Assembly: GCF_016859285.1 (NCBI RefSeq)
Contig: NC_053414.1
Location: 27,672,261 to 27,736,260, forward strand
From: Xiphias gladius
Taxonomy: Eukaryota > Chordata > Actinopteri > Istiophoriformes > Xiphiidae
Reading direction: 5' to 3'
Length of the DNA: 64,000 nt
Shown: piece by piece, positions 1 to 64,000 of the stretch
Layout: each line of letters starts with the position of its first letter
Position numbering within the stretch: the stretch's first letter is position 1
Program-made: the position numbers and the translations under genes
Notes under the pieces: model-generated
The model's database searches: none
Told to the model about the DNA's origin: nothing
What the model saw: the letters and a program-made list of their open reading frames with translations, nothing else

Positions 1-694
1 TACATGCATGTTCGTACGTGCCATATGGTGAATGTAATAAACAATGGGAAGTACTAGAAAGTGCAGTGGATTGAGGACAGGCTTACATCTGCATTGGTAC
101 AGACAAGATCAGAGAGAGAGAGAGAGAGAGGAAATAAATACAGGATTACTGGAAAATGTCACATACGTGGACAGAAAATAGTGTCAGGCTCAAAAAAGAC
201 ACTGTGCACAACTGTCACTGACACACTGACAAAATATTTGATTTTTTTGTACTTGACTTTATTTTTTAACTATTAAAAATGTTTTTTCCCTGGGAAACCC
301 TGGAAAAACACACACACATTAAATGACTTATTGATTAATACTAAGAGTTTCAAAATACAAAAGCTCAACATGTCTCCTTAATGTACCTAAATGTGTATGC
401 CTGTGTGAGTTAGCATCTGTGTGACAGTGATATCCACATGTAGAGAAACCAGTGAAGACATGGTTACAGGCCGACAGATGAAAAAGTGAATGATGGATGT
501 AGATCCAGGAGGAGGGATAAAAGAGATAGAGAGAGTCGGATGAGAGAAGGAGGAGCAACAACAGTAGGAGATATGCCCCAGATTATCAACCAGTGTCAGA
601 TGCTCTAGAGATAGATAAAGAGGAGGGGTGGACAAGAGCGTGACAGGAGAGAGAGAAAGAGAAAGACGACCTGCATGCAAGCTGGGCTGCAAAG

Positions 695-754
695 ATGACT
701 GACGTGAAAAGCGTATCATCCGTGGAGGTCCCAGAAGGGAACTTAATGAAGAAG
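695..754 (+). CDS. cabp2: cabp2-like isoform 2, first coding exon
   Basis: Encodes 20 residues starting [15 protein letters not shown] and ending LMKK before a GTCAGT donor, phase 0. The ATG has A at -3. A GA-rich leader precedes it. It joins in frame to 1444-1626. The start is inferred from phase and from the lack of a better upstream ATG. Confidence 0.6.
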
Positions 755-3700
755 GTCAGTGGATGTAAATGCCAAAATTGGACTTTAAAATGTCCTAAAT
801 CCTGCGACTGTTCCACTTAAAAACTCAAGATGATATTCTGTAGTAACACAGGGTTTGTCATCTGAGGCCTGGCTGGCATGGTCCTACTTTCTAACCAAAT
901 TATTTTTTATTTTTACTTATTTAAACACAGTATCAATTTAGAGGAATACTGCATGTGTCAGAAAGTATTCCATTAAAGTTTCCATCAATGACAATGTTTT
1001 TCTGAGACTGTCAACTTTTCCAGTTTCTACCATATAGGAACTTCTCTGAGCTGGTACGTAATAAAGGATATATTAAATGCTAAATTCTAGCTGTGTAAAT
1101 GCTATTTGACCTAGAGTGGATGTTTGAGGGTCTTTTCTCTTAGTCTTATCTGTGCTGCAGGAGCTTTTTTTACCTCAACCTTTTTCCAATCAGTCCAGTC
1201 ATTCATGGAATTTTGATGCATTCAATCTTTAAGTGTGCAATGAGTTAAATAAATTTCAGTTCATTCATCCGTTCACTAATTTATCAATTTGTTCATAAAA
1301 TCTACTGCATGAATAGTCATCTCTAACTCAGTTCTCTTTCCTTTAACTTTCTTTTTTTTTCTGTCCATCCGTTATTTTATGTGTGATAACTTTTCTTCAC
1401 ATGCATTTCAACCTCTAACGTATGTTCATCCTGCGTTCTCCAGGGTTCCATCAAAAAGAAGATTGAGTCATTGAGGCGATGGAGTTCGGCCAGTATGAAG
1501 AGGCCTCCAAAGCCAAAGGCCAAGACCCTGAGTCTGTCCTCCCCTGTGGGAGACCCGGAGGACCTCTCGCTGCAAGAGGGAGACAGGAGGAAGCTGCGAC
1601 CCATCGTTGACTCCGTCTTTGGGCAGGTAGGATACTGAACTGAGCATTACAGCCCAGGTGTCTACTGTCTGACAATGCACATCTAGAAAAAACACAACAA
1701 GACAAACTGCTTGTCAGTAAATGAATGAATGAGTGACTGACCATCTAGAGTCTCTGTCTGAGCGCATCTCACTGCTACAGTGAGTTTAAACAGCTATGAG
1801 CGCATTTGAGGAAATGAGACCATTTTTTGGCCTGTGAATAAAACTTAAATCAAGCAAGATATCAAAGTCTTGCTTGATTTAAAGGTGCCCTGTGGAGATG
1901 TTGACCAGTAGCAGTCATATGGAGCCATGTTTTGATGAGTGGGCCTCCCTTTGACCATATCTATTGGCTCACACAAGACGCACTCACTGGGACACATACA
2001 GTACTTCTGCGACCTCTTTCATGCTGTTCCACTGATTGACAGTTGGTGACAGTTGGCAACGTGCCACGAAAGGAATGGGGAAAAGACCGCAAGCTAATTT
2101 GCCTAATTTAGAAGCTGATGTCTGATGTCTTCATTTGTTTAGAAGAAAACTCCACAGGGTACCTTTAAAAAATTTTTATCCAGTTGCTTTTCATAAAATT
2201 AAGATCAGTTCATGCGTATAACAAAATACAAACTAAGTGTGTTTTTTAAGGATTTAGGATTTTCCTTTATTACATTCTTTTCTTATGTCTTCATAAGAAA
2301 TTAGCTTCTATGGAAGTGCTAAATATGAGAATGTAAGAACATGACACCCCTAAATACAATAACATTGTTTTCTTAGATGTAGCACAGTAACCTACAATTT
2401 TTATATCAAAAATAAAAATAAAAACCAGTTATGGACAGAGCAGGGCTATCCATAGTGTCCTGACAATATTCCTGTGACCCTGTGTGTGATCATGTAGGAA
2501 AGAAAATAGCAGGAAGGATTATTTTTTCATTTCAAGTCAAAATCATGTGAAGAGGGAGGAGATGAACACATAATTAGATTTCTCATAGGCTGATGGAACA
2601 AGCCTATTTCTGAGGTCTTTGCCTCAGATATAGGTAATCACCTGACAGAGATAAACCACAGGCCAGTGGAAAACATGTAGACTCAAGCTAAATAAAACAG
2701 TGAAAGACAGTGTAGAAGTCAGAAAGTAAAAAAAAGCAGAAAGGGGAAGTTAATTGTAAATGAGAGTCAGAGTGAGACACAAGGGCAGAATAATCACTCT
2801 CTGAGTAGATCATCAGAGCTTCGGCCTCTCAGACTGATTTGAAACCCTGACCTCTGACCTTCCATAGGGCTTATAAGCATACTGTACATAGTCTTTGTCT
2901 GTGGGAAGTGTGTTCAAAATGCAAATCAGAGCAAGAAACAGATGGGGTAACCAGAGCGGTTAGGACGCTTTTTTTTTTTTTTTTTTTTCAAAGACTATAA
3001 GTTTGGATACAAAGACAGTGTTATAAATGGAAGATCGTCTCCATCGATCGTGTTTGTAGCGTCTGATTTGAATCTGTTGTTCTGTTATGGTGGTTGTATG
3101 CATGTGTACAGGTGTATACACATGCCGTTGTGTAAATGTCTGAATGTGTGTATTTAAATGGACTCTGTCAGAACTTGATCTGTAGTGCAACTTTGCATAC
3201 AGCAGCCTGAAGGCAAACTGCTGTAATGCTTAAAACTGCTTTAACACTTGAGTCTCACTGGTTTGGGCCAGATTTTAGTCATGTACGTACATGTAGTTCA
3301 AAGGCTCACAACAGCAACTGTTCGTAATTCATCCCAAAGGTGTCTGCGTCACCACCTGTGGCTCCAAGCAGCTCCTGGGGTACAGGTTTGTGGTTTTTCC
3401 TTGGGAAAACAAAAAAAAAAAAAGGCATTGTTTTTCATTTTCAGATTGACTGACTGAACTCTATATTCAGTTTTTTTAAAAACTGGAGCATGGTGTCTTT
3501 TCTTAGGTTCTCCAGAATTTAAAAAAAAAAAACAAGAACCAAAGGCAAATCAGTTTATTTAACAGTCTGTTTAAATCTGTTATCATGTAAGTTGCACTCG
3601 TTAGCAAGGCCAGCTAGCTAGCTTACTATCTCGAGTAGTAACGGAGCTTTATTCTTACAAAACCAAGCAGCATATCATTAGGTAACTACATTATGATGCT

Positions 3701-6700
3701 GGGCTGCTGGCTACATTAGGAAAAAATACCCCCTGTTCATAGCACATTTACTGTGTAATATTTCCCCACTGGTCCTGGATACAAAGGTTGAAACTCAAAC
3801 CTTTTGGAAAAAAAATACATAGGTAAGCAGCCAAAGGTTTGAATGAAATAACATTTTGATCTTCCTTTTTTTTTTCTCATCATACTTATAATACTGGGAC
3901 TAACAAGGTCGAGGCTGCAATTCAAGAACAATGTGGCTTCTACATGGAGCACCAGTGAGGATGCTGGCTTTCTGCCTGGGACATGTAGCTTTAGCCTCAG
4001 TCTTTTAGCGTGATTTCTTGTATGTAACCATCAAGTGCATATTTAAGTCCCCTTTACAAGATTAGTAAAAGTGAGCAAGTCAATTGAACAGTCAATTCGG
4101 GATCACGATTTTCAAAAACTCAAAATTTGTTCACAGTCACAAGACATTCATCACGGTTCCACTGAAAAGAAAAGGAGGCCCTGCTCTTTTTTTTTATTTT
4201 CTCTTTTTTTATCCTCCAGTTGTCATTGCCCAGATGAGTCATCCATACACCCAGCAGCAGATGGAGTGAATGATGAGAACCTGAAGGAAGGGAGGGGTGG
4301 GGTGAGGGCTGCAGAGCGGTGGATGGCTGGATGTCATCAAGCAATAGCTAAGAGATTGATTGTGATGTAAAGGGAGATTAGAGCTTGAACGAGTGAGACG
4401 ACAAAACTCAAGTCAGTAAGACACAAATCATCCATCCTACATGAGAAGGAATACACTTGAGGCACAAATTGCTTTCTAGTCAAATGTAATGTTCTGTGAC
4501 AAACATACAATTTTGTCGGATAAAGAACATCAAACTGTAAATGAATGAGTCAGTCAGTGTCAGTGAGAGATTTACTCAGTTTTAAAGTTGAGACTCATGC
4601 CACACAGTCATCTGCGTGCTAATCCACACTTTATACAAGTTTAATTACTCTGCTTTATTTTTTACTATCAAAGACAAAACATGGCTTATAAGTCAGTTTG
4701 TTTTTATTGCAAACTGGGACGTCACTCTAGGGTGTAGGCAGAGCTTGGTTGTTGGATGATACTGGATGGATACTGTTACTGTTAACTAAAAATCTTAAAA
4801 TATTTTCACCATGGTGTCACCTGTTCAATCCTCTTTTCTCTCCTTTTCTGTCTGTGATTCTTTCTCTCTTTTATCTGTAATGTGCGTTAGCGTAACCCGC
4901 TCATTTTGACATTTCAGACCCCCTCTTGCTGTACCCGACCGCTAAATGTCTTCATTACGTTTTCCAGCTTCTGCCTATTATCTGATTCATTCTGTGAACA
5001 GTCACCTTATGCATGCTGCAGCCTCCTGTCCAAATGTTAGAGATAAACTGGTGCATCCTTGGCTGCCCTCAGTATAATATAATCCATTATATGTTGGTGA
5101 ATTTATTTACTGGAGCATTTGGGAGGTTCTTTGTAATTATTGAGGTTAGGAAATAGTGTATTACATGAACATGTATTTATCAAGTGTTTGATGTCATCTG
5201 GTTATCTGATAAATAAGTCCCCTGAAATTCTCCAATGAAAAAGGTTTAAATGCAAAATAAATAAATTAAATTAAATTTTAAATAATAAAAACCAGACATA
5301 AACCCCAATCTTTAATCTAGCCAGTATCATAAGAAATTTTTCACAACTGGCGTTAAAGGGTGTAAGCTGTAACAAACAAGACATAAAGATGTCAGCCTCC
5401 CTTAGCAGCAAATAAATAAGTTGTTATATTATCTAGACGTGCATGTAAAGACTCTTCTAGCATGCGTTGAGACCAAAAACAGCCCTGCTTAAAAAGAAGA
5501 CAAGGGGCTGCGTAGGTGGGGGCATGTTGTTTAAGGTACTGTTAAGACAATTAAATATGTTTGAGTGACAAAATGCGTTTAAAGGCTTATCAGATGCCAA
5601 GACACTGGACAGCCATTTATAATTCTCTAAGACAGTACTACACAATGCTGGAAAGTTATTTATTCATTAAGTAATCATTTTTTGTGATGATGGCGGGGTA
5701 AAGAGTGATAGGAATTAGACTGGCCATTGCAGCACCTTGTCAGCTGATGTCACGCTGCATTAAAACAAAAGTTAAGCCTGGTTCATCTCTTTTTTGCCGG
5801 GCACCTTGTGTTAGCAGCCCCACTGCTGGACTGGTACCTTTCAAATTTATGAGGGCTGTCTTATTTCACGCAGAGCCAAAGTTGGTCTGAATGTGCCCTA
5901 AGATTTCTTTTTTACTAAAATTATTTTTAGCAAAAATTTTTTAGTTGACAGTGAAGAGGCCGACAGGTAACAAACATAGAGGAGTGTGACATTCCCTGGT
6001 CCTGCAAAAAAATTTAATTTCAATTAAACTGTATTTTTACAAAGACAAAATAACTCTTGAAGAAAGAAAATTGGTTTCTCTGTGAGATGGCTATACCTAG
6101 TCTTTAAAATGCTGCTTACATTTGCACTAGGGACCATTCGTCAGAATGTTTTAATTTACTGCAACTTTACTAAAGTTACATTTTTAATGCTTGACTGGAA
6201 ATTTAATTTTTTTACATTTTGGAATGGCTACTTTCACTGAAGCAAAGGGCTGAATACTTCTTGCACTGCTGAAAATGTGCTCCTCTCACGGTCTTTGTGG
6301 CTCTAGGAACCATTGTCTGTGCCTGGCTAATAGTTTGGCTACCTGCTCTCTTATGAGATTAGACAGGCTGGTTTGACGCATTACAGCTGCAATACTGTCT
6401 GATCAGTAAATAGTATCACAGTGTCTAAAGTGTGCTCATAGAGTGCTGTTGGACAAGGACAATTGTAAATAATTACAGTAGTCCACACAATTTTGGTTGT
6501 TGCTATTAGTTATTCTCAGTGTCATTCCTTGGTGCCAAAAGTAATCAAAATCCGCAAAATCTCTTGATCCAAAGAAAGATGTGGCAGTCAAGTTCTGTGG
6601 GAAACCTTGTATAGACTTGTGTAACAAGCTCTATTCTCACCTATAAAAGACAGAGCACTATTGTTTTATTTAAAACAGCAAACTCAAACTCAATGTATTA

Positions 6701-9700
6701 AAAGGAAAACAACTATCATTTAGAAACTGTTCTGTAGAGAATATATTACCATGAGTTTTAGCTCACCACTAAAAAGATCCAGGAGAACTGAATTAGCTGT
6801 TATATTTCAGAAAATCTTATTCTCCAATAGTAAACCAAGGTATAGAGGACATCATTTAGTTTTTAACTGCCAGGGAAGTGTGCAAACTTCCATAAGAAAA
6901 TGAATAAGAAAAATCATTTTTCTCCTTGCACATGCAAAATAATCAGCACAAATGTAATAGATACATGAACATACAGTATAATAAAGCCCTGAAGGTATGA
7001 GATGCGTCTTAGATTTCATCGATATTCTTCATACATCAGGCACTGGCATGTCACATAAAGAATTTAAGATTGTCATACAGTCTGCAGATGTGTTAAATCT
7101 GGAAAACCAACCCGATGAAGGATCCTTTGTACAACAGACCATTAAACGTCCAAAAATCTAGGGGTCTTGTGTGGCTTTAAAATTAACTAGTGCAGAGCCC
7201 GTTCAAAACGTGCTTGTTAACTAATTAAATAACAATGTTAAATATTTTATTCATGAATCTAATCATTATCTAATTTCCACATCACTGCTGTGTTATGATA
7301 TTAATAATAATAATAGACCCTGTTTGTCCAGAAAATACTGGACCTCAAGTTCAAAAGGACTGCTGTGACACTTACACTTACATACCTGTTTATTAAGTAC
7401 ACCGAGATAAAACTAATGCAGTATAATACAACAGGCCTGCCTTCGTGTTCAGTTTTTATTGAATCTGTTTGAAAGAGGGTGTTGATTTATTTTACTGGTC
7501 ATCTTGGAGGCTGGAATTTGTGGTGCTTCTGAACTGTACTGGGTTATACTGAAACCTAATTCCTATAAATGGGATTGACAAAATATTAGGAACACCTCTC
7601 ACAATACGGTCTGTTTTTATAATTAATGTCATAACACAGCAGTAACGTGGACATTAGATGATCATAAAATGATTGAATAAAATTTCGAACTATTAATGAG
7701 ATAAAAAGCACATTTTGAAAATACACTGCACTAGTTCTACTACTAAATGGAGAAATCTCTGTCTGTCTGTCCTTCAGTTTTTTCCAATCGACTTCAGATT
7801 TCCCGCCGTATTGTCGAGGACCCAAGGAAGTGCAGTGTGGACTGCAAAGGTTTTTTGGATGAGCGGTTCTTTTGAAACATAAAAAGAGAAACATTAAATG
7901 ACAGTTGGCCGACACATCCACGTAATCACTGATTAGGACAACGGTGCATCTCAAAGATGGCTGTTCCCGATCGAGACACGGATTCCTCCGGAAACCTTGA
8001 ACCTTCAAGCCTTAACAGTTAATGCAAACAGTTCCTACAGGTGCCCCAACTTCTGTTGAGTTCTTACAAACCCTCTGTCTGTACAAAGGCAGTGTTGGAA
8101 CAAACTGTGTTACTACTGTACTGCAGGAAGTTGGACTGTATATTGCTGTCAGAATGGGGAGAAAAAGGCAAGTAACAGAGGAAGACAGACTGGTTGGTCA
8201 GGGGTTCTTCCTACAGCAAGATAATGACCCAAAACATTATAAGAACTAGAAGGTGGCTTCACATGATGGAAGACCACCACAGTCTCCAGACTTAAACCCC
8301 AGGGAGCTGGTTTGGGATGAACCGGAAAGAAGGTGAAAGCAAAGCAGCCTGCAAGTGCAACACATTCCCGGGAACTTCTGCAACAGTGTTGGGATGAACT
8401 CTCTGAACAAGATTTCATTTCCACTGTAAAAAGAGCAGCACGAGTGTGTTCGGCAGCTGGATTAGTCAAAGATTGTGGTTTTATTTCGTTCAACAAGATT
8501 CCATGATTCATTGTTTTTATAATCTCCATTTGTTTTGTTTTTTCTATGTATTCATTTCAGAAACAATGAGACATTGAATTCTGTAAATTTAATAACAGCT
8601 GGAAAATTAAGGTGTTATAACTTCGTCCAGTTGTGTATATGTAGATTTTATAGAAGCAAAAGTATATCAAGCTCTGAACCTTTATCCTTTACATAAACAT
8701 AAACATAAGAATCGTCATCTACATTTTAGAGCTTTTAAAAAATAAATATATTCATTTCAATTTTCAGAAAATACCTTTTTCTATTGCTGTAATCAGAAAA
8801 CATCAGATCAAATTACATACTTAGAAAATGAGCTGAATTTTTACTGTTAAACCTCAATATTTGTAGACAATGCACAGGAAGCGATGAACAATGTTATAAA
8901 AACAAGAGCAGCTTTCGTAGACAGATTTAAAAGCACTGAGGCAGTCTGAGCAGCAACAGTTGTGTCCTATAGTCATGAGTGGAGATTAAGAACACACAGT
9001 TCCAACCTTTCTGTAACTTTCTATGCCTTCATCCTACTTATAACAGAGAATCACAGCACCTCCCATGAAAATGCATAAACAAAGGTGCAAGAGGCATTAT
9101 CCTCCTCTGAGGAATGGTTAAGATGGCGAGAATGAGAACAGGTGTGGGACAATCCAGGCAGCCATATGTGACTGCAGTATGTAAAAGGGTGTCAGGTTAA
9201 ACTGAAATCTTCCTTTGACGGTACCAACACCTTTTCCATACATGAACTCCTGGTCAACACAGTAAATCTGGGATTTGGTCTAAGTTCAGGTGTGATCACG
9301 GTTTCATGAAGTAATTAGTTTATAACAGATGTGTGGCTCAAATTCTTTACTTCTGTCTCTGCTCATGGTCTTTTCTTCACTCTCAATACTCAATATTTTT
9401 GTGGGTCTTATGCTTATACACGGGTTCGCTGAAGTGACGGTAAGTGGTGTGTCCACCCCTCAAATAGCAAATGTTTCTGATTTTGTTCTACATTGAGTAA
9501 TTCTCATGTTGAATCAAGATCAGCTCCTAGCTGTCAGCCGATGGACTGTCTTTGAATGCATATGTGGCTAGTCTCCGGGGGTGTCTAGAGCGTATTCCCT
9601 ACACAGTGTAACAGCGTGCTGTTGCCGGAAACAGGATTGATGAGAGCCGTGAGACTAAAACCAAAACAGTAAAGTTACAGGCCGTAAAAATCAAAACAAT

Positions 9701-12658
9701 GAGCTCACAGATGCTAAAAAAATTCCATATAACTGAGAAGAACTAGAGAGAGATAGAGTAATAATAACTCTCTGTGAGTTTATGACCATGAACAACCCCT
9801 TTCTCATTAATCTACATCATTTGTTAAAGTAGACACTCAAAAATATTGATTAGTGCAGCTATAAACTTGCAGTAACTTATTTTTGGTCATTTGGGGACAA
9901 TGGAAACAAGCTGGGAACACGACACTGACAGATTATCACTTTTTAAATTGATACGGCAGACACACAGTTGCTTATAACACACAATGTGGTTCAACATTAG
10001 AGTTAATTTGGAACTCTTTAGCTGCTCCACTGTGTTCATTAGCTTGTCACTAACTGTGTCTGTCTGCTGTTTGGAGCTGGGCAGGCAGTGTACAGATGGT
10101 TACGGAGCTTTTGTCTCTGAAAACAGCTGCCAACTGCAGCTGGAAACTACGCTGATGAGTGCAGCAAGAGTGCATGAAAATCCTTAAATTGTGGGCCAAA
10201 AGACCAAAATAACTGGCTGAAAGACGCTAAGATGCTTCATAAAATCATAGATTTTTTTTCATTGTTAGATAGTAGTACTTTTTTCCTACTTTTTTTTTTT
10301 TTTTAAATTCAGTGTTTCTCATAAAGGTGTGGAACTGGGGCATGGTTTCAGCCTTGATCTGTGTGCGGTGGGCCATGCAACTCAAACCCATCTCAACTCA
10401 CCTGGGTTCAGCTTGACTCCCCTCAACTTGATCCACCTTCCTATAAATTATCTTACAGATGACTTTATCGAATACGCCGTATAAATTTGCCAGTGAAAGC
10501 AGCTCACATTCAAGTTAAGACGGCATTGTTCGGTGTGTATGGATGGTACAGAGTAAACACACAAAGAGATGAACACTTTACATTTCAGTGGGATGTCAAA
10601 TAGGCTTCATATACTATATATAATCTGTCTTTAATGCACTGGGATTATGGTACCAACCTTGCAAGCGAGGCAACAGCGTGATCACAGTGATACTATGCAG
10701 CTGTAACGGGTGTATAGTCACAATGTGACGATAACTGCAAAACTGCAGTCACTTTTTAGATCTTGGTTGATTGAAGTGGATATCTGTATAGTTTAATTTG
10801 TAGTTCACCCTATTTGCCTGGTATGAACTGATTTACAGCCTTTACGATAAATATGTGTTTGTATGTCAGCGTGTATATGAAAGCAAGTACATGCATTCAA
10901 ATAAAGATACACACACCCCTCCTCAGCCGAGATGTTTGACGTGACCTGACCAAAGCTGTTAGCATAGCATGGCATGCAAAAATCCTGATTTTTGGAATGT
11001 GTCCATCGTATTGTTTAATGCCCTGGCACTGGATTTTCTGTTGGCCTATCTTCAATCCTTGTCTTTCAGGCATCTGGTGTGCTTGTTGTTGGCGAGAGAT
11101 GGAGCATGAATTCTCACCCAAATGCTCTGTTTTAGTGTTTATGGCTGCAAAGCTTTGTTTTCGCTCCCGGCACTTGGTTGATGCGAGGTGTTAGCGTTTT
11201 TTGTTGGGGTTTTTTTGGCTCTTTTTTTTCACTGAACCAGACAAAAACAGTTCTGCTGTCTCTTGCTTTCTCTTTGTGCTTTTATCTTTCATGCAAGTGC
11301 TACGTTTTTATGTTTAACCTTTTGTATTGGTGCAAGACGTTTCCACTTAATACCACCTGAAGCCATGGTTCCAGTTAATCTGAAGCATTCTGTGCATGCT
11401 TATGAAATATATGACGGGAAGCAATGGAAAGGAAAAGCCCGTCACAGGACTGAGGCTTCCATTTGCTAATCTGGTGGGTGTCCAGCTGGATCAGTGAGCT
11501 AAGGCACATACTATTATATAACCGAGACACTGTGGATTCAAATCCTTTGTTGTAAGTCATCTCATCGCTCTCTATCCTCTCTATTTAATAGATTATTCAT
11601 GGAACTTTAATTTTTTTAAGTCTATAGTAGGGTCAGACTACAGGGTGAGGTGGAGAGTCATGTCTGCGGAGCGGGTAGGGATCCTGTGATTGGGCCACGG
11701 GTGCTTGAAATTGGGTTTTCCTACTTAACATCTCCATGCTCCCTGTAACAATCTGCTGCATTTCACCTCTCTGTGTCTGCTTTGTTTGATGTCTACAAAC
11801 ACAAACATTTCAAACGAACCCGAAAACTAAAACGACGGGCTGGTGTCTTAAATAGTAAAGCATTAGGGTGACATCTGGTGGTATGGCATGAATACTACAG
11901 CTAACCACAAGTTACTCTTTTCGTTAACAACCCGAGCTCTGCTGCTCTCTGCCTGTGATGTACTCCGCGGTGTAGAGCAGAGGAAAGCTGCTCATGGGTC
12001 TTTATTCCTGCAAAGGTACCACATGAATGGGAAACTGTATAGAGGTTTGTCACATGGGTTCTCATTTCACAGATTTAGCAGGTCAGTGGGGGACGGCCCA
12101 GTTCTTTATGAGGACAGAGGAAAGGCATCAGAACAAGAGCAGCGATGTGGAGGGACCTGCAATAAAAAAGAAGGCTGCACTATGAGAAAAATGGAGAAAT
12201 AGTAATATGCATAAACAATATAAAGCCCAGAAACTCAGGAAAGAAATGCAGGGAAGTAATGGTTCTCATGAATAGATATGGGGAAATGTAGAAAGACACC
12301 AAAAGTGTTCCTAAACTGATCGTGGATGATTAGGGTTCCAGATGCTAAGTACTGGCTCTACAGATACTGTGCTAATCTCCGGCACACATGCAGCACCACA
12401 TGACCAGCCCCCTACAAGGGGTCGCAACACACGCATATACATCACATACAGTATATGTACCCTATATGTGATGGGTGTATACATATATGAACTCAAAAAC
12501 ACACGTAACGCACTAGGAGTTTACGAGATGGATTTTACATACAGAGGGGTCCAAGTCTGAGACCACTCGGGAAAGTATATGTATATACAGACGGGGGACA
12601 AATCAAAGGAAAAAACATACATAAAGTGTCTTAGTAAGGTGTTGGGCCACCTTACTAA

Positions 12659-12726
<68 letters not shown>

Positions 12727-15543
12727 CATGTGAGTATGTTGCAAAAAGTAGAGACTGTGAAGAAGAGTTTAGTGCTGCTTTTGGTGCCATCTGGTGGTTT
12801 TATATATGATCTTTAATTATATAACTTCCATTTAATCAGGTAATCTCATTGAAACCAAGAACTTTTTTCAAGAGGGACCTGAGAACAGCAGGTAAAAAGA
12901 AAAACAAACATAGCCAGACAAATCAAAGTACATACAGCATCAGAGACAATGACAGACATCGCTAAATAGATTTGAAGTTAAAAGTTTAAAATCGGCCGGT
13001 GGAAGACAAGTTTTAAAATTCTCTGTAATTCATTCCATTCATGAGGTGTGTAGAACTGGAGAGCATTCTGTACAGTCTGTTCAGTGCTCACCTGAAGGGT
13101 AACCCGAGTTAAGCAGGCCTGAGATCTGGTCCAGAGAGCAGTGGTATTAAATTTGAGAAGAGAAGTGATAAAATGAGACTGCTTTATTAAATCAAACTGA
13201 TCCAGTGTAGTTCTCCTCTTGTTGCTAGTGAGGACCAGCCTACTTTTTCACGCAGTTTTATTAATATAGACACTGTGGTTGACAGAAATGCAAGCGTCTA
13301 CCCATCACTCGCAGTAAACGGGCTGAAAGCAGCAATAATTAAGACCAGGATTCTCTCGTTCTTCTACAAACAGAAATTTGAAAGATACAATAATCCCATA
13401 TAACTTCGACAAATAGTAACTCTAATGTGAAATCTTAATCTGCAAAGTAACTAGGAAGTACATGTGTCAAGAGGAGTGTGAAGTATATACAAACAATATG
13501 AACTGAACTGAAGTGAAGAAAAAGTAGAAAGCAATTTCTAGATATTTCTACTATTTTTACATCATACAGTTACATATTGCTGGAGCTTGCTGAATTTTAC
13601 CAGGGCCATAGTTTACACCGAGGACATGTCCTCTGTAATTTCAGGAAAATTGGGGGTTTAAAATGACATGAGGGAAATTTATATTACACAGATACAAACA
13701 TATACAACAAGTTGGGTTTTTGAAGGTTCAGTCAAAAATTTAAAAAATGATGGTTAAATGTTTCAGGCATAAAAAAAAAAAAACAATAAAGTATATTCAA
13801 TTAAAATGAAAGGAATTTAGTCATCTCTACCAGGGTTACAAATTTAGAGGAAAAAAGTGTCATTCCAAATTTCATTTGGGAGCTAGTCAAAAATTTCAAA
13901 GTAAGATGGTGATGAGATTCAGACTAGATGAAATGACTTAAGTATGATAAATAAAAATAAAATAAAATTGAAAACCTGTTTCCAATATTTACACAGTTAC
14001 TTCCTTGAGGTTACTTCCCTTTCTTTCTGTCTCCCTTTTTTTTTAAGCTAATAGGGGCTGTCTAATATACAGTAAATATTCTTCTATTTCTCCCGCTTCA
14101 AGAACATACTCCCATGGCCTGTCAACATAACTCGTTCTCTCTAATCTGAAATTCCAGGGATTAAACAGGCAGCCAACTCCCCATCCATAATTCTACCATC
14201 TCTCCCCCTTTCTCTCGCTCTCTCTCTCTCTTTCTCTCTCTCTATCTCACTCACACACACACATATAGAGTTCTGCCAGACTAGTCATTTGGAGGCCATA
14301 AGCGCGATGTTGGAGAGGCAGACAGGGGAAGGTGGGTGGGGTGGATTAGATTAAGTTGGTCCAAATTCAAGGGATCACTCGTGGCAAGAGGGGGTGACAG
14401 ATAAACAGAAAAAGTGTGTGTCTGTTTGTGTGAGAGAGAGAGGCAGAGAGAGACTGAAAGGGAGAGAGAAAATGGTTGAGTCATTGCAATTAGAGCCAGA
14501 GTCTGGCAGCAGCAGGTTGTTTCAGTCCAGATAGGTCCCGGCTCTCCCACCCCACCCTGTCAATCTCCAGCACGCTGCCGCTATTCCTAATATCACACTA
14601 CACATCACAAAGCTCATCATGACAGCCTCCAGCAACCTACAGGAGTTTAGGATTTAATGCGTCCCCCTCACTGGACCAATAGGATCTTCATTTGTAGCAC
14701 GTGCACTGAGAGGAGTCGCTTTCAGTAGTAGTGGTGCAAGTGGAATCATTCGCTTTCGCCTCACTGGGTGTGAAAGGTCCCGTGGGATGCACAGGATGTA
14801 GTATGGATTTTGGAATCTTATATGACATTTGAACAGAGAGGGGGAGAAACAAAAGAAGTGAGGGGACAAACAGGGAGGCAAGGGAGAGGGGAAGAGAGTG
14901 AGAGAGAGAGGGCAGGGTGATGGGAAACATCAACAAGGCTTCCAAAAAGAACAGTAAAAGGAAGAAGGTAAGGATAAATTCAACTGCTTTTAGCTGACAA
15001 GAATAGATTGGTTAAAGTGTGGTTGAACTGATTAAGATATGGAAGTCGATGTCTTGTGGATGTTTGTATCTAAAATTAATAATCTGTGAAAGTCAGTAAT
15101 TTATATGACAATTTCTAAGTTCCATTTGGATACAAGAGCCATTCAAATGGATTTTGTTTCTAATATAGAATCTAAATAAATCTATATTTAAAAAACTGAC
15201 TGCCATTACAGTGAGAACTTGAGGTGTGAATTAGCCAGTATCATTGCAGTGATTTGGAATTTCGTACCTTTGTCTGTTTCCTAATCTGGCTGGTTCCCCT
15301 CCATTAAGGGGGTGTCACCCGTAGAACAAAGCAGCGCCCCGTTAGCTGCCGCCATGCTGGGGGGGCTGGGTGGTGCAGGTGAGGTGAACACAGAGGACGA
15401 GGACGAAGGAGGGAGCGAGCGGGAATTCGATGAGCCCCTGTGCGCTCTGGTTAAGAACTGCAACATGCTGCACAACATAGTGGGGCCAGCTTGTATCTTC
15501 CTCAGACGGGGCTTCGCACAGAGCCAGCTTGTATGTATGACAC

Positions 15544-15577
<34 letters not shown>

Positions 15578-17540
15578 ACAGACACACACATGCCCACAAA
15601 CACAGTACAGACTAGCCAAAATAGCGATAACCATAATAACCATAGCGAAAATCTCCCATAAATCTGTTCATTCATCCATTTTCATAGTGCCCGGACTGTC
15701 CTAAGGAATCTGAAGCTAAGGTCATCCATCAGTTCGGTGTGACATCATCACAGCCTTCCCCTCCCATCTCCACCAATGAGACTTTCACCAGTGAGTGCCA
15801 AACACCCCCACCCAACCCCCGCCACCCCCATCAATCGCACATACAACCATTTCAGCATACTTTAAGTGAACAATTTTTGCAGAATATTATTTGTTTTGGG
15901 AGAAAGAAAACTACGAATACCTTTGGAAGTATCCAGTGTGTTAAAGGAAGAAAGAAAGAAAGAAAGAAAGACAGTGTGCATCGCTTACACTGCACATCCT
16001 ATAAGAGACCTGAGCTATAAAAAGGCAATAATTAATTGAACAGATTACGCTACAATGACAGAGTAACTGGCCTCACAATTTGTAATATAGATCATAAATT
16101 CAACCCTCTAACTGTACTTGAGATATCACGTGCACCTCTTATTTCAGATGAATGCCTTTATGCAGAGAAGGTGGAGATGTCAGAGATCAATTACAGGGTA
16201 GTTTCCTGACTGTGCGGCTAGCACAAAGCCATTGGGACGGTGGTATAGTCACTAATCAAACATGCTTTACTGCGCTATAGGCTCCTGAGGTTTTAGAAGA
16301 CCTTGGGCTTAAACTAGAAGAGAAATATAAAAAGAGTGAATGATCAAGGGGGCTCAGTATATTTAATTTATGATATATTTATAATTTACATAGGCACTAT
16401 ATTTTTACTGTATAGTGTAATGACCATTGGGAAATGAATAAATGGAATTCCAATGAAAAAAGCTAGAGCAGTCTTCTGATCTGACGCTACGGGCAGGGCT
16501 TTGTTCTGCAGAGAGCTCTCATGTCCTTACACTAAACATGACGCTACAAGGCAGCAGCAGGTTAGCTTAACTTAGCATCAAGACGGGACACAGGGGGAAA
16601 CAGGAGAATGCGCTGCTGTCTGGGAACCCCATGGTGACGAGAAGACTCCAGAAAGTCACTGAAATGGTCCGCACAAAAGGCCACATCTCATTTATACACT
16701 GATTTCTAATGCTACATAATTGGACGCACTAGCATCAGAAGAGCGGAGACGACAGAGAGTTAAGAGAAGAAACTTATGTAGAGCATGCAGGAGTGACAGA
16801 GTACCGTTTCTGTTGATTCCCACTGGGTCCCATTTCTCACACCTGCCTGAACGCTACAGACAGTACGAGGCATACAACGGATTGCGTCCACGTTCCCTAA
16901 AGGAGACACCTCCAGTGGTAAAAAACAAGCCATAGAATGAATGCTCCTTTAGGAATACGGTATATATAGGATCTAGTTTGCATTTACAGCCTTTTCCCTT
17001 TGTTGATGGTGGCATCTAACTTTTGCCCCATGATAGAATTACTCCTTCCTAAAGAAAACTGTTATCAGTGGTTTGCTAGTGAAAAGAGAAAGCTGGACAA
17101 GATGAGAAGAGCAGGGAAGGAATTACTGCCCTGCCTCTGTGGCTCGACCGGACGTTCACAAATTTTTCCCAAAAGTGACGACCAGCAAAACTGGTTTGTG
17201 TGTGTTCGCTGCATGTTCCGCCTGTGCAGGTGTGCTAACGTTCGTTTAATCAAGTGCCGGCCGGACCGCGGCGCAGATGCAGATGCTGATGCAGATGAAA
17301 CAAAATCAGCAGCAGATAGGGAAATGAAAAACCGATGAGCCTTCGTGATTTGTAATACAATTTACCGCTGTAATCTCCCTGCCACTGTTCTCTCCCCTGC
17401 ACCCTCTAATCCAGGCCTGTATTATTCCTGCTGCTGATGTCACAGCCTCGCAGAACACGACGTGAATAAACTTATCCTGGCATCACCTTTGTTCAATGCC
17501 AACACACTCTGAAGCAATTCAACATCAACTATAAACTGTT

Positions 17541-17598
<58 letters not shown>

Positions 17599-17742
17599 TG
17601 TGTATGTGGCTGTCGCAGAAATTGTTACTGTTTAAAATCCCTTTAGTGCTATTTGATTTTAGTTTTCACCAATTTACTCAGTACACGTTAAGCTGCAGTG
17701 GATTTCCTTGGTTTCAACATACAAACCATTTAATCAGCTTTG

Positions 17743-17802
<60 letters not shown>

Positions 17803-18160
17803 CTTATTTATGTGTTTGAAAAGGGAAAAAGAGGCTAAATGGAGTGTCCCTGTTTTGTCACTGTGCATTTGCAAGTTTTTCGTATAATACATATTGAATG
17901 CTTGTTGTGGAGCATATGCTCAGGAGACTTTCAAAGCTTCTCCGCCAGCGAGAGCGAAAGGAGATTGGACACGAGATTGTGTATCAGATCTACTAAAAAG
18001 GTTATTAGGGTCAGTCAGATGAAAAACCAAATAATCCTGTAATAGAATCTCTGCTCAGGCGGATGAACATGGAACAAAAAATACTTCTCAGAAAAAAGGG
18101 AGGGAAGGAACCACTAAAAGCTGAAGCACTAAAATGTTTCCAGCATGTTTAGTCATTGGG

Positions 18161-18230
<70 letters not shown>

Positions 18231-21200
18231 TGTGTGTCTGTGTGTGTCTGTGTTTGTGTATGAAATACACAAGGTGAGATTCAAAGTGTGTGTGTAACCT
18301 GCCTGACTGGCTGTCCATTTTTTCTATACGCATGTCCTGTCCTCTCTCCGCACCATGGCAGGACAGAAATCTACGACCGGAGGAAATGGAAGGTACAGAG
18401 ATATCAGAAGCTTATTCCAAATCCTCACCCCGTCGTTGTTCCCCTGTCTTCTTCCTGAACAGCCTTCCTTTCCCGCCATCTGTTTTACTGTCAAAAAAAT
18501 GTGCTTTAATGTGTGTGGCGGAATTTAAAAAGACTTTCCTGGCTTGTCCTTCTCCTTGAATGTCAGCAGTGGGAAGCCAGAGATTTATTTTTTTTTCTTA
18601 CTTGAACCGTGTAAGATCAAAGTGAAGGATTATTTTTTTAAAGATAAAGATTATTCTTCACAATCTGAACACAGGCTCAGGTCTGGCTCACACCTTCACA
18701 CTCCATATTCACAGGAATGTAATTTGTGATTTGATTATGGAATAAATGGTCACCGTGATTTGTGATTTTTTTTTTTTTTTTTTGTCATTCTAACACAATA
18801 TATTTGATAAAATAAAGAATCACTTAAAAAAAACACCAGACACTGAATTGTTAGTTGTAATATTTTGGAGACAACAGTGGCTAAAACAAAGGGTACCTCT
18901 TTCAAATAAGGCACCCATTATATAGTAAAGGGCTGTTGTAACTGACGGTCTTATTAAAGGATAATAAATTGCTTACCAATGCTTTATAAATCATTTATAA
19001 GCCAGTAATGGGTTCAAATACAAAAGAACACTCCAACATTTTGTATGGCTCTCCTATAACAGTGTTGGACTCATGATTGACAGTTAAAAAAGCGAAGAAG
19101 ATTAAAAATCAATGCAGCAGAATGAGAGATATTGTGTTTTTTTATTCCATATATATATATATATATATATATATGATGTCGCCTCGAGCCAATAGCCTAG
19201 AGCACAAATGAGGAGGGGACTACAGAGGTCCATTGACTCTACACACACACACACACACATATATGTAAAGTATATATATTTATATAATACGGTATGTGCA
19301 TTTTCAGTAAGTGCATTAAAAAAACCAAAGTGGAAATGCCAAAAATTCAAAAAAGGTTTTATGCTTGGCTGAGGTGGAAAAGTTGCTGTACCCATAAGAA
19401 CAGAATACAACAAAGTTCCACTGAAACTGAAGGCTTCGGACATAGATCCCGACAGACACGAGACGTGACTTAAACGTCCACTGAAGCTTCCAAATCACTG
19501 AAAAGGTTCCGAATAGCAGCTAAGTATCGTGAAGCCAATGCCCGAAACGAATTCTGATGCCATACTTCCATCGTGCCCTCTACATTGTTTCCCACCGTTT
19601 CAAGTGTGCGCCCTCCTCTTCAACGGCTCCTCTCCATGAACCGTCTCCCAACAGTTGCCCCATGGCGGGCGGTGCATGGGAACCGGCGCTGGCTTCATTT
19701 GCATTTTCTTTTGCAGGTTTTCTGGAAAATCGGTCAAAGAATTTACGCTACACTTGATTTTTTTTTTTTTTTTTAAATCAACCAAATAATAAAGCAGTTA
19801 GTTGCAACTCAAAGACAGCGTTACCGAATGCAGAAGCCGGTAACACTGTCCCCAAGGGAAGGTGCAAATATTAGTCTTTTAGACACTGAGCATTAGAAAG
19901 CCAACGGTTCACAGGCTTCAAGTGCCCGATTCAGAATTCCAGGGTGACATAATGGGCTCTACCTACGTGATATATTGGTGCATTGGTGACTCGCCCGCCT
20001 GCTCGGGGGGGGGCAGGTCGATTGCTCGCCGCAATCCTGTCCCGCAGGGTTTTCGGTCCCTTTATTCGGTGAAATCAACCTCCCTACAATCACGCAACCC
20101 CCTTGGTTCACGTTTTCCCTCCTCTTACCACTTCCGTTTTCCCGTTTTCAACCGTACGATCATGCGGACAACAAATGTATCCCGCCCGCCAGCCAGACAG
20201 AATAACGAATAATGAGAGATGCTTGTCAGTGCGCACACTGCAGCAGTGTCTCACGCGTCTTCCCCGCAGAGCTGCGTGAGGCCTTCAGGGAGTTTGACAA
20301 AGACAAGGACGGCTTCATCAGCTGCAAGGACCTCGGGGAGTGCATGAGGACCATGGGATACATGCCGACAGAGATGGAGCTGATCGAACTCAGCCAGCAG
20401 ATCTGTAAGTGCCGCAGGAACACGTTACATCGGCACTCACACACACAGAGAGAGAGAGAGAGGGAGATGTAAAACACATGTAAACATATAAAACCCACAG
20501 TAGGACACAGCAGATGGGGACCAGAATTACAGGTGTTCGTCGTGTCAGAGCTGGGACCGAGCTGTTGACACGGGCCCCCGAGCTCTCTGGTTGGCTCTGC
20601 CTCCACCTACTGTAGACTTAGAAAACTGCAGCGGGCCGCACGTCCAAAAGGTGAACGTGAAGTACTGTATTGTTGTTTTGTCAGAGGCCTCACACTGCTG
20701 ATGCTCCACGCACGACACCGTGGCGCTGGTCCCTGGGGGAGAAGACCGTGATTCACGGATCAACATCTGCACCGTAGAGGACCTGGAGTAGAGAGCAGAG
20801 GCTTTTAAATGCATTTTATGACATAAATATATTGAATTGGACACTAAAACAATGGTTAAAATATGCTTTTAGTGGATCTATTAAAAACTTGACCTTTTAA
20901 CACAAACAAAATGTTACCAGGTATCGTTGGTCTCACCAGTATATGCAATCAGCCATTTTTACTGTTTAAATGGAATTCAGTTTAAATTAGAAATGATTTC
21001 GGCATTAAAGTCACCAAGCAGCTTCCAGGAATGCAGATGTCAACAAGCTGTAGCAAGGACGTCCCCCATGTTAGTGCGATTGTAGAGCCTGGTAGTATTT
21101 TCCTGGCGCTGACGGTATTTCCATAATGCAGAACTCTTAGGGCTCTGTGTTGCACCAGTGCCCAAACTGAAACGACCCTAGGCACTGTGTGTTCCACAAA

Positions 21201-22025
21201 AGTGTCATGCATCGCTTCGGTTCTGGACTGACTGATGTGGTCGGAAAGGATCATTTCTCCTGTGCGCATGTACTTTTCTTGCGCTCTAGGTGGTGGCAGA
21301 GTGGACTTTGAGGACTTTGTGGAACTGATGGGTCCAAAGATGCTTGCTGAGACTGCAGACATGATTGGAGTCAAGGAGCTGAGGGACGCCTTCAAAGAGG
21401 TCTGCATTATTACAATATTACACAGTGCTTTTTTTTTTTTTTTTTTTGCCTCTGGGGGTCCTCTCAATAGCCTCCTTTTTCCTCAACTTTCACTTTAACT
21501 GCAATTCTTTTTCATCTTTTTTCACCCCATCCACTTTGTTTCCCAGTTTGACTCCGATGGCGATGGACAGATCAGCCTCGGGGAACTGAGAGAAGCCATG
21601 AAGAAGCTGATGGGGGAGCAGCTCAACCACAGAGAGATCGACGAGATCCTGCGAGATGTAGACCTCAATGGAGACGGACAGGTGGACTTTGAAGGTGATT
21701 ATTATTATAATACTTCTGGCAAGGAGGCTGAGAACCAAAAAGAGGGAATAAAGCAGAGGGACAGGGGAGAATTTCTGCAAAGAGAGGCACAAGAAAAGGC
21801 TTTGAGGTTGTAGAAGAGTAAATAATACCAATATAATGATTGATTATTTCAGGCATGCGAGAAGTTCCTTGGTAGAAAATGGAACTAATAGGTGGATGTT
21901 CAGGCAAAGCAAAGAAGCAAGAGGAGATTGTTGATTGTTGATTGATTGTTCTTTCCCCAACCAACAATAACAATATCTACGTATCGTTTCTTTCCACAGA
22001 GTTTGTGCGAATGATGTCGCGCTGA
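695..22025 (+). CDS. cabp2: Calcium-binding protein CaBP2-like (EF-hand), two alternative N-termini
   Basis: Gene-level entry. CaBPs are calmodulin-like proteins that modulate voltage-gated Ca2+ channels and other targets in photoreceptors, hair cells and neurons. Isoform 1 joins 14920-14967, 15309-15530, 18362-18392, 20270-20404, 21290-21399, 21547-21694 and 22000-22025 (239 aa). Isoform 2 replaces the first two exons with 695-754 and 1444-1626 (230 aa). All junctions are GT-AG with matching phases. EF1 loop (residues 110-121 of isoform 1), EF3 (184-195) and EF4 (221-232) have canonical acidic positions; EF2 is degenerate (GGRVDFEDF), as known for CaBPs. The C-terminus EEFVRMMSR is the family signature. 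The short EF2 linker (ICGGRVDF, without the NMNL-type insert of CaBP1) and the [14 protein letters not shown] segment favour CaBP2 over CaBP1/4/5. Assignment to the family is secure; the exact paralogue is less so. Confidence 0.85.
1444..1626 (+). CDS. cabp2: cabp2-like isoform 2, second coding exon
   Basis: An open 61-codon exon between a pyrimidine-tract CAG acceptor and a GTAGGA donor, phase 0 at both ends. It encodes a basic, serine/proline-rich stretch ([18 protein letters not shown]...) that ends with [10 protein letters not shown]. The next in-phase exon begins DRNLRPEE. This resembles the CaBP4 junction, where a VFGK sequence meets DRELGPEE (family knowledge from memory). No EF-hand lies here; it is a targeting or regulatory N-terminus. 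Confidence 0.65.
1845..1882. repeat. Perfect 15-bp inverted repeat (hairpin)
   Basis: Arms 1845-1859 and 1868-1882 are exact reverse complements (TTAAATCAAGCAAGA) around an 8-base loop. The right arm ends where the MITE-like element at 1878 begins. Confidence 0.75.
1878..2169. mobile_element. MITE-like element with ~20-bp terminal inverted repeats
   Basis: The left end TTTAAAGGTGCCCTGTGGAG and the reverse complement of the right end (TTTAAAGGTACCCTGTGGAG) differ at one position. About 290 bp, no coding capacity. Both ends contain TTAA, so a TTAA-targeting (piggyBac-like) origin is possible, but this is a guess. Confidence 0.6.
8155..8500 (+). pseudogene. Degraded Tc1/mariner transposase fragment
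   Basis: Translation of the plus strand gives [14 protein letters not shown], a stop, then [16 protein letters not shown] and, after more stops, a C-terminal-like tail. These match the hallmark [11 protein letters not shown] and [11 protein letters not shown] motifs of Tc1-like DDE transposases around the second and third catalytic acidic residues. A start-like [12 protein letters not shown] lies immediately upstream, so most of the N-terminal half appears deleted. Several in-frame stops show it is dead. Confidence 0.75.
9590..9950 (+). repeat. Dispersed repeat, family R1, copy 1
   Basis: Contains the segment AACAATGAGCTCACAGATGC and flanking AAAACAGTAAAGTT, both also found in the copy near 46.1-46.35 kb; diverged relatives lie near 10.2 and 43.1 kb. 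Non-coding. Boundaries are approximate. Confidence 0.55.
12541..12661. mobile_element. Tc1-like terminal repeat remnant
   Basis: Contains GGGGTCCAAGTCTGAGACCA, closely matching GGGGTCCAAAAGTCCGAAAC at 41386, followed by a stretch ending GTAAGGTGTTGGGCCACC. From general knowledge these sequences occur in common teleost Tc1-like elements. A long TG microsatellite follows directly. Confidence 0.45.
12662..12725. repeat. (GT)n microsatellite
   Basis: Uninterrupted GT dinucleotides, about 32 units. Confidence 0.95.
12812..13270. repeat. Probable interspersed repeat
   Basis: The stretch with TAATCAGGTAATCTCATTGA and TTTTTTCAAGAGGGACCTG looks like a widely dispersed teleost element known to me in general form. 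No second copy was identified in this window, so support is weak. Confidence 0.3.
14205..14262. repeat. CT-rich / (TC)n tract
   Basis: Low-complexity pyrimidine tract about 0.7 kb before the alternative first exon of the cabp2-like gene. GA-rich tracts follow at 14434-14470 and 14880-14912. Confidence 0.8.
14920..14967 (+). CDS. cabp2: cabp2-like isoform 1, first coding exon
   Basis: Encodes [16 protein letters not shown] and ends at a GTAAGG donor, phase 0. The MGN start followed by basic residues is the N-myristoylation and membrane-targeting start seen in CaBP1/CaBP2. It lies about 13 kb downstream of the isoform 2 start, so an independent promoter is likely; the purine-rich tract just upstream may belong to its leader. 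Confidence 0.75.
15309..15530 (+). CDS. cabp2: cabp2-like isoform 1, second coding exon ([11 protein letters not shown] exon)
   Basis: A 74-codon exon, phase 0 at both ends, between an AAG acceptor with a good pyrimidine tract and a GTATGT donor. It contains an acidic stretch ([17 protein letters not shown]) and the motif [20 protein letters not shown], equivalent to the GPACIFLR segment shared by long CaBP1, CaBP2 and CaBP5. A CA repeat starts 13 bases after the donor. Confidence 0.85.
15544..15590. repeat. (CA)n tract directly after a splice donor
   Basis: Begins 13 bases downstream of the exon at 15309-15530, slightly interrupted towards its end. Confidence 0.9.
16440..16640. repeat. Dispersed repeat, family R2 (GTTAGCTTAGCTTAGC type)
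   Basis: Contains GCAGCAGCAGGTTAGCTTAA followed by a GACGGGACACAGGGGGAAAC segment. Related copies lie near 34.05, 35.7, 37.37 and 58.5 kb. It sits in an intron of the cabp2-like gene. Boundaries are approximate. Confidence 0.5.
17545..17608. repeat. (TG)n microsatellite
   Basis: Dinucleotide run with a few TA interruptions at its 3' end. Confidence 0.95.
17744..17801. repeat. (GT)n microsatellite
   Basis: Second GT run in the same intron, about 29 units. Confidence 0.95.
18163..18258. repeat. (TG)n tract about 100 bases before a splice acceptor
   Basis: A long TG run ending in TG/TC-interrupted units, roughly 100 bases upstream of the 31-nt exon at 18362 where the two N-terminal cassettes converge. 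Confidence 0.95.
18362..18392 (+). CDS. cabp2: cabp2-like, shared 31-nt exon ([10 protein letters not shown])
   Basis: A tiny exon between CAG and GTACAG, entering in phase 0 and leaving in phase 1. It encodes [10 protein letters not shown] plus one base. The next exon supplies AG to make EELREAF. The same short exon encodes the DRxLRPEEIEE linker in mammalian CaBPs. It is the first exon common to both isoforms. Confidence 0.85.
19149..19174. repeat. (AT)n microsatellite
   Basis: Simple AT run; a CA tract at 19242-19258 follows. Confidence 0.9.
20270..20404 (+). CDS. cabp2: cabp2-like, EF-hand 1 exon
   Basis: Encodes the EF1 helix-loop-helix with loop [12 protein letters not shown], then [21 protein letters not shown], an almost invariant CaBP stretch. 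The loop ends in Asp rather than Glu, as in CaBP1. The donor is T|GTAAGT, phase 1. Confidence 0.93.
21290..21399 (+). CDS. cabp2: cabp2-like, inactive EF-hand 2 exon
   Basis: Encodes [18 protein letters not shown], then [20 protein letters not shown]2 lacks the normal calcium loop, a family trait. The acceptor is CTAG; the donor is GAG|GTCTGC, a weak site. A short extra exon between 20404 and 21290 cannot be excluded, but joining the two gives ICGGRVDF, like CaBP2. Confidence 0.9.
21547..21694 (+). CDS. cabp2: cabp2-like, EF-hand 3 and most of EF-hand 4
   Basis: Loops [12 protein letters not shown] (EF3) and [11 protein letters not shown] (EF4, completed in the next exon) are both canonical Ca2+ sites. 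The exon starts in phase 0 and ends in phase 1 at GTGATT. Confidence 0.93.
22000..22025 (+). CDS. cabp2: cabp2-like, last coding exon
   Basis: Completes EF4 and ends EFVRMMSR followed by TGA (22023-22025), the standard CaBP C-terminus. The acceptor TTTCCACAG is strong. Confidence 0.92.
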
Positions 22026-22819
22026 CTCTTCACCAAACCTCACTCTGCTGCACTAAACTCAGCACGGACCAGACTGCAAACGGCTGAGGCTTTTGTAATT
22101 CTTTTTGATGTACAAAGACTTCTTGTTGTCTGCGTTTTTTTCACTTACCCCCATCATCCTTTGAATTTACAGCAAGAGAATCCCTTCCGTGTGTTACCGT
22201 TGTATGAATGTAATATGTATTTAACATGTAATGAGTGAGTATAGAGTGATGACTCAGCAAGGAGATGGTTTAACCAAAACTGTCGTCTCTTTAGAAGCTG
22301 ATTTAAATTTTAATATATTTGAACTGAGAATCACACACCAGCAACTCAGTATCTATATATAAACAAAATCTTGTATAACGTACATTACATAAGTCACTTA
22401 ATGTGTCAGTTCACTCAAATTAGAAAAAAACATTTTCTCACATATCCCAAGTTGCTCTTAGTTAGGCCCTACCCTAATCCTAGCTTGGGGTTTAGTTGCC
22501 GTGTCTGAGATTTCTGCCACAACCTCTGGAGAAAAAATGGAATTTGGCTTGTTGTGTTCACAGCATAGCATAGAAAAAAGACATATGTTTAAAATCCCAG
22601 TCAAATAAAACCAAAATAATCTGAATTTTATTTTATTATTTTTATTTATTTATTTACTTATTTATTTATTGGTTATTTGGGTGAACTGGTACTTTAATAT
22701 GCAGTTTACTACACTACCTGACTTCAATCTGAAGTAAGATGTAAATACAAGTATTTATTATCAGATGTCCATAATACCACATCTAAAATCTTCCATTCAA
22801 ACGTTGGACACACATTCCA

Positions 22820-22867
<48 letters not shown>

Positions 22868-23190
22868 CACATCAATTACTTTTAGTATTATCTTCAGCAT
22901 TGCACTTCTGATAATTCAGCCAATGCAGACAAACCAAATTCTCGCAGATACTTTTTGATAACGATTTGATAACACCAATAGGACGATTTCTGATGTCTCC
23001 TACATATCTGTACACGTCAAGTTTATGTCCATACCTCTGGTTCCCTATAATTAGTTGACAGACTGTCTTAAAGTGCGTGTTTATTATATGCAAAAATATA
23101 TACATTAAATGTTTTATTTGTACAGTGTTCTACGGGTCAGATCTTTTGAAAATGCATTGTAAATAAAAAAGACGAATAACAAACAAACTA
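22026..23190. other. 3' UTR of cabp2-like gene and convergent intergenic space
   Basis: No coding exon seen. An AATAAA at 22604-22609 is a plausible plus-strand polyadenylation signal. A TG/TA microsatellite lies at 22820-22864. The next gene is transcribed towards this region. Confidence 0.6.
22820..22864. repeat. (TG)n(TA)n microsatellite
   Basis: Compound dinucleotide run. Confidence 0.9.
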
Positions 23191-23193
23191 GTT

Positions 23194-23221
23194 TTTATTC
23201 ACCAGATACCCTTTCTTTATT
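23194..23221 (-). terminator. Candidate polyadenylation signals of the B-box/FN3/GTPase gene
   Basis: TTTATT on the plus strand (AATAAA on the minus strand) at 23216-23221 and 23194-23199, about 100-130 bases after the stop codon. Confidence 0.45.
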
Positions 23222-23322
23222 TCTTCTTTTCACATTAACTACTTCTAGGAAAATTACTATGCTTCCCTTTCTCCCGTGTTTGCATCAGTTTCATGTATTT
23301 TTCTCACATAAAGCTTCATCAC

Positions 23323-25781
23323 TCATATAGCCTTCCAGAGGTTTTCTACCCTCCTGACAAAATGTGTCAGATCACCTCTTTCTTTGCACTTTGAGAGGTC
23401 CCCTATCACTCGCTTTTTCAAAGCATGCACAGTCTCACTGTAGTCAACACTGAAAGGAGCCATCGGTGGAGTCCCATGCCAAACTGGAGGAATGTACCAG
23501 CTGCAAGTGTCTGGTCCAAAATCCATCACATCTGAGATCTTAGTGATGTTGGCCTTCTTCATCCCAGCGTCCTTCCAGATCATTTCATTTAACTTTTCCA
23601 CCAACTGTTTATGTCTCTTCTTCCTCCCTACAACAGGCATGTCAGACATGTTAGCATGTACAAAATAACACAGTGGCTTCTTTTCCACATCCTTCAACCT
23701 TGTGAAAGCATGAAGCACCATCTCTAAGATGGAGTTGTCCCTGGAAACACTGACGATTGTGGCGTCACTGAGCGCCACAGCAAAGCTCGCTACTTCCTTG
23801 TCACGTTCATGGCTGTAATCGCCTTGAACCATCTGATGTGGTTTCAGTCCCTCTGTGTCGATGATCATGATGCAGTCACAGCCCAATTCCTTCCTCACAT
23901 CATTGTTGACACTGATCAGCTGGATGAACGCCCCTCTGGTGCATGTTCCTTTGCTGACGGCAAACCTGACTCCAAACATGGTGTTGAGCAGAGTCGATTT
24001 TCCTGAGTTTTCAGCTCCAATGATTGTAATGACCTTGAGTTTACTGTTGGAATGCAGGATGTAGTGAAGCTCAGTAAGCACATCAGTGGTCCACTTCATC
24101 GGGATGTTTGCTGCATCTCCATCAACAAGCTCAAGAGGGAAACCATCCAGCAGCATCTGAGCATACAGTGCAGGGAGTTGTTCCATGGTTTTTCTTTGAC
24201 TGCTGTATTGTGGCAGGTGACTCGCACAATCATACAGCTGCCCACACTCTCGAAAAAAGTGATCCAGGCGTAAAGAACAAACAGAAATTTGCCTATCAAT
24301 CTCCACAATTTTTTCAGTTTCTTGGGGAGATTTCTGGAGTAGCACTTTGTATCGATCCTGCAGAGATGACAGCTGATCCCGGGACAGATTTTCCAGTTCT
24401 ATTTCAAGCCATTTGAGGAAGTAGTAGCGCTGCACTTCTGAGGTGACTACCCCGTGAAGAAAGCTTGACATTGCAGCTGACACCTCAAATCGTTGCTGCT
24501 TGCTTTTAAGCTCTTTTTCTTTCGCTTTCAAAGACTTGCGGTACTCTTCAGAGTTCACGTTGTCAGCTTTGCGCATTCTCCAGGACTCTGTTTCCAGCCA
24601 CGAAAGTGCTTTCCAGATGTTTCCCTGGTAAGGCAGTTGTTTGTCTTTGAATTCAGAGGTGTTAGTAAGGTGTTTGGTGATTTTGTCCACATTCTTCCAA
24701 GCACTCTGGCATTCTTCACTATCCTCATCAACCAGGATCCCACACCGGCGAGCTCTTTCACCCTGATTTGCCACCGGCACTTTGTTTTCACAGTTTTCTA
24801 GCATCTTAGAGATTGATTCCTGGAGGGCTTTTATCAGCTCCTCGTCAGTCTTTTTCTTCTTGCTTACATTTGTTACCTTTAAACGTGGTTCCTTCGTCAT
24901 CTTTTTGAGTGTAAAGGTTTTCCCCAGTGCGCTGCTAATCAAAATGACATTTGCCTTTACGTCTTTTCCCTCTAGACGCTTGAAGAATTCAGTTTCTGAT
25001 TCATCACAGAAGATGTAAACAGCTGCAGATGTCTGACAGAGGAATGAAAATTGTTCATCAAACACCCTGATGTCTCCTCTGAGGTTCGCAACAGCCAGTG
25101 GCTCAGTGAACTTGTCAATGCTCCTGTTCCCACATGGGAGATACCAGCTGACTTCGACCAGCCCGTCTGAAATCCTCCTGGGGATATCACCACACACCAT
25201 GTTACGATGATAAAATGTGTCATGGTACTCCTGAGTGTTACTAAGCAGTTTGTTCAACATCAGAGACTTGGAAAAGACTGTCCTCCCCAGCCTGACGAAT
25301 GACACCAGAGGGATGTCGGAGTGCACAAGTCTTTCTTCACAGTTTGACTTTCTGAATGCCTGCTGGGAGGGTCTGAAGGCTCTGACAATTTCGCGCATGC
25401 ACCACAGCATCATTGTGATTTCCCTTGTTTCACTGTTGTGCAGCAAGAGAGGGATGGCAAACTGGCAGAGTGCCATTTTCAGAACTATAGCCTGCTGAAG
25501 AAAGCCATCTGAACAGAGAAACAATGCAGTTATCAGGTCCAGGGGATTGATGGGATTGCTCTTTTCTGTGTCCACACTGCAGGACACACATCTGACACTT
25601 CTAGCATTTGCATTCAACATCATGAGTTTCTTCAAAAAGGCCTCAGGGAGTGACTTGGCAGTTTCTGGTTCGTTCTCTGATGTATCAATCTTATTAATCT
25701 CTAGGACAGTGCTAAGTGTGAGCTTGTTGTCATAGTGGTCTTCGAGTCCGATCTTTGACAGCACCTCCCTGAGACACGGCT
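23323..25781 (-). CDS. Large-GTPase exon (URGCP/VLIG-like core and G domain)
   Basis: A single long open exon of 2,459 nt, entered in phase 1 from the second FN3 exon (ATIHT|E PCLREVL). The N-terminal part has VLIG/URGCP landmarks: LSKIGLEDHYDNKLTLSTVL, AFLKKLMMLNANARSVRC, DLITALFLCSDGFLQQAI and SFVRLGRTVFSKSLMLNKLL. The G domain has P-loop GAENSGKSTLLNTMFG (codons from 24018), a CTRGAF switch-like region, DTEGL (from 23859) and YFVHANMSD as the likely base-recognition strand. It ends RRVENLWKAI and stop, exactly where VLIG proteins continue into a long helical C-terminus. A truncated or compact family member; no frameshift or internal stop is seen. Confidence 0.92.
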
Positions 25782-26553
25782 CTGTGAATCAACAAGAGAC
25801 CGATGAATTTACAAGATGTTAAATTTTGCTCTTTACCAGGGTATCTATGCAGCTCAGCTAGATCAACTCACTCATCATGGGAAGTATTACTCATCCTGTC
25901 AAAACGTATAATGCAGTATATAATATAATGTTTTCTGTGGCTCTGAGAGGCTTTGTAAAATCAGACAAATTACATCAGGGTTATCTTGATTTATCCTTTT
26001 TTTTAATCTGGATTCTTTAATATTTAGCATCTACTGATAGTGGCTCTGAACTGATGTTTCTTTTGTGGCATTGTTATTTATTTTAAGCCTAGCTAGTAGC
26101 ATGGCTCCAAGGGTGGCAATGTCATTCTGTCGGTCGATCTTTCTGTCAGTCTTTTAGTTTCACGAAAAGATGCATTGGCTACTGCTACAACATCTACTGC
26201 AACTTTGTACAGACATTCATGGTTCTACCCTGATGTATCTTAATGACTTTGGTGGTCCCCTGACTTTTCCTCTAGTGCCACCATGAAGTTCACATTTGTG
26301 GTTTTGACTGAGATGTCTCAACAACTTTGCCACATGTGCTACAGACATTTATATCCACCTAAGGAAGAACTAAAATAAGGTTCAGTGACCCCTTGATTTT
26401 TCATCTAGTGCCATCAGTACCTTATTCAAGTCAAAATATTAACTGGTCCGAAACTTTGGTTTATACCCAAATAACTGCAACTATAACTGCAAAAAAGGCA
26501 CCAGTATAAGTAAGGATTGTTTGTCAAATGGTCAAACAGGTTTTACCCCCCCC

Positions 26554-26585
<32 letters not shown>

Positions 26586-29500
26586 CACATCTTTCCAATG
26601 TCAGAATTAAATCCAACAGTTTCTGTAGTTTTGTGAAACCAACAGTCTGACATTCCTATCCCTAATTCAGCACAGTGATTGGCCAGCGGTGTGGAAGTGA
26701 GAAAGCAAGCAGGGTTTGAACTTCTCTCTCAAGCTCTCTTTTTTTCATTCTTTACACAACCATTTTATCTTTACATCTGTATGCAACCCTATGAATGCCT
26801 TTCAGAAGAGACTGTCTGAAAATGTGCACCTTCATCTCCATATTTTTTTAAACGACCACTGCATATTCCCCCTTTTTATAACAACTGGCTTTCCACCACC
26901 ATGTCTGCCTTCTTACATGGTCAGACAGCATGCTGTATGAACTCGTTCTTTTCTAGCATAATTCAGCCCTTCAACCTACTTAACATCAGCATGTTAGCAT
27001 TGTACTTCTGAGCATGTTAGAATGCTGAGGGTAGCCTTTAGCTGAAAGCATGGCTCCCTCAAAGAGCCGCTAGCACTAGTCTTGTTTACTAATACAGCTG
27101 GGCGTTGTGAGGACAACCTCTAAAAGTTTCCAGCGTGAACATAATAGTTTCAGCCAACAAGACCATTTTAGAGTTAACCTGCAAAATACTGCAGAAAAAG
27201 ACGCAAAACACAGAGGTGGGGGGAGGGTGTGCTCCAGTAGGTAGGAGAGGGTCCTTTCAGGTGTTTGTGGTGAGGGACCTATTGTCTCAACTTTTCCTTG
27301 GTAGGATCAAGCATTTCCTAAGATGGACTTTATGCAAGTTCAGTACTAATTTACATTATCTCTCTCTCTCTCTCTCTCCCTCTACTGAATTCACTTCTCA
27401 TACATACTTTCCTATAATGTAAAGTTTATTTTTATATACAATATAAATATATTTGAAACTAATATATTTTGAATATAAATATATATAGTATTTGTATATA
27501 TGATTTGAAAAGCCACTATGGTGCAGTATGACTGACATTTTATGAGTTTTAAACAAGCAGGAGAAATAACTACTCACCTGTGTGTATAGTGGCAGAGACC
27601 GGCCGACTGCACCGACCGTTCAGCACCGTTGAGACAGAGACAATGTACTCTGTGTCTGGCTCTAAATCTGAGAATATCTTGTAGCAGTCCTCGGTGTGTA
27701 TTGCTAACGGCTCTTTCCCTGGACTTGTGACAGTTATAAGGAACTGATGAGGAATTCCATCCATGCTGTCTCCTTTGGTCCATTTCAAGGACATAGCAGT
27801 GGCCTCTGAATGTCCTTTTGTTAAGTTTCGAGGGGGCGGCACCGCTGCAAGACAGTAGTCATTTGAATTAAAAATTATTTTCTTTGCTCAATAAAATGTG
27901 AACACACTGCAGTGATAGGAATATGAAATGTCTTGTCATGTCTGATATTACCTGTGAAAATAGATGCCGTGGTCCATTCACTTAAATTGCCATCCTCATC
28001 TTCTGTGGCCACACTGAAGTAATACCGTTGTCCAAGTTGGAGGTTGTTTATTTCAATTTTATGAAGATCTTTGATCACCAAGTAACCTTCCACCTTCATA
28101 AGGGAGCTCCACCTCACTTGGAAGCTCTTAGGCCCCTCCAGGCCTTCCGGGCAACCCCAGCTCAGGACCAGAGAGTTTGGCCTCACTGACAGGAACTTGA
28201 TCTTACCAGGGGGGGGCACCACTTGCAAACATAAGACAGCAAAAAAAATCATTTGTGCCAATTGTACAGTCAGCTTAGATCTAATAACCAAGAATGATCA
28301 TGTTGAGAAACACTTTTTTTATACATCATAAATTGTTCTACAGACTCAGCTCTCCCTGGCTTCACTACATGCTCCTTCTGGCAAATCCACACTTTGAAAA
28401 TTAATCCAATTAATTTCTCAGAATTAATGTTTTGGGCTTGTGTGTCTGTTTGATGTCAGTAGAAATAATTCACTCCGAAGACAGTTTTGGAAATGGTTGT
28501 TTTGTGAACCCATTTACAGTGAAACTACAGTCTGTGTTAAATGCTACAACTGACAATGAATCCTTGGAAACTCGTTTGGCGGTTCAGTCCAAGTCTGTAA
28601 GCCTGGATATGTAGAAATACGCTGTGAATAATATCAAGATAGATTGATTGTGAGATAAATACATACATAATATCAACAGCACACCATATCCTACAACACC
28701 ATAGAACACTATTATAGCCCAGCCATTTCAGACAAAACGCTTTCTACCTTTAGCCTAAAAAAATATATATCCTCAAAGACAGACTTCATTGTTTCCTTAT
28801 TGGTCTGCTTTGTTTTGGCAATATATTTGGCACTTCACTTCAACAGCAGACTAAATGATCCAGATTTAAATTAAGTGAGAGGAAACTTTCTGCAACCCTC
28901 TACACAAAATTCTACAGTTTTTTCTTTTTTTTTCCAGATGTAGTGTATGCTTTATCAAATGGAGAATTTCTGTATTGCATTTAAAGCCAGCCAATTAGGA
29001 TCTTGAGTTTTTACTCACCTGTATCAGGTAGATCAGGGTCCTGGTTTTCTTCCCCAGCAGATGTCTATAATAGAATAGTATTGATAAGCATTGTGGAGCA
29101 CATTAGTTCTACAAGATACAGTTTCAGATTTTCACCTGACTTGCAGCACGCTGTGCCCTCTGCGAGATGACGTCGTGTCCTCTGTGATTTCCCTGTGCAC
29201 AAATGCTGCAGATGTGCATCTGGTCGGTCCTGCACAAGAATTCTAGAGACTTTTGAAAGTGCAGACAGCGCTTCACCTCGACTTCGGCACACACGTCTCT
29301 GAGTATGTGTCTCTGCAGGGTTTCCACCGTGTAGTGCTGCCGGACATCATACTCACAGTAGGAAGTGTTACAGGTCAGGCAAGTCTTCACGGCTGCACCC
29401 TGGCGGCAGATGTCACAGATTACCTCCTCCTCTCTGTTTTCAAATAGAGAAATAAGGTACAGCTGTTAGTTACCACTTGAAGTAATAATAGGAAGGTATG

Positions 29501-32500
29501 CTATGTGTGCTATGTGTTAGCCTGGCTCTATATAAGGATGTTTGGAGGAATAGCCTGGAGTTTCTGATAGCTAAAGAAGGCCATCTACTGAAACATTTTT
29601 AATGAGACTTCTTAATACTCTGTAGACAGGCTTTGTTTATGATGTGGGGAAAGTGGCTATTATAAGTCACTACAATCAACTTTTCCTATAAATGATACAA
29701 ATTAAGCATTACCTTTCTACTAATGGAACCCAATGTTCAATATTAAATACATAAAAAATACACCGTGAAATAAATATGAGTAGACTGTGTAAATATAAAT
29801 CAACAATTTGTGAAAGAATTGAAGTAATTATTAAAAGTCAACTCATAAATATAAAATATCATTTTTCATAATGACTAAATTATATTGGATATCTTTTTTT
29901 GATTTTATTAGAGATTTTTATTCCAAAATGCTTTTTTTCATAAGTCTTTTTTTTATTTCCTAATGGCATTTTTCCAGTTACCCTTTTCTTTCATGTCAAG
30001 TCATATTTCATAATGTCGCTTTTCATAATTACACATTTTATTTCATGTTACTCTGTTACCTAATGCCACTTTTAATTTCATAATGTTATTTTTACTTACG
30101 TCTCATGACAGTGGTGTCACCTTTCTGCCTCTTGAGCTAGCAGGTGCAACAAATGCTACCAAACACGCCCCAGGAACAGCGCTGGGCTTTCGAAGCGGTT
30201 TTAGCGTAGCGGCTAAAAAGGGTATGATGAAAGGAATGACTTTTTGAATATTCCGAATTTGATCCAGTCAGTCAAATATCATGGAAAGTCTAGAGGAGCA
30301 ATATTTTATCCCATTCATGCGTGTTCTCTGAGGAAGATTCAAAGCACAGCGGATGTAACTCTTACATAACCAGCTAACAGCTGCTGCCTTTGATACTGTC
30401 TCTTTACTTTGATGCTGAGTGATAAACCAACCTCACAACCCTGTTATAACCCACTGTTATTTATTAAAATAATAATAATAATATTTAAAATATTGTTGAT
30501 TAATTGTTTATTCCATAATTATCTATGTATTTACTTGATATCGAACACTTTGGGGCACCTTATCTGCTGAAGAATTAACATAGCTTGGGCTAAGAGTTGA
30601 CAAGCAAAGTATGTGTTATTAACTTGGAACGTGGAGTTTGGAGAAGAAGGTGATTAGCATTCAGGGAGGGTCTAACTAAGAGTCAGGACAGCTTAGCCTC
30701 TCCTGCATCAGTTTGAATCAGTTTTTAGGGAAGTGCAGTACTTAGTTGCTGGAGTACCCCTTCAAGTGTATATTAATGTGGTGAATTTAAAGAGTGCCTC
30801 ACATATCATCACATGAAACTGTCTCCTCGTCATATTGGGAATCCCTTGATCCAAAAGTCTTAGTCGATGAATAATCAGATGTGTCCGATGAGAATGGGGA
30901 TTCGGCTGTCCCTGGATTGTCCTGACTGGGAATTAGAAAAAGGAGTTATAAATAGAAAAAGGACATGTTATTATTTACTCCAGCATTATTAGGAAACTGT
31001 GATTAGAAGCTATAGGAAGTTACTCTAATGTCACCATAAGGTAACTTGGGAGGATTTCAGTGTCTTGGTGTATCTTTCAAAATTCGACATATTTTTGTTT
31101 TACTGAGGATGCAAATCCATGCCCCAAATAGTCCTTTGTTACTCCACACTGGATCTCAGACTGTTCACTTTTGCCCTTAAAGTCATGACAACGTACAGTA
31201 TGTATTACATCATTTATTTTCAGATTATAAACGAGTGAATAAAAATGAAATCTGTTATCAAATGAGATTGCGCTGGCTGTTGGAACATCCTTTAGATCAC
31301 TTCAGAGACAATGTCTAAATAATCAATCATTTCTGAAGCATTCAGTCATTTTTATTACAGTGTAGAACAAACAATTAGCTTACTGTATATAACAATATTA
31401 CATATAGTCTGGCTACTTACTGTTTGTCTTGTCTGAAGTCATCGGCATCATTTGAAACACTGGACATGTCAGTCACATATACAGAAGATGTAGAAGCTTT
31501 GAGCTTCATCCTGATAATTAGACAAGAACAATTTGTAATTTCAGAAATTACAAAAATTTCAGTTACCTAATGCAGCTCTTAATCTTTGTCTTCCAATCAG
31601 CTAATTCCTCTAAAATGTGCAGTTCTTATTATGAAATGATTTACAAAATAAAGTGTATGATCGTTTTCTGCAGTCCCTGTCTGTTTCCCTGTGTTACTCT
31701 ACTACAGTGTATGTTTTCTTTCACCTCCCTGCAGTTTACCAGCACACCAGGAGGACAGACAGTATGTGACTTTGTAAAAGTGTGAGAACAAATTGTTTAT
31801 AGGAAAACACGACCAATAATAATGGGCAATGCACTTGACGATGTCACCAAAGTTGCTTAATTGTATCAAAGAGAAAAAAAATGTGTTGTATATATATAAC
31901 TAATTAATACACTGCTTTTCCAATACCAGCACATTAATTACTAAAGTAATGTGATCGTGTTATGACAAATGTCACAAGTGTGATTTTTACCTGCTCTGCA
32001 CAAAGTCATCAGGGGCTCTTTGATTAGCTGTTAGAACTGGATACACAGCAAATGGAGGGTATTTTGCTGCTTTGCAAATCACATGTCCACCCCAAGGTTT
32101 GGGCATCCCATATGGTAGTTGTCTGAAAGGAAAAAAAATCACTAAAGTTTACAATATCATTTTTTTCAAAGTTTCCAAGAGGGTCCATTGTGTTGACAAG
32201 TAGAATACTGCAGTACCTAATCTTTAGAGGTGCGGGTTACTTTAGAGAGATAACCTTTGTCTCAAACCACGCACAGACACTGATGGCCATGTTTGTAAAA
32301 GTATTACGTGGTCTTCAGTCCTCAGATGCAAAAATGCTGGGTGTAAATTTTCATGCAAACATTTGAATACAAATAAGTGGGAAACACTGTGCAACAGAGA
32401 ATCAAATGAAAACTGCTGGAATAGAAATAAAGCTAAGTTGTCTTAAAGTAAAAAGTCTGTCTTACTTTTTAACGTCATAATCAAGAGGGCTGTCCTTTGA

Positions 32501-35500
32501 AGACAAGTCTGTCTCATAGGCAGAATAGTCACAATCTGGTCTCTCCCTCCTGAAAGAATGAGCAGATCAGCTGACATTTCACCAAATCCCTTCCCCGAAC
32601 AGTGGCTGTCATAGCTTGAAACTACAGTAATCAGCCACAACATTAAAACCAGTTTCTGGGTTTTAATGTTGAGGCTGAATGGGGTATACTGTATATATGT
32701 GTATACATGTATATGTATATAATGATAATAATAATAATTATTATTATTATTATTATATATTTCTAATACCTTTATGTGAAATCAAGGATCCAGTGTTTCA
32801 AAAATTATTCAGAATTTCACGTGGTAAATCTACCTTGTTAACAGCAGGTCCAGCAACAGTAGTAAAGGGTGGCAAGGGTTAGAGAATGGTCAAAACCTGC
32901 CTGACAAAACTACAAACTGACTTTATACGTATCAATGAAAAACACTGTTTAGTTTACGCTTAATTTCTTTCTGTATTACAGTTGTGCTAATACTCATGTC
33001 TTTAGGTCTGTCTCCAAAGCTGCGCGATACGTCTATAGTATATATAGTATAACAAAAGCCTCTTTAACAGCATAACTAAGTCTGGCTTCCTACTGATAAA
33101 TTTTATAGGTTATCCTTTGATACATCAGACACATCTGCTGTATATCCAGAGAATGTAGAAGGCTTGATCTTCAACCTTAAAATTACATAAGAATGTAAAT
33201 GTAAATTCTCTTCTCTGATATTATATTCATATTTTGGATTTATTTTACTGTTTGTGACAATTACTGCGTATGGAAAGTAAATGAAGGTTTGTTGTTGAAA
33301 GCTTTTGAAGGCAGAAGTTGACCACCAAAGTCTAAAAGTTTTAAAAAAAAACTGTCTTACTGATTTTTCCTGAAGTGGAGTGGGATATCTTTGGAAGACT
33401 TTTCTGATGCGCATGAAGAATATGTAGACCCTGGTATCTTTTCACTGGAAAAACAGAAAATATATATTTAATTTAACAGAGGGCAAAAATGTCAAATTAA
33501 TGATAACAGAATAAAATATTCAGGAAACCTTTTCTCAGAAGTGGCCTCTTATTTCATTTCTTTGTGGTTGTGTTTAAACCACTGTCATGTCCCCTAACCC
33601 CTACAAAGGTTCTCAGTTTTCTTTCTCAAAGGGAGAAACACACATAGGTCTATGTAACTCCACCTAAGCTGATACACATTCACTTCACATGGAAAGAAGA
33701 GTGAAGAGTGTGATAACAAATCACCACAGCAAACACAATTTTTTTGTTTATCATACAAAACGAATGCTACATCAGAATGTAAATGAATGAAGCATGCATC
33801 ATATCTCACTATTCTTCTCTAAAATGAAGGGGGGTGTCCTTTGATGACTTCTCTGTCTCACAAACAGCATATGTAGCCCGTGGGATCTTCACACTGCAAA
33901 AATATGAAGCTTTCTTTTAACAGATAAGAAAGTGCAGTGTGTGAGTTGGCTTTTATGAAGAGTAAAAATATGAAGTGTGGTTTATTAAACTTTATCTGCC
34001 ATGTAAAATGTAAAAGTTTGACATTTTATATCTACTGTATACTTATTTGCTTTCTTGCCTAGAGTTAAATGAAACGAGTGCTATCACTCTCATATCTGTA
34101 TGCTAGACATGAGTCTACAGCCAGGAGGCGGTTAGCTTAGCTTAGCACAAAACAACTAGCCTGTTAGCGTCATTTTTCCACTAATGGATTAAACAAGCGA
34201 GATATGACCTGTTAAATTGTGAGCTGCAAATTTTGTTTCCTTCAGACAGAGCTAGGCTAGCTGTTTCCACCTGTTTCCAGTCTTTGTGCTATGATAAGCT
34301 GGCTGTTGACGATAGCTTTACATTTAGCACACAGACATGAAATTGGTACAAATTCTGTCATCTAACTCTCAGCAACAAAGCAAATCAGCATATTTCTGGC
34401 AAGTAAAAGTCATGCATTAAAACTTTTTTCTTGAGCAAAAGTAAATCATTTGAGTTTTAATTGACTCTGACAGAATGTTTACAGATCACAGCGTGTCTCA
34501 TATTATTAATGTCATCTTACGGTTTGTCCTTAAAAGCAAGAGGGAATTCAATGGACTGTTCAGACTTGGCGCTCAAACATCCACTGGACGTTGACTGTGG
34601 TATCTTCAACCTGAAATTCATTCATTTTGCAGTTTAGTGAATGTTTTAATAGCAATTATTTTCCCTTCTAATTGATATGAACATTTAGTCACATGATTAG
34701 AAATTGTCCTCATCAAAAGCAACCTTTATTTGGAATATAATACTTTTTCAAATGCACCTTTTTTTGAAAGGAATGCCCCTGTTCATGTCTTTCCGAGTTT
34801 TTCACTCATTATCAACTTTCTTATTTCTTAATCAGGTAAATCAGGTAAATCTTTACATGAAGAGTTGGTACACCCTGCTGTTCCATGATAAACATTATAA
34901 ATATTTTATTGATATTTTGCAATTTTATATTGTTTTTGTCTATTACTGGGTTTTTAAACTAAATGAAGGCTTGTTGAACTCGACTAACAAAGCACAAAGT
35001 AAAAAGAAAAAAAACTGTCTTACTGATTTTTCCTGAAGTGGAGTGGGATATATTTAGAAGACTTTTCTGATGCGCATGAAGAATATGTAGACTCTGGTGT
35101 CTTTTCACTGGAAAAACAGAAAATGCATATTTAATTTAACAGAGGGCAAAAATGTCAAATTAATGATAACAGAATAAAATATTCAGGAAACCTTTTCTCA
35201 GAAGTGGCCTCTTATTTCATTTCTTTGTGGTTGTGTTTAAACCACTGTCATGTCCCCTAACCCCTACAAAGGTTCTCAGTTTTCTTTCTCAAAGGGAGAA
35301 ACACACATAGGTCTATGTAACTCCACCTAAGCTGATACACATTCACTTCACATGGAAAGAAGAGTGAAGAGTGTGATAACAAATCACCACAGCAAACACA
35401 ATTTTTTTGTTTATCATACAAAACGAATGCTACATCAGAATGTAAATGAATGAAGCATGCATCATATCTCACTATTCTTCTCTAAAATGAAGGGGGATGT

Positions 35501-38140
35501 CCTTTGATGACTTCTCTGTCTCACAAACAGCATATGTAGCCCCCGGGATCTTCACACTGCAAAAATATGAAGCTTTCTTTTAACAGATAAGAAAGTGCAG
35601 TGTGTGAGTTGGCTTTTATGAAGAGTAAAAATATGAAGTGTGGTTTATTAAACTTTATCTGCCATGTAAAATGTAAAAGTTTGACATTTTATATCTACTG
35701 TATACTTATTTGCTTTCTTGCCTAGAGTTAAATGAAACGAGTGCTACCACTCTCATATCTGTATGCTAGACATGAATCTACAGCCAGGAGGCGGTTAGCT
35801 TAGCTTAGCACAAAACAACTAGCCTGTTAGAGTCGTTTTTCCACTAATGGATTAAACAAGCGAGATATGACCTGTTAAATTGTGAGCTGCACATTTTGTT
35901 TCCTTCAGACAGAGCTAGGCTAGCTGTTTCCACCTGTTTCCAGTCTTTGTGCTATGATTAGCTGGCTGTTGACGATAGCTTTACATTTAGCACACAGACA
36001 TGAAATTGGTACAAATTCTGTCATCTAACACTCAGCAACAAAGCAAATCAGCATATTTCTGGCAAGTAAAAGTCTTGCATTAAAACTTTTTTCTTGAGCA
36101 AAAGTAAATCATTTGAGTTTTAATTGACTCTGACAGAATGTTTACAGATCACAGCGTGTCTCATATTATTAATGTCATCTTACGGTTTGTCCTTAAAAGC
36201 AAGAGGGAATTCAATGGACTGTTCAGACTTGGCGCTCAAACATCCACTGGACGTTGACCGTGGTATCTTCAATCTGAAATTCATTCATTTTGCAGTTTAG
36301 TGAATGTTTTAATAGCAATTATTTTCCCTTCTAATTGATATGAACATTTAGTCACATGATTAGAAATTGTCCTCATCAAAAGCAACCTTTATTTGGAATA
36401 TAATACTTTTTCAAATGCACCTTTTTTTGAAAGGAATGCCCCTGTTCATGTCTTTCCGAGTTTTTCACTCATTATCAACTTTCTTATTTCTTAATCAGGT
36501 AAATCAGGTAAATCTTTACATGAAGAGTTGGTACACCCTGCTGTTCCATGATAAACATTATAAATATTTTATTGATATTTTGCAATTTTATATTGTTTTT
36601 GTCTATTACTGGGTTTTTAAAACTAAATGAAGGCTTGTTGAACTCGACTAACAAAGCACAAAGTAAAAAGAAAAAAAACTGTCTTACTGATTTTTCCTGA
36701 AGTGGAGTGGGATATCTTTGGAAGACTTTTCTGATGCGCATGAAGAATATGTAGACCCTGGTATCTTTTCACTGGAAAAACAGAAAATATATATTTAATT
36801 TAACAGAGGGCAAAAATGTCAAATTAATGATAACAGAATAAAATATTCAGGAAACCTTTTCTCAGAAGTGGCCTCTTATTTCATTTCTTTGTGGTTGTGT
36901 TTAAACCACTGTCATGTCCCCTAACCCCTACAAAGGTTCTCAGTTTTCTTTCTCAAAGGGAGAAACACACATAGGTCTATGTAACTCCACCTAAGCTGAT
37001 ACACATTCACTTCACATGGAAAGAAGAGTGAAGAGTGTGATAACAAATCACCACAGCAAACACAATTTTTTTGTTTATCATACAAAACGAATGCTACATC
37101 AGAATGTAAATGAATGAAGCATGCATCATATCTCACTATTCTTCTCTAAAATGAAGGGGGATGTCCTTTGATGACTTCTCTGTCTCACAAACAGCATATG
37201 TAGCCCGTGGGATCTTCACACTGCAAAAATATGAAGCTTTCTTTTAACAGATAAGAAAGTGCAGTGTGTGAGTTGGCTTTTATGAAGAGTAAAAATATGA
37301 AGTGTGGTTTATTAAACTTTATCTGCCATGTAAAATGTAAAAGTTTGACATTTTATATCTACTGTATACTTATTTGCTTTCTTGCCTAGAGTTAAATGAA
37401 ACGAGTGCTATCACTCTCATATCTGTATGCTAGACATGAGTCTACAGCCAGGAGGCGGTTAGCTTAGCTTAGCACAAAACAACTAGCCTGTTAGCGTCAT
37501 TTTTCCACTAATGGATTAAACAAGCGAGATATGACCTGTTAAATTGTGAGCTGCACATTTTGTTTCCTTCAGACAGAGCTAGGCTAGCTGTTTCCACCTG
37601 TTTCCAGTCTTTGTGCTATGATAAGCTGGCTGTTGACGATAGCTTTACATTTAGCACACAGACATGAAATTGGTACAAATTCTGTCATCTAACTCTCAGC
37701 AACAAAGCAAATCAGCATATTTCTGGCAAGTAAAAGTCATGCATTAAAACTTTTTTCTTGAGCAAAAGTAAATCATTTGAGTTTTAATTGACTCTGACAG
37801 AATGTTTACAGATCACAGCGTGTCTCATATTATTAATGTCATCTTACGGTTTGTCCTTAAAAGCAAGAGGGAATTCAATGGACTGTTCAGACTTGGCGCT
37901 CAAACATCCACTGGACGTTGACTGTGGTATCTTCAACCTGAAATTCATTCATTTTGCAGTTTAGTGAATGTTTTAATAGCAATATCTGGAATGCCCCTGT
38001 TCATGTCTTTGCAAGTTTTGCACTCATTATCAACGTTCTTATTTCTTAATCAGGTAAATCAGGTAAATCTTTACATATCATTTGAAATATGCTGGAAGAG
38101 CTTCTTACCTTTTGCCCTTGTCCTTTGAGCTAGCAGACAT
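23323..38140 (-). CDS. B-box / fibronectin III / URGCP-VLIG-type large GTPase
   Basis: Gene-level entry, 18 coding exons, predicted 1,524 aa. Order on the minus strand: 38140-38109, 37937-37848, 37220-37137, 36771-36688, 36273-36184, 35556-35473, 35107-35024, 34610-34521, 33893-33810, 33444-33361, 32549-32466, 32122-31991, 31510-31421, 30925-30803, 29433-29136, 29064-29019, 28221-27952, 27844-27578, 25781-23323 (the first carries the start; 19 segments including it). Every junction is GT-AG and phases match throughout. Domains: repeat region (residues ~11-295), linker, double B-box (~418-505), FN3 (~527-616 and ~617-705), URGCP/VLIG core with G domain (~706-1524). The P-loop GAENSGKS is near residue 1294 and DTEGL near 1347. 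URGCP/VLIG relatives are interferon-linked large GTPases. The function of this fusion is unknown; an innate-immune role is inferred from its parts. Very confident of a real gene, less of exact ends. Confidence 0.85.
26090..27090. repeat. Interspersed repeat in a GTPase-gene intron
   Basis: Contains phrases typical of a widespread teleost element (TGGTGGTCCCCTGACTTTTC with CTCTAGTGCCACCA, then CATCAGCATGTTAGCATTGT and AGCTGAAAGCATGGCTCC). Identification is from general familiarity; the limits are approximate. A CA microsatellite lies at 26563-26590. Confidence 0.4.
27578..27844 (-). CDS. Second fibronectin type III exon
   Basis: Starts VPPPRNLTKG, contains AMSLKWTKGDSMDGIP and ends with LEPDTEYIVSVSTVLN and PVSATIHT. 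The W in strand B, the L-x-P-x-T-x-Y strand E/F motif and the Y-V-S-V strand are typical FN3 features. Phase 1 in and out, 267 nt, so the domain is one symmetrical exon. Confidence 0.9.
27952..28221 (-). CDS. First fibronectin type III exon
   Basis: Starts VPPPGKIKFLSVRPNSLVLS, with W in LSWGCPEG, QVRWSSL, LQLGQRYYFSVATEDEDG and SEWTTASIFT. It is a complete FN3 fold in one phase 1-1 exon of 270 nt and parallels the next exon, so the pair probably arose by exon duplication long ago. Confidence 0.9.
29019..29064 (-). CDS. 46-nt linker exon between B-box and FN3
   Basis: Encodes TSAGEENQDPDLPDT plus one base, an acidic linker. Acceptor TATTATAG, donor CAG|GTGAGT. It links the phase-0 end of the B-box exon to the phase-1 start of the FN3 exon, which is the main argument for it. 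Confidence 0.8.
29136..29433 (-). CDS. Double B-box zinc-finger exon
   Basis: Encodes EEEVICDICRQGAAVKTCLT followed by CNTSYCEYDVRQHY (B-box 1-like Cys/His spacing), then RCLHFQKSLEFLCRTDQMHI and CSICAQGNHRGHDV (B-box 2-like). This is the arrangement of fish TRIM proteins, but no RING exon is found upstream; the N-terminus is instead the repeat region. B-boxes mediate oligomerisation and protein contact. Phase 2 in, 0 out. Confidence 0.88.
30803..30925 (-). CDS. Serine/aspartate-rich linker exon
   Basis: Encodes QDNPGTAESPFSSDTSDYSS and then an acidic tail ending VSCDD. 123 nt, phase 2-2. Disordered and possibly phosphorylated. The AT|GTGAGG donor splices to the B-box exon. Confidence 0.75.
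31421..31510 (-). CDS. Repeat-type exon F
   Basis: 90 nt, phase 2-2, encoding MKLKASTSSVYVTDMSSVSN and DADDFRQDK. It is related to the KIPxSTxS repeat exons upstream and more closely to the decayed exon at 33103-33175. Confidence 0.8.
31991..32122 (-). CDS. Unique exon E (proline/aromatic-rich)
   Basis: 132 nt, phase 2-2, encoding QLPYGMPKPWGGHVICKAAK, then YPPFAVYPVLTANQRAPDDF. Not like the repeats and not recognised. Flanked by a strong TTTCAG acceptor and an AG|GTAAAA donor. Confidence 0.75.
32466..32549 (-). CDS. Repeat-type exon D
   Basis: 84 nt, phase 2-2, encoding RERPDCDYSAYETDLSSKDS and PLDYDVK. It keeps the SSKDxPL core of the A and C repeat exons and the same length, so it is a diverged member of the repeat set. 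Confidence 0.8.
32627..32700. repeat. Short palindromic element, copy 1
   Basis: AATCAGCCACAACATTAAAA is followed by a near inverted copy (GGTTTTAATGTTGAGGCTGA). The same element occurs at 60256-60306. Probably a miniature transposon remnant. Confidence 0.6.
33103..33175 (-). pseudogene. Decayed repeat exon
   Basis: After a weak TTTTAAG acceptor the phase-2 frame reads LKIKPSTFSGYTADVSDVSK and DNL, then a TAA stop with no nearby donor. It clearly resembles exon F (MKLKASTSSVYVTDMSSVS). Either a dead exon copy or an alternative last exon that would truncate the protein before the B-box. Confidence 0.65.
33361..33444 (-). CDS. Repeat exon A, copy 1
   Basis: 84 nt, 28 codons with split codons, phase 2-2. 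Encodes EKIPGSTYSSCASEKSSKDI and PLHFRKN. Confidence 0.85.
33810..33893 (-). CDS. Repeat exon C, copy 1
   Basis: 84 nt, phase 2-2. Encodes VKIPRATYAVCETEKSSKDT and PLHFREE. The donor is ATA|GTGAGA. Confidence 0.85.
34020..34320. repeat. Dispersed repeat R2 inside unit 1
   Basis: Contains GAGGCGGTTAGCTTAGCTTA, and TTTCCACCTGTTTCCAGTCT. Matching copies sit at the same place in units 2 (35685-35985) and 3 (37345-37650), with relatives at 16.5 and 58.5 kb. Confidence 0.7.
34521..34610 (-). CDS. Repeat exon B, copy 1
   Basis: 90 nt, phase 2-2. Encodes LKIPQSTSSGCLSAKSEQSI and EFPLAFKDK. Confidence 0.85.
35024..35107 (-). CDS. Repeat exon A, copy 2
   Basis: Encodes EKTPESTYSSCASEKSSKYI and PLHFRKN; three substitutions against copy 1, frame kept. 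Confidence 0.85.
35473..35556 (-). CDS. Repeat exon C, copy 2
   Basis: Encodes VKIPGATYAVCETEKSSKDI and PLHFREE; frame and splice sites kept. Confidence 0.85.
36184..36273 (-). CDS. Repeat exon B, copy 2
   Basis: Encodes LKIPRSTSSGCLSAKSEQSI and EFPLAFKDK; 90 nt, frame kept. Confidence 0.85.
36688..36771 (-). CDS. Repeat exon A, copy 3
   Basis: Encodes the same EKIPGSTYSSCASEKSSKDI core as copy 1; frame and splice sites kept. Confidence 0.85.
37137..37220 (-). CDS. Repeat exon C, copy 3
   Basis: Encodes VKIPRATYAVCETEKSSKDI and PLHFREE; frame and splice sites kept. Confidence 0.85.
37848..37937 (-). CDS. Repeat exon B, copy 3
   Basis: First repeat exon after the start exon. Its first base completes the AG|G codon, giving GKR-LKIPQSTSS. 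Confidence 0.85.
38109..38140 (-). CDS. Start exon of the B-box/FN3/GTPase gene
   Basis: Encodes MSASSKDKGK plus two bases before AG|GTAAGA. This ATG (G at -3) is chosen because it alone gives the phase-2 exit needed by exon B. An upstream ATG at 38160 lies in another frame (weak context) and would stop early in exon B. The exon begins at 38190 after a TTTCAG acceptor, so a non-coding first exon is expected upstream. Confidence 0.75.
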
Positions 38141-38879
38141 CTCTGATAATTCTTTGACATGGAATTTAGACAAGACTCTTCACATTCACACTGAAACGTG
38201 TTAAAAGAGTGAAATTACTCTGCTGATCTGACAGTGCACTTATTTTTAATGTCCAATTGTCTGTCTTACTGTATGCGCAAAGTACAGAGCTGAAGTGCAA
38301 GACAATCTGCTGATCAAGATTCAGCTGACTCTAAGATGAGCTAAATACAGTGTATACAATCAACTGAAAAGATTAACAGAAATATATGAATTACAAGTAG
38401 TATGAATTTCTATTGAGACACTTGAAGGTCAAAAAGAAATTATGGATTCTTACTCATCATCCTACTTTAAAGAATCCAACCTGCAGTTACATTTACAAGC
38501 CAGTTATCAAGTATCAAAAACTAAAATTTGTTTCAATGTGCAATGCCAAGAGTGTTATGCCAGACTCAGCAACAACCATTTAAGGCCAAAGATCCAGGCA
38601 AGTGTGATAGCAGGTTATTAATTAATAATTGGGTAATGTTCTTCAATCATGCCTTTGCCTGGAAATGTTCAACCACTTCCGGATTTATAACACTAAATGG
38701 TGACTTTATGTTGCCTAGTTGAACACATACTTTATAGAAAAAAGCTAATTTGAACAACTTTATATATATTCGGATGGTTTATTGTGTAATGTTGCATCAT
38801 TATTTGTTTCATAAAATCTGAATCTGTAAATGAACCCGTAACTATATTGTAAAAAGCACAATACTTACCACTGCAATGC

Positions 38880-39000
38880 ATTGAAGTAGATGTATAGGTA
38901 GGTATAAAATGTAAGCACTCAATCACAGTACAAGTATCTTAAACTTGTATGTAAGTACAAGTACCTAAGTAAATGTACTCAGTTACTTTGCACCACATGG
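38880..39000. repeat. Probable hAT-like MITE fragment
   Basis: Contains AAGTACCTAAGTAAATGTAC and TCAGTTACTTTGCACCAC, close to a phrase found very often in teleost genomes. Identification is from general familiarity. Confidence 0.4.
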
Positions 39001-39301
39001 GCAAAGTGGGAGCCAAACATTTGATTTTAAAACATACTGTATATTAAAGGAAAAGTTGGAAGGTTAGTAGGTAGTAGTAGGTTTTACCACCAGTAAAACC
39101 ACCCATGTAATATGTGCTTTTCAACCCAAAACATTAGCTACTTTTGTTATGAGAAAAGTTTACGCCTTTAATAGTGGCAATGTAAAAGACAATGTCACCT
39201 GTATTGTCAAACTAATATAAAGTAATCATTCAAAATGCTTATTGGTTAGGAGAGAACTGTAAAAATCTCATGTGGAATAAAAAATAACACAAATATCATA
39301 C

Positions 39302-39350
39302 CTGAGAGAATCACCTGGTAAATAATGCTTGGAGAAAACAAATAGATCGG
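39302..39350 (-). other. Candidate non-coding first exon of the GTPase gene
   Basis: On the minus strand a CTCTCAG|GTATGA donor ends at 39302, and a TATTTAA box lies at 39383-39377, at promoter distance. No ATG splices in frame. Suggested only by position. Confidence 0.3.
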
Positions 39351-39376
39351 AACCGGTTGAGTCGGAGGGCAGAGAG

Positions 39377-39383
39377 TTAAATA
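39377..39383 (-). promoter_or_regulatory. TATA-like box
   Basis: TATTTAA on the minus strand, about 1.2 kb upstream of the start codon and just before the candidate non-coding exon. No clear ISRE was found nearby. Confidence 0.25.
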
Positions 39384-41380
39384 GAAGGAAGAAGAGAGTG
39401 ATTGCATAATACCACATAGGCCAAGATACTGACCTCTCCCCCATGAGTATAATATGTAACTAGTTCACATGACGGCAGCAGGCTGTGAATCTTCTGAACA
39501 CGGTCTGTGAGAACATAGTGTGAAAATGTGTAACAAGTCATATCCACACTATCACTGTCAGTTTTCTCTTTGAATTTCAATGTGTGTGTGTATGTGTGTG
39601 TGTGTGTGTGTGGTTTTTTTTGTTCAAGTCTAAGGTTCCACGGATGATAGAATGACACAAAGATATGAGAACTGCATAAACTACCTGATTTAGAAAGAGT
39701 TATGAAATCTTCTTGTTGCTCAGTTTGAATAATTTCACACGAATGTCTGCTGCAGAACAAAAATAGTATTATTATTTCTGGTTCAGACTCAAAAACATAA
39801 GGCACTTGGAAGTTTGTCTACTTACAAATTGTGTTTTTGCTGATCTTAAACAAAACATAACAGTGAAACAAAGAGCAAAAATGCTGGGTGAAGAGCAGTA
39901 TATATCATAGGGTGTGGTGTTTACTAAAATCCACTGTCAGCCAGTCGCATCACTGGTCTCATTGCTTTGAAACAGCTGTGCCAATCAATCGAAGTATGAC
40001 AACAATAGAAGGCTTCTCCAGGAAATCCAGTTTTTTTCTGGAAGGTGGAGATTGTCGCAACATGAGCAAACACCACCATAAATCTGCAGCCAGAGGCAGA
40101 TTTATGAGGCAGATTTTTTTTTTTTTTCTTTTACATTTGAGTACATTTTAACAATAAAACATGAAATGCTAAATTTCAGATAAAGGCTAAACAGGATGCA
40201 CAGATTAGTGAGTTTTAATGAGGGTTTCCATGCTGGAAGAATCACTCATACTCTTTCATACTGTAAATGCAGATAGCTTTACCCGTATTTTGATTCAGAT
40301 TTAAACACACATATTTTCTAGAGGGTATTTAATTCAAATAGGTGATTTATATTTTAAGCCTTATTTCATTATTGCAGCGCATTTGTTCCTGTTCAGCAAA
40401 GTAGCGGCAGAGTGCTATTCACAGAGCACAGCCTGTCCTCCCACCTGTTTGCCCCTCCCCCCAGCTGTGCACCTTGCGCACTGCAAAGGATACCAAACTA
40501 CCACGCAAGAACTTTCCACACCTCCAAATAAAGGCCTAATACAAAACAATTATTAGTCTCAGGCTGACATTTTGATCAAAAAAACATTTTTTTAACAGCT
40601 GTTGATGCTGTAATATGATGCTGACATGTTTTTAATATATAAGAAGGAGACAAAATTCCTTAGCTTAAATGGGCTGTTTTCCTAACAAGGACATAATTAC
40701 ATTTATATTTTCTGCTATATCACAATGTACAGTTTTAACACAGTATATCAATCATGTTGTGTGTTAAAGTATGTCAAAACTATGTGAGGCTGAGACTTTT
40801 TATCATACCTTTCCGAGAGTGGCGTGAATGTAGCCTACATGGAGCTGCTCCCACACAGCAGTACAGCCAAACTGAAAATTCACCACCTACCTGTTTGAGT
40901 GGGTGGGGTAGTAGAGATCCTAGATAGACAGACAGAAGAATACACGGAGAGAGAGAAAAGTCTTTCTTTTGTTTTACATAGTGAACTTAAGAGTCTTTGT
41001 TCAGTAGGTAATGACTGAGATTTGAATTAGGCATTGATTCAATAAAGTTGCAGATACTGATCAGTCTATGACTTAAATGGACTGTATGGTTAAAAAAAAA
41101 AAAAAAAAAACTGCATTCATGTAACGCTTTTATCCAAAGCGCTTTTTCCATTTAGCCTTTCATTCCATCAATCCTGAGATTTCCTGACAATCTGCACTAC
41201 CTGCTGAGCCACAGCCTAATGCTGCATGCACAACGAGGAGTCAGTCATTCCGTTGGCGGATGAGTGCATGTGGCACAAGACCTAGCTAGCACTGATCACT
41301 GTAAGCGTATGTGTTGAGCTCCTGTTTTACAATATTACTGATCCCTGTGTAAACATCTCATAGGCATTTGCAGTTCAAGA

Positions 41381-41450
41381 TACAGTGGGGTCCAAAAGTC
41401 CGAAACCACTTTCCCATTCTGCTGAAAGACTGTATCTCTACAAGTCTGGG
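41381..41450. mobile_element. Tc1-like terminal repeat remnant
   Basis: ACAGTGGGGTCCAAAAGTCC followed by GAAACCACTTTCCCATTCTG resembles a common teleost Tc1-like end and matches the sequence at 12541. Confidence 0.45.
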
Positions 41451-42984
41451 TTCTTAAATTGACATAGACATGCATGTTAAAAATGGAATAATTCCCTTTC
41501 CACTCAGGCCCAGAATAACAGAGACACAGAGCAGATGGGGTCCAAGCTCTGAGGAGCCACAGACACATGTAGGATTTAAGAAAGAGTGAGGAAATGATAG
41601 CTAAGAAAACTGACAAATAGATCCATCTATGATCTTGAGATAAAGTAGTTAATTTAATTAACTGTATAAAAACACTTTCCTGCTGTAAATGAACCTTAGC
41701 TAAAAAAAAAAAAAGACCAAAAGATAGTTAGTATTTCTACCATGGTTTTAATTATTTTCAGAGTATTTGGGGCACCTATTGTTTATGTTACATCGAAACT
41801 GAAAAGGTCAAGATTAAACATGATTAAATATCCTTTTTGTTTGGCTCTCCGTTAAAAGGTTAAGGTAAACCTGATGACCCTTCAGAGCCACAGAAGCCAT
41901 CATACAACTGTTTTCACAAGACAGTGACAAGTAAACCGAGCTTTATGTGTAAATTCAGTGGAGTGCTGCTTCAACAAAATAACATTTGCTCCTCAGACAT
42001 GGTCTTCCTTACATTTAAAGGCAGCTGTTGGCACTCAGCAATCTGCAGACTTGATGTGGGCGAGTGTTCATTTTGAATAAAGTGTTTTTAATAAACTACT
42101 GTGCACATCAGGTGAAAGATTTGATTAAGTCGGTCCAAAATCCTCTTGGATAAGGAGGAAGATAAACGAAGGAACATCTACAGCAGAGAGAAAGAGAGAG
42201 ATGAGAACACACTCTATGGCAAATGCGAAGGCGGTCTGGAGAGGAATGAGTAGGATCTCTGGCTATGGGACTGCCAGGCCAAATGGTGGAGGAGATTCAG
42301 GCAACAATGAAACACAGTCATCTTCTTGTAACATTATATACTTTTTTGTTGTTTAAGGTTGTTGATGGTTATCCTCTCAAGAACAGTGTGGGTAGAATTT
42401 TGATGCTGTGATAAATGCAGGTCAGAGCAGCTTTCTCAACAGTACGCCCCACCAAAACAACCCCTTTTAACAGCATAGTATCTCCCAGAGAGCACTGTTG
42501 TTAGATTTAACAAGGCTCTGAAATGTAGCCATCTACTGCTGGAAACATTAGCATTGTAGAGTGTAGGTATTGGTACAAAAGTCAGCCCACTAGGTAATGA
42601 GATGACAGGTTGTTAACACCAGGAGTTTCAGAATGGTAAATACTGTGCATCCAACATGGAATGTGCAGCACAAGACCCTTCTTCAGATGTAATGTGGATA
42701 CACCTTAACTCTTCCTTCATCTGGCCTCCATCCTGCTTCTTCTTTTCATTGATGGCGCCAGCTCCTCAGCACATACCTGTATCTCACACTTCCATCATTT
42801 CTTTCACTGCTTTCATTGCTGACATTGCTCTTTTATTTACCATGCTCTTTATATGAGTTGAGATTAGTTGAAGTAAATTAGCTTAAAGCTGCAGTCATTG
42901 ATTGATTGATTGATTGATTTTCCACGTGGGGGCAGCAGCACATCTGAAATTAATGACCTTATAAATGTTATGAAATTGTTATGA

Positions 42985-43230
42985 ATTAAGTGGACATTTT
43001 GGAGGCAGAGGAGATCTAATGAAACACTATTGCCATTTGGTCCTGGGCAGGTGGCGTACTGTGGCTGCTGCTGAGACAAGGTTGATGAGGATGGAATTTG
43101 AGGGCCAGAAAACCAAAAAAATGAGCTAAAAGACGTTAAAATGAAGCTATAAGGGAAAAACTTAACGTAGTCCTTTGATTCATTGTCATTTTAAAGATAC
43201 TGATCAGTGCAGATTTACTTTTTTATCTCT
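42985..43230. repeat. Dispersed repeats (R1/R3 type)
   Basis: AAGTGGACATTTTGGAGGCA resembles AAGTGGGCATTTAGGAGGCA at 53017, and GGGCCAGAAAACCAAAAAAA with the following ATGAGCTAAAAGACGTTAAA resembles the R1 copies. Limits approximate. Confidence 0.45.
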
Positions 43231-44971
43231 TTCATGGACTCTGTTTTTGACACACAACTGATAAGACCAAATTGGTTATAGATGGAAATAAAGGATAGGA
43301 TGTCTACAGACAAGAAGAAATTAAGTTAACTGGCTGAATGCTGAATGTCATCTGGTTCTGACAGGCTCTTTTTGATGTTCTGGGGCGCTCAAGCACACAA
43401 ATCTGTATTTAGCTTCGAGTCAGCTTCAGATGTATGAGGAAAGCCATATGCTCTCACAGCGGTAACATGAAAACATCACACCTCTTGTTTTCATACGTTT
43501 ACATTTGTCTTTCTTTTGTAATCTATAGAAACTCCCTTTAAGGTACTAGAAGTATGTTGTTCAGTAGGCCATCCAGATAAGAATCATCAGGTAATTTGTC
43601 AGTTTTAGATGGAGATACCCAAAGTAAACATAGAACAATGTATGTGCATAGCAGTGGGAAACAAACAATGTAAGTACTACTAAGCAAATGATTTGACCTT
43701 TTAAGTTTCATAATCGCTGAAAATAGTGCATCTACACATGTGAGTCATATTGAGTTTGGAAGATAAAAGTCAAAAATATTATTATAGTGTTTACATTATA
43801 TCTTTATATCCGGTGTTGCAGTACAAGATCTATTTATAGTGACTACAGCATTATTCCACTTTTTTATGGTTATGTCCAGACTCTCACAGCACTTGGTTAA
43901 GGTTATGGAAAGATCCTGGTCTGGTCCGATGGAGAAAAATATCACAGTGACTTTAGACACAACCTTTTTATTTACCATTTACCCAAAACCACACTCTTTC
44001 CCTAATCCTAACCAAATTGCTTTTGTTGCCTAAACACAGATGGGACTTTGGAAGTGAATCCCGGTCATTTGTTTTGTACACTTGCCATCCACCCAAACCC
44101 CCTCCCAGTGACTCTGCTGCTATTAATAAATCTAGCCCTTCATTCATTCAAAAAATACGCTGCCTCTGAACATAATCCACCCATCCAGGACATTTCCTAC
44201 ACAATGTATTTGCTTTTGCAGTTTAGATGTACATAAGTTTTCAAATTTAATGGAATTGTAAGTACAATATATACAGCCTTCTGTCACATGTAGATTTCAG
44301 TAGTAAAAGCACCAATACAATGGATATGAATAATACAGTAGGGATATGGTATTTTCAGTGTGAACCACTTATAACTAGCAATTAATGAGTACACAACTGG
44401 GGAAATGCATTCATTAGTCAGTGAATCAGCTAAACACAGCAGCCAATTAGCTCAACATAATCCGGCAGTGTGTTTTTCTATACTTGGGTAAACTGTAAAT
44501 TATGTATCAATCATCATTCTTTTAAAAATTAAGTTCGTGGACGTCTAATCACCAGAGGCACAAATTACTTATTACACTGCATTACTATTACACAGAATTT
44601 TTTGTACAGTATATACATATATCTGTGGAAATCTCAGTCCCCCTTTAAACAAAGTTGGTTCCAAATGACCAAGACAGTTTTTTTCCAAACAACCTACATC
44701 AGCCCGTTTCTGCTCCAGCACCAGCTGGGCCGTCTGCTAAATTTAACTTCATCGTACATTACTCACTGCAAAACAGTCCATGTCAGGCTTTGGTTGTTAG
44801 CAATGCTGTGTGTCATTGTGTGTTAAGTGATCACGTCATATTGATTTTTAAGCAAACAATGTGTCTAATATTGCTATTATTTACACTTTGCTGACAGCAG
44901 TCCCTACTGTGCATTTTTTTTTTTTTTACACTGATATTACATAAGGATCATTTTTTCCATGTACAGGAAAA

Positions 44972-45110
44972 CTACATCTCACAGATCCAGTTTTGTTCTA
45001 CATTACAGTTCTCATCATTCCAGTCGCCTTTTCCTGACCCACGGTGCCAGAACTCCACACAGTCCTGGTTCCTCCCATCATAGCTGTTGGGCTGGCCTTT
45101 ACCCCAGTAC
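44972..45110 (-). CDS. Lectin gene, last exon (QPN and WND motifs)
   Basis: Encodes YWGKGQPNSYDGRNQDCVEF and GDWNDENCNVEQNWICEM, then TAG at 44974-44972. The calcium-site residues are Q-P-N, E437, N449 and D450. The final cysteines complete the lectin disulfides. Confidence 0.92.
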
Positions 45111-48100
45111 CTGTGGGACAAGGACAGACATCCAAAATGAAAATAAATACTGCTTTATTCTTGGGTAAATTAGGTCAACATTGCATAGAGTTTTATAATG
45201 ACGTGAGTTCCGTTTCTTACGCTGTGGTCAGCGCTGTCCCATCCACCCATTTCCACTGCCCTTCTACTCCTTCATCAGTCAATCCAATCCAGACTTCTTT
45301 GTCACTCTTATACAAGCCATTGATGAAGGTCTATGAGGGAATCGACATACATTTCAAAGTTATTGCAATCTTTATGTTTTTGTTAAGGAATTTAGCAACT
45401 AATCAAGGACCATAGTGCAACATTTAGCAGCAAAAGAACCAAACATTTCCTTCAAGGCTGGTGGAGACAAAAAACAGAGCTAAAAGAAGAGTGAATACTT
45501 GACTTAATTTCGTGGTGATGCAAAGACACAACTCCAAATAATTGCTAATGTTCTTGTGCATTTATACAATGTTTCCAAACATTTTCACCATGTAAAGTTA
45601 AGGTTATGTCAATGTTGTGTTTAAACCTTATTCCACTTCCATCAAGTGATAAAAAAAATCAATTAATGCAGCATTAATTACGAGTTCCAGTAGTGTAGCT
45701 TTTATGCAAACATGTTATTTTTCTGTCAAATACAGTACAAGGACGGGATAAATATCATATTCTTGTTTGAAAAATACTATAAACAACTACATCTAAAGTA
45801 TTTCTGATTTTTTTTTTTAACTAATTGACTAAAACCTCCAAATCAAGCATGTGCCTTTAATACAAATGCATTTGATTGACTATAATAATTATAATAATAA
45901 TAATTATTATTATTATTATTATCACATTTTTCATCAATAAATCAACCATTTGAGCAAAATTTAAGGGTTCTTTTCGTTACGTCGTTACATTTTGGTTTCC
46001 TGCTAACTATATCTTTTTCCTATACGTTCACCATTTCACATCCTGTTTTAACAGGATGTTTTTGTTTGCTGTTGTTGCTGTGCGTTTTCAGAGGTTTTTC
46101 ACTGAAAACAGCAGCCTGCTATGGTAGGAAATCGGGTTGATGAAAGGTGAAAGTGAACCAAAACAGTAAAGTTGTGGGCCATAAAACAAAAACAATGAGC
46201 TCACAGATGCTAAAAAGCTTTTTGGAGCTGAGAGGAGCTGCAATGTCGGGTAATACATTTTTGTGGATTCATCACTACGAGCAACCTGTTTTTTTACTTT
46301 ACACATAGTCCATTGATCCATTGTTGATATGAAAATATAAATGAACGGAGCTTTAACTAAATCAAATGCCCTTAAATTTACATGGTAACATTTTAGCGTA
46401 CAGTCATGCAGATAATGTACATGGATAAACACACCATTTCATTTTGGCTTTTTATGACTGCCAGGTCTGCTCCCTTGTTCTGACAGTATTCTCTGCTCTG
46501 GCTCCAGGTTTTCTTTCCAACAGAAGTGAAGTAGCAGCTGTACTGGAACTTCTGCCAACCGGTTGGACACTTCCTATCTGTAAGTGTGAGATAATCATTG
46601 ATAAATAACCAAACACTGAGACAAAAGTGTGTGCAAGAATTGAGTTGGCGTACATTTTTAGAGAGATTTTTTGGTGGTGTTCTGTGGAAAAGGAGGTTTG
46701 GCTTCGTTTCTCGTCAGATGGCATGGCTACCAGAGCTTTCAGCTGTTTCCAGCATCATTTTGACAAGAAGGCCTCATGCATTTTTCCCAGGTGAGGACAC
46801 ATTTTATGAAATGCCACAAGCCTTTTATGTACTTTTTGTGGCAGTTTCTGAATTCTTTCTACTTACCTTGAAGGGTTTGGTTCAGTCTGTCAGCTTCCAC
46901 ATATAGATGATCTCTCTGAGCAGTCAGGTTGTTGATTTTCACCCTCAGCAGGTCTCTCTCTGCAGTCACATTTTGGCAACTGTTTTCAAGCTTGTGTTTT
47001 TCCTGAGCCAAGGAGTTGTAATTAACCCGCAACACATCTGTTGCTTTTGTAAGTGTGTTGATAGTGGCCTGCAGAGTGTCTTTTTCTATCGTCAGGTTTT
47101 GGTGACTGCTTGCTAGCTTGTCTTTTTCACTGTTAGAGAAGTTGTATCTGTCCTGTAAATGTTCTACGTCTTTAATCAAGTCATTGTATTTCATCTGCAG
47201 CTGCTCTTTTTCTCCGCTTACAATATTGAATTTGTTATGAAAATTGTCCCTCTCCTTGGTCATTGAACTCAAATTGGTCTTAAACCCCTCTCTTTGCTTG
47301 ACTGCTGAATCAATTTGTTTTTGTAACATGTTTTTGGCTGCAGTCAAGGCATTGTTATTAGTATCCAACAGGCTTTTACTGGCTCTGAGCTGTTCGATCT
47401 CTTTGTTCAAAGCAGCGTTACTGGCCTCTAACCGGCTTTGGCTAAGTTTAAGTTTGTTTGTTTCGTCAGTCAGTAAATTGTTATTTGTCTGTATTTGTTC
47501 TTTCCTTCTGTATAAGTTATCAAAACTATTTTGTAAGCCATTACGATTGGCTTCAAGGACCTGTTTTTGTTTCTGCACCGTCTTAAGGTTCTCCTGCAGG
47601 ATCTCTTTCTCTTTACTCATGGCTTTTAGGTTTTTGTGACTGTCTTGCTCAAATTTTTGGTCTGCCAGAGAGGAGAAAGAATATGTTGTGAATCAGTCAT
47701 TTTACAATGACATTTGGCAACATTCTCAAACATGTGAATATTTGACAGAAACAAAGAAGTAGACTCACAGTGAAAACTCTGACCTATGGCACCAGCCAAC
47801 AGGAGAACACACAGGAGCCCGAGGCAAACTGTAGCAACCCGGTATGGGCTGTTTCTCAACACATAAACTAAGTGACAAAATAGACACAGAAACTTTAATT
47901 TGATGAAATGATCTAAATAACTTTTGTTTATGGATTTATTCTGAGTAGTACTGCAAAATAATATACGAAAGATTCATTTCAAGCAAAAGCGCTGACTAGT
48001 TGATTGTTATTTTAGAAATACAGACAACTCATAATTATTTTGAAGGTCTCCAAACAACACATTACTGACATAAATCACATATGTAATTTGTGTATCATAT

Positions 48101-49502
48101 AATAAACCAGAGAAAATATCAACCTTATTAAAATGGTGGCTGTATCAGTTTTAACTTTGGGCTGGGTGATAAAATCTTTTTTCACTGTGAACAGTATGTA
48201 GTTTTATATTATTTTGACCTTATTTGCCAGATGATTTTGAAGCTTAATTGAGACAATGTGTATGGATGAAATAATTGGACAGGAATGACTGTTTTTGGGT
48301 AATCTTGAGGCTTAAATATCTGACAAAACAAGATACTTCATCCAATTAATGCAACAGTTCTCTAAACCATGTATTGCGAGTCCTGCTCATTGATTTGCAA
48401 CATTGCCCACATTGACCTGAAACATAAGAAAATAATAAAATGGAAAAAAATAATTGGAAAAAATAACGATGGATATAAACCTCAATATATATCCCTTTGG
48501 CGAAATCGTTGACAGCTGGTAGTAAATATTTTCATCTAGAAGTAGCTGTAGCTTAGCTTCTTCAGTGATTTTCCAGTCTTTTGACTAGGTCCTGCCAATA
48601 TGCCCTGTTTTAACGGAACTATAATTGATTTTTTTTTTTTTTTTTTTTTTTTTGCCATTAGGGGCAGCAGAACAAATTGTAAAAACAACATGGGCATGTT
48701 AACTTCATATAGTTGGCAAACCTGTTAAAAAAGCAGTTGACTTTTAATGCATCAAACAGGCCCAGAGGAACATTAGCATTAATTTGGTGTTTCTGGTGAT
48801 CTGATGAATTTAAATGTGATAGAAATACAGGTATATGATTATTTTTCATCTTTTCAGTAGAGTGCGAGCGTGAGTGACGTTTATGTTTAATGCTTCACTA
48901 AGTCTCTTCCCCATTGCACTTTGCTTTATGGATATAACAACTTTGTTTGTTTGCATGTTTGTTTGGTTTTTTTGTTTGTTTGTTTTGTTTCCAGCATTTA
49001 CACTTTTTTTATGCAAAAAATTTAAAAATGCACATAAAAACGGGTGGAAGGAAACAGATAGATTACAGTAAGTTCATGTTGTGTTTAGAGGTTTACCTGC
49101 TTTCCACAAGAAGCCAAAAAAAAAAAAGAAAATCAGTTATTGCCGTTTTAACTCCAATAATTCCATCAGTGCACCTTTTAGATTTTTAATTTTTTTTATC
49201 TATCAAATAAACTGTATACTCAGTTATGAAAAATACTCTGACTTATTACCAAAACTATTACATTTTCTCCATTGTGGAGAGCAGTAAGCAGTAATCTTAA
49301 CTACTTCTGATTTGTAGTAATGAGAGCGGTGTCTCATGGTATATATATTGGTCATATCACCCAACCCTATTTAAAACTAAGTCCTTATTTTCTTACATGA
49401 ATAGCGGAGCTTGCTGCCATCCACAAAAAGCTGCTTATAGCCAATTTTACTCTCTTCGACGTCCATGTTTGTCACTGTAGAGGCATGGTACTCGACAGTC
49501 AT
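44972..49502 (-). CDS. CD209-like type II C-type lectin receptor
   Basis: Gene-level entry. Exons 49502-49397, 47867-47769, 47661-46867, 46577-46435, 45330-45221 and 45110-44972 join in phase to 463 aa. Layout: cytoplasmic tail (1-45) with IGYKQL at 20-25; one membrane span (about 46-64, VATVCLGLLCVLLLAGAIG) and no signal peptide, so type II; a neck of about 265 residues with heptad-like coiled coil and six N-glycosylation sequons; and a C-type lectin domain (about 337-463) encoded by three exons. The lectin domain has CPTGWQKF, WIGLTDEG, a QPN motif (424-426) and WND (448-450). Such fish receptors bind surface glycans on phagocytes. CD209/CLEC4-like by layout, but orthology to one mammalian gene cannot be claimed. 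Confidence 0.88.
45221..45330 (-). CDS. Lectin gene, middle lectin-domain exon
   Basis: Encodes TFINGLYKSDKEVWIGLTDE and then GVEGQWKWVDGTALTT. WIGL and WKWVDG are core C-type lectin motifs. Phase 0 in, 2 out. Confidence 0.92.
46100..46355 (+). repeat. Dispersed repeat, family R1, copy 2
   Basis: Shares AACAATGAGCTCACAGATGC and AAAACAGTAAAGTT with the copy at 9.6 kb. Lies in an intron of the lectin gene, on the opposite strand. Confidence 0.6.
46435..46577 (-). CDS. Lectin gene, first lectin-domain exon
   Basis: Encodes RKCPTGWQKFQYSCYFTSVG and KKTWSQSREYCQNKGADLAV, ending IKSQNEM at an ATG|GTGTGT donor in phase 0. Its first codon is split with the neck exon (G|AT). Confidence 0.9.
46867..47661 (-). 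CDS. Lectin gene, coiled-coil neck exon
   Basis: A 795-nt open exon, phase 1-1. Highly charged, with repeating Leu/Asn spacing (for example KLKLSQSRLEASNAALNKEI, EQLQMKYNDLIKDVEHLQDR) typical of a coiled-coil stalk. Sequons: NLS, NFS, NLT, NVT, NLT and NQT. This is longer than the stalk of most CD209-like lectins and probably drives trimer or higher assembly. Confidence 0.9.
47769..47867 (-). CDS. Lectin gene, transmembrane exon
   Basis: 99 nt. Encodes FYVLRNSPYRVATVCLGLLC and VLLLAGAIGQSFH. Acceptor TTAG, donor T|GTGAGT. The single hydrophobic segment after a basic residue fits type II insertion. Confidence 0.88.
48629..48653. repeat. Poly-T tract
   Basis: About 25 T in an intron of the lectin gene; may be the tail of a reverse-oriented retroposed sequence. 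Confidence 0.8.
49397..49502 (-). CDS. Lectin gene, start exon (cytoplasmic tail)
   Basis: Encodes MTVEYHASTVTNMDVEESKI and GYKQLFVDGSKLRYS. The start is the first in-frame ATG after a CTCAG acceptor at about 49520 with a T-rich tract. IGYKQL fits the ITIM consensus I/V/L-x-Y-x-x-L. Confidence 0.82.
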
Positions 49503-49878
49503 CTTTGCATCTGCTTCCTGAGCTGGAATCTTACCAGAATTAAAAAAAAACAAATAAACATTAGCATTAGCTTCTGAAGTCACTGCAGAGTTTTTCAGTA
49601 ATGTTCCCCTAAAATCTGTCCCTTTTAATTTTATTTTTGGTTTATATTCCTCTTTTCATGGCCTCCAGTAAGTTCCTTTCTTGAGGTCTAGAAACTATCA
49701 TTTCTATTTCTTTTCCCTTGAACCCTCTGCATACATAGTCAAAGTGCTCAAATTTCCTCTTCTCTGTTGCTGATTGCTTAAAAAAGTTTGTTTTCCAGGT
49801 TTAGCATTTTGTAGTGCAGCAGTGAATAATAATACACCAAACTCCATGAACTTAAGGTATAAACAACATAAACCTTAC

Positions 49879-49920
49879 CTGTGCTTGTAGAGATGATAAC
49901 ACAGTCAAAGAATTGGAAAT
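49879..49920 (-). other. Candidate 5' non-coding exon of the lectin gene
   Basis: A strong GCACAG|GTAAGG donor on the minus strand ends at 49879, upstream of the acceptor of the start exon, with no ATG in the nearby upstream stretch. The transcription start is not defined. Confidence 0.4.
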
Positions 49921-50884
49921 ATGAAGGAATTATGTTTTGTGCAGTCTCAGAGAGTCAAACCTAACCTAATGACTTCCATTAACTTCACCCTGCAAAAGCA
50001 TTGCACTTACTGTATGCTTTATGAAATGCCACACTCAAGTTCTGGGGCACAATTTGAGGGCTGGACAGGAGGCGGAGCAAGAGTCTCCCTCCCCCCTAAA
50101 TGATGGGGAGTTAGAGAAACCAGAAGTTGCTTTGTTTGGTTGAACTGACCATCGGGATATATTTTCAGTTTATCACGAGGTATATGGTCATATATGTAGC
50201 ACTGAAAACATGTGTTGAAAATAGAGGCATGGCTCAGAGGCCCTAGGTCAAAGGTCCTCAGAAGGGGCTTTGCATTTTGAAAAGGAAGGTAATGCTTTGT
50301 AACTGAAACCATATGTGAGTGACAATTTTTAGGGAAAACAACTGCCTTATTTAAGAGTCGGTGACCAAGGCTGATTTTCAGAGTGGTTCATCGGCTTCAC
50401 ACCCTCTCACAAGCAGATATGCAGATGCTTGACTTGACGCTGTATTTCTTTGTAAGAAACCTTTATATGCAATCAAGACAGTGTCAGCGGAGTCTCCTTC
50501 ATCCATATTTGTGAAATAAAATGTGTCTGGTTGGAATTAAACACCTGCCACCTCTCGGGCCACGGTGGCACTTGGGTGAATACCACTGAACCATACTTTG
50601 TTTGAGATCATGGGAGGTAAATTTCACAACACAAACTGCAAGATGACATAAACATTCAGAAGGAAGAACAGATTTCACAAAACATAAAAAATGCTGAGCA
50701 TGGAGTTTTCATAACAGCATCCTGTGAAAAAATCTCAGTCAGGTCAGTTACTCAAGTTTTGTTTCTGCACCCATTTCCTGATTCAGTTAAACAAATTGCA
50801 TACTGTGTTAAATCTTATTGTGATCATAGAGCTCTGGTTGATAGAGATCTACTGGAGTAGTAATTTGGCATAGAATTTTTTTTA

Positions 50885-51516
50885 TCTTAATTTTCTTCAT
50901 ATTCATCTGAACTTGGTGATCATTTTTCATATTATTGAATAATGCAGCAACTTCTGCCGGAAAACTGCCTGCTCAATTGCCTGAACAATCAACGATTTGG
51001 CTCTCGGAAGATCAATTGGATTTCTGGCTTGTCAGAAATCTTGGTCCGCTGTCTTCCGGTCTGAGCAGTTCCTTGGTCCCATTTCCCAACAAGAATATTA
51101 AGGAAAGAAAAGGAAAAGGAATTATAAACTGTAGTGAGCTTGTTTTAATACTACTGGAGTAGTATTTCACATGTTGTGACTAAAACTGTAGTCTTGAGAC
51201 TGTTCTGCGATATAAAACTCAACTTCACTTCAGACGACAGACCATACTGTATTGTCTGCATCTTCCAGCCAACTGTGGCTCCATATTTTTCTTTTTCTTT
51301 TCTTACTCTCCGTTCATACTAGAATTCCACGACATAATTCTGCCTTTCTCTCATCTCTCTCTTTCAACATTTTTGAGGACATGGGCATTTTGTTTGAAAA
51401 TCTTTATTGGAACTGTCAAAGAACAAAATTGGTAAATTGGCAAAAAAAAATATTTATTTTCTTCATATTCATTTGAACTTGGTGAACATTTTTATATTAC
51501 TGAATAATGCAGTAAA
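50885..51516 (+). repeat. Direct repeat pair about 565 bp apart
   Basis: TTTTCTTCATATTCATCTGA with the following ACTTGGTGATCAT near 50890-50922 reappears with few changes at 51458-51490, both continuing into TTGAATAATGCAG or ACTGAATAATGCAG. Confidence 0.6.
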
Positions 51517-52759
51517 TTCATTCATAAAATTATTTATGCTCCCACATCACTCTCGTTGTTACACACTACATATAGCCTCATCGGCCACTGTAACTTATAA
51601 TCTCCCTATTACACTCATGTTTTTGGATCACGACAATGACGCTATAGTGACAGGGCCCATTGGAACAATCAGACAGGAGCTAACATTTCAAAAGCTCTGG
51701 TGGGTCCATAATTTGTCAATTGTTCAATAACTCACGCTTGGTCACGTTCCTGTTCTAATATCACATGCTGGAGATGATACAGCAAATCAGCATTAACTAT
51801 ATGACACAACCCATTGAACTTAGTTTCCTGTTAGAAGAGACATGCTGAGTTTGAGAGATGTGAAATAACCCCAAGCTCATCATGTCGTATTTTTAATTTT
51901 GATACTTTGCAATGACTCTGAAAAAAGTTTTTCAGTGACTGTAGTGTTTGTGTCCTCAACTGTTCATGACAGTTACACTGTGTCACAATCTTCTATGACC
52001 GTTAGAAACCTCATCATAAAAAAGCTGTAATACTGAATGTACTCCACAAAAACCTGCACCCGCTCAGGCCCCTGTAAGTACAATGTTGTACCCCAGAAGT
52101 AGGTCTACTTTACAACATAGACAATAACATATACATAAGCTATAGTCCTAAAGTATGGTCCTGACTAGCTCTCCCAGGGGACAAAACATTTAAACTAAAT
52201 TTAGCCGAACTGAAAGATAAAATCGTAGTGACTAACCCCTAGCTGTTAGATTGCTGATAGATAAGAAAGTAGAAATTTCACGGTATGTATGTTACTGGTC
52301 ATTTATCTATTTCTATAGGGACTTGTGTATGATATCTTGATCAAATATAAGATACAGTACAACAAAAGAAAGAAATCTCTGATGACAGTTTCCCATTGCT
52401 GCTGAGGCAACGTCTTACCACTAAGTCAAATAAAGACAAAGTGAGGAGTCCTGACAGAGCTGCTCAACTGTTACACCCTTCTACTATCTCATCTGAGTAG
52501 CTGTGTTTGTCACAGTTAAAGTCATCAGTTAAGATCTCCAAAGGAGCCTCAGACAGAGAATTATGAAGGCACAGATATGACCACTCCATGGAGTATACAG
52601 CTGCATTGTTGTTCGCCCAGAGACAACAAAAATTTTGGTTCATTTGAATGTTAGACTGATTGAAAACAGCATATAGGCTTAAAACAGAAAGACCTGCAGG
52701 GCTTTTATGAGGATAAGCAAAGCTATGCAAATGAGATCTCTTTTCAAATTATTCACTTC

Positions 52760-53110
52760 TTTAAAGGGGCACCCCACTCTTTTTTACACAAGAAGATCAG
52801 GTTACTCATCATGAGGAGGGCAGCGCTACTCAACCTATGGAAACATTTGTATAATATCTGGGGACACTGGATGGAGCTTACTAGAGTTTCAAAAAATGTC
52901 AAGCATATATATATCAAGTTAAAACCGAGATAACTCTCAGCTTGGGCTTGAGAGTTAAAAATTTAAACAAAAAGCCTGGGTTACTGCGCAACCATGAAGT
53001 GTAGGGTTTGAAGGAAGTGGGCATTTAGGAGGCAGGAGGTTCTAATGAAAGATGCTACTGAGTTGGGAAAATTAAGGATGTAGCATTTATTGAGCTATTT
53101 TTATGAATGC
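52760..53110. repeat. Dispersed repeat, family R3
   Basis: Starts AAAGGGGCACCCCACTC and contains AAGTGGGCATTTAGGAGGCA, related to the segment at 42987. Limits approximate. Confidence 0.45.
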
Positions 53111-53677
53111 AACTTATAGATATATATAAAGCACATATACATACAAAGAACACAGCCAGACATAACCGAAGCACATACAGCAGTACATACAACAGACAAT
53201 ACACTGTGTATTTGTATAACCTATTTATTTAGTCATTTATGCATGTTGGGTTATATAAGGGAATTTCAAATGGGACAGCCAATACTGGGCTTACATAATA
53301 ATTGAAACAAGAGGTACTGAAATTAATATATTAGAATTTCAAATGACAACTCCGACAAATCCTTGAACCTAAACAACAAGATACTGTAAATGGTTTGTCA
53401 TTTCCAGACACTGTAGGGGTTAAACATGCTTTTAGCCCCAAAGTGGTCACCCCCAAAACAAATTTTCAAATCTGGCTAAGTTTCTGCCAGGTTGATTGTC
53501 ATTTGACGTGCAGTTTGAGGTGGTTCATGATGACCGCTCAATTGCCTGACACAACCCATCCTGAACATACAGTGGGACAGAAAACAACAGGACAAGGGCC
53601 AGGAAACACAGAGCTATATTCTCGAAATTTGGTTCTCTGAACTATCACTAAGTTTAGTGTTGTCCATTTGAAGGGAT

Positions 53678-54054
53678 CTAGCTGTCTTGTACATCCAGGA
53701 ACTGGATGTACTGGTGATGGCGGACTCTGTAGAAAATTCTTTCCAGTAAGGAACACCTTGCACCAGGTGTGGCGTATCCATTGGTGACTCCCACACAGCG
53801 GAAACCCAGACGCTGGTAGAGCCGGTGGGCACCCGGTGTGTACGCCGTGGTTCCCAGCACAACAGAGGAGTATCTGTGAGTGGCAGCAAATTCCAGAACT
53901 TTCCGTCCCAGCGCAACCCCGACTCCACACTGCCGACAGCACCGGTCAACAGACATCCGCTGCAACTCGACAGCACCTCCTGACTTCTGCTGGCTGACTG
54001 CTGCTACGACACCCACCACTTTGCCTTCAACCACTGCTACCCACAGGCAGGAGT
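53678..54054 (-). CDS. nat8l-like: NAT8L-like gene, GNAT-domain exon
   Basis: Acceptor after a pyrimidine-rich CCTCAG; starts by completing D129 and reads SCLWVAVVEGKVVGVVAAVS. R169-x-x-G-x-G174 is the pyrophosphate-binding loop of acetyl-CoA. Ends YIQFLDVQDS, stop at 53680-53678. Confidence 0.92.
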
Positions 54055-56068
54055 CTGAGGTGGAGGGCAAGGACAGGACATGAACATTTTGAATAGAAGA
54101 TGTGAAATATAAAAGGAAAAGGCAAATCACTCAGTTTACAACATAATTCATATCTTTTTTTATAACTCAGTCAAAGAACATGCACAATGTCCTGCTTCAT
54201 CTGGGTTTTTTTCTTTTTTCTTTTTCTTTTTACTCCATTTTTTTGTCCATATTTCAGATTTGTGGTCTATATTTCTTGTATGTCCATTATCAGGCACTAC
54301 TTTGGACAGACCAATTTTCCCAATAAGCGTATGAACTTAAGCAGCAACATGACTGTGAAATTTTCTGTGACGTAATTTATTGCTTTAATTATGTGATTAA
54401 TATGATCCAATTTTCTAGTTTTTTTAGTTACTATGTTGTAATATTTCTTACTACCCGACACTGAATACCTGTCTCCATCGCAGTTAAATTTGGTGGACAT
54501 CATGGACAATGATAGAAAAAGTCCAGGACTTTAATGCTCTATCCTTGACAAAGTCTGATGTTCTATTTCATAAATCTATTAGAATGTTGTCATTAAATCA
54601 AACCCCAAAAAATGGAAAATCCTATTACTAAAACCCCAAAGCTTCCTTGTCCAAGGTTGCAGCCACTATGGACAAAATAAGGCATTGTATCTTATTTTAT
54701 TTTACTTTGTTAAATCTCATTCTCATCTACATCATCTGCCAGTATTTCTGTAGATTACTTTGTAGATGACTTGTATATGTAGATGTCAAGGCTCCCAACT
54801 GAAAGCACAACTTTTATAGTAATAATCAATTAAGCAAAACAGTTAACATAATTTTTTGATTGCAGAAATGGTGTAAATAGAAATTCTAAGTACTGTTATA
54901 ATAGCAATACTAAGAAACAGGATGTGATGCATTTTACTGGATACACATGTATATGCACAAACTGGAATCACTGGTGGTGAAAATACATTGCTCTTTTTTA
55001 CTGTCATTTACGAAAACCTAAGTCTACATTTTGGGTTCAAACAGTACAGGAGATCTGGCTGTGCAGGATTAGAAAACACTCACTACCCCTATGTTATGTT
55101 CAGTGGGCTATTCTTATGTATTAGCATGCTTAAACAGGGAATAAATGAGGAATTAAGATTCAGAAACATTTTTTTACTTGGGTGCTGTACAGTATGTACC
55201 ATCCTGGCAAGTCAGAAATAGTAGGAGCAGATTATTATACAGTGCACACTGCATATGAAATTTATATTAAATTACAAAATACGCAATATATACCTGGTGA
55301 TTTCATGTAAAACCCCTCAATGTCACCCATGTCTCTGCTCATGGCATGTTCCAGGTAGCCATGGATCACACGCCTGCTGTAGAAGTATCGTCCAAACAAC
55401 ACAATTACTGGGAGGAGTCCTATCACCCACCAGCACATGGTAATCTTAAAACAAAGAGCTGCCAGAAGAAAGATATGGACAGATGTGTGAACGTAAAGAA
55501 AATCTAAAGTTGTAACGCTTTTACTGTAACTTTCTTGATGGCTACAGAGCAAAGTTGAGGCCAACAACAAGAGATCAATACCACGAACACAAAAAAACAC
55601 AGTGTGAATTTTGATTAAACAATACACACAAGGAAAACGCAATCATTAATTGTGTTTTCGCAGCAATCAAGAAACTGGTCTTCAAAAGCGTTTTTAAGAT
55701 GTGTCTTAAAAAGAAAATACAGTCTCTTGATCTTCTCTGGTAGATCTTTCCACAGTCTCCTGATCAGTGTACTTACTTTACCACCTTACAAACTTTTCCA
55801 AGCTGCAGACGCAATTACAGAAACATGTTACTTATGTAGTTATCTTACCTGTCATAGCGGTGTAGAGCAGGAGACTCTCAGGGTGATGGTTTAAGCCTCT
55901 GAAGGCAGTGTCTGGTACCATCTCCATCAGCCCTTCATAAAAGATCCGCTGTACTTCTGCTTTGTCCACTGGCTCAAACTCACGTACAAATATAGTTTGA
56001 AGACCCTTTTGAGCTTTTAGTCCATTGCTATGTTTTTTGCCGTCTTTTTTCAGTGCTTTTTGCTCCAT
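53678..56068 (-). CDS. nat8l-like: NAT8L-like N-acetyltransferase
   Basis: Gene-level entry. Exons 56068-55849, 55458-55294 and 54054-53678 join in phase to 253 aa. NAT8L makes N-acetylaspartate from acetyl-CoA and aspartate and is membrane-anchored. Family matches: REFEPVDKAEVQRIFYEGLM, PDTAFRGLNHHPE, GRYFYSRRVIHGYLEHAM, DMGDIEGFYMKSP, CLWVAVVEGKVVGVVAA, RMSVD, RQCGVG (acetyl-CoA loop, 169-174), GRKVLEFA, YSSVVLGTT and LYQRLGFR. A hydrophobic hairpin (about 74-100) precedes the GNAT domain, as in NAT8L. It diverges enough to be a paralogue, so its substrate is not certain. The start is the first in-frame ATG; a hydrophobic in-frame stretch upstream lacks an ATG. Confidence 0.87.
55294..55458 (-). 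CDS. nat8l-like: NAT8L-like gene, membrane-hairpin exon
   Basis: 165 nt, phase 1-1. Encodes ALCFKITMCWWVIGLLPVIV and LFGRYFYSRRVIHGYLEHAM, then DMGDIEGFYMKSP. Acceptor CTGGCAG, donor CAG|GTATAT. Confidence 0.9.
55849..56068 (-). CDS. nat8l-like: NAT8L-like gene, first coding exon
   Basis: From MEQKALKKDGKKHSNGLKAQ through FVREFEPVDKAEVQRIFYEG and LLLYTAMT to CAG|GTAAGA. The frame stays open upstream to a TGA at 56188-56186, encoding KLLVVGLVGLVLYLFLYPYS, without an ATG. The start may therefore lie in another exon or be non-AUG. Confidence 0.78.
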
Positions 56069-56338
56069 ATCAAACACAGAAGAGTACGGGTACAGGAACA
56101 GGTACAGAACTAATCCAACGAGTCCAACCACCAACAACTTTCTTCCGCAATATTGGGCTGCATGACTAGTTTTTCTTTCTCTTTGTCAATAGCACTCCTT
56201 GCCTTCTTACAGATAAGATCCCCAACATATGTCTGGAGGCAACTCACACTCTCTTATCAGTTCCTATATGTCAAAAGATGTGCTGCTCTTAGTGAAAGGG
56301 AGACAAGGCAGGAGCCAGCCAATAGTCCTAACACAAGT

Positions 56339-57000
56339 TAAAGGGGAAATCTACTGATTTAACACATCAAAGTGTGTTTCCATGCCTTGGGAAGTACTAC
56401 TACATATGTGAAAAAAAGTTTTAAAAAGTTTTTGTGGCTAAATCAACTCAAGTGATCACTTGTGTCAGTGTTGGTTGCAGGTGAATACTACGAGTTTGAA
56501 AAGGAATTCAGTCTGGGTGTGTGGAGCTAGAAAACCAGACCTCTGAAGCCTGCTCAAGGCTACGCTAGCTGCTCCTAGCATGACACCCCCAAATTGGTCG
56601 AGCTGAATTGTGGGCAATGTAGATGCCATGTTTTGACAAGACGGAAGAATGCATGGAATAAATACTCTTGAGAGTTATACTCGTGAGGAAGTGTGGCCCC
56701 TTCTAAATATTGAAAAGGAGTGAGAAAGACTCCAGTTACATATCGCAGGCTTGAGGTAGACAGCTTGACGAAGGAGTTGGAGATGGAGGAAGCAGTTAGC
56801 ATCTAGGATAAATGTGATTAAAAGTAGCCTAACTCCAAAATTGTCTTATTTACATGTTGTGTGTCCAATTGGCTGACTCACTAATATTAGCCACTGGTAA
56901 GTCTACGCTAAGTAATCACCTGGGTTCGTTTAGAGTTGGAGGATGCTTCGATGTGAGGACAGGACTTCTGGAGTGATGTGCTTTAGTCAGTAAACATTGA
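56339..57000. repeat. Interspersed repeat
   Basis: Begins AAAGGGGAAATCTACTGATT and AACACATCAAAGTGTGTTTC; looks like a widespread percomorph element from general familiarity. Its start resembles the start of the repeat at 52760. Confidence 0.4.
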
Positions 57001-58460
57001 CAAACTGAAGGCTGCTTAATAAACTAAAAGGTCTTGTTTATTTGTTTTCTGTCTCCGCATGTGTTAAATACAGAAGATTTGACATGTGGGTGACTTGTTT
57101 AAAGGCGCCTTTAATGGACTTGGGCTGAGTAATGAAAAGCAATGGCAGTGATGTTGAGCATCGCTACATCAAGAGTGAAACAGTCTAGATGAGCATCATG
57201 TTTGATAGGAATCTCTTCACTATTTTACCTGAACTTAAATGCATATGGTTCAGGGAAATTATACAGGCAAATGACAGAAACAGGTTTTGAATGGGTACAG
57301 TAAAGAAGATGCACAAACACCAACTGTTTCTATGTTGGCTCGAAGCTGAAGATTGGGCCACAAAAGATACAGTTTATCCATGAGCACAAAAAAGAGATGT
57401 AGCTAATGTAATGCAATCATTTTCATCATAATTTCCACAGAACGAAAATAGACCACAGCAGGGACAGCAAAGGGCAAGGGGCCTGGAGGAGGCAGGGAAA
57501 CTGGCGGAGAGTGATTCACTTCTAGTCCAAGAACTCTCAAAGGGTCTGTTGAGATCAAAAAGAATCAGTGTGCATAGGACAAGACCAAGCATGCCAAATA
57601 TGACATGAGGGTGGGAACCAGTTGGATTCTATATTTAACTGTGATGACGCCTTTTGATTGTGATGCATGTGAAATGATACTGGCACATATACTGTATGTA
57701 TGTCGGAATGGAGGAAGGCATGAATGAAAGGCTAAAACAAGAACAAGCAACAAAAACTGGAAGGATTGTTAAACCTTTGATAACAGGCACTTTTCAAGGA
57801 TCATTGCCTGTGCCTAGAGTATCTGAGTGTGATCTGAACGATGGAGTTCATTCCTTCAGTCTGACAAGCAATTCACGAAAAAGTTAGAAGACTGTCCTCC
57901 TTACCTGCAAATAAGTAGCAGCACAGTCTGCTTAGAAAAACTTTCTCAGCACATCTTAAGAAAGCCTTTCCTACACAGGGGAAGCAGACACATAATTTGA
58001 TAATAAGACAAGCTAAAATGAGTAAATATGAAGCTCTCTCAGTAGGAGAGAAGTGTCAAAAAACTTAATAATGAGGCAAACCTTGAACAGTTTTTTAAAA
58101 ATATTTGGCTCAATAATACAGCACCACAAATGCATCCACACAAACTGTCTTCATCTTCATCTTTCATTCCCTTTTTCAATATACATACCCTGAGCACATG
58201 CTGCTTCCCATTCACTGCCATTCACTTTTCCTATGATATGATTAGCATCATCTCTAATCCAGTTATTTCTGATATATTTAACCTTCTTGTTCTGTACTGT
58301 ACTCTCTTTAGCATATAGCATATATCATCTGGTTTACAACAGCCAACTAGATAAATTACCTTGTAATGTAAATTAATAAGTTATTTATCATCTACTGTAT
58401 ATATACGGATTCCTGCCTTGCATATTTTTGAGTGCTAGCTAACTGGCCTCATTGTTAAAG

Positions 58461-58680
58461 GTATAGTTTGACATTTGGGAAATACACTTATTCACTTTCT
58501 TGCCAAGACTTAGACAACAAGGTGAATACCACTCTCATTTTGTATCGAGATGGAGACAGGAGGCAGTTAGTTTAGCTTAACTCAGTAAAAAGACTGGAAG
58601 CACGGGGAAACACCTAGCTTGGCTCTCTTCAAAGTTCAGGACTTTTTGGAGTCTTTAACATTATATTTCTCTTAAAATTC
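58461..58680. repeat. Dispersed repeat, family R2
   Basis: GACATTTGGGAAATACACTT, then ACCACTCTCATTTTGTATCG, GGCAGTTAGTTTAGCTTAAC. Same family as the copies within the tandem units and at 16.5 kb. Confidence 0.6.
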
Positions 58681-60255
58681 AGATTACATTACAAACACCG
58701 TCTGGCTCTAGGCCACTAAACCGTCTCCCCTAATTGGCTCTTTGGCATCATGCAGCCACAATATCTCCGTCTAAACTTAAACTGACATAAGTGGTAGAAA
58801 CTGAAATTCAGAGAGAGTTTCCTGTCAGTTGTTGCATCATCTTTTGGTCCTTCCAAGGGAAAATATTTTCTGCTTTTTACTTTCTGTGTGTATTGATTCC
58901 AAGGTCAGACTGACTGAGGATTTCTCAGAGCCAGGAGAGTTTCCTGTAAGCCCGCGAAGCCATTGAAGCCTCTGATTGATTTGCCATTCTTTGATCATCC
59001 ATATCTAGTGATCCCACAGACACGTTTGGATGTATTTTTTTCTTATTTGTGTATCCTAGAATTGCAGTAGAATGAGTGATAGCTCATTTATAACCTAATT
59101 TAGCTGGTGACTCAGTTTACTCAAAAGGCAAGCACAGCTAAAGTCATTACAGGAGACACTTTTTCATTATGCAGTAAAATTTGAACCATGCAAATTGTGT
59201 ACCACATTCCATAAAACCTTCCCACAGAAGATGTAAGTACACCATAATTTATGTGGACAAAATCTGGCTAAGCAACCCACACCTTTGAAAAAGAAGATTA
59301 ACCAGTTTCAGAGCAGTTTGTCAAAGCTCAAAAATAGGTACCTTAACCTGCTGGTCCAGTCTATTCTAATGTTCTGGGCTGTAAAAGGGGGTGAATTATG
59401 TTTAGCTGAATCATACAACTGAAGCTATACAGAAATGTGGGGGAAAAAATCAATTGTTCAAACTCCAAAACAAAAATTCTAAATAAAGCCATATCCCCAT
59501 CCTGTTTCAGGAGGTAGTGGACTCTGCAGCCGTATAAGACCTCAGTCATTTATGATCATTTCTCTCCTTTTACTGGAAAGGAGAAGAGAGAACTGGATCA
59601 GAGCCTGGAACACAGTTTCTGCAGAGTTGCAGCAGTTCTCCCACTAACGCTGCAGGGAAACAATTGTCCTTGTTATGTTTGTTAGCGAGTGCTGCACTGA
59701 GTCGAAACCCCGGGAAGCCCAGGCTGTTCATTTTTTTGAGTTTGTTTGAGTGGGCTACAGTGTGAAGGCGTCTGTCTTGGTCTGTCATTTCCCTGTTCCC
59801 TCGCCATGCCGCCGGTCAACTTTGTGTTTGCTGCTGTTTCTCCTGTTTCTCCTGCTTGCTGGTGAGCATTAGTCACTCTCAAACGGTCTTCAGTGCAATC
59901 AGAAAGTAATTCACAGTGATATGCTTTTATAATTTTATGTCCAGCACATTTGATTAGTAATAAAATAAAATCACAGAGTTTAAAGTGAGTAGTTAAACCT
60001 TGAAGGAGGTTTATACCCATGAAAAGTGTGGGACTCCTACCTGTTTTTGTACATAGGCTCCCAGATTAAGGTCAGTGCAGTAGGACACCCACAACCTTAT
60101 CAGCTAAAAACATGCTAGCCGACAACAACCAGCTAACAACAAGTTAAGCAAAGTAGCTGCCAGCACTTAAAACAAGAACAAAATGAAAAAGTTCCCAAAA
60201 ACTAAAAAGTTCCCAGAACAAGCAAGAAGTGATGATAGCTTCAATATATAGAGCA

Positions 60256-60332
60256 ATCAGCCACAACATTAAAACCAGTTACCAGTTTTAATGGTTTGGC
60301 TGATCGGTGTATATATATATATATATATATAT
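60256..60332. repeat. Short palindromic element, copy 2, with (TA)n tail
   Basis: AATCAGCCACAACATTAAAA, then inverted TTTTAATGGTTTGGCTGATC, then GGTGTATATATA. Same element as at 32627; both are followed by TA-rich runs. Confidence 0.65.
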
Positions 60333-60549
60333 AACAGATACCAAGTGTCTGCTGATGTCTGTGTGTTGTAGACATGTGGGTTTGCGACCAAATATAACGG
60401 TAAAATGATGACTTTACTTACATTTATATTTACTTGTCCGATGTTTGGCATTAAAATCCCGTCTGGTTTCCTTTATTCATCTGCTCATGTGTGGGCATAC
60501 AGCTGTACATACCAGTGTAAATTCGATTCCTTTAAAACTCTCAAACATA

Positions 60550-60795
60550 ACAGTATAATGGCACTCAGTAGAGCGCAGACCTCCGCCAAGGCCAATATCA
60601 AACAACATACACCAGACTCCAGAGAAAAAAAAAAATCTAATGAATAGTAAATTATCTGGAATTATCTGGATTATCTGGGACCTATCCCCCATCCCTACAC
60701 CAAGCTTGGTACAAATTGGTTTAGTACTTTTGTGTAATCCTGAGACAAATAAACCAACAAACAGACACAGGTGAAAACATGTCCTCCTTGCTGGA
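60550..60795. mobile_element. Probable non-LTR retrotransposon 3' end
   Basis: AGAGCGCAGACCTCCGCCAA, repeated TTATCTGGA units, CACCAAGCTTGGTACAAATT, TTTGTGTAATCCTGAGACAA and GTGAAAACATGTCCTCCTTG resemble the 3' tail of a common fish LINE (RTE/Expander-like). From general familiarity only. Confidence 0.4.
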
Positions 60796-63700
60796 AGTAG
60801 TGATTCATTCATTTTTGGCCAGCACCAGAGCCCAGCTGTTACTTTCTACAGCAGTTCCTCTGGTGCTCCTCACACCTGGCTGTACTCTTAGCAACAGAGG
60901 CCAAAAGCAAAACTGCCCAGCTTTAAAAACGTATTCCAAAATTTCCGACAACTCCACCCTCAAATTAAACCTAAAAATCAGCACGTTAACTGTATACTCA
61001 TCCTTTTATTTCTAATTTTCATTCCACTGTAGTAGAGAAAAAACAGTAATATTTCCCTCATACTTTCTGACTGATTAGCTCTGACCAGGTTCATCATTTT
61101 ACTATAAAGTAGAGGTAACAGACACAGATGCTGAGAGAGGGAAAGACAAGTTGATTTGTATAACACCTTAAGGGTATGATTTAACATGAAATAAAAGAAG
61201 AAGAAGAAAAAATACAGATTAAGAACAGAATATTTGAGGATGCAACCAATGTCCGGGGAGGTATCAAGTTTCAGTCAAGTGGTAAAGTGTCCTCAAGTGG
61301 TAAAGTGAATAGTTTAAACACCTCCAGCCATTTTGTAGTTTTCTATTCATATATACGATCTATCCAGAAAAACCAAGATGTGAAGAGACAAAATGAAGAA
61401 ACAATAGGGCAATAGAAAGATAAATATTAATGACACCTCAGTGATACAGACAGTCATCACCGGTAGAACAGAACAGAACGTAACAAGGGAGGACAGAGGA
61501 GGAAAAGAAAAGAGGAGGAGTTGGAGAGAGAGAGACAAAGAGGTGGGAAGATGTTGGGATGAACACAAAGTTTCATTCTGTGCTGCAGGACACAAGAGAG
61601 AGATGTGATTAGGAGAACAAAGGCAGAGAGGCTCATGTGAGTCTGAAAAACGTGGACTGGAAGACAGAACGAAAGAAGGGGGCAGTGATCTGGAGAGGGC
61701 CGGCTTCGTGGAGAGGTTCTGGTTAAAGCTTGTGATGTAGTTAGTCTATGACAGTTTTAATGTGTGAAGTACAGAGGGAAATGAGGACACAGAGGAGTGG
61801 GAGGACTAATTTATTGGTGCTGTATCATGATTATATGGGATAGAGAGAGCAGACATGCCCACCGCCCTAGTTTCCAGAAATATTTTATGCCTCTGTCAGT
61901 TAATAACATTAGCCAAACGAATTCACTGTGGGACAAGCCACTTCTTCCTCCACATGATAAAATAGTCATGTACTGTATGCGGAGTTCAGTTCCAAACAAC
62001 TGCATATCCACTTTGGGAGGAAATGTTGAATTATTTGTGAAGTTGTCCATCATGTCACGTACGGTATGACAAGCAAGCAATTTACTTGTCGTTTTGGAGC
62101 TCCTGTTAGGTGTCCTGCTCAGTCCTGAGGTGTACCCAGATCAGCTTCCAGGTATATTAGCCCATCAGCTTCTTACTATGAGCCATTGGGTCCTCCATGA
62201 ACATACACATTTTCTGCCAAAATTAGAACAGTTTTGGTTATTTCACATAATATATTTCTGTGTTACTTTATTCATCTCCGCTTTTCTCAGTGGTTTGAAG
62301 TGGGGAACAGCTTAGTCGGAAAGAGGCAATGTCACAAATTTCCATGCACCAATCAGGATTTAGGTACATTTGCGTAAGACCGTATCGCGGCAAGCCTATT
62401 ATAGCCAACTTTATTCATCAGCCTAATGCACTGAAAGCTTTGTCTTTTTAAAAACATTCTGTGTACAAATTTTTACTATTATGATTGTGAGGCATGTCGA
62501 TAGACAGGTTGATCATGTAGCACATTGATACAGTAACTGTTGATATGCACGGACATAGTCATTATATTAAAAAAAAAAACTGAAAGAATTGGAGATAAAA
62601 AAAAGAATGAAAAGGGAAAAAAACTTAAAACAAGACAAGGTCAAAACCTAGCATATGTCAGGACCGCATATGGTCAATGTGCAAAATTAAGGACGTAGTT
62701 GAAAACTCTTTTGGAACTGCTGTATACAACTACTTTCAATGGAAAGTAGCTAAAAGCTCCTTGAAAGTCACTAAAGGGCTCTAAATGACATAATCCGCTG
62801 ATTAGCATATTCACGATGTCATTGCGTCGTATTTGCATTCTGCCAAGTGTCAGCAGGGTTCAGCCTTTTATCTGTTTGCTTCTCTCCGACTGTCTGTGCT
62901 CACACATACAGTATTTTAATACAGCTGCAGTCCAGACAAAGCTGTTCTCATTTACATGTTTTTCTGTTTCTGTCGCCAGACAATGGAACAAGTATGAAAT
63001 AGTGACGTAGCCCATTAAGACGACATGTTAACCAACAGTCACTTCCAAGCCATTTCCAAGCTGCTGCTCCGCACTGCTAAAATCCTGATTTTATAACTGC
63101 GACGACTACTTGCGATAGTTAAGGTTGTGGAACGGTCATGGATAAAAGAAACAATGACTATTTGTTTCAAACGGGAAACAAAAAGCAGTCTCCTGCGCGA
63201 AAGTCTTGTGTCTGTTGACTCGTCCATCCACCCCAACCTCTTCCTCACGCGGACTTTGTCATTCTATATGCTACATCATCTAAATTCGTCCTTTGCTCCC
63301 ATCATAATTACTACGGCCGCTACAAGTCGCCATAAAAGCAATAAAAGCAATAAAACATAATTATGTGGCGTAATAAGCTACTTGCACAGACGACCTGTCG
63401 AGTCGTTTTTTACAGGAGGACAGTGTCTGGTTTGCTTATGAAGACTTGACGCGGACTTGTGCCAAAAGACTTTAAAACAGCTCTGATCTGCACAACCACT
63501 TGGGGGACAGTCTGCCGTTGTCTGGTAGATTGACCATGATGTCAGATTCATATGTGCTGATTCTAAGGATATGACACTCATGACATGAGTTCACTGACTT
63601 TGGGTTCAGCATGAGGTGACACTGAAAAACGGGAAAAGAATTCAGTGAAATGTGGAGAGAACTTTGCAGTGAAAAATGAAGAGAAGGAGGAAAAGTCAGG

Positions 63701-64000
63701 CTCAGCAGGTGATAACTACCTCTCTTGTAGTAATGCAAACCATCACTTATGACCACTGCTGCGTCTTGACCCATAATGACAGCTGAGTGTTCTCTTTCTG
63801 CTCTCTCATTTGTTTTTGCTGCTAGTCCTTCAAACTCCTTCTACCCTTCAGTACCCTTCCTCTTTTCGCCTCGTTTTTTCTTCTTCTCTGCTTTTATTTT
63901 GCTTCACCCCATTGCTGTTGTCTCTCCACTTCCTCCTCCTATTCTATATTTATCATCACGCTTTGAATGACAGCCTGACAAATGATGTCAGAATCCCTCT

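What the first reader, a model, noticed from the sequence alone, without database searches (positions are those of the whole stretch)
23323..38140. One gene joins a repeat N-terminus, double B-box, two FN3 domains and a URGCP/VLIG-type GTPase
Splice phases are consistent across all 19 coding segments and give one open frame of 1,524 codons. Each domain is recognisable, but I know of no described protein with this order: TRIM-like B-boxes without a RING, then FN3, then a VLIG-type G domain. It could act as a self-assembling immune GTPase with a recognition module. The exons are seen; the joining into one mRNA and the function are inferred.
Basis: partly seen in the sequence, partly recalled or inferred. 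Interest (0 to 1): 0.85.

Follow-up and report, generated by a model that had tools for sequence, protein, structure and literature searches.

The report
Fish immune GTPase with borrowed domains
A swordfish gene appears to join pieces known from three separate fish immune families (NLR sensors, TRIM proteins and interferon-type giant GTPases) into one protein, an arrangement predicted in many other fishes and still without a known function.

Summary
I rebuilt the same gene: 19 coding segments on the minus strand, 38140..23323, phases consistent, 1,524 codons plus stop. Parts: 28-30-residue repeats, a B-box pair, two FN3 domains, complete URGCP and URGCP-type GTPase domains. The window is swordfish: a database protein, "up-regulator of cell proliferation-like [Xiphias gladius]" (1,293 aa), matches the window exons in 1,292 residues and already joins all these parts. 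So the order is not new to databases: of 79 GTPase-family hits, 45 carry B-box, FN3 and GTPase, all in this order (nine of the 45 B-box matches are partial). None of my ten literature searches listed a paper that describes it. The less expected result: one of its repeat types belongs to the N-terminal repeats of fish NLRs, which a 2016 paper called NLR-only, and two salmonid relatives begin with a pyrin domain. Best reading: a URGCP/GVIN-family GTPase of the GBP/atlastin fold class that self-assembles, carrying an exon-shuffled NLR/TRIM-type front end. Transcript joining and immune function are inferred. New variant of a known kind.

The parts
38109..38140 (-). coding exon 1 (MSASSKDKGKR); the database swordfish protein starts with the same residues
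36688..37937 (-). repeat cassette 1: exons 37937-37848, 37220-37137, 36771-36688 (phase 2-2, 28-30 aa each)
35024..36273 (-). repeat cassette 2: exons 36273-36184, 35556-35473, 35107-35024
   Evidence: 99.0% identical to cassette 1 over 1,663 aligned bases
33361..34610 (-). repeat cassette 3: exons 34610-34521, 33893-33810, 33444-33361; diverges from the others beyond these exons
   Evidence: 1,198 of the first 1,200 alignment columns identical to cassette 1
32466..32549 (-). further repeat-like exon (...RPDCDYSAYETDLSSKDSPLDYDVK)
   Evidence: not significant against the NLR-repeat HMM
31991..32122 (-). exon QLPYGMPKPWGGH...; similar stretch in several percomorph hits, absent from the database swordfish protein
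31421..31510 (-). exon MKLKASTSSVYVTDMSS... (repeat-like by eye)
   Evidence: not significant
30803..30925 (-). Ser-rich exon
29136..29433 (-). double B-box exon (phase 2 in, 0 out)
   Evidence: ortholog
29019..29064 (-). short linker exon (phase 0 in, 1 out); absent from the database protein
27952..28221 (-). FN3 domain 1 (phase 1-1 exon)
   Evidence: ortholog model
27578..27844 (-). FN3 domain 2 (phase 1-1 exon)
   Evidence: ortholog model
23323..25781 (-). single 2,459-nt exon: URGCP domain (aa 783-1074), helical stretch, URGCP_GTPase domain (aa 1102-1487), stop
   Evidence: model
23080..23221 (-). four AATAAA/ATTAAA hexamers after the stop

Best explanation
This is one gene of the URGCP/GVIN (very large GTPase) family in swordfish. 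Its last exon makes a URGCP domain and a large GTPase of the GBP/atlastin class; human GVIN1, as modelled by others, has two such large GTPase domains. In front lies a module zone that looks built by exon shuffling: phase 2-2 exons coding short repeats, one type of which is the N-terminal repeat of fish NLR proteins; then a TRIM-type B-box pair; then phase 1-1 FN3 exons. I propose that GTP binding and hydrolysis drive dimer and then coat or scaffold formation, as described for GBP1 and GVIN1; that the B-boxes add self-association, as recalled for TRIM lattices; that the FN3 pair is a spacer or target-binding arm; and that the NLR-type repeats are a flexible docking tail for partners that fish NLRs also use. 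Shown: sequence, order, conservation, fold class, a shared repeat type. Inferred: one mRNA in swordfish, GTPase activity, assembly, interferon control, targets, the role of each front module.
Against: No transcript, protein or biochemical data here. The human and salmon proteins studied are relatives; whether the salmon VLIG-1 has B-boxes is unknown to me. The database protein is a prediction. 20 of 79 hits have FN3 but no B-box match and 14 no FN3; nine of the 45 B-box matches cover under 70 residues; the B-box label needs at least 20 changes on the tree. So models are incomplete or the front end is often lost. A direct search with the window's own repeat zone (E up to 10, 6,638 candidates) found five family members and no NLR. 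Of the repeat types only the first is clearly NLR-like; the third (14 of 2,000 shuffles reach its score) and second (56) are weak, and the 32549, 32122 and 31510 exons do not match. In the B-boxes, the early His of B-box 2 is not among the columns at 90% or more and one B-box 1 position is mostly Asp, in some rows His or another residue. There is no RING, and no coiled-coil test was run. The interferon-motif scan was inconclusive.
Confidence: 0.6

Rival explanations
1. A GTP-driven counterpart of fish NLRs: the repeats, and a pyrin domain in some salmonids, are effector modules that recruit the signalling partners of NLR proteins, so its main job is signalling rather than coating microbes.
For: Shared repeats; pyrin domains in P0042 and P0046. 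In the six NLR hits I scanned, a pyrin domain (P0100, P0121; below cut-off in P0085) or a RING (P0083, P0087, P0108) lies ahead of NACHT. Gene layout is alike: small modules on single exons, nucleotide-binding part on one large exon (PMC4852459 section 6).
Against: No death-fold family was matched in the window protein. What the repeats bind is unknown to me. The window's repeats have drifted from the NLR consensus.
Confidence: 0.25
2. Two neighbouring genes, a TRIM/FN3-like one and a separate URGCP gene, merged by the reader and by gene predictors.
For: No RNA evidence was available here; 14 of 79 GTPase-family hits are predicted without FN3, 13 of them without B-box too.
Against: Same order in 45 of 79 hits from many genera; the database swordfish protein joins these exons; in-phase joins throughout.
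Confidence: 0.07
3. A growth regulator in the sense of the name 'up-regulator of cell proliferation', with no immune role.
For: Database names.
Against: The names go by similarity. Relatives named VLIG-1 or GVIN1 rise under interferon in salmon cells (PMC4337061, passages) or show an exon that differs between trout lines resistant and susceptible to a bacterial disease (PMC8321248, passages). Repeats and B-boxes resemble immune families.
Confidence: 0.08

Closest known systems
Database protein 'up-regulator of cell proliferation-like [Xiphias gladius]' (P0001) and its orthologs
   Same: Same locus; 1,292 of 1,293 residues match the window protein in three blocks
   Different: Shorter repeat zone, no linker exon; only a similarity name
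Human GVIN1 / VLIG-1 (interferon-inducible giant GTPase)
   Same: Same kind of GTPase by family name and domains of the fish relatives; two large GTPase domains are described for GVIN1 (PMC11974893, passages)
   Different: I know of no B-box or FN3 in the human protein (recalled, not tested). The window protein ends 37 residues after the GTPase domain, while long fish VLIGs run on for hundreds
Fish NLR proteins (NLR-B30.2 / NLR-C)
   Same: N-terminal repeats of about 30 residues on single exons, nucleotide-binding part on one large exon (PMC4852459, section 6)
   Different: NLRs have FISNA-NACHT and usually LRR and B30.2; here a GTPase and no NACHT. The paper calls the repeat motif found only in this type of NLR (passage)
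TRIM proteins (MID1, TRIM25, fish bloodthirsty-related proteins)
   Same: Tandem B-boxes; MID1 also has FN3 (recalled). P0067, a bloodthirsty-related protein, was the only TRIM-type hit
   Different: No RING or PRY/SPRY match; a GTPase instead
RNF112
   Different: No B-box, FN3 or URGCP domain known to me
Guanylate-binding proteins GBP1 and GBP2
   Same: Large GTPase fold; GBP1 forms coats (PMC11974893, discussion)
   Different: Fold-level similarity, 13-16% identity

Membership tests
URGCP/GVIN (VLIG) GTPases | URGCP domain (PF25496), complete | tested here: met
   339 bits, positions 1-299 of 299
URGCP/GVIN (VLIG) GTPases | URGCP_GTPase domain (PF25683), complete, with G1 and G3 motifs | tested here: met
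   451 bits, 1-396 of 396; GAENSGKST at aa 1294, DTEGL at aa 1347
URGCP/GVIN (VLIG) GTPases | A second, N-terminal large GTPase fold | tested here: inconclusive
   The model shows alternating strands and helices there, but the structural matches cover almost only the second G domain
URGCP/GVIN (VLIG) GTPases | Interferon induction | not testable with these tools
   Only a motif scan was possible, inconclusive
TRIM | RING finger | tested here: not met
   No RING family in the Pfam scans
TRIM | B-box(es) | tested here: met
   zf-B_box above cut-off; pair aligns to MID1 2jun in ortholog P0003; first B-box alone below cut-off in Pfam
TRIM | Coiled coil after the B-boxes | not tested
   No coiled-coil predictor was run
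Fish NLR (FISNA-NACHT) | N-terminal repeats of about 30 residues | tested here: met
   First repeat type 19.3 bits, 0 of 2,000 shuffles; other types weak or not significant; a direct search found no NLR
Fish NLR (FISNA-NACHT) | FISNA-NACHT domain | tested here: not met
   No such family
Guanylate-binding proteins | GBP N-terminal domain by sequence (PF02263) | tested here: not met
   18.4 bits against a cut-off of 21.1; the similarity is at fold level

The most novel reading that the evidence does not exclude
Fish VLIG-type GTPases of this clade are the GTP-driven sister system of fish NLRs: one exchangeable front-end set (NLR repeats, pyrin, TRIM-type zinc fingers) is plugged by exon shuffling onto two unrelated nucleotide-switch engines, NACHT and the large GTPase, and both feed the same downstream complexes.
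Probability: 0.25. Interest if true: 0.82.

Novelty: new variant of a known kind. Interest (0 to 1): 0.55.

Why it matters
Zebrafish alone has nearly 400 described NLR genes (PMC4852459, abstract passage), and I know of no function for their N-terminal repeats. The same repeat type on an unrelated GTPase, with a pyrin domain in two salmonid relatives, suggests that the repeats are a transferable functional module and gives a way to look for its partner: whatever binds both. It also shows that proteins filed under a growth-regulator name are modular immune-type GTPases whose repeat and FN3 number can change by whole in-phase exons.

Tried and rejected
An 18-segment model gave way to the 19-segment one after the scan. 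A truncated-GTPase reading was dropped because the Pfam GTPase profile is matched to its last position. A direct search with the window's own repeat zone found only five family members, so the NLR link rests on the Umbra member's repeats and the HMM test. Interferon-response element: 11 GAAANNGAAA matches in the window against 5.7 expected (4 of 100 shuffles reach 11), one at 41795, 3.65 kb upstream of the start; inconclusive. A GyrI-like Pfam match in the repeats (32.1 bits, above its cut-off of 26, no single stretch passing at E 0.001) I take for chance likeness of a repeated sequence; not tested. Mean pairwise identity over 17 rows (window and 16 hits chosen by me) is 63% for the B-boxes, 68% and 70.5% for FN3, 74% for URGCP and 71% for the GTPase, and 64.5% over 16 rows for the URGCP-GTPase linker; no selection test was possible without relatives' DNA. 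Whether the near-identical cassettes are true copies or an assembly effect cannot be told from one sequence. Literature. One search (all of very large GTPase, B-box, fibronectin type III, fish) gave 0 papers; of the other listings I saw titles and abstract starts, and none named this architecture. The structural lists do not exclude other families.

Full report
What was checked. Reading the strand and joining exons gave first 18 segments, then, after a scan for a missing phase 2-2 exon, exactly 19 segments and 1,524 codons plus stop. Every intron starts with GT and ends with AG. The first fourteen introns are phase 2, the next phase 0, the last three phase 1. The frame used has no stop but the final one, while in all 19 segments at least one other frame has a stop.

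Where it comes from. Over the URGCP-to-GTPase stretch the window protein is identical to P0001 (705 columns), named up-regulator of cell proliferation-like [Xiphias gladius]. Of P0001's 1,293 residues, 1,292 match the window protein in three blocks, so I take the window to be swordfish. By these blocks P0001 uses exon 1, the first cassette, the first exon of the second cassette, then the exons at 31510 and 30925, the B-box exon with a slightly earlier donor, both FN3 exons and the GTPase exon. An existing prediction thus joins repeats, B-boxes, FN3 and GTPase; whether RNA reads support it I could not see. The difference in exon choice may mean alternative use of the in-phase repeat exons (inference).

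How widespread. Of the 81 hits, 79 match the URGCP or GTPase profile. Of these, 45 match both B-box and FN3, all 45 in the order B-box, FN3, GTPase, and 44 of them with URGCP; 20 have FN3 without B-box; 14 lack FN3, one of these (P0048) having a B-box. Nine of the 45 B-box matches cover under 70 of about 100 residues, the one in Megalops among them. FN3 number in the 45 ranges from 1 to 10, mostly 2 (31 of 45). The 45 include percomorphs, Centroberyx, salmonids, Esox, Umbra and Megalops; Amia has FN3 and GTPase but no B-box match. In the tree one branch (support 100) separates the percomorph rows and Centroberyx (29 rows, the window among them) from the other 48, and rows with B-box and FN3 lie on both sides, so the combination is probably older than that split (inference). 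The B-box label needs at least 20 changes on this tree; incomplete gene models or repeated loss could explain this, which I could not resolve.

The repeat zone. The nine cassette exons and the 32549 exon are phase 2-2 exons of 84 or 90 bases. Three exons form a cassette repeated at a spacing of about 1,663 bases, three times; copies 1 and 2 are 99.0% identical over 1,663 bases, copies 1 and 3 agree in 1,198 of the first 1,200 columns and diverge after that. Nine exonic differences among copies are too few for a selection test. A search with the repeats of the Umbra member P0013 returned 62 proteins: 60 with FISNA and NACHT in their listed domains, P0013 itself, and one Umbra relative (only proteins of 0.55 to 1.75 times its length were candidates). 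An HMM of 95 distinct units from 43 of the 60 NLR hits gives the window N-terminus 54.5 bits; the best of 1,000 shuffles (581 scored) reached 9.8. The first repeat type scores 19.3 bits (0 of 2,000 shuffles reach it), the third 4.8 (14 of 2,000), the second 1.7 (56 of 2,000); the exons at 32549, 32122 and 31510 do not match (227, 1,208 and 1,408 of 2,000). Of 62 family N-termini searched, 31 score 15 bits or more (without shuffles of their own). Against this, a direct search with the window's repeat zone at E up to 10 listed five family members and no NLR. [quoted passage not shown]). The present result extends the motif to a GTPase family.

Parallel front ends. Two salmonid members begin with a pyrin domain (51.8 and 51.9 bits), followed by B-box, FN3, URGCP and GTPase, and their N-termini score as NLR repeats. 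I scanned six of the 60 NLR hits, five of them chosen because their listed domains showed a RING or pyrin: a RING lies ahead of FISNA-NACHT in P0083, P0087 and P0108, a pyrin domain in P0100 and P0121, and a pyrin match below cut-off lies ahead of NACHT in P0085. NLRs and these GTPases thus seem to draw on a common set of small modules.

How it probably works. GBP1 dimerises on GTP, polymerises and builds coats; human GVIN1 coats a cytosolic bacterium and is modelled with two large GTPase domains (PMC11974893: abstract, discussion, passages). In salmon TO cells VLIG-1 had the highest fold increase of the antiviral genes under type I interferon and virus (PMC4337061, passages), and an exon of a trout GVIN1 gene differs between disease-resistant and susceptible lines (PMC8321248, passages). 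By analogy I propose GTP-driven assembly, with B-boxes adding contacts, FN3 as arm and repeats as docking tail. Anatomy, conservation and fold class are shown; the rest is inferred.

Verdict. A real, conserved gene; the order is present in databases, and none of the ten literature searches listed a paper naming it. By the features tested it belongs to the URGCP/GVIN family and is neither a TRIM nor an NLR. The shared NLR repeat is the part a specialist would find surprising.

Noticed in passing
38132-38190: Upstream of the start the DNA still resembles a coding exon of other percomorphs (VNVKSLV, then in another frame LSKFHVKELSEMSA; best E only 0.067). The frame seems interrupted by a small indel, so swordfish probably starts translation later than its relatives.
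   Followed up: partly
33106-33175: A decayed repeat-like exon (LKIKPSTFSGYTADVSDVSKDNL then stop) with an AAG acceptor, similar to the exon at 31510-31421 (52% over 21 residues of P0001, E 0.84); left out of the gene model.
   Followed up: partly
20206-21810: EF-hand reading frames on the plus strand next to the GTPase gene (Pfam EF-hand on 21499-21810); CaBP-like by recall.
   Followed up: no
46396-47692: C-type lectin match (Lectin_C 23 bits, just above cut-off) beside a long reading frame matching coiled-coil families on the minus strand.
   Followed up: no
53681-54130: GNAT acetyltransferase reading frame on the minus strand.
   Followed up: no
P0083, P0087, P0108 (database proteins): Fish NLR proteins with a RING finger ahead of FISNA-NACHT, a possible counterpart to the B-boxes in the GTPase family.
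   Followed up: partly
P0004, P0013, P0020 (database proteins): FN3 arrays of 10, 9 and 7 copies in salmonid and Umbra family members.
   Followed up: no
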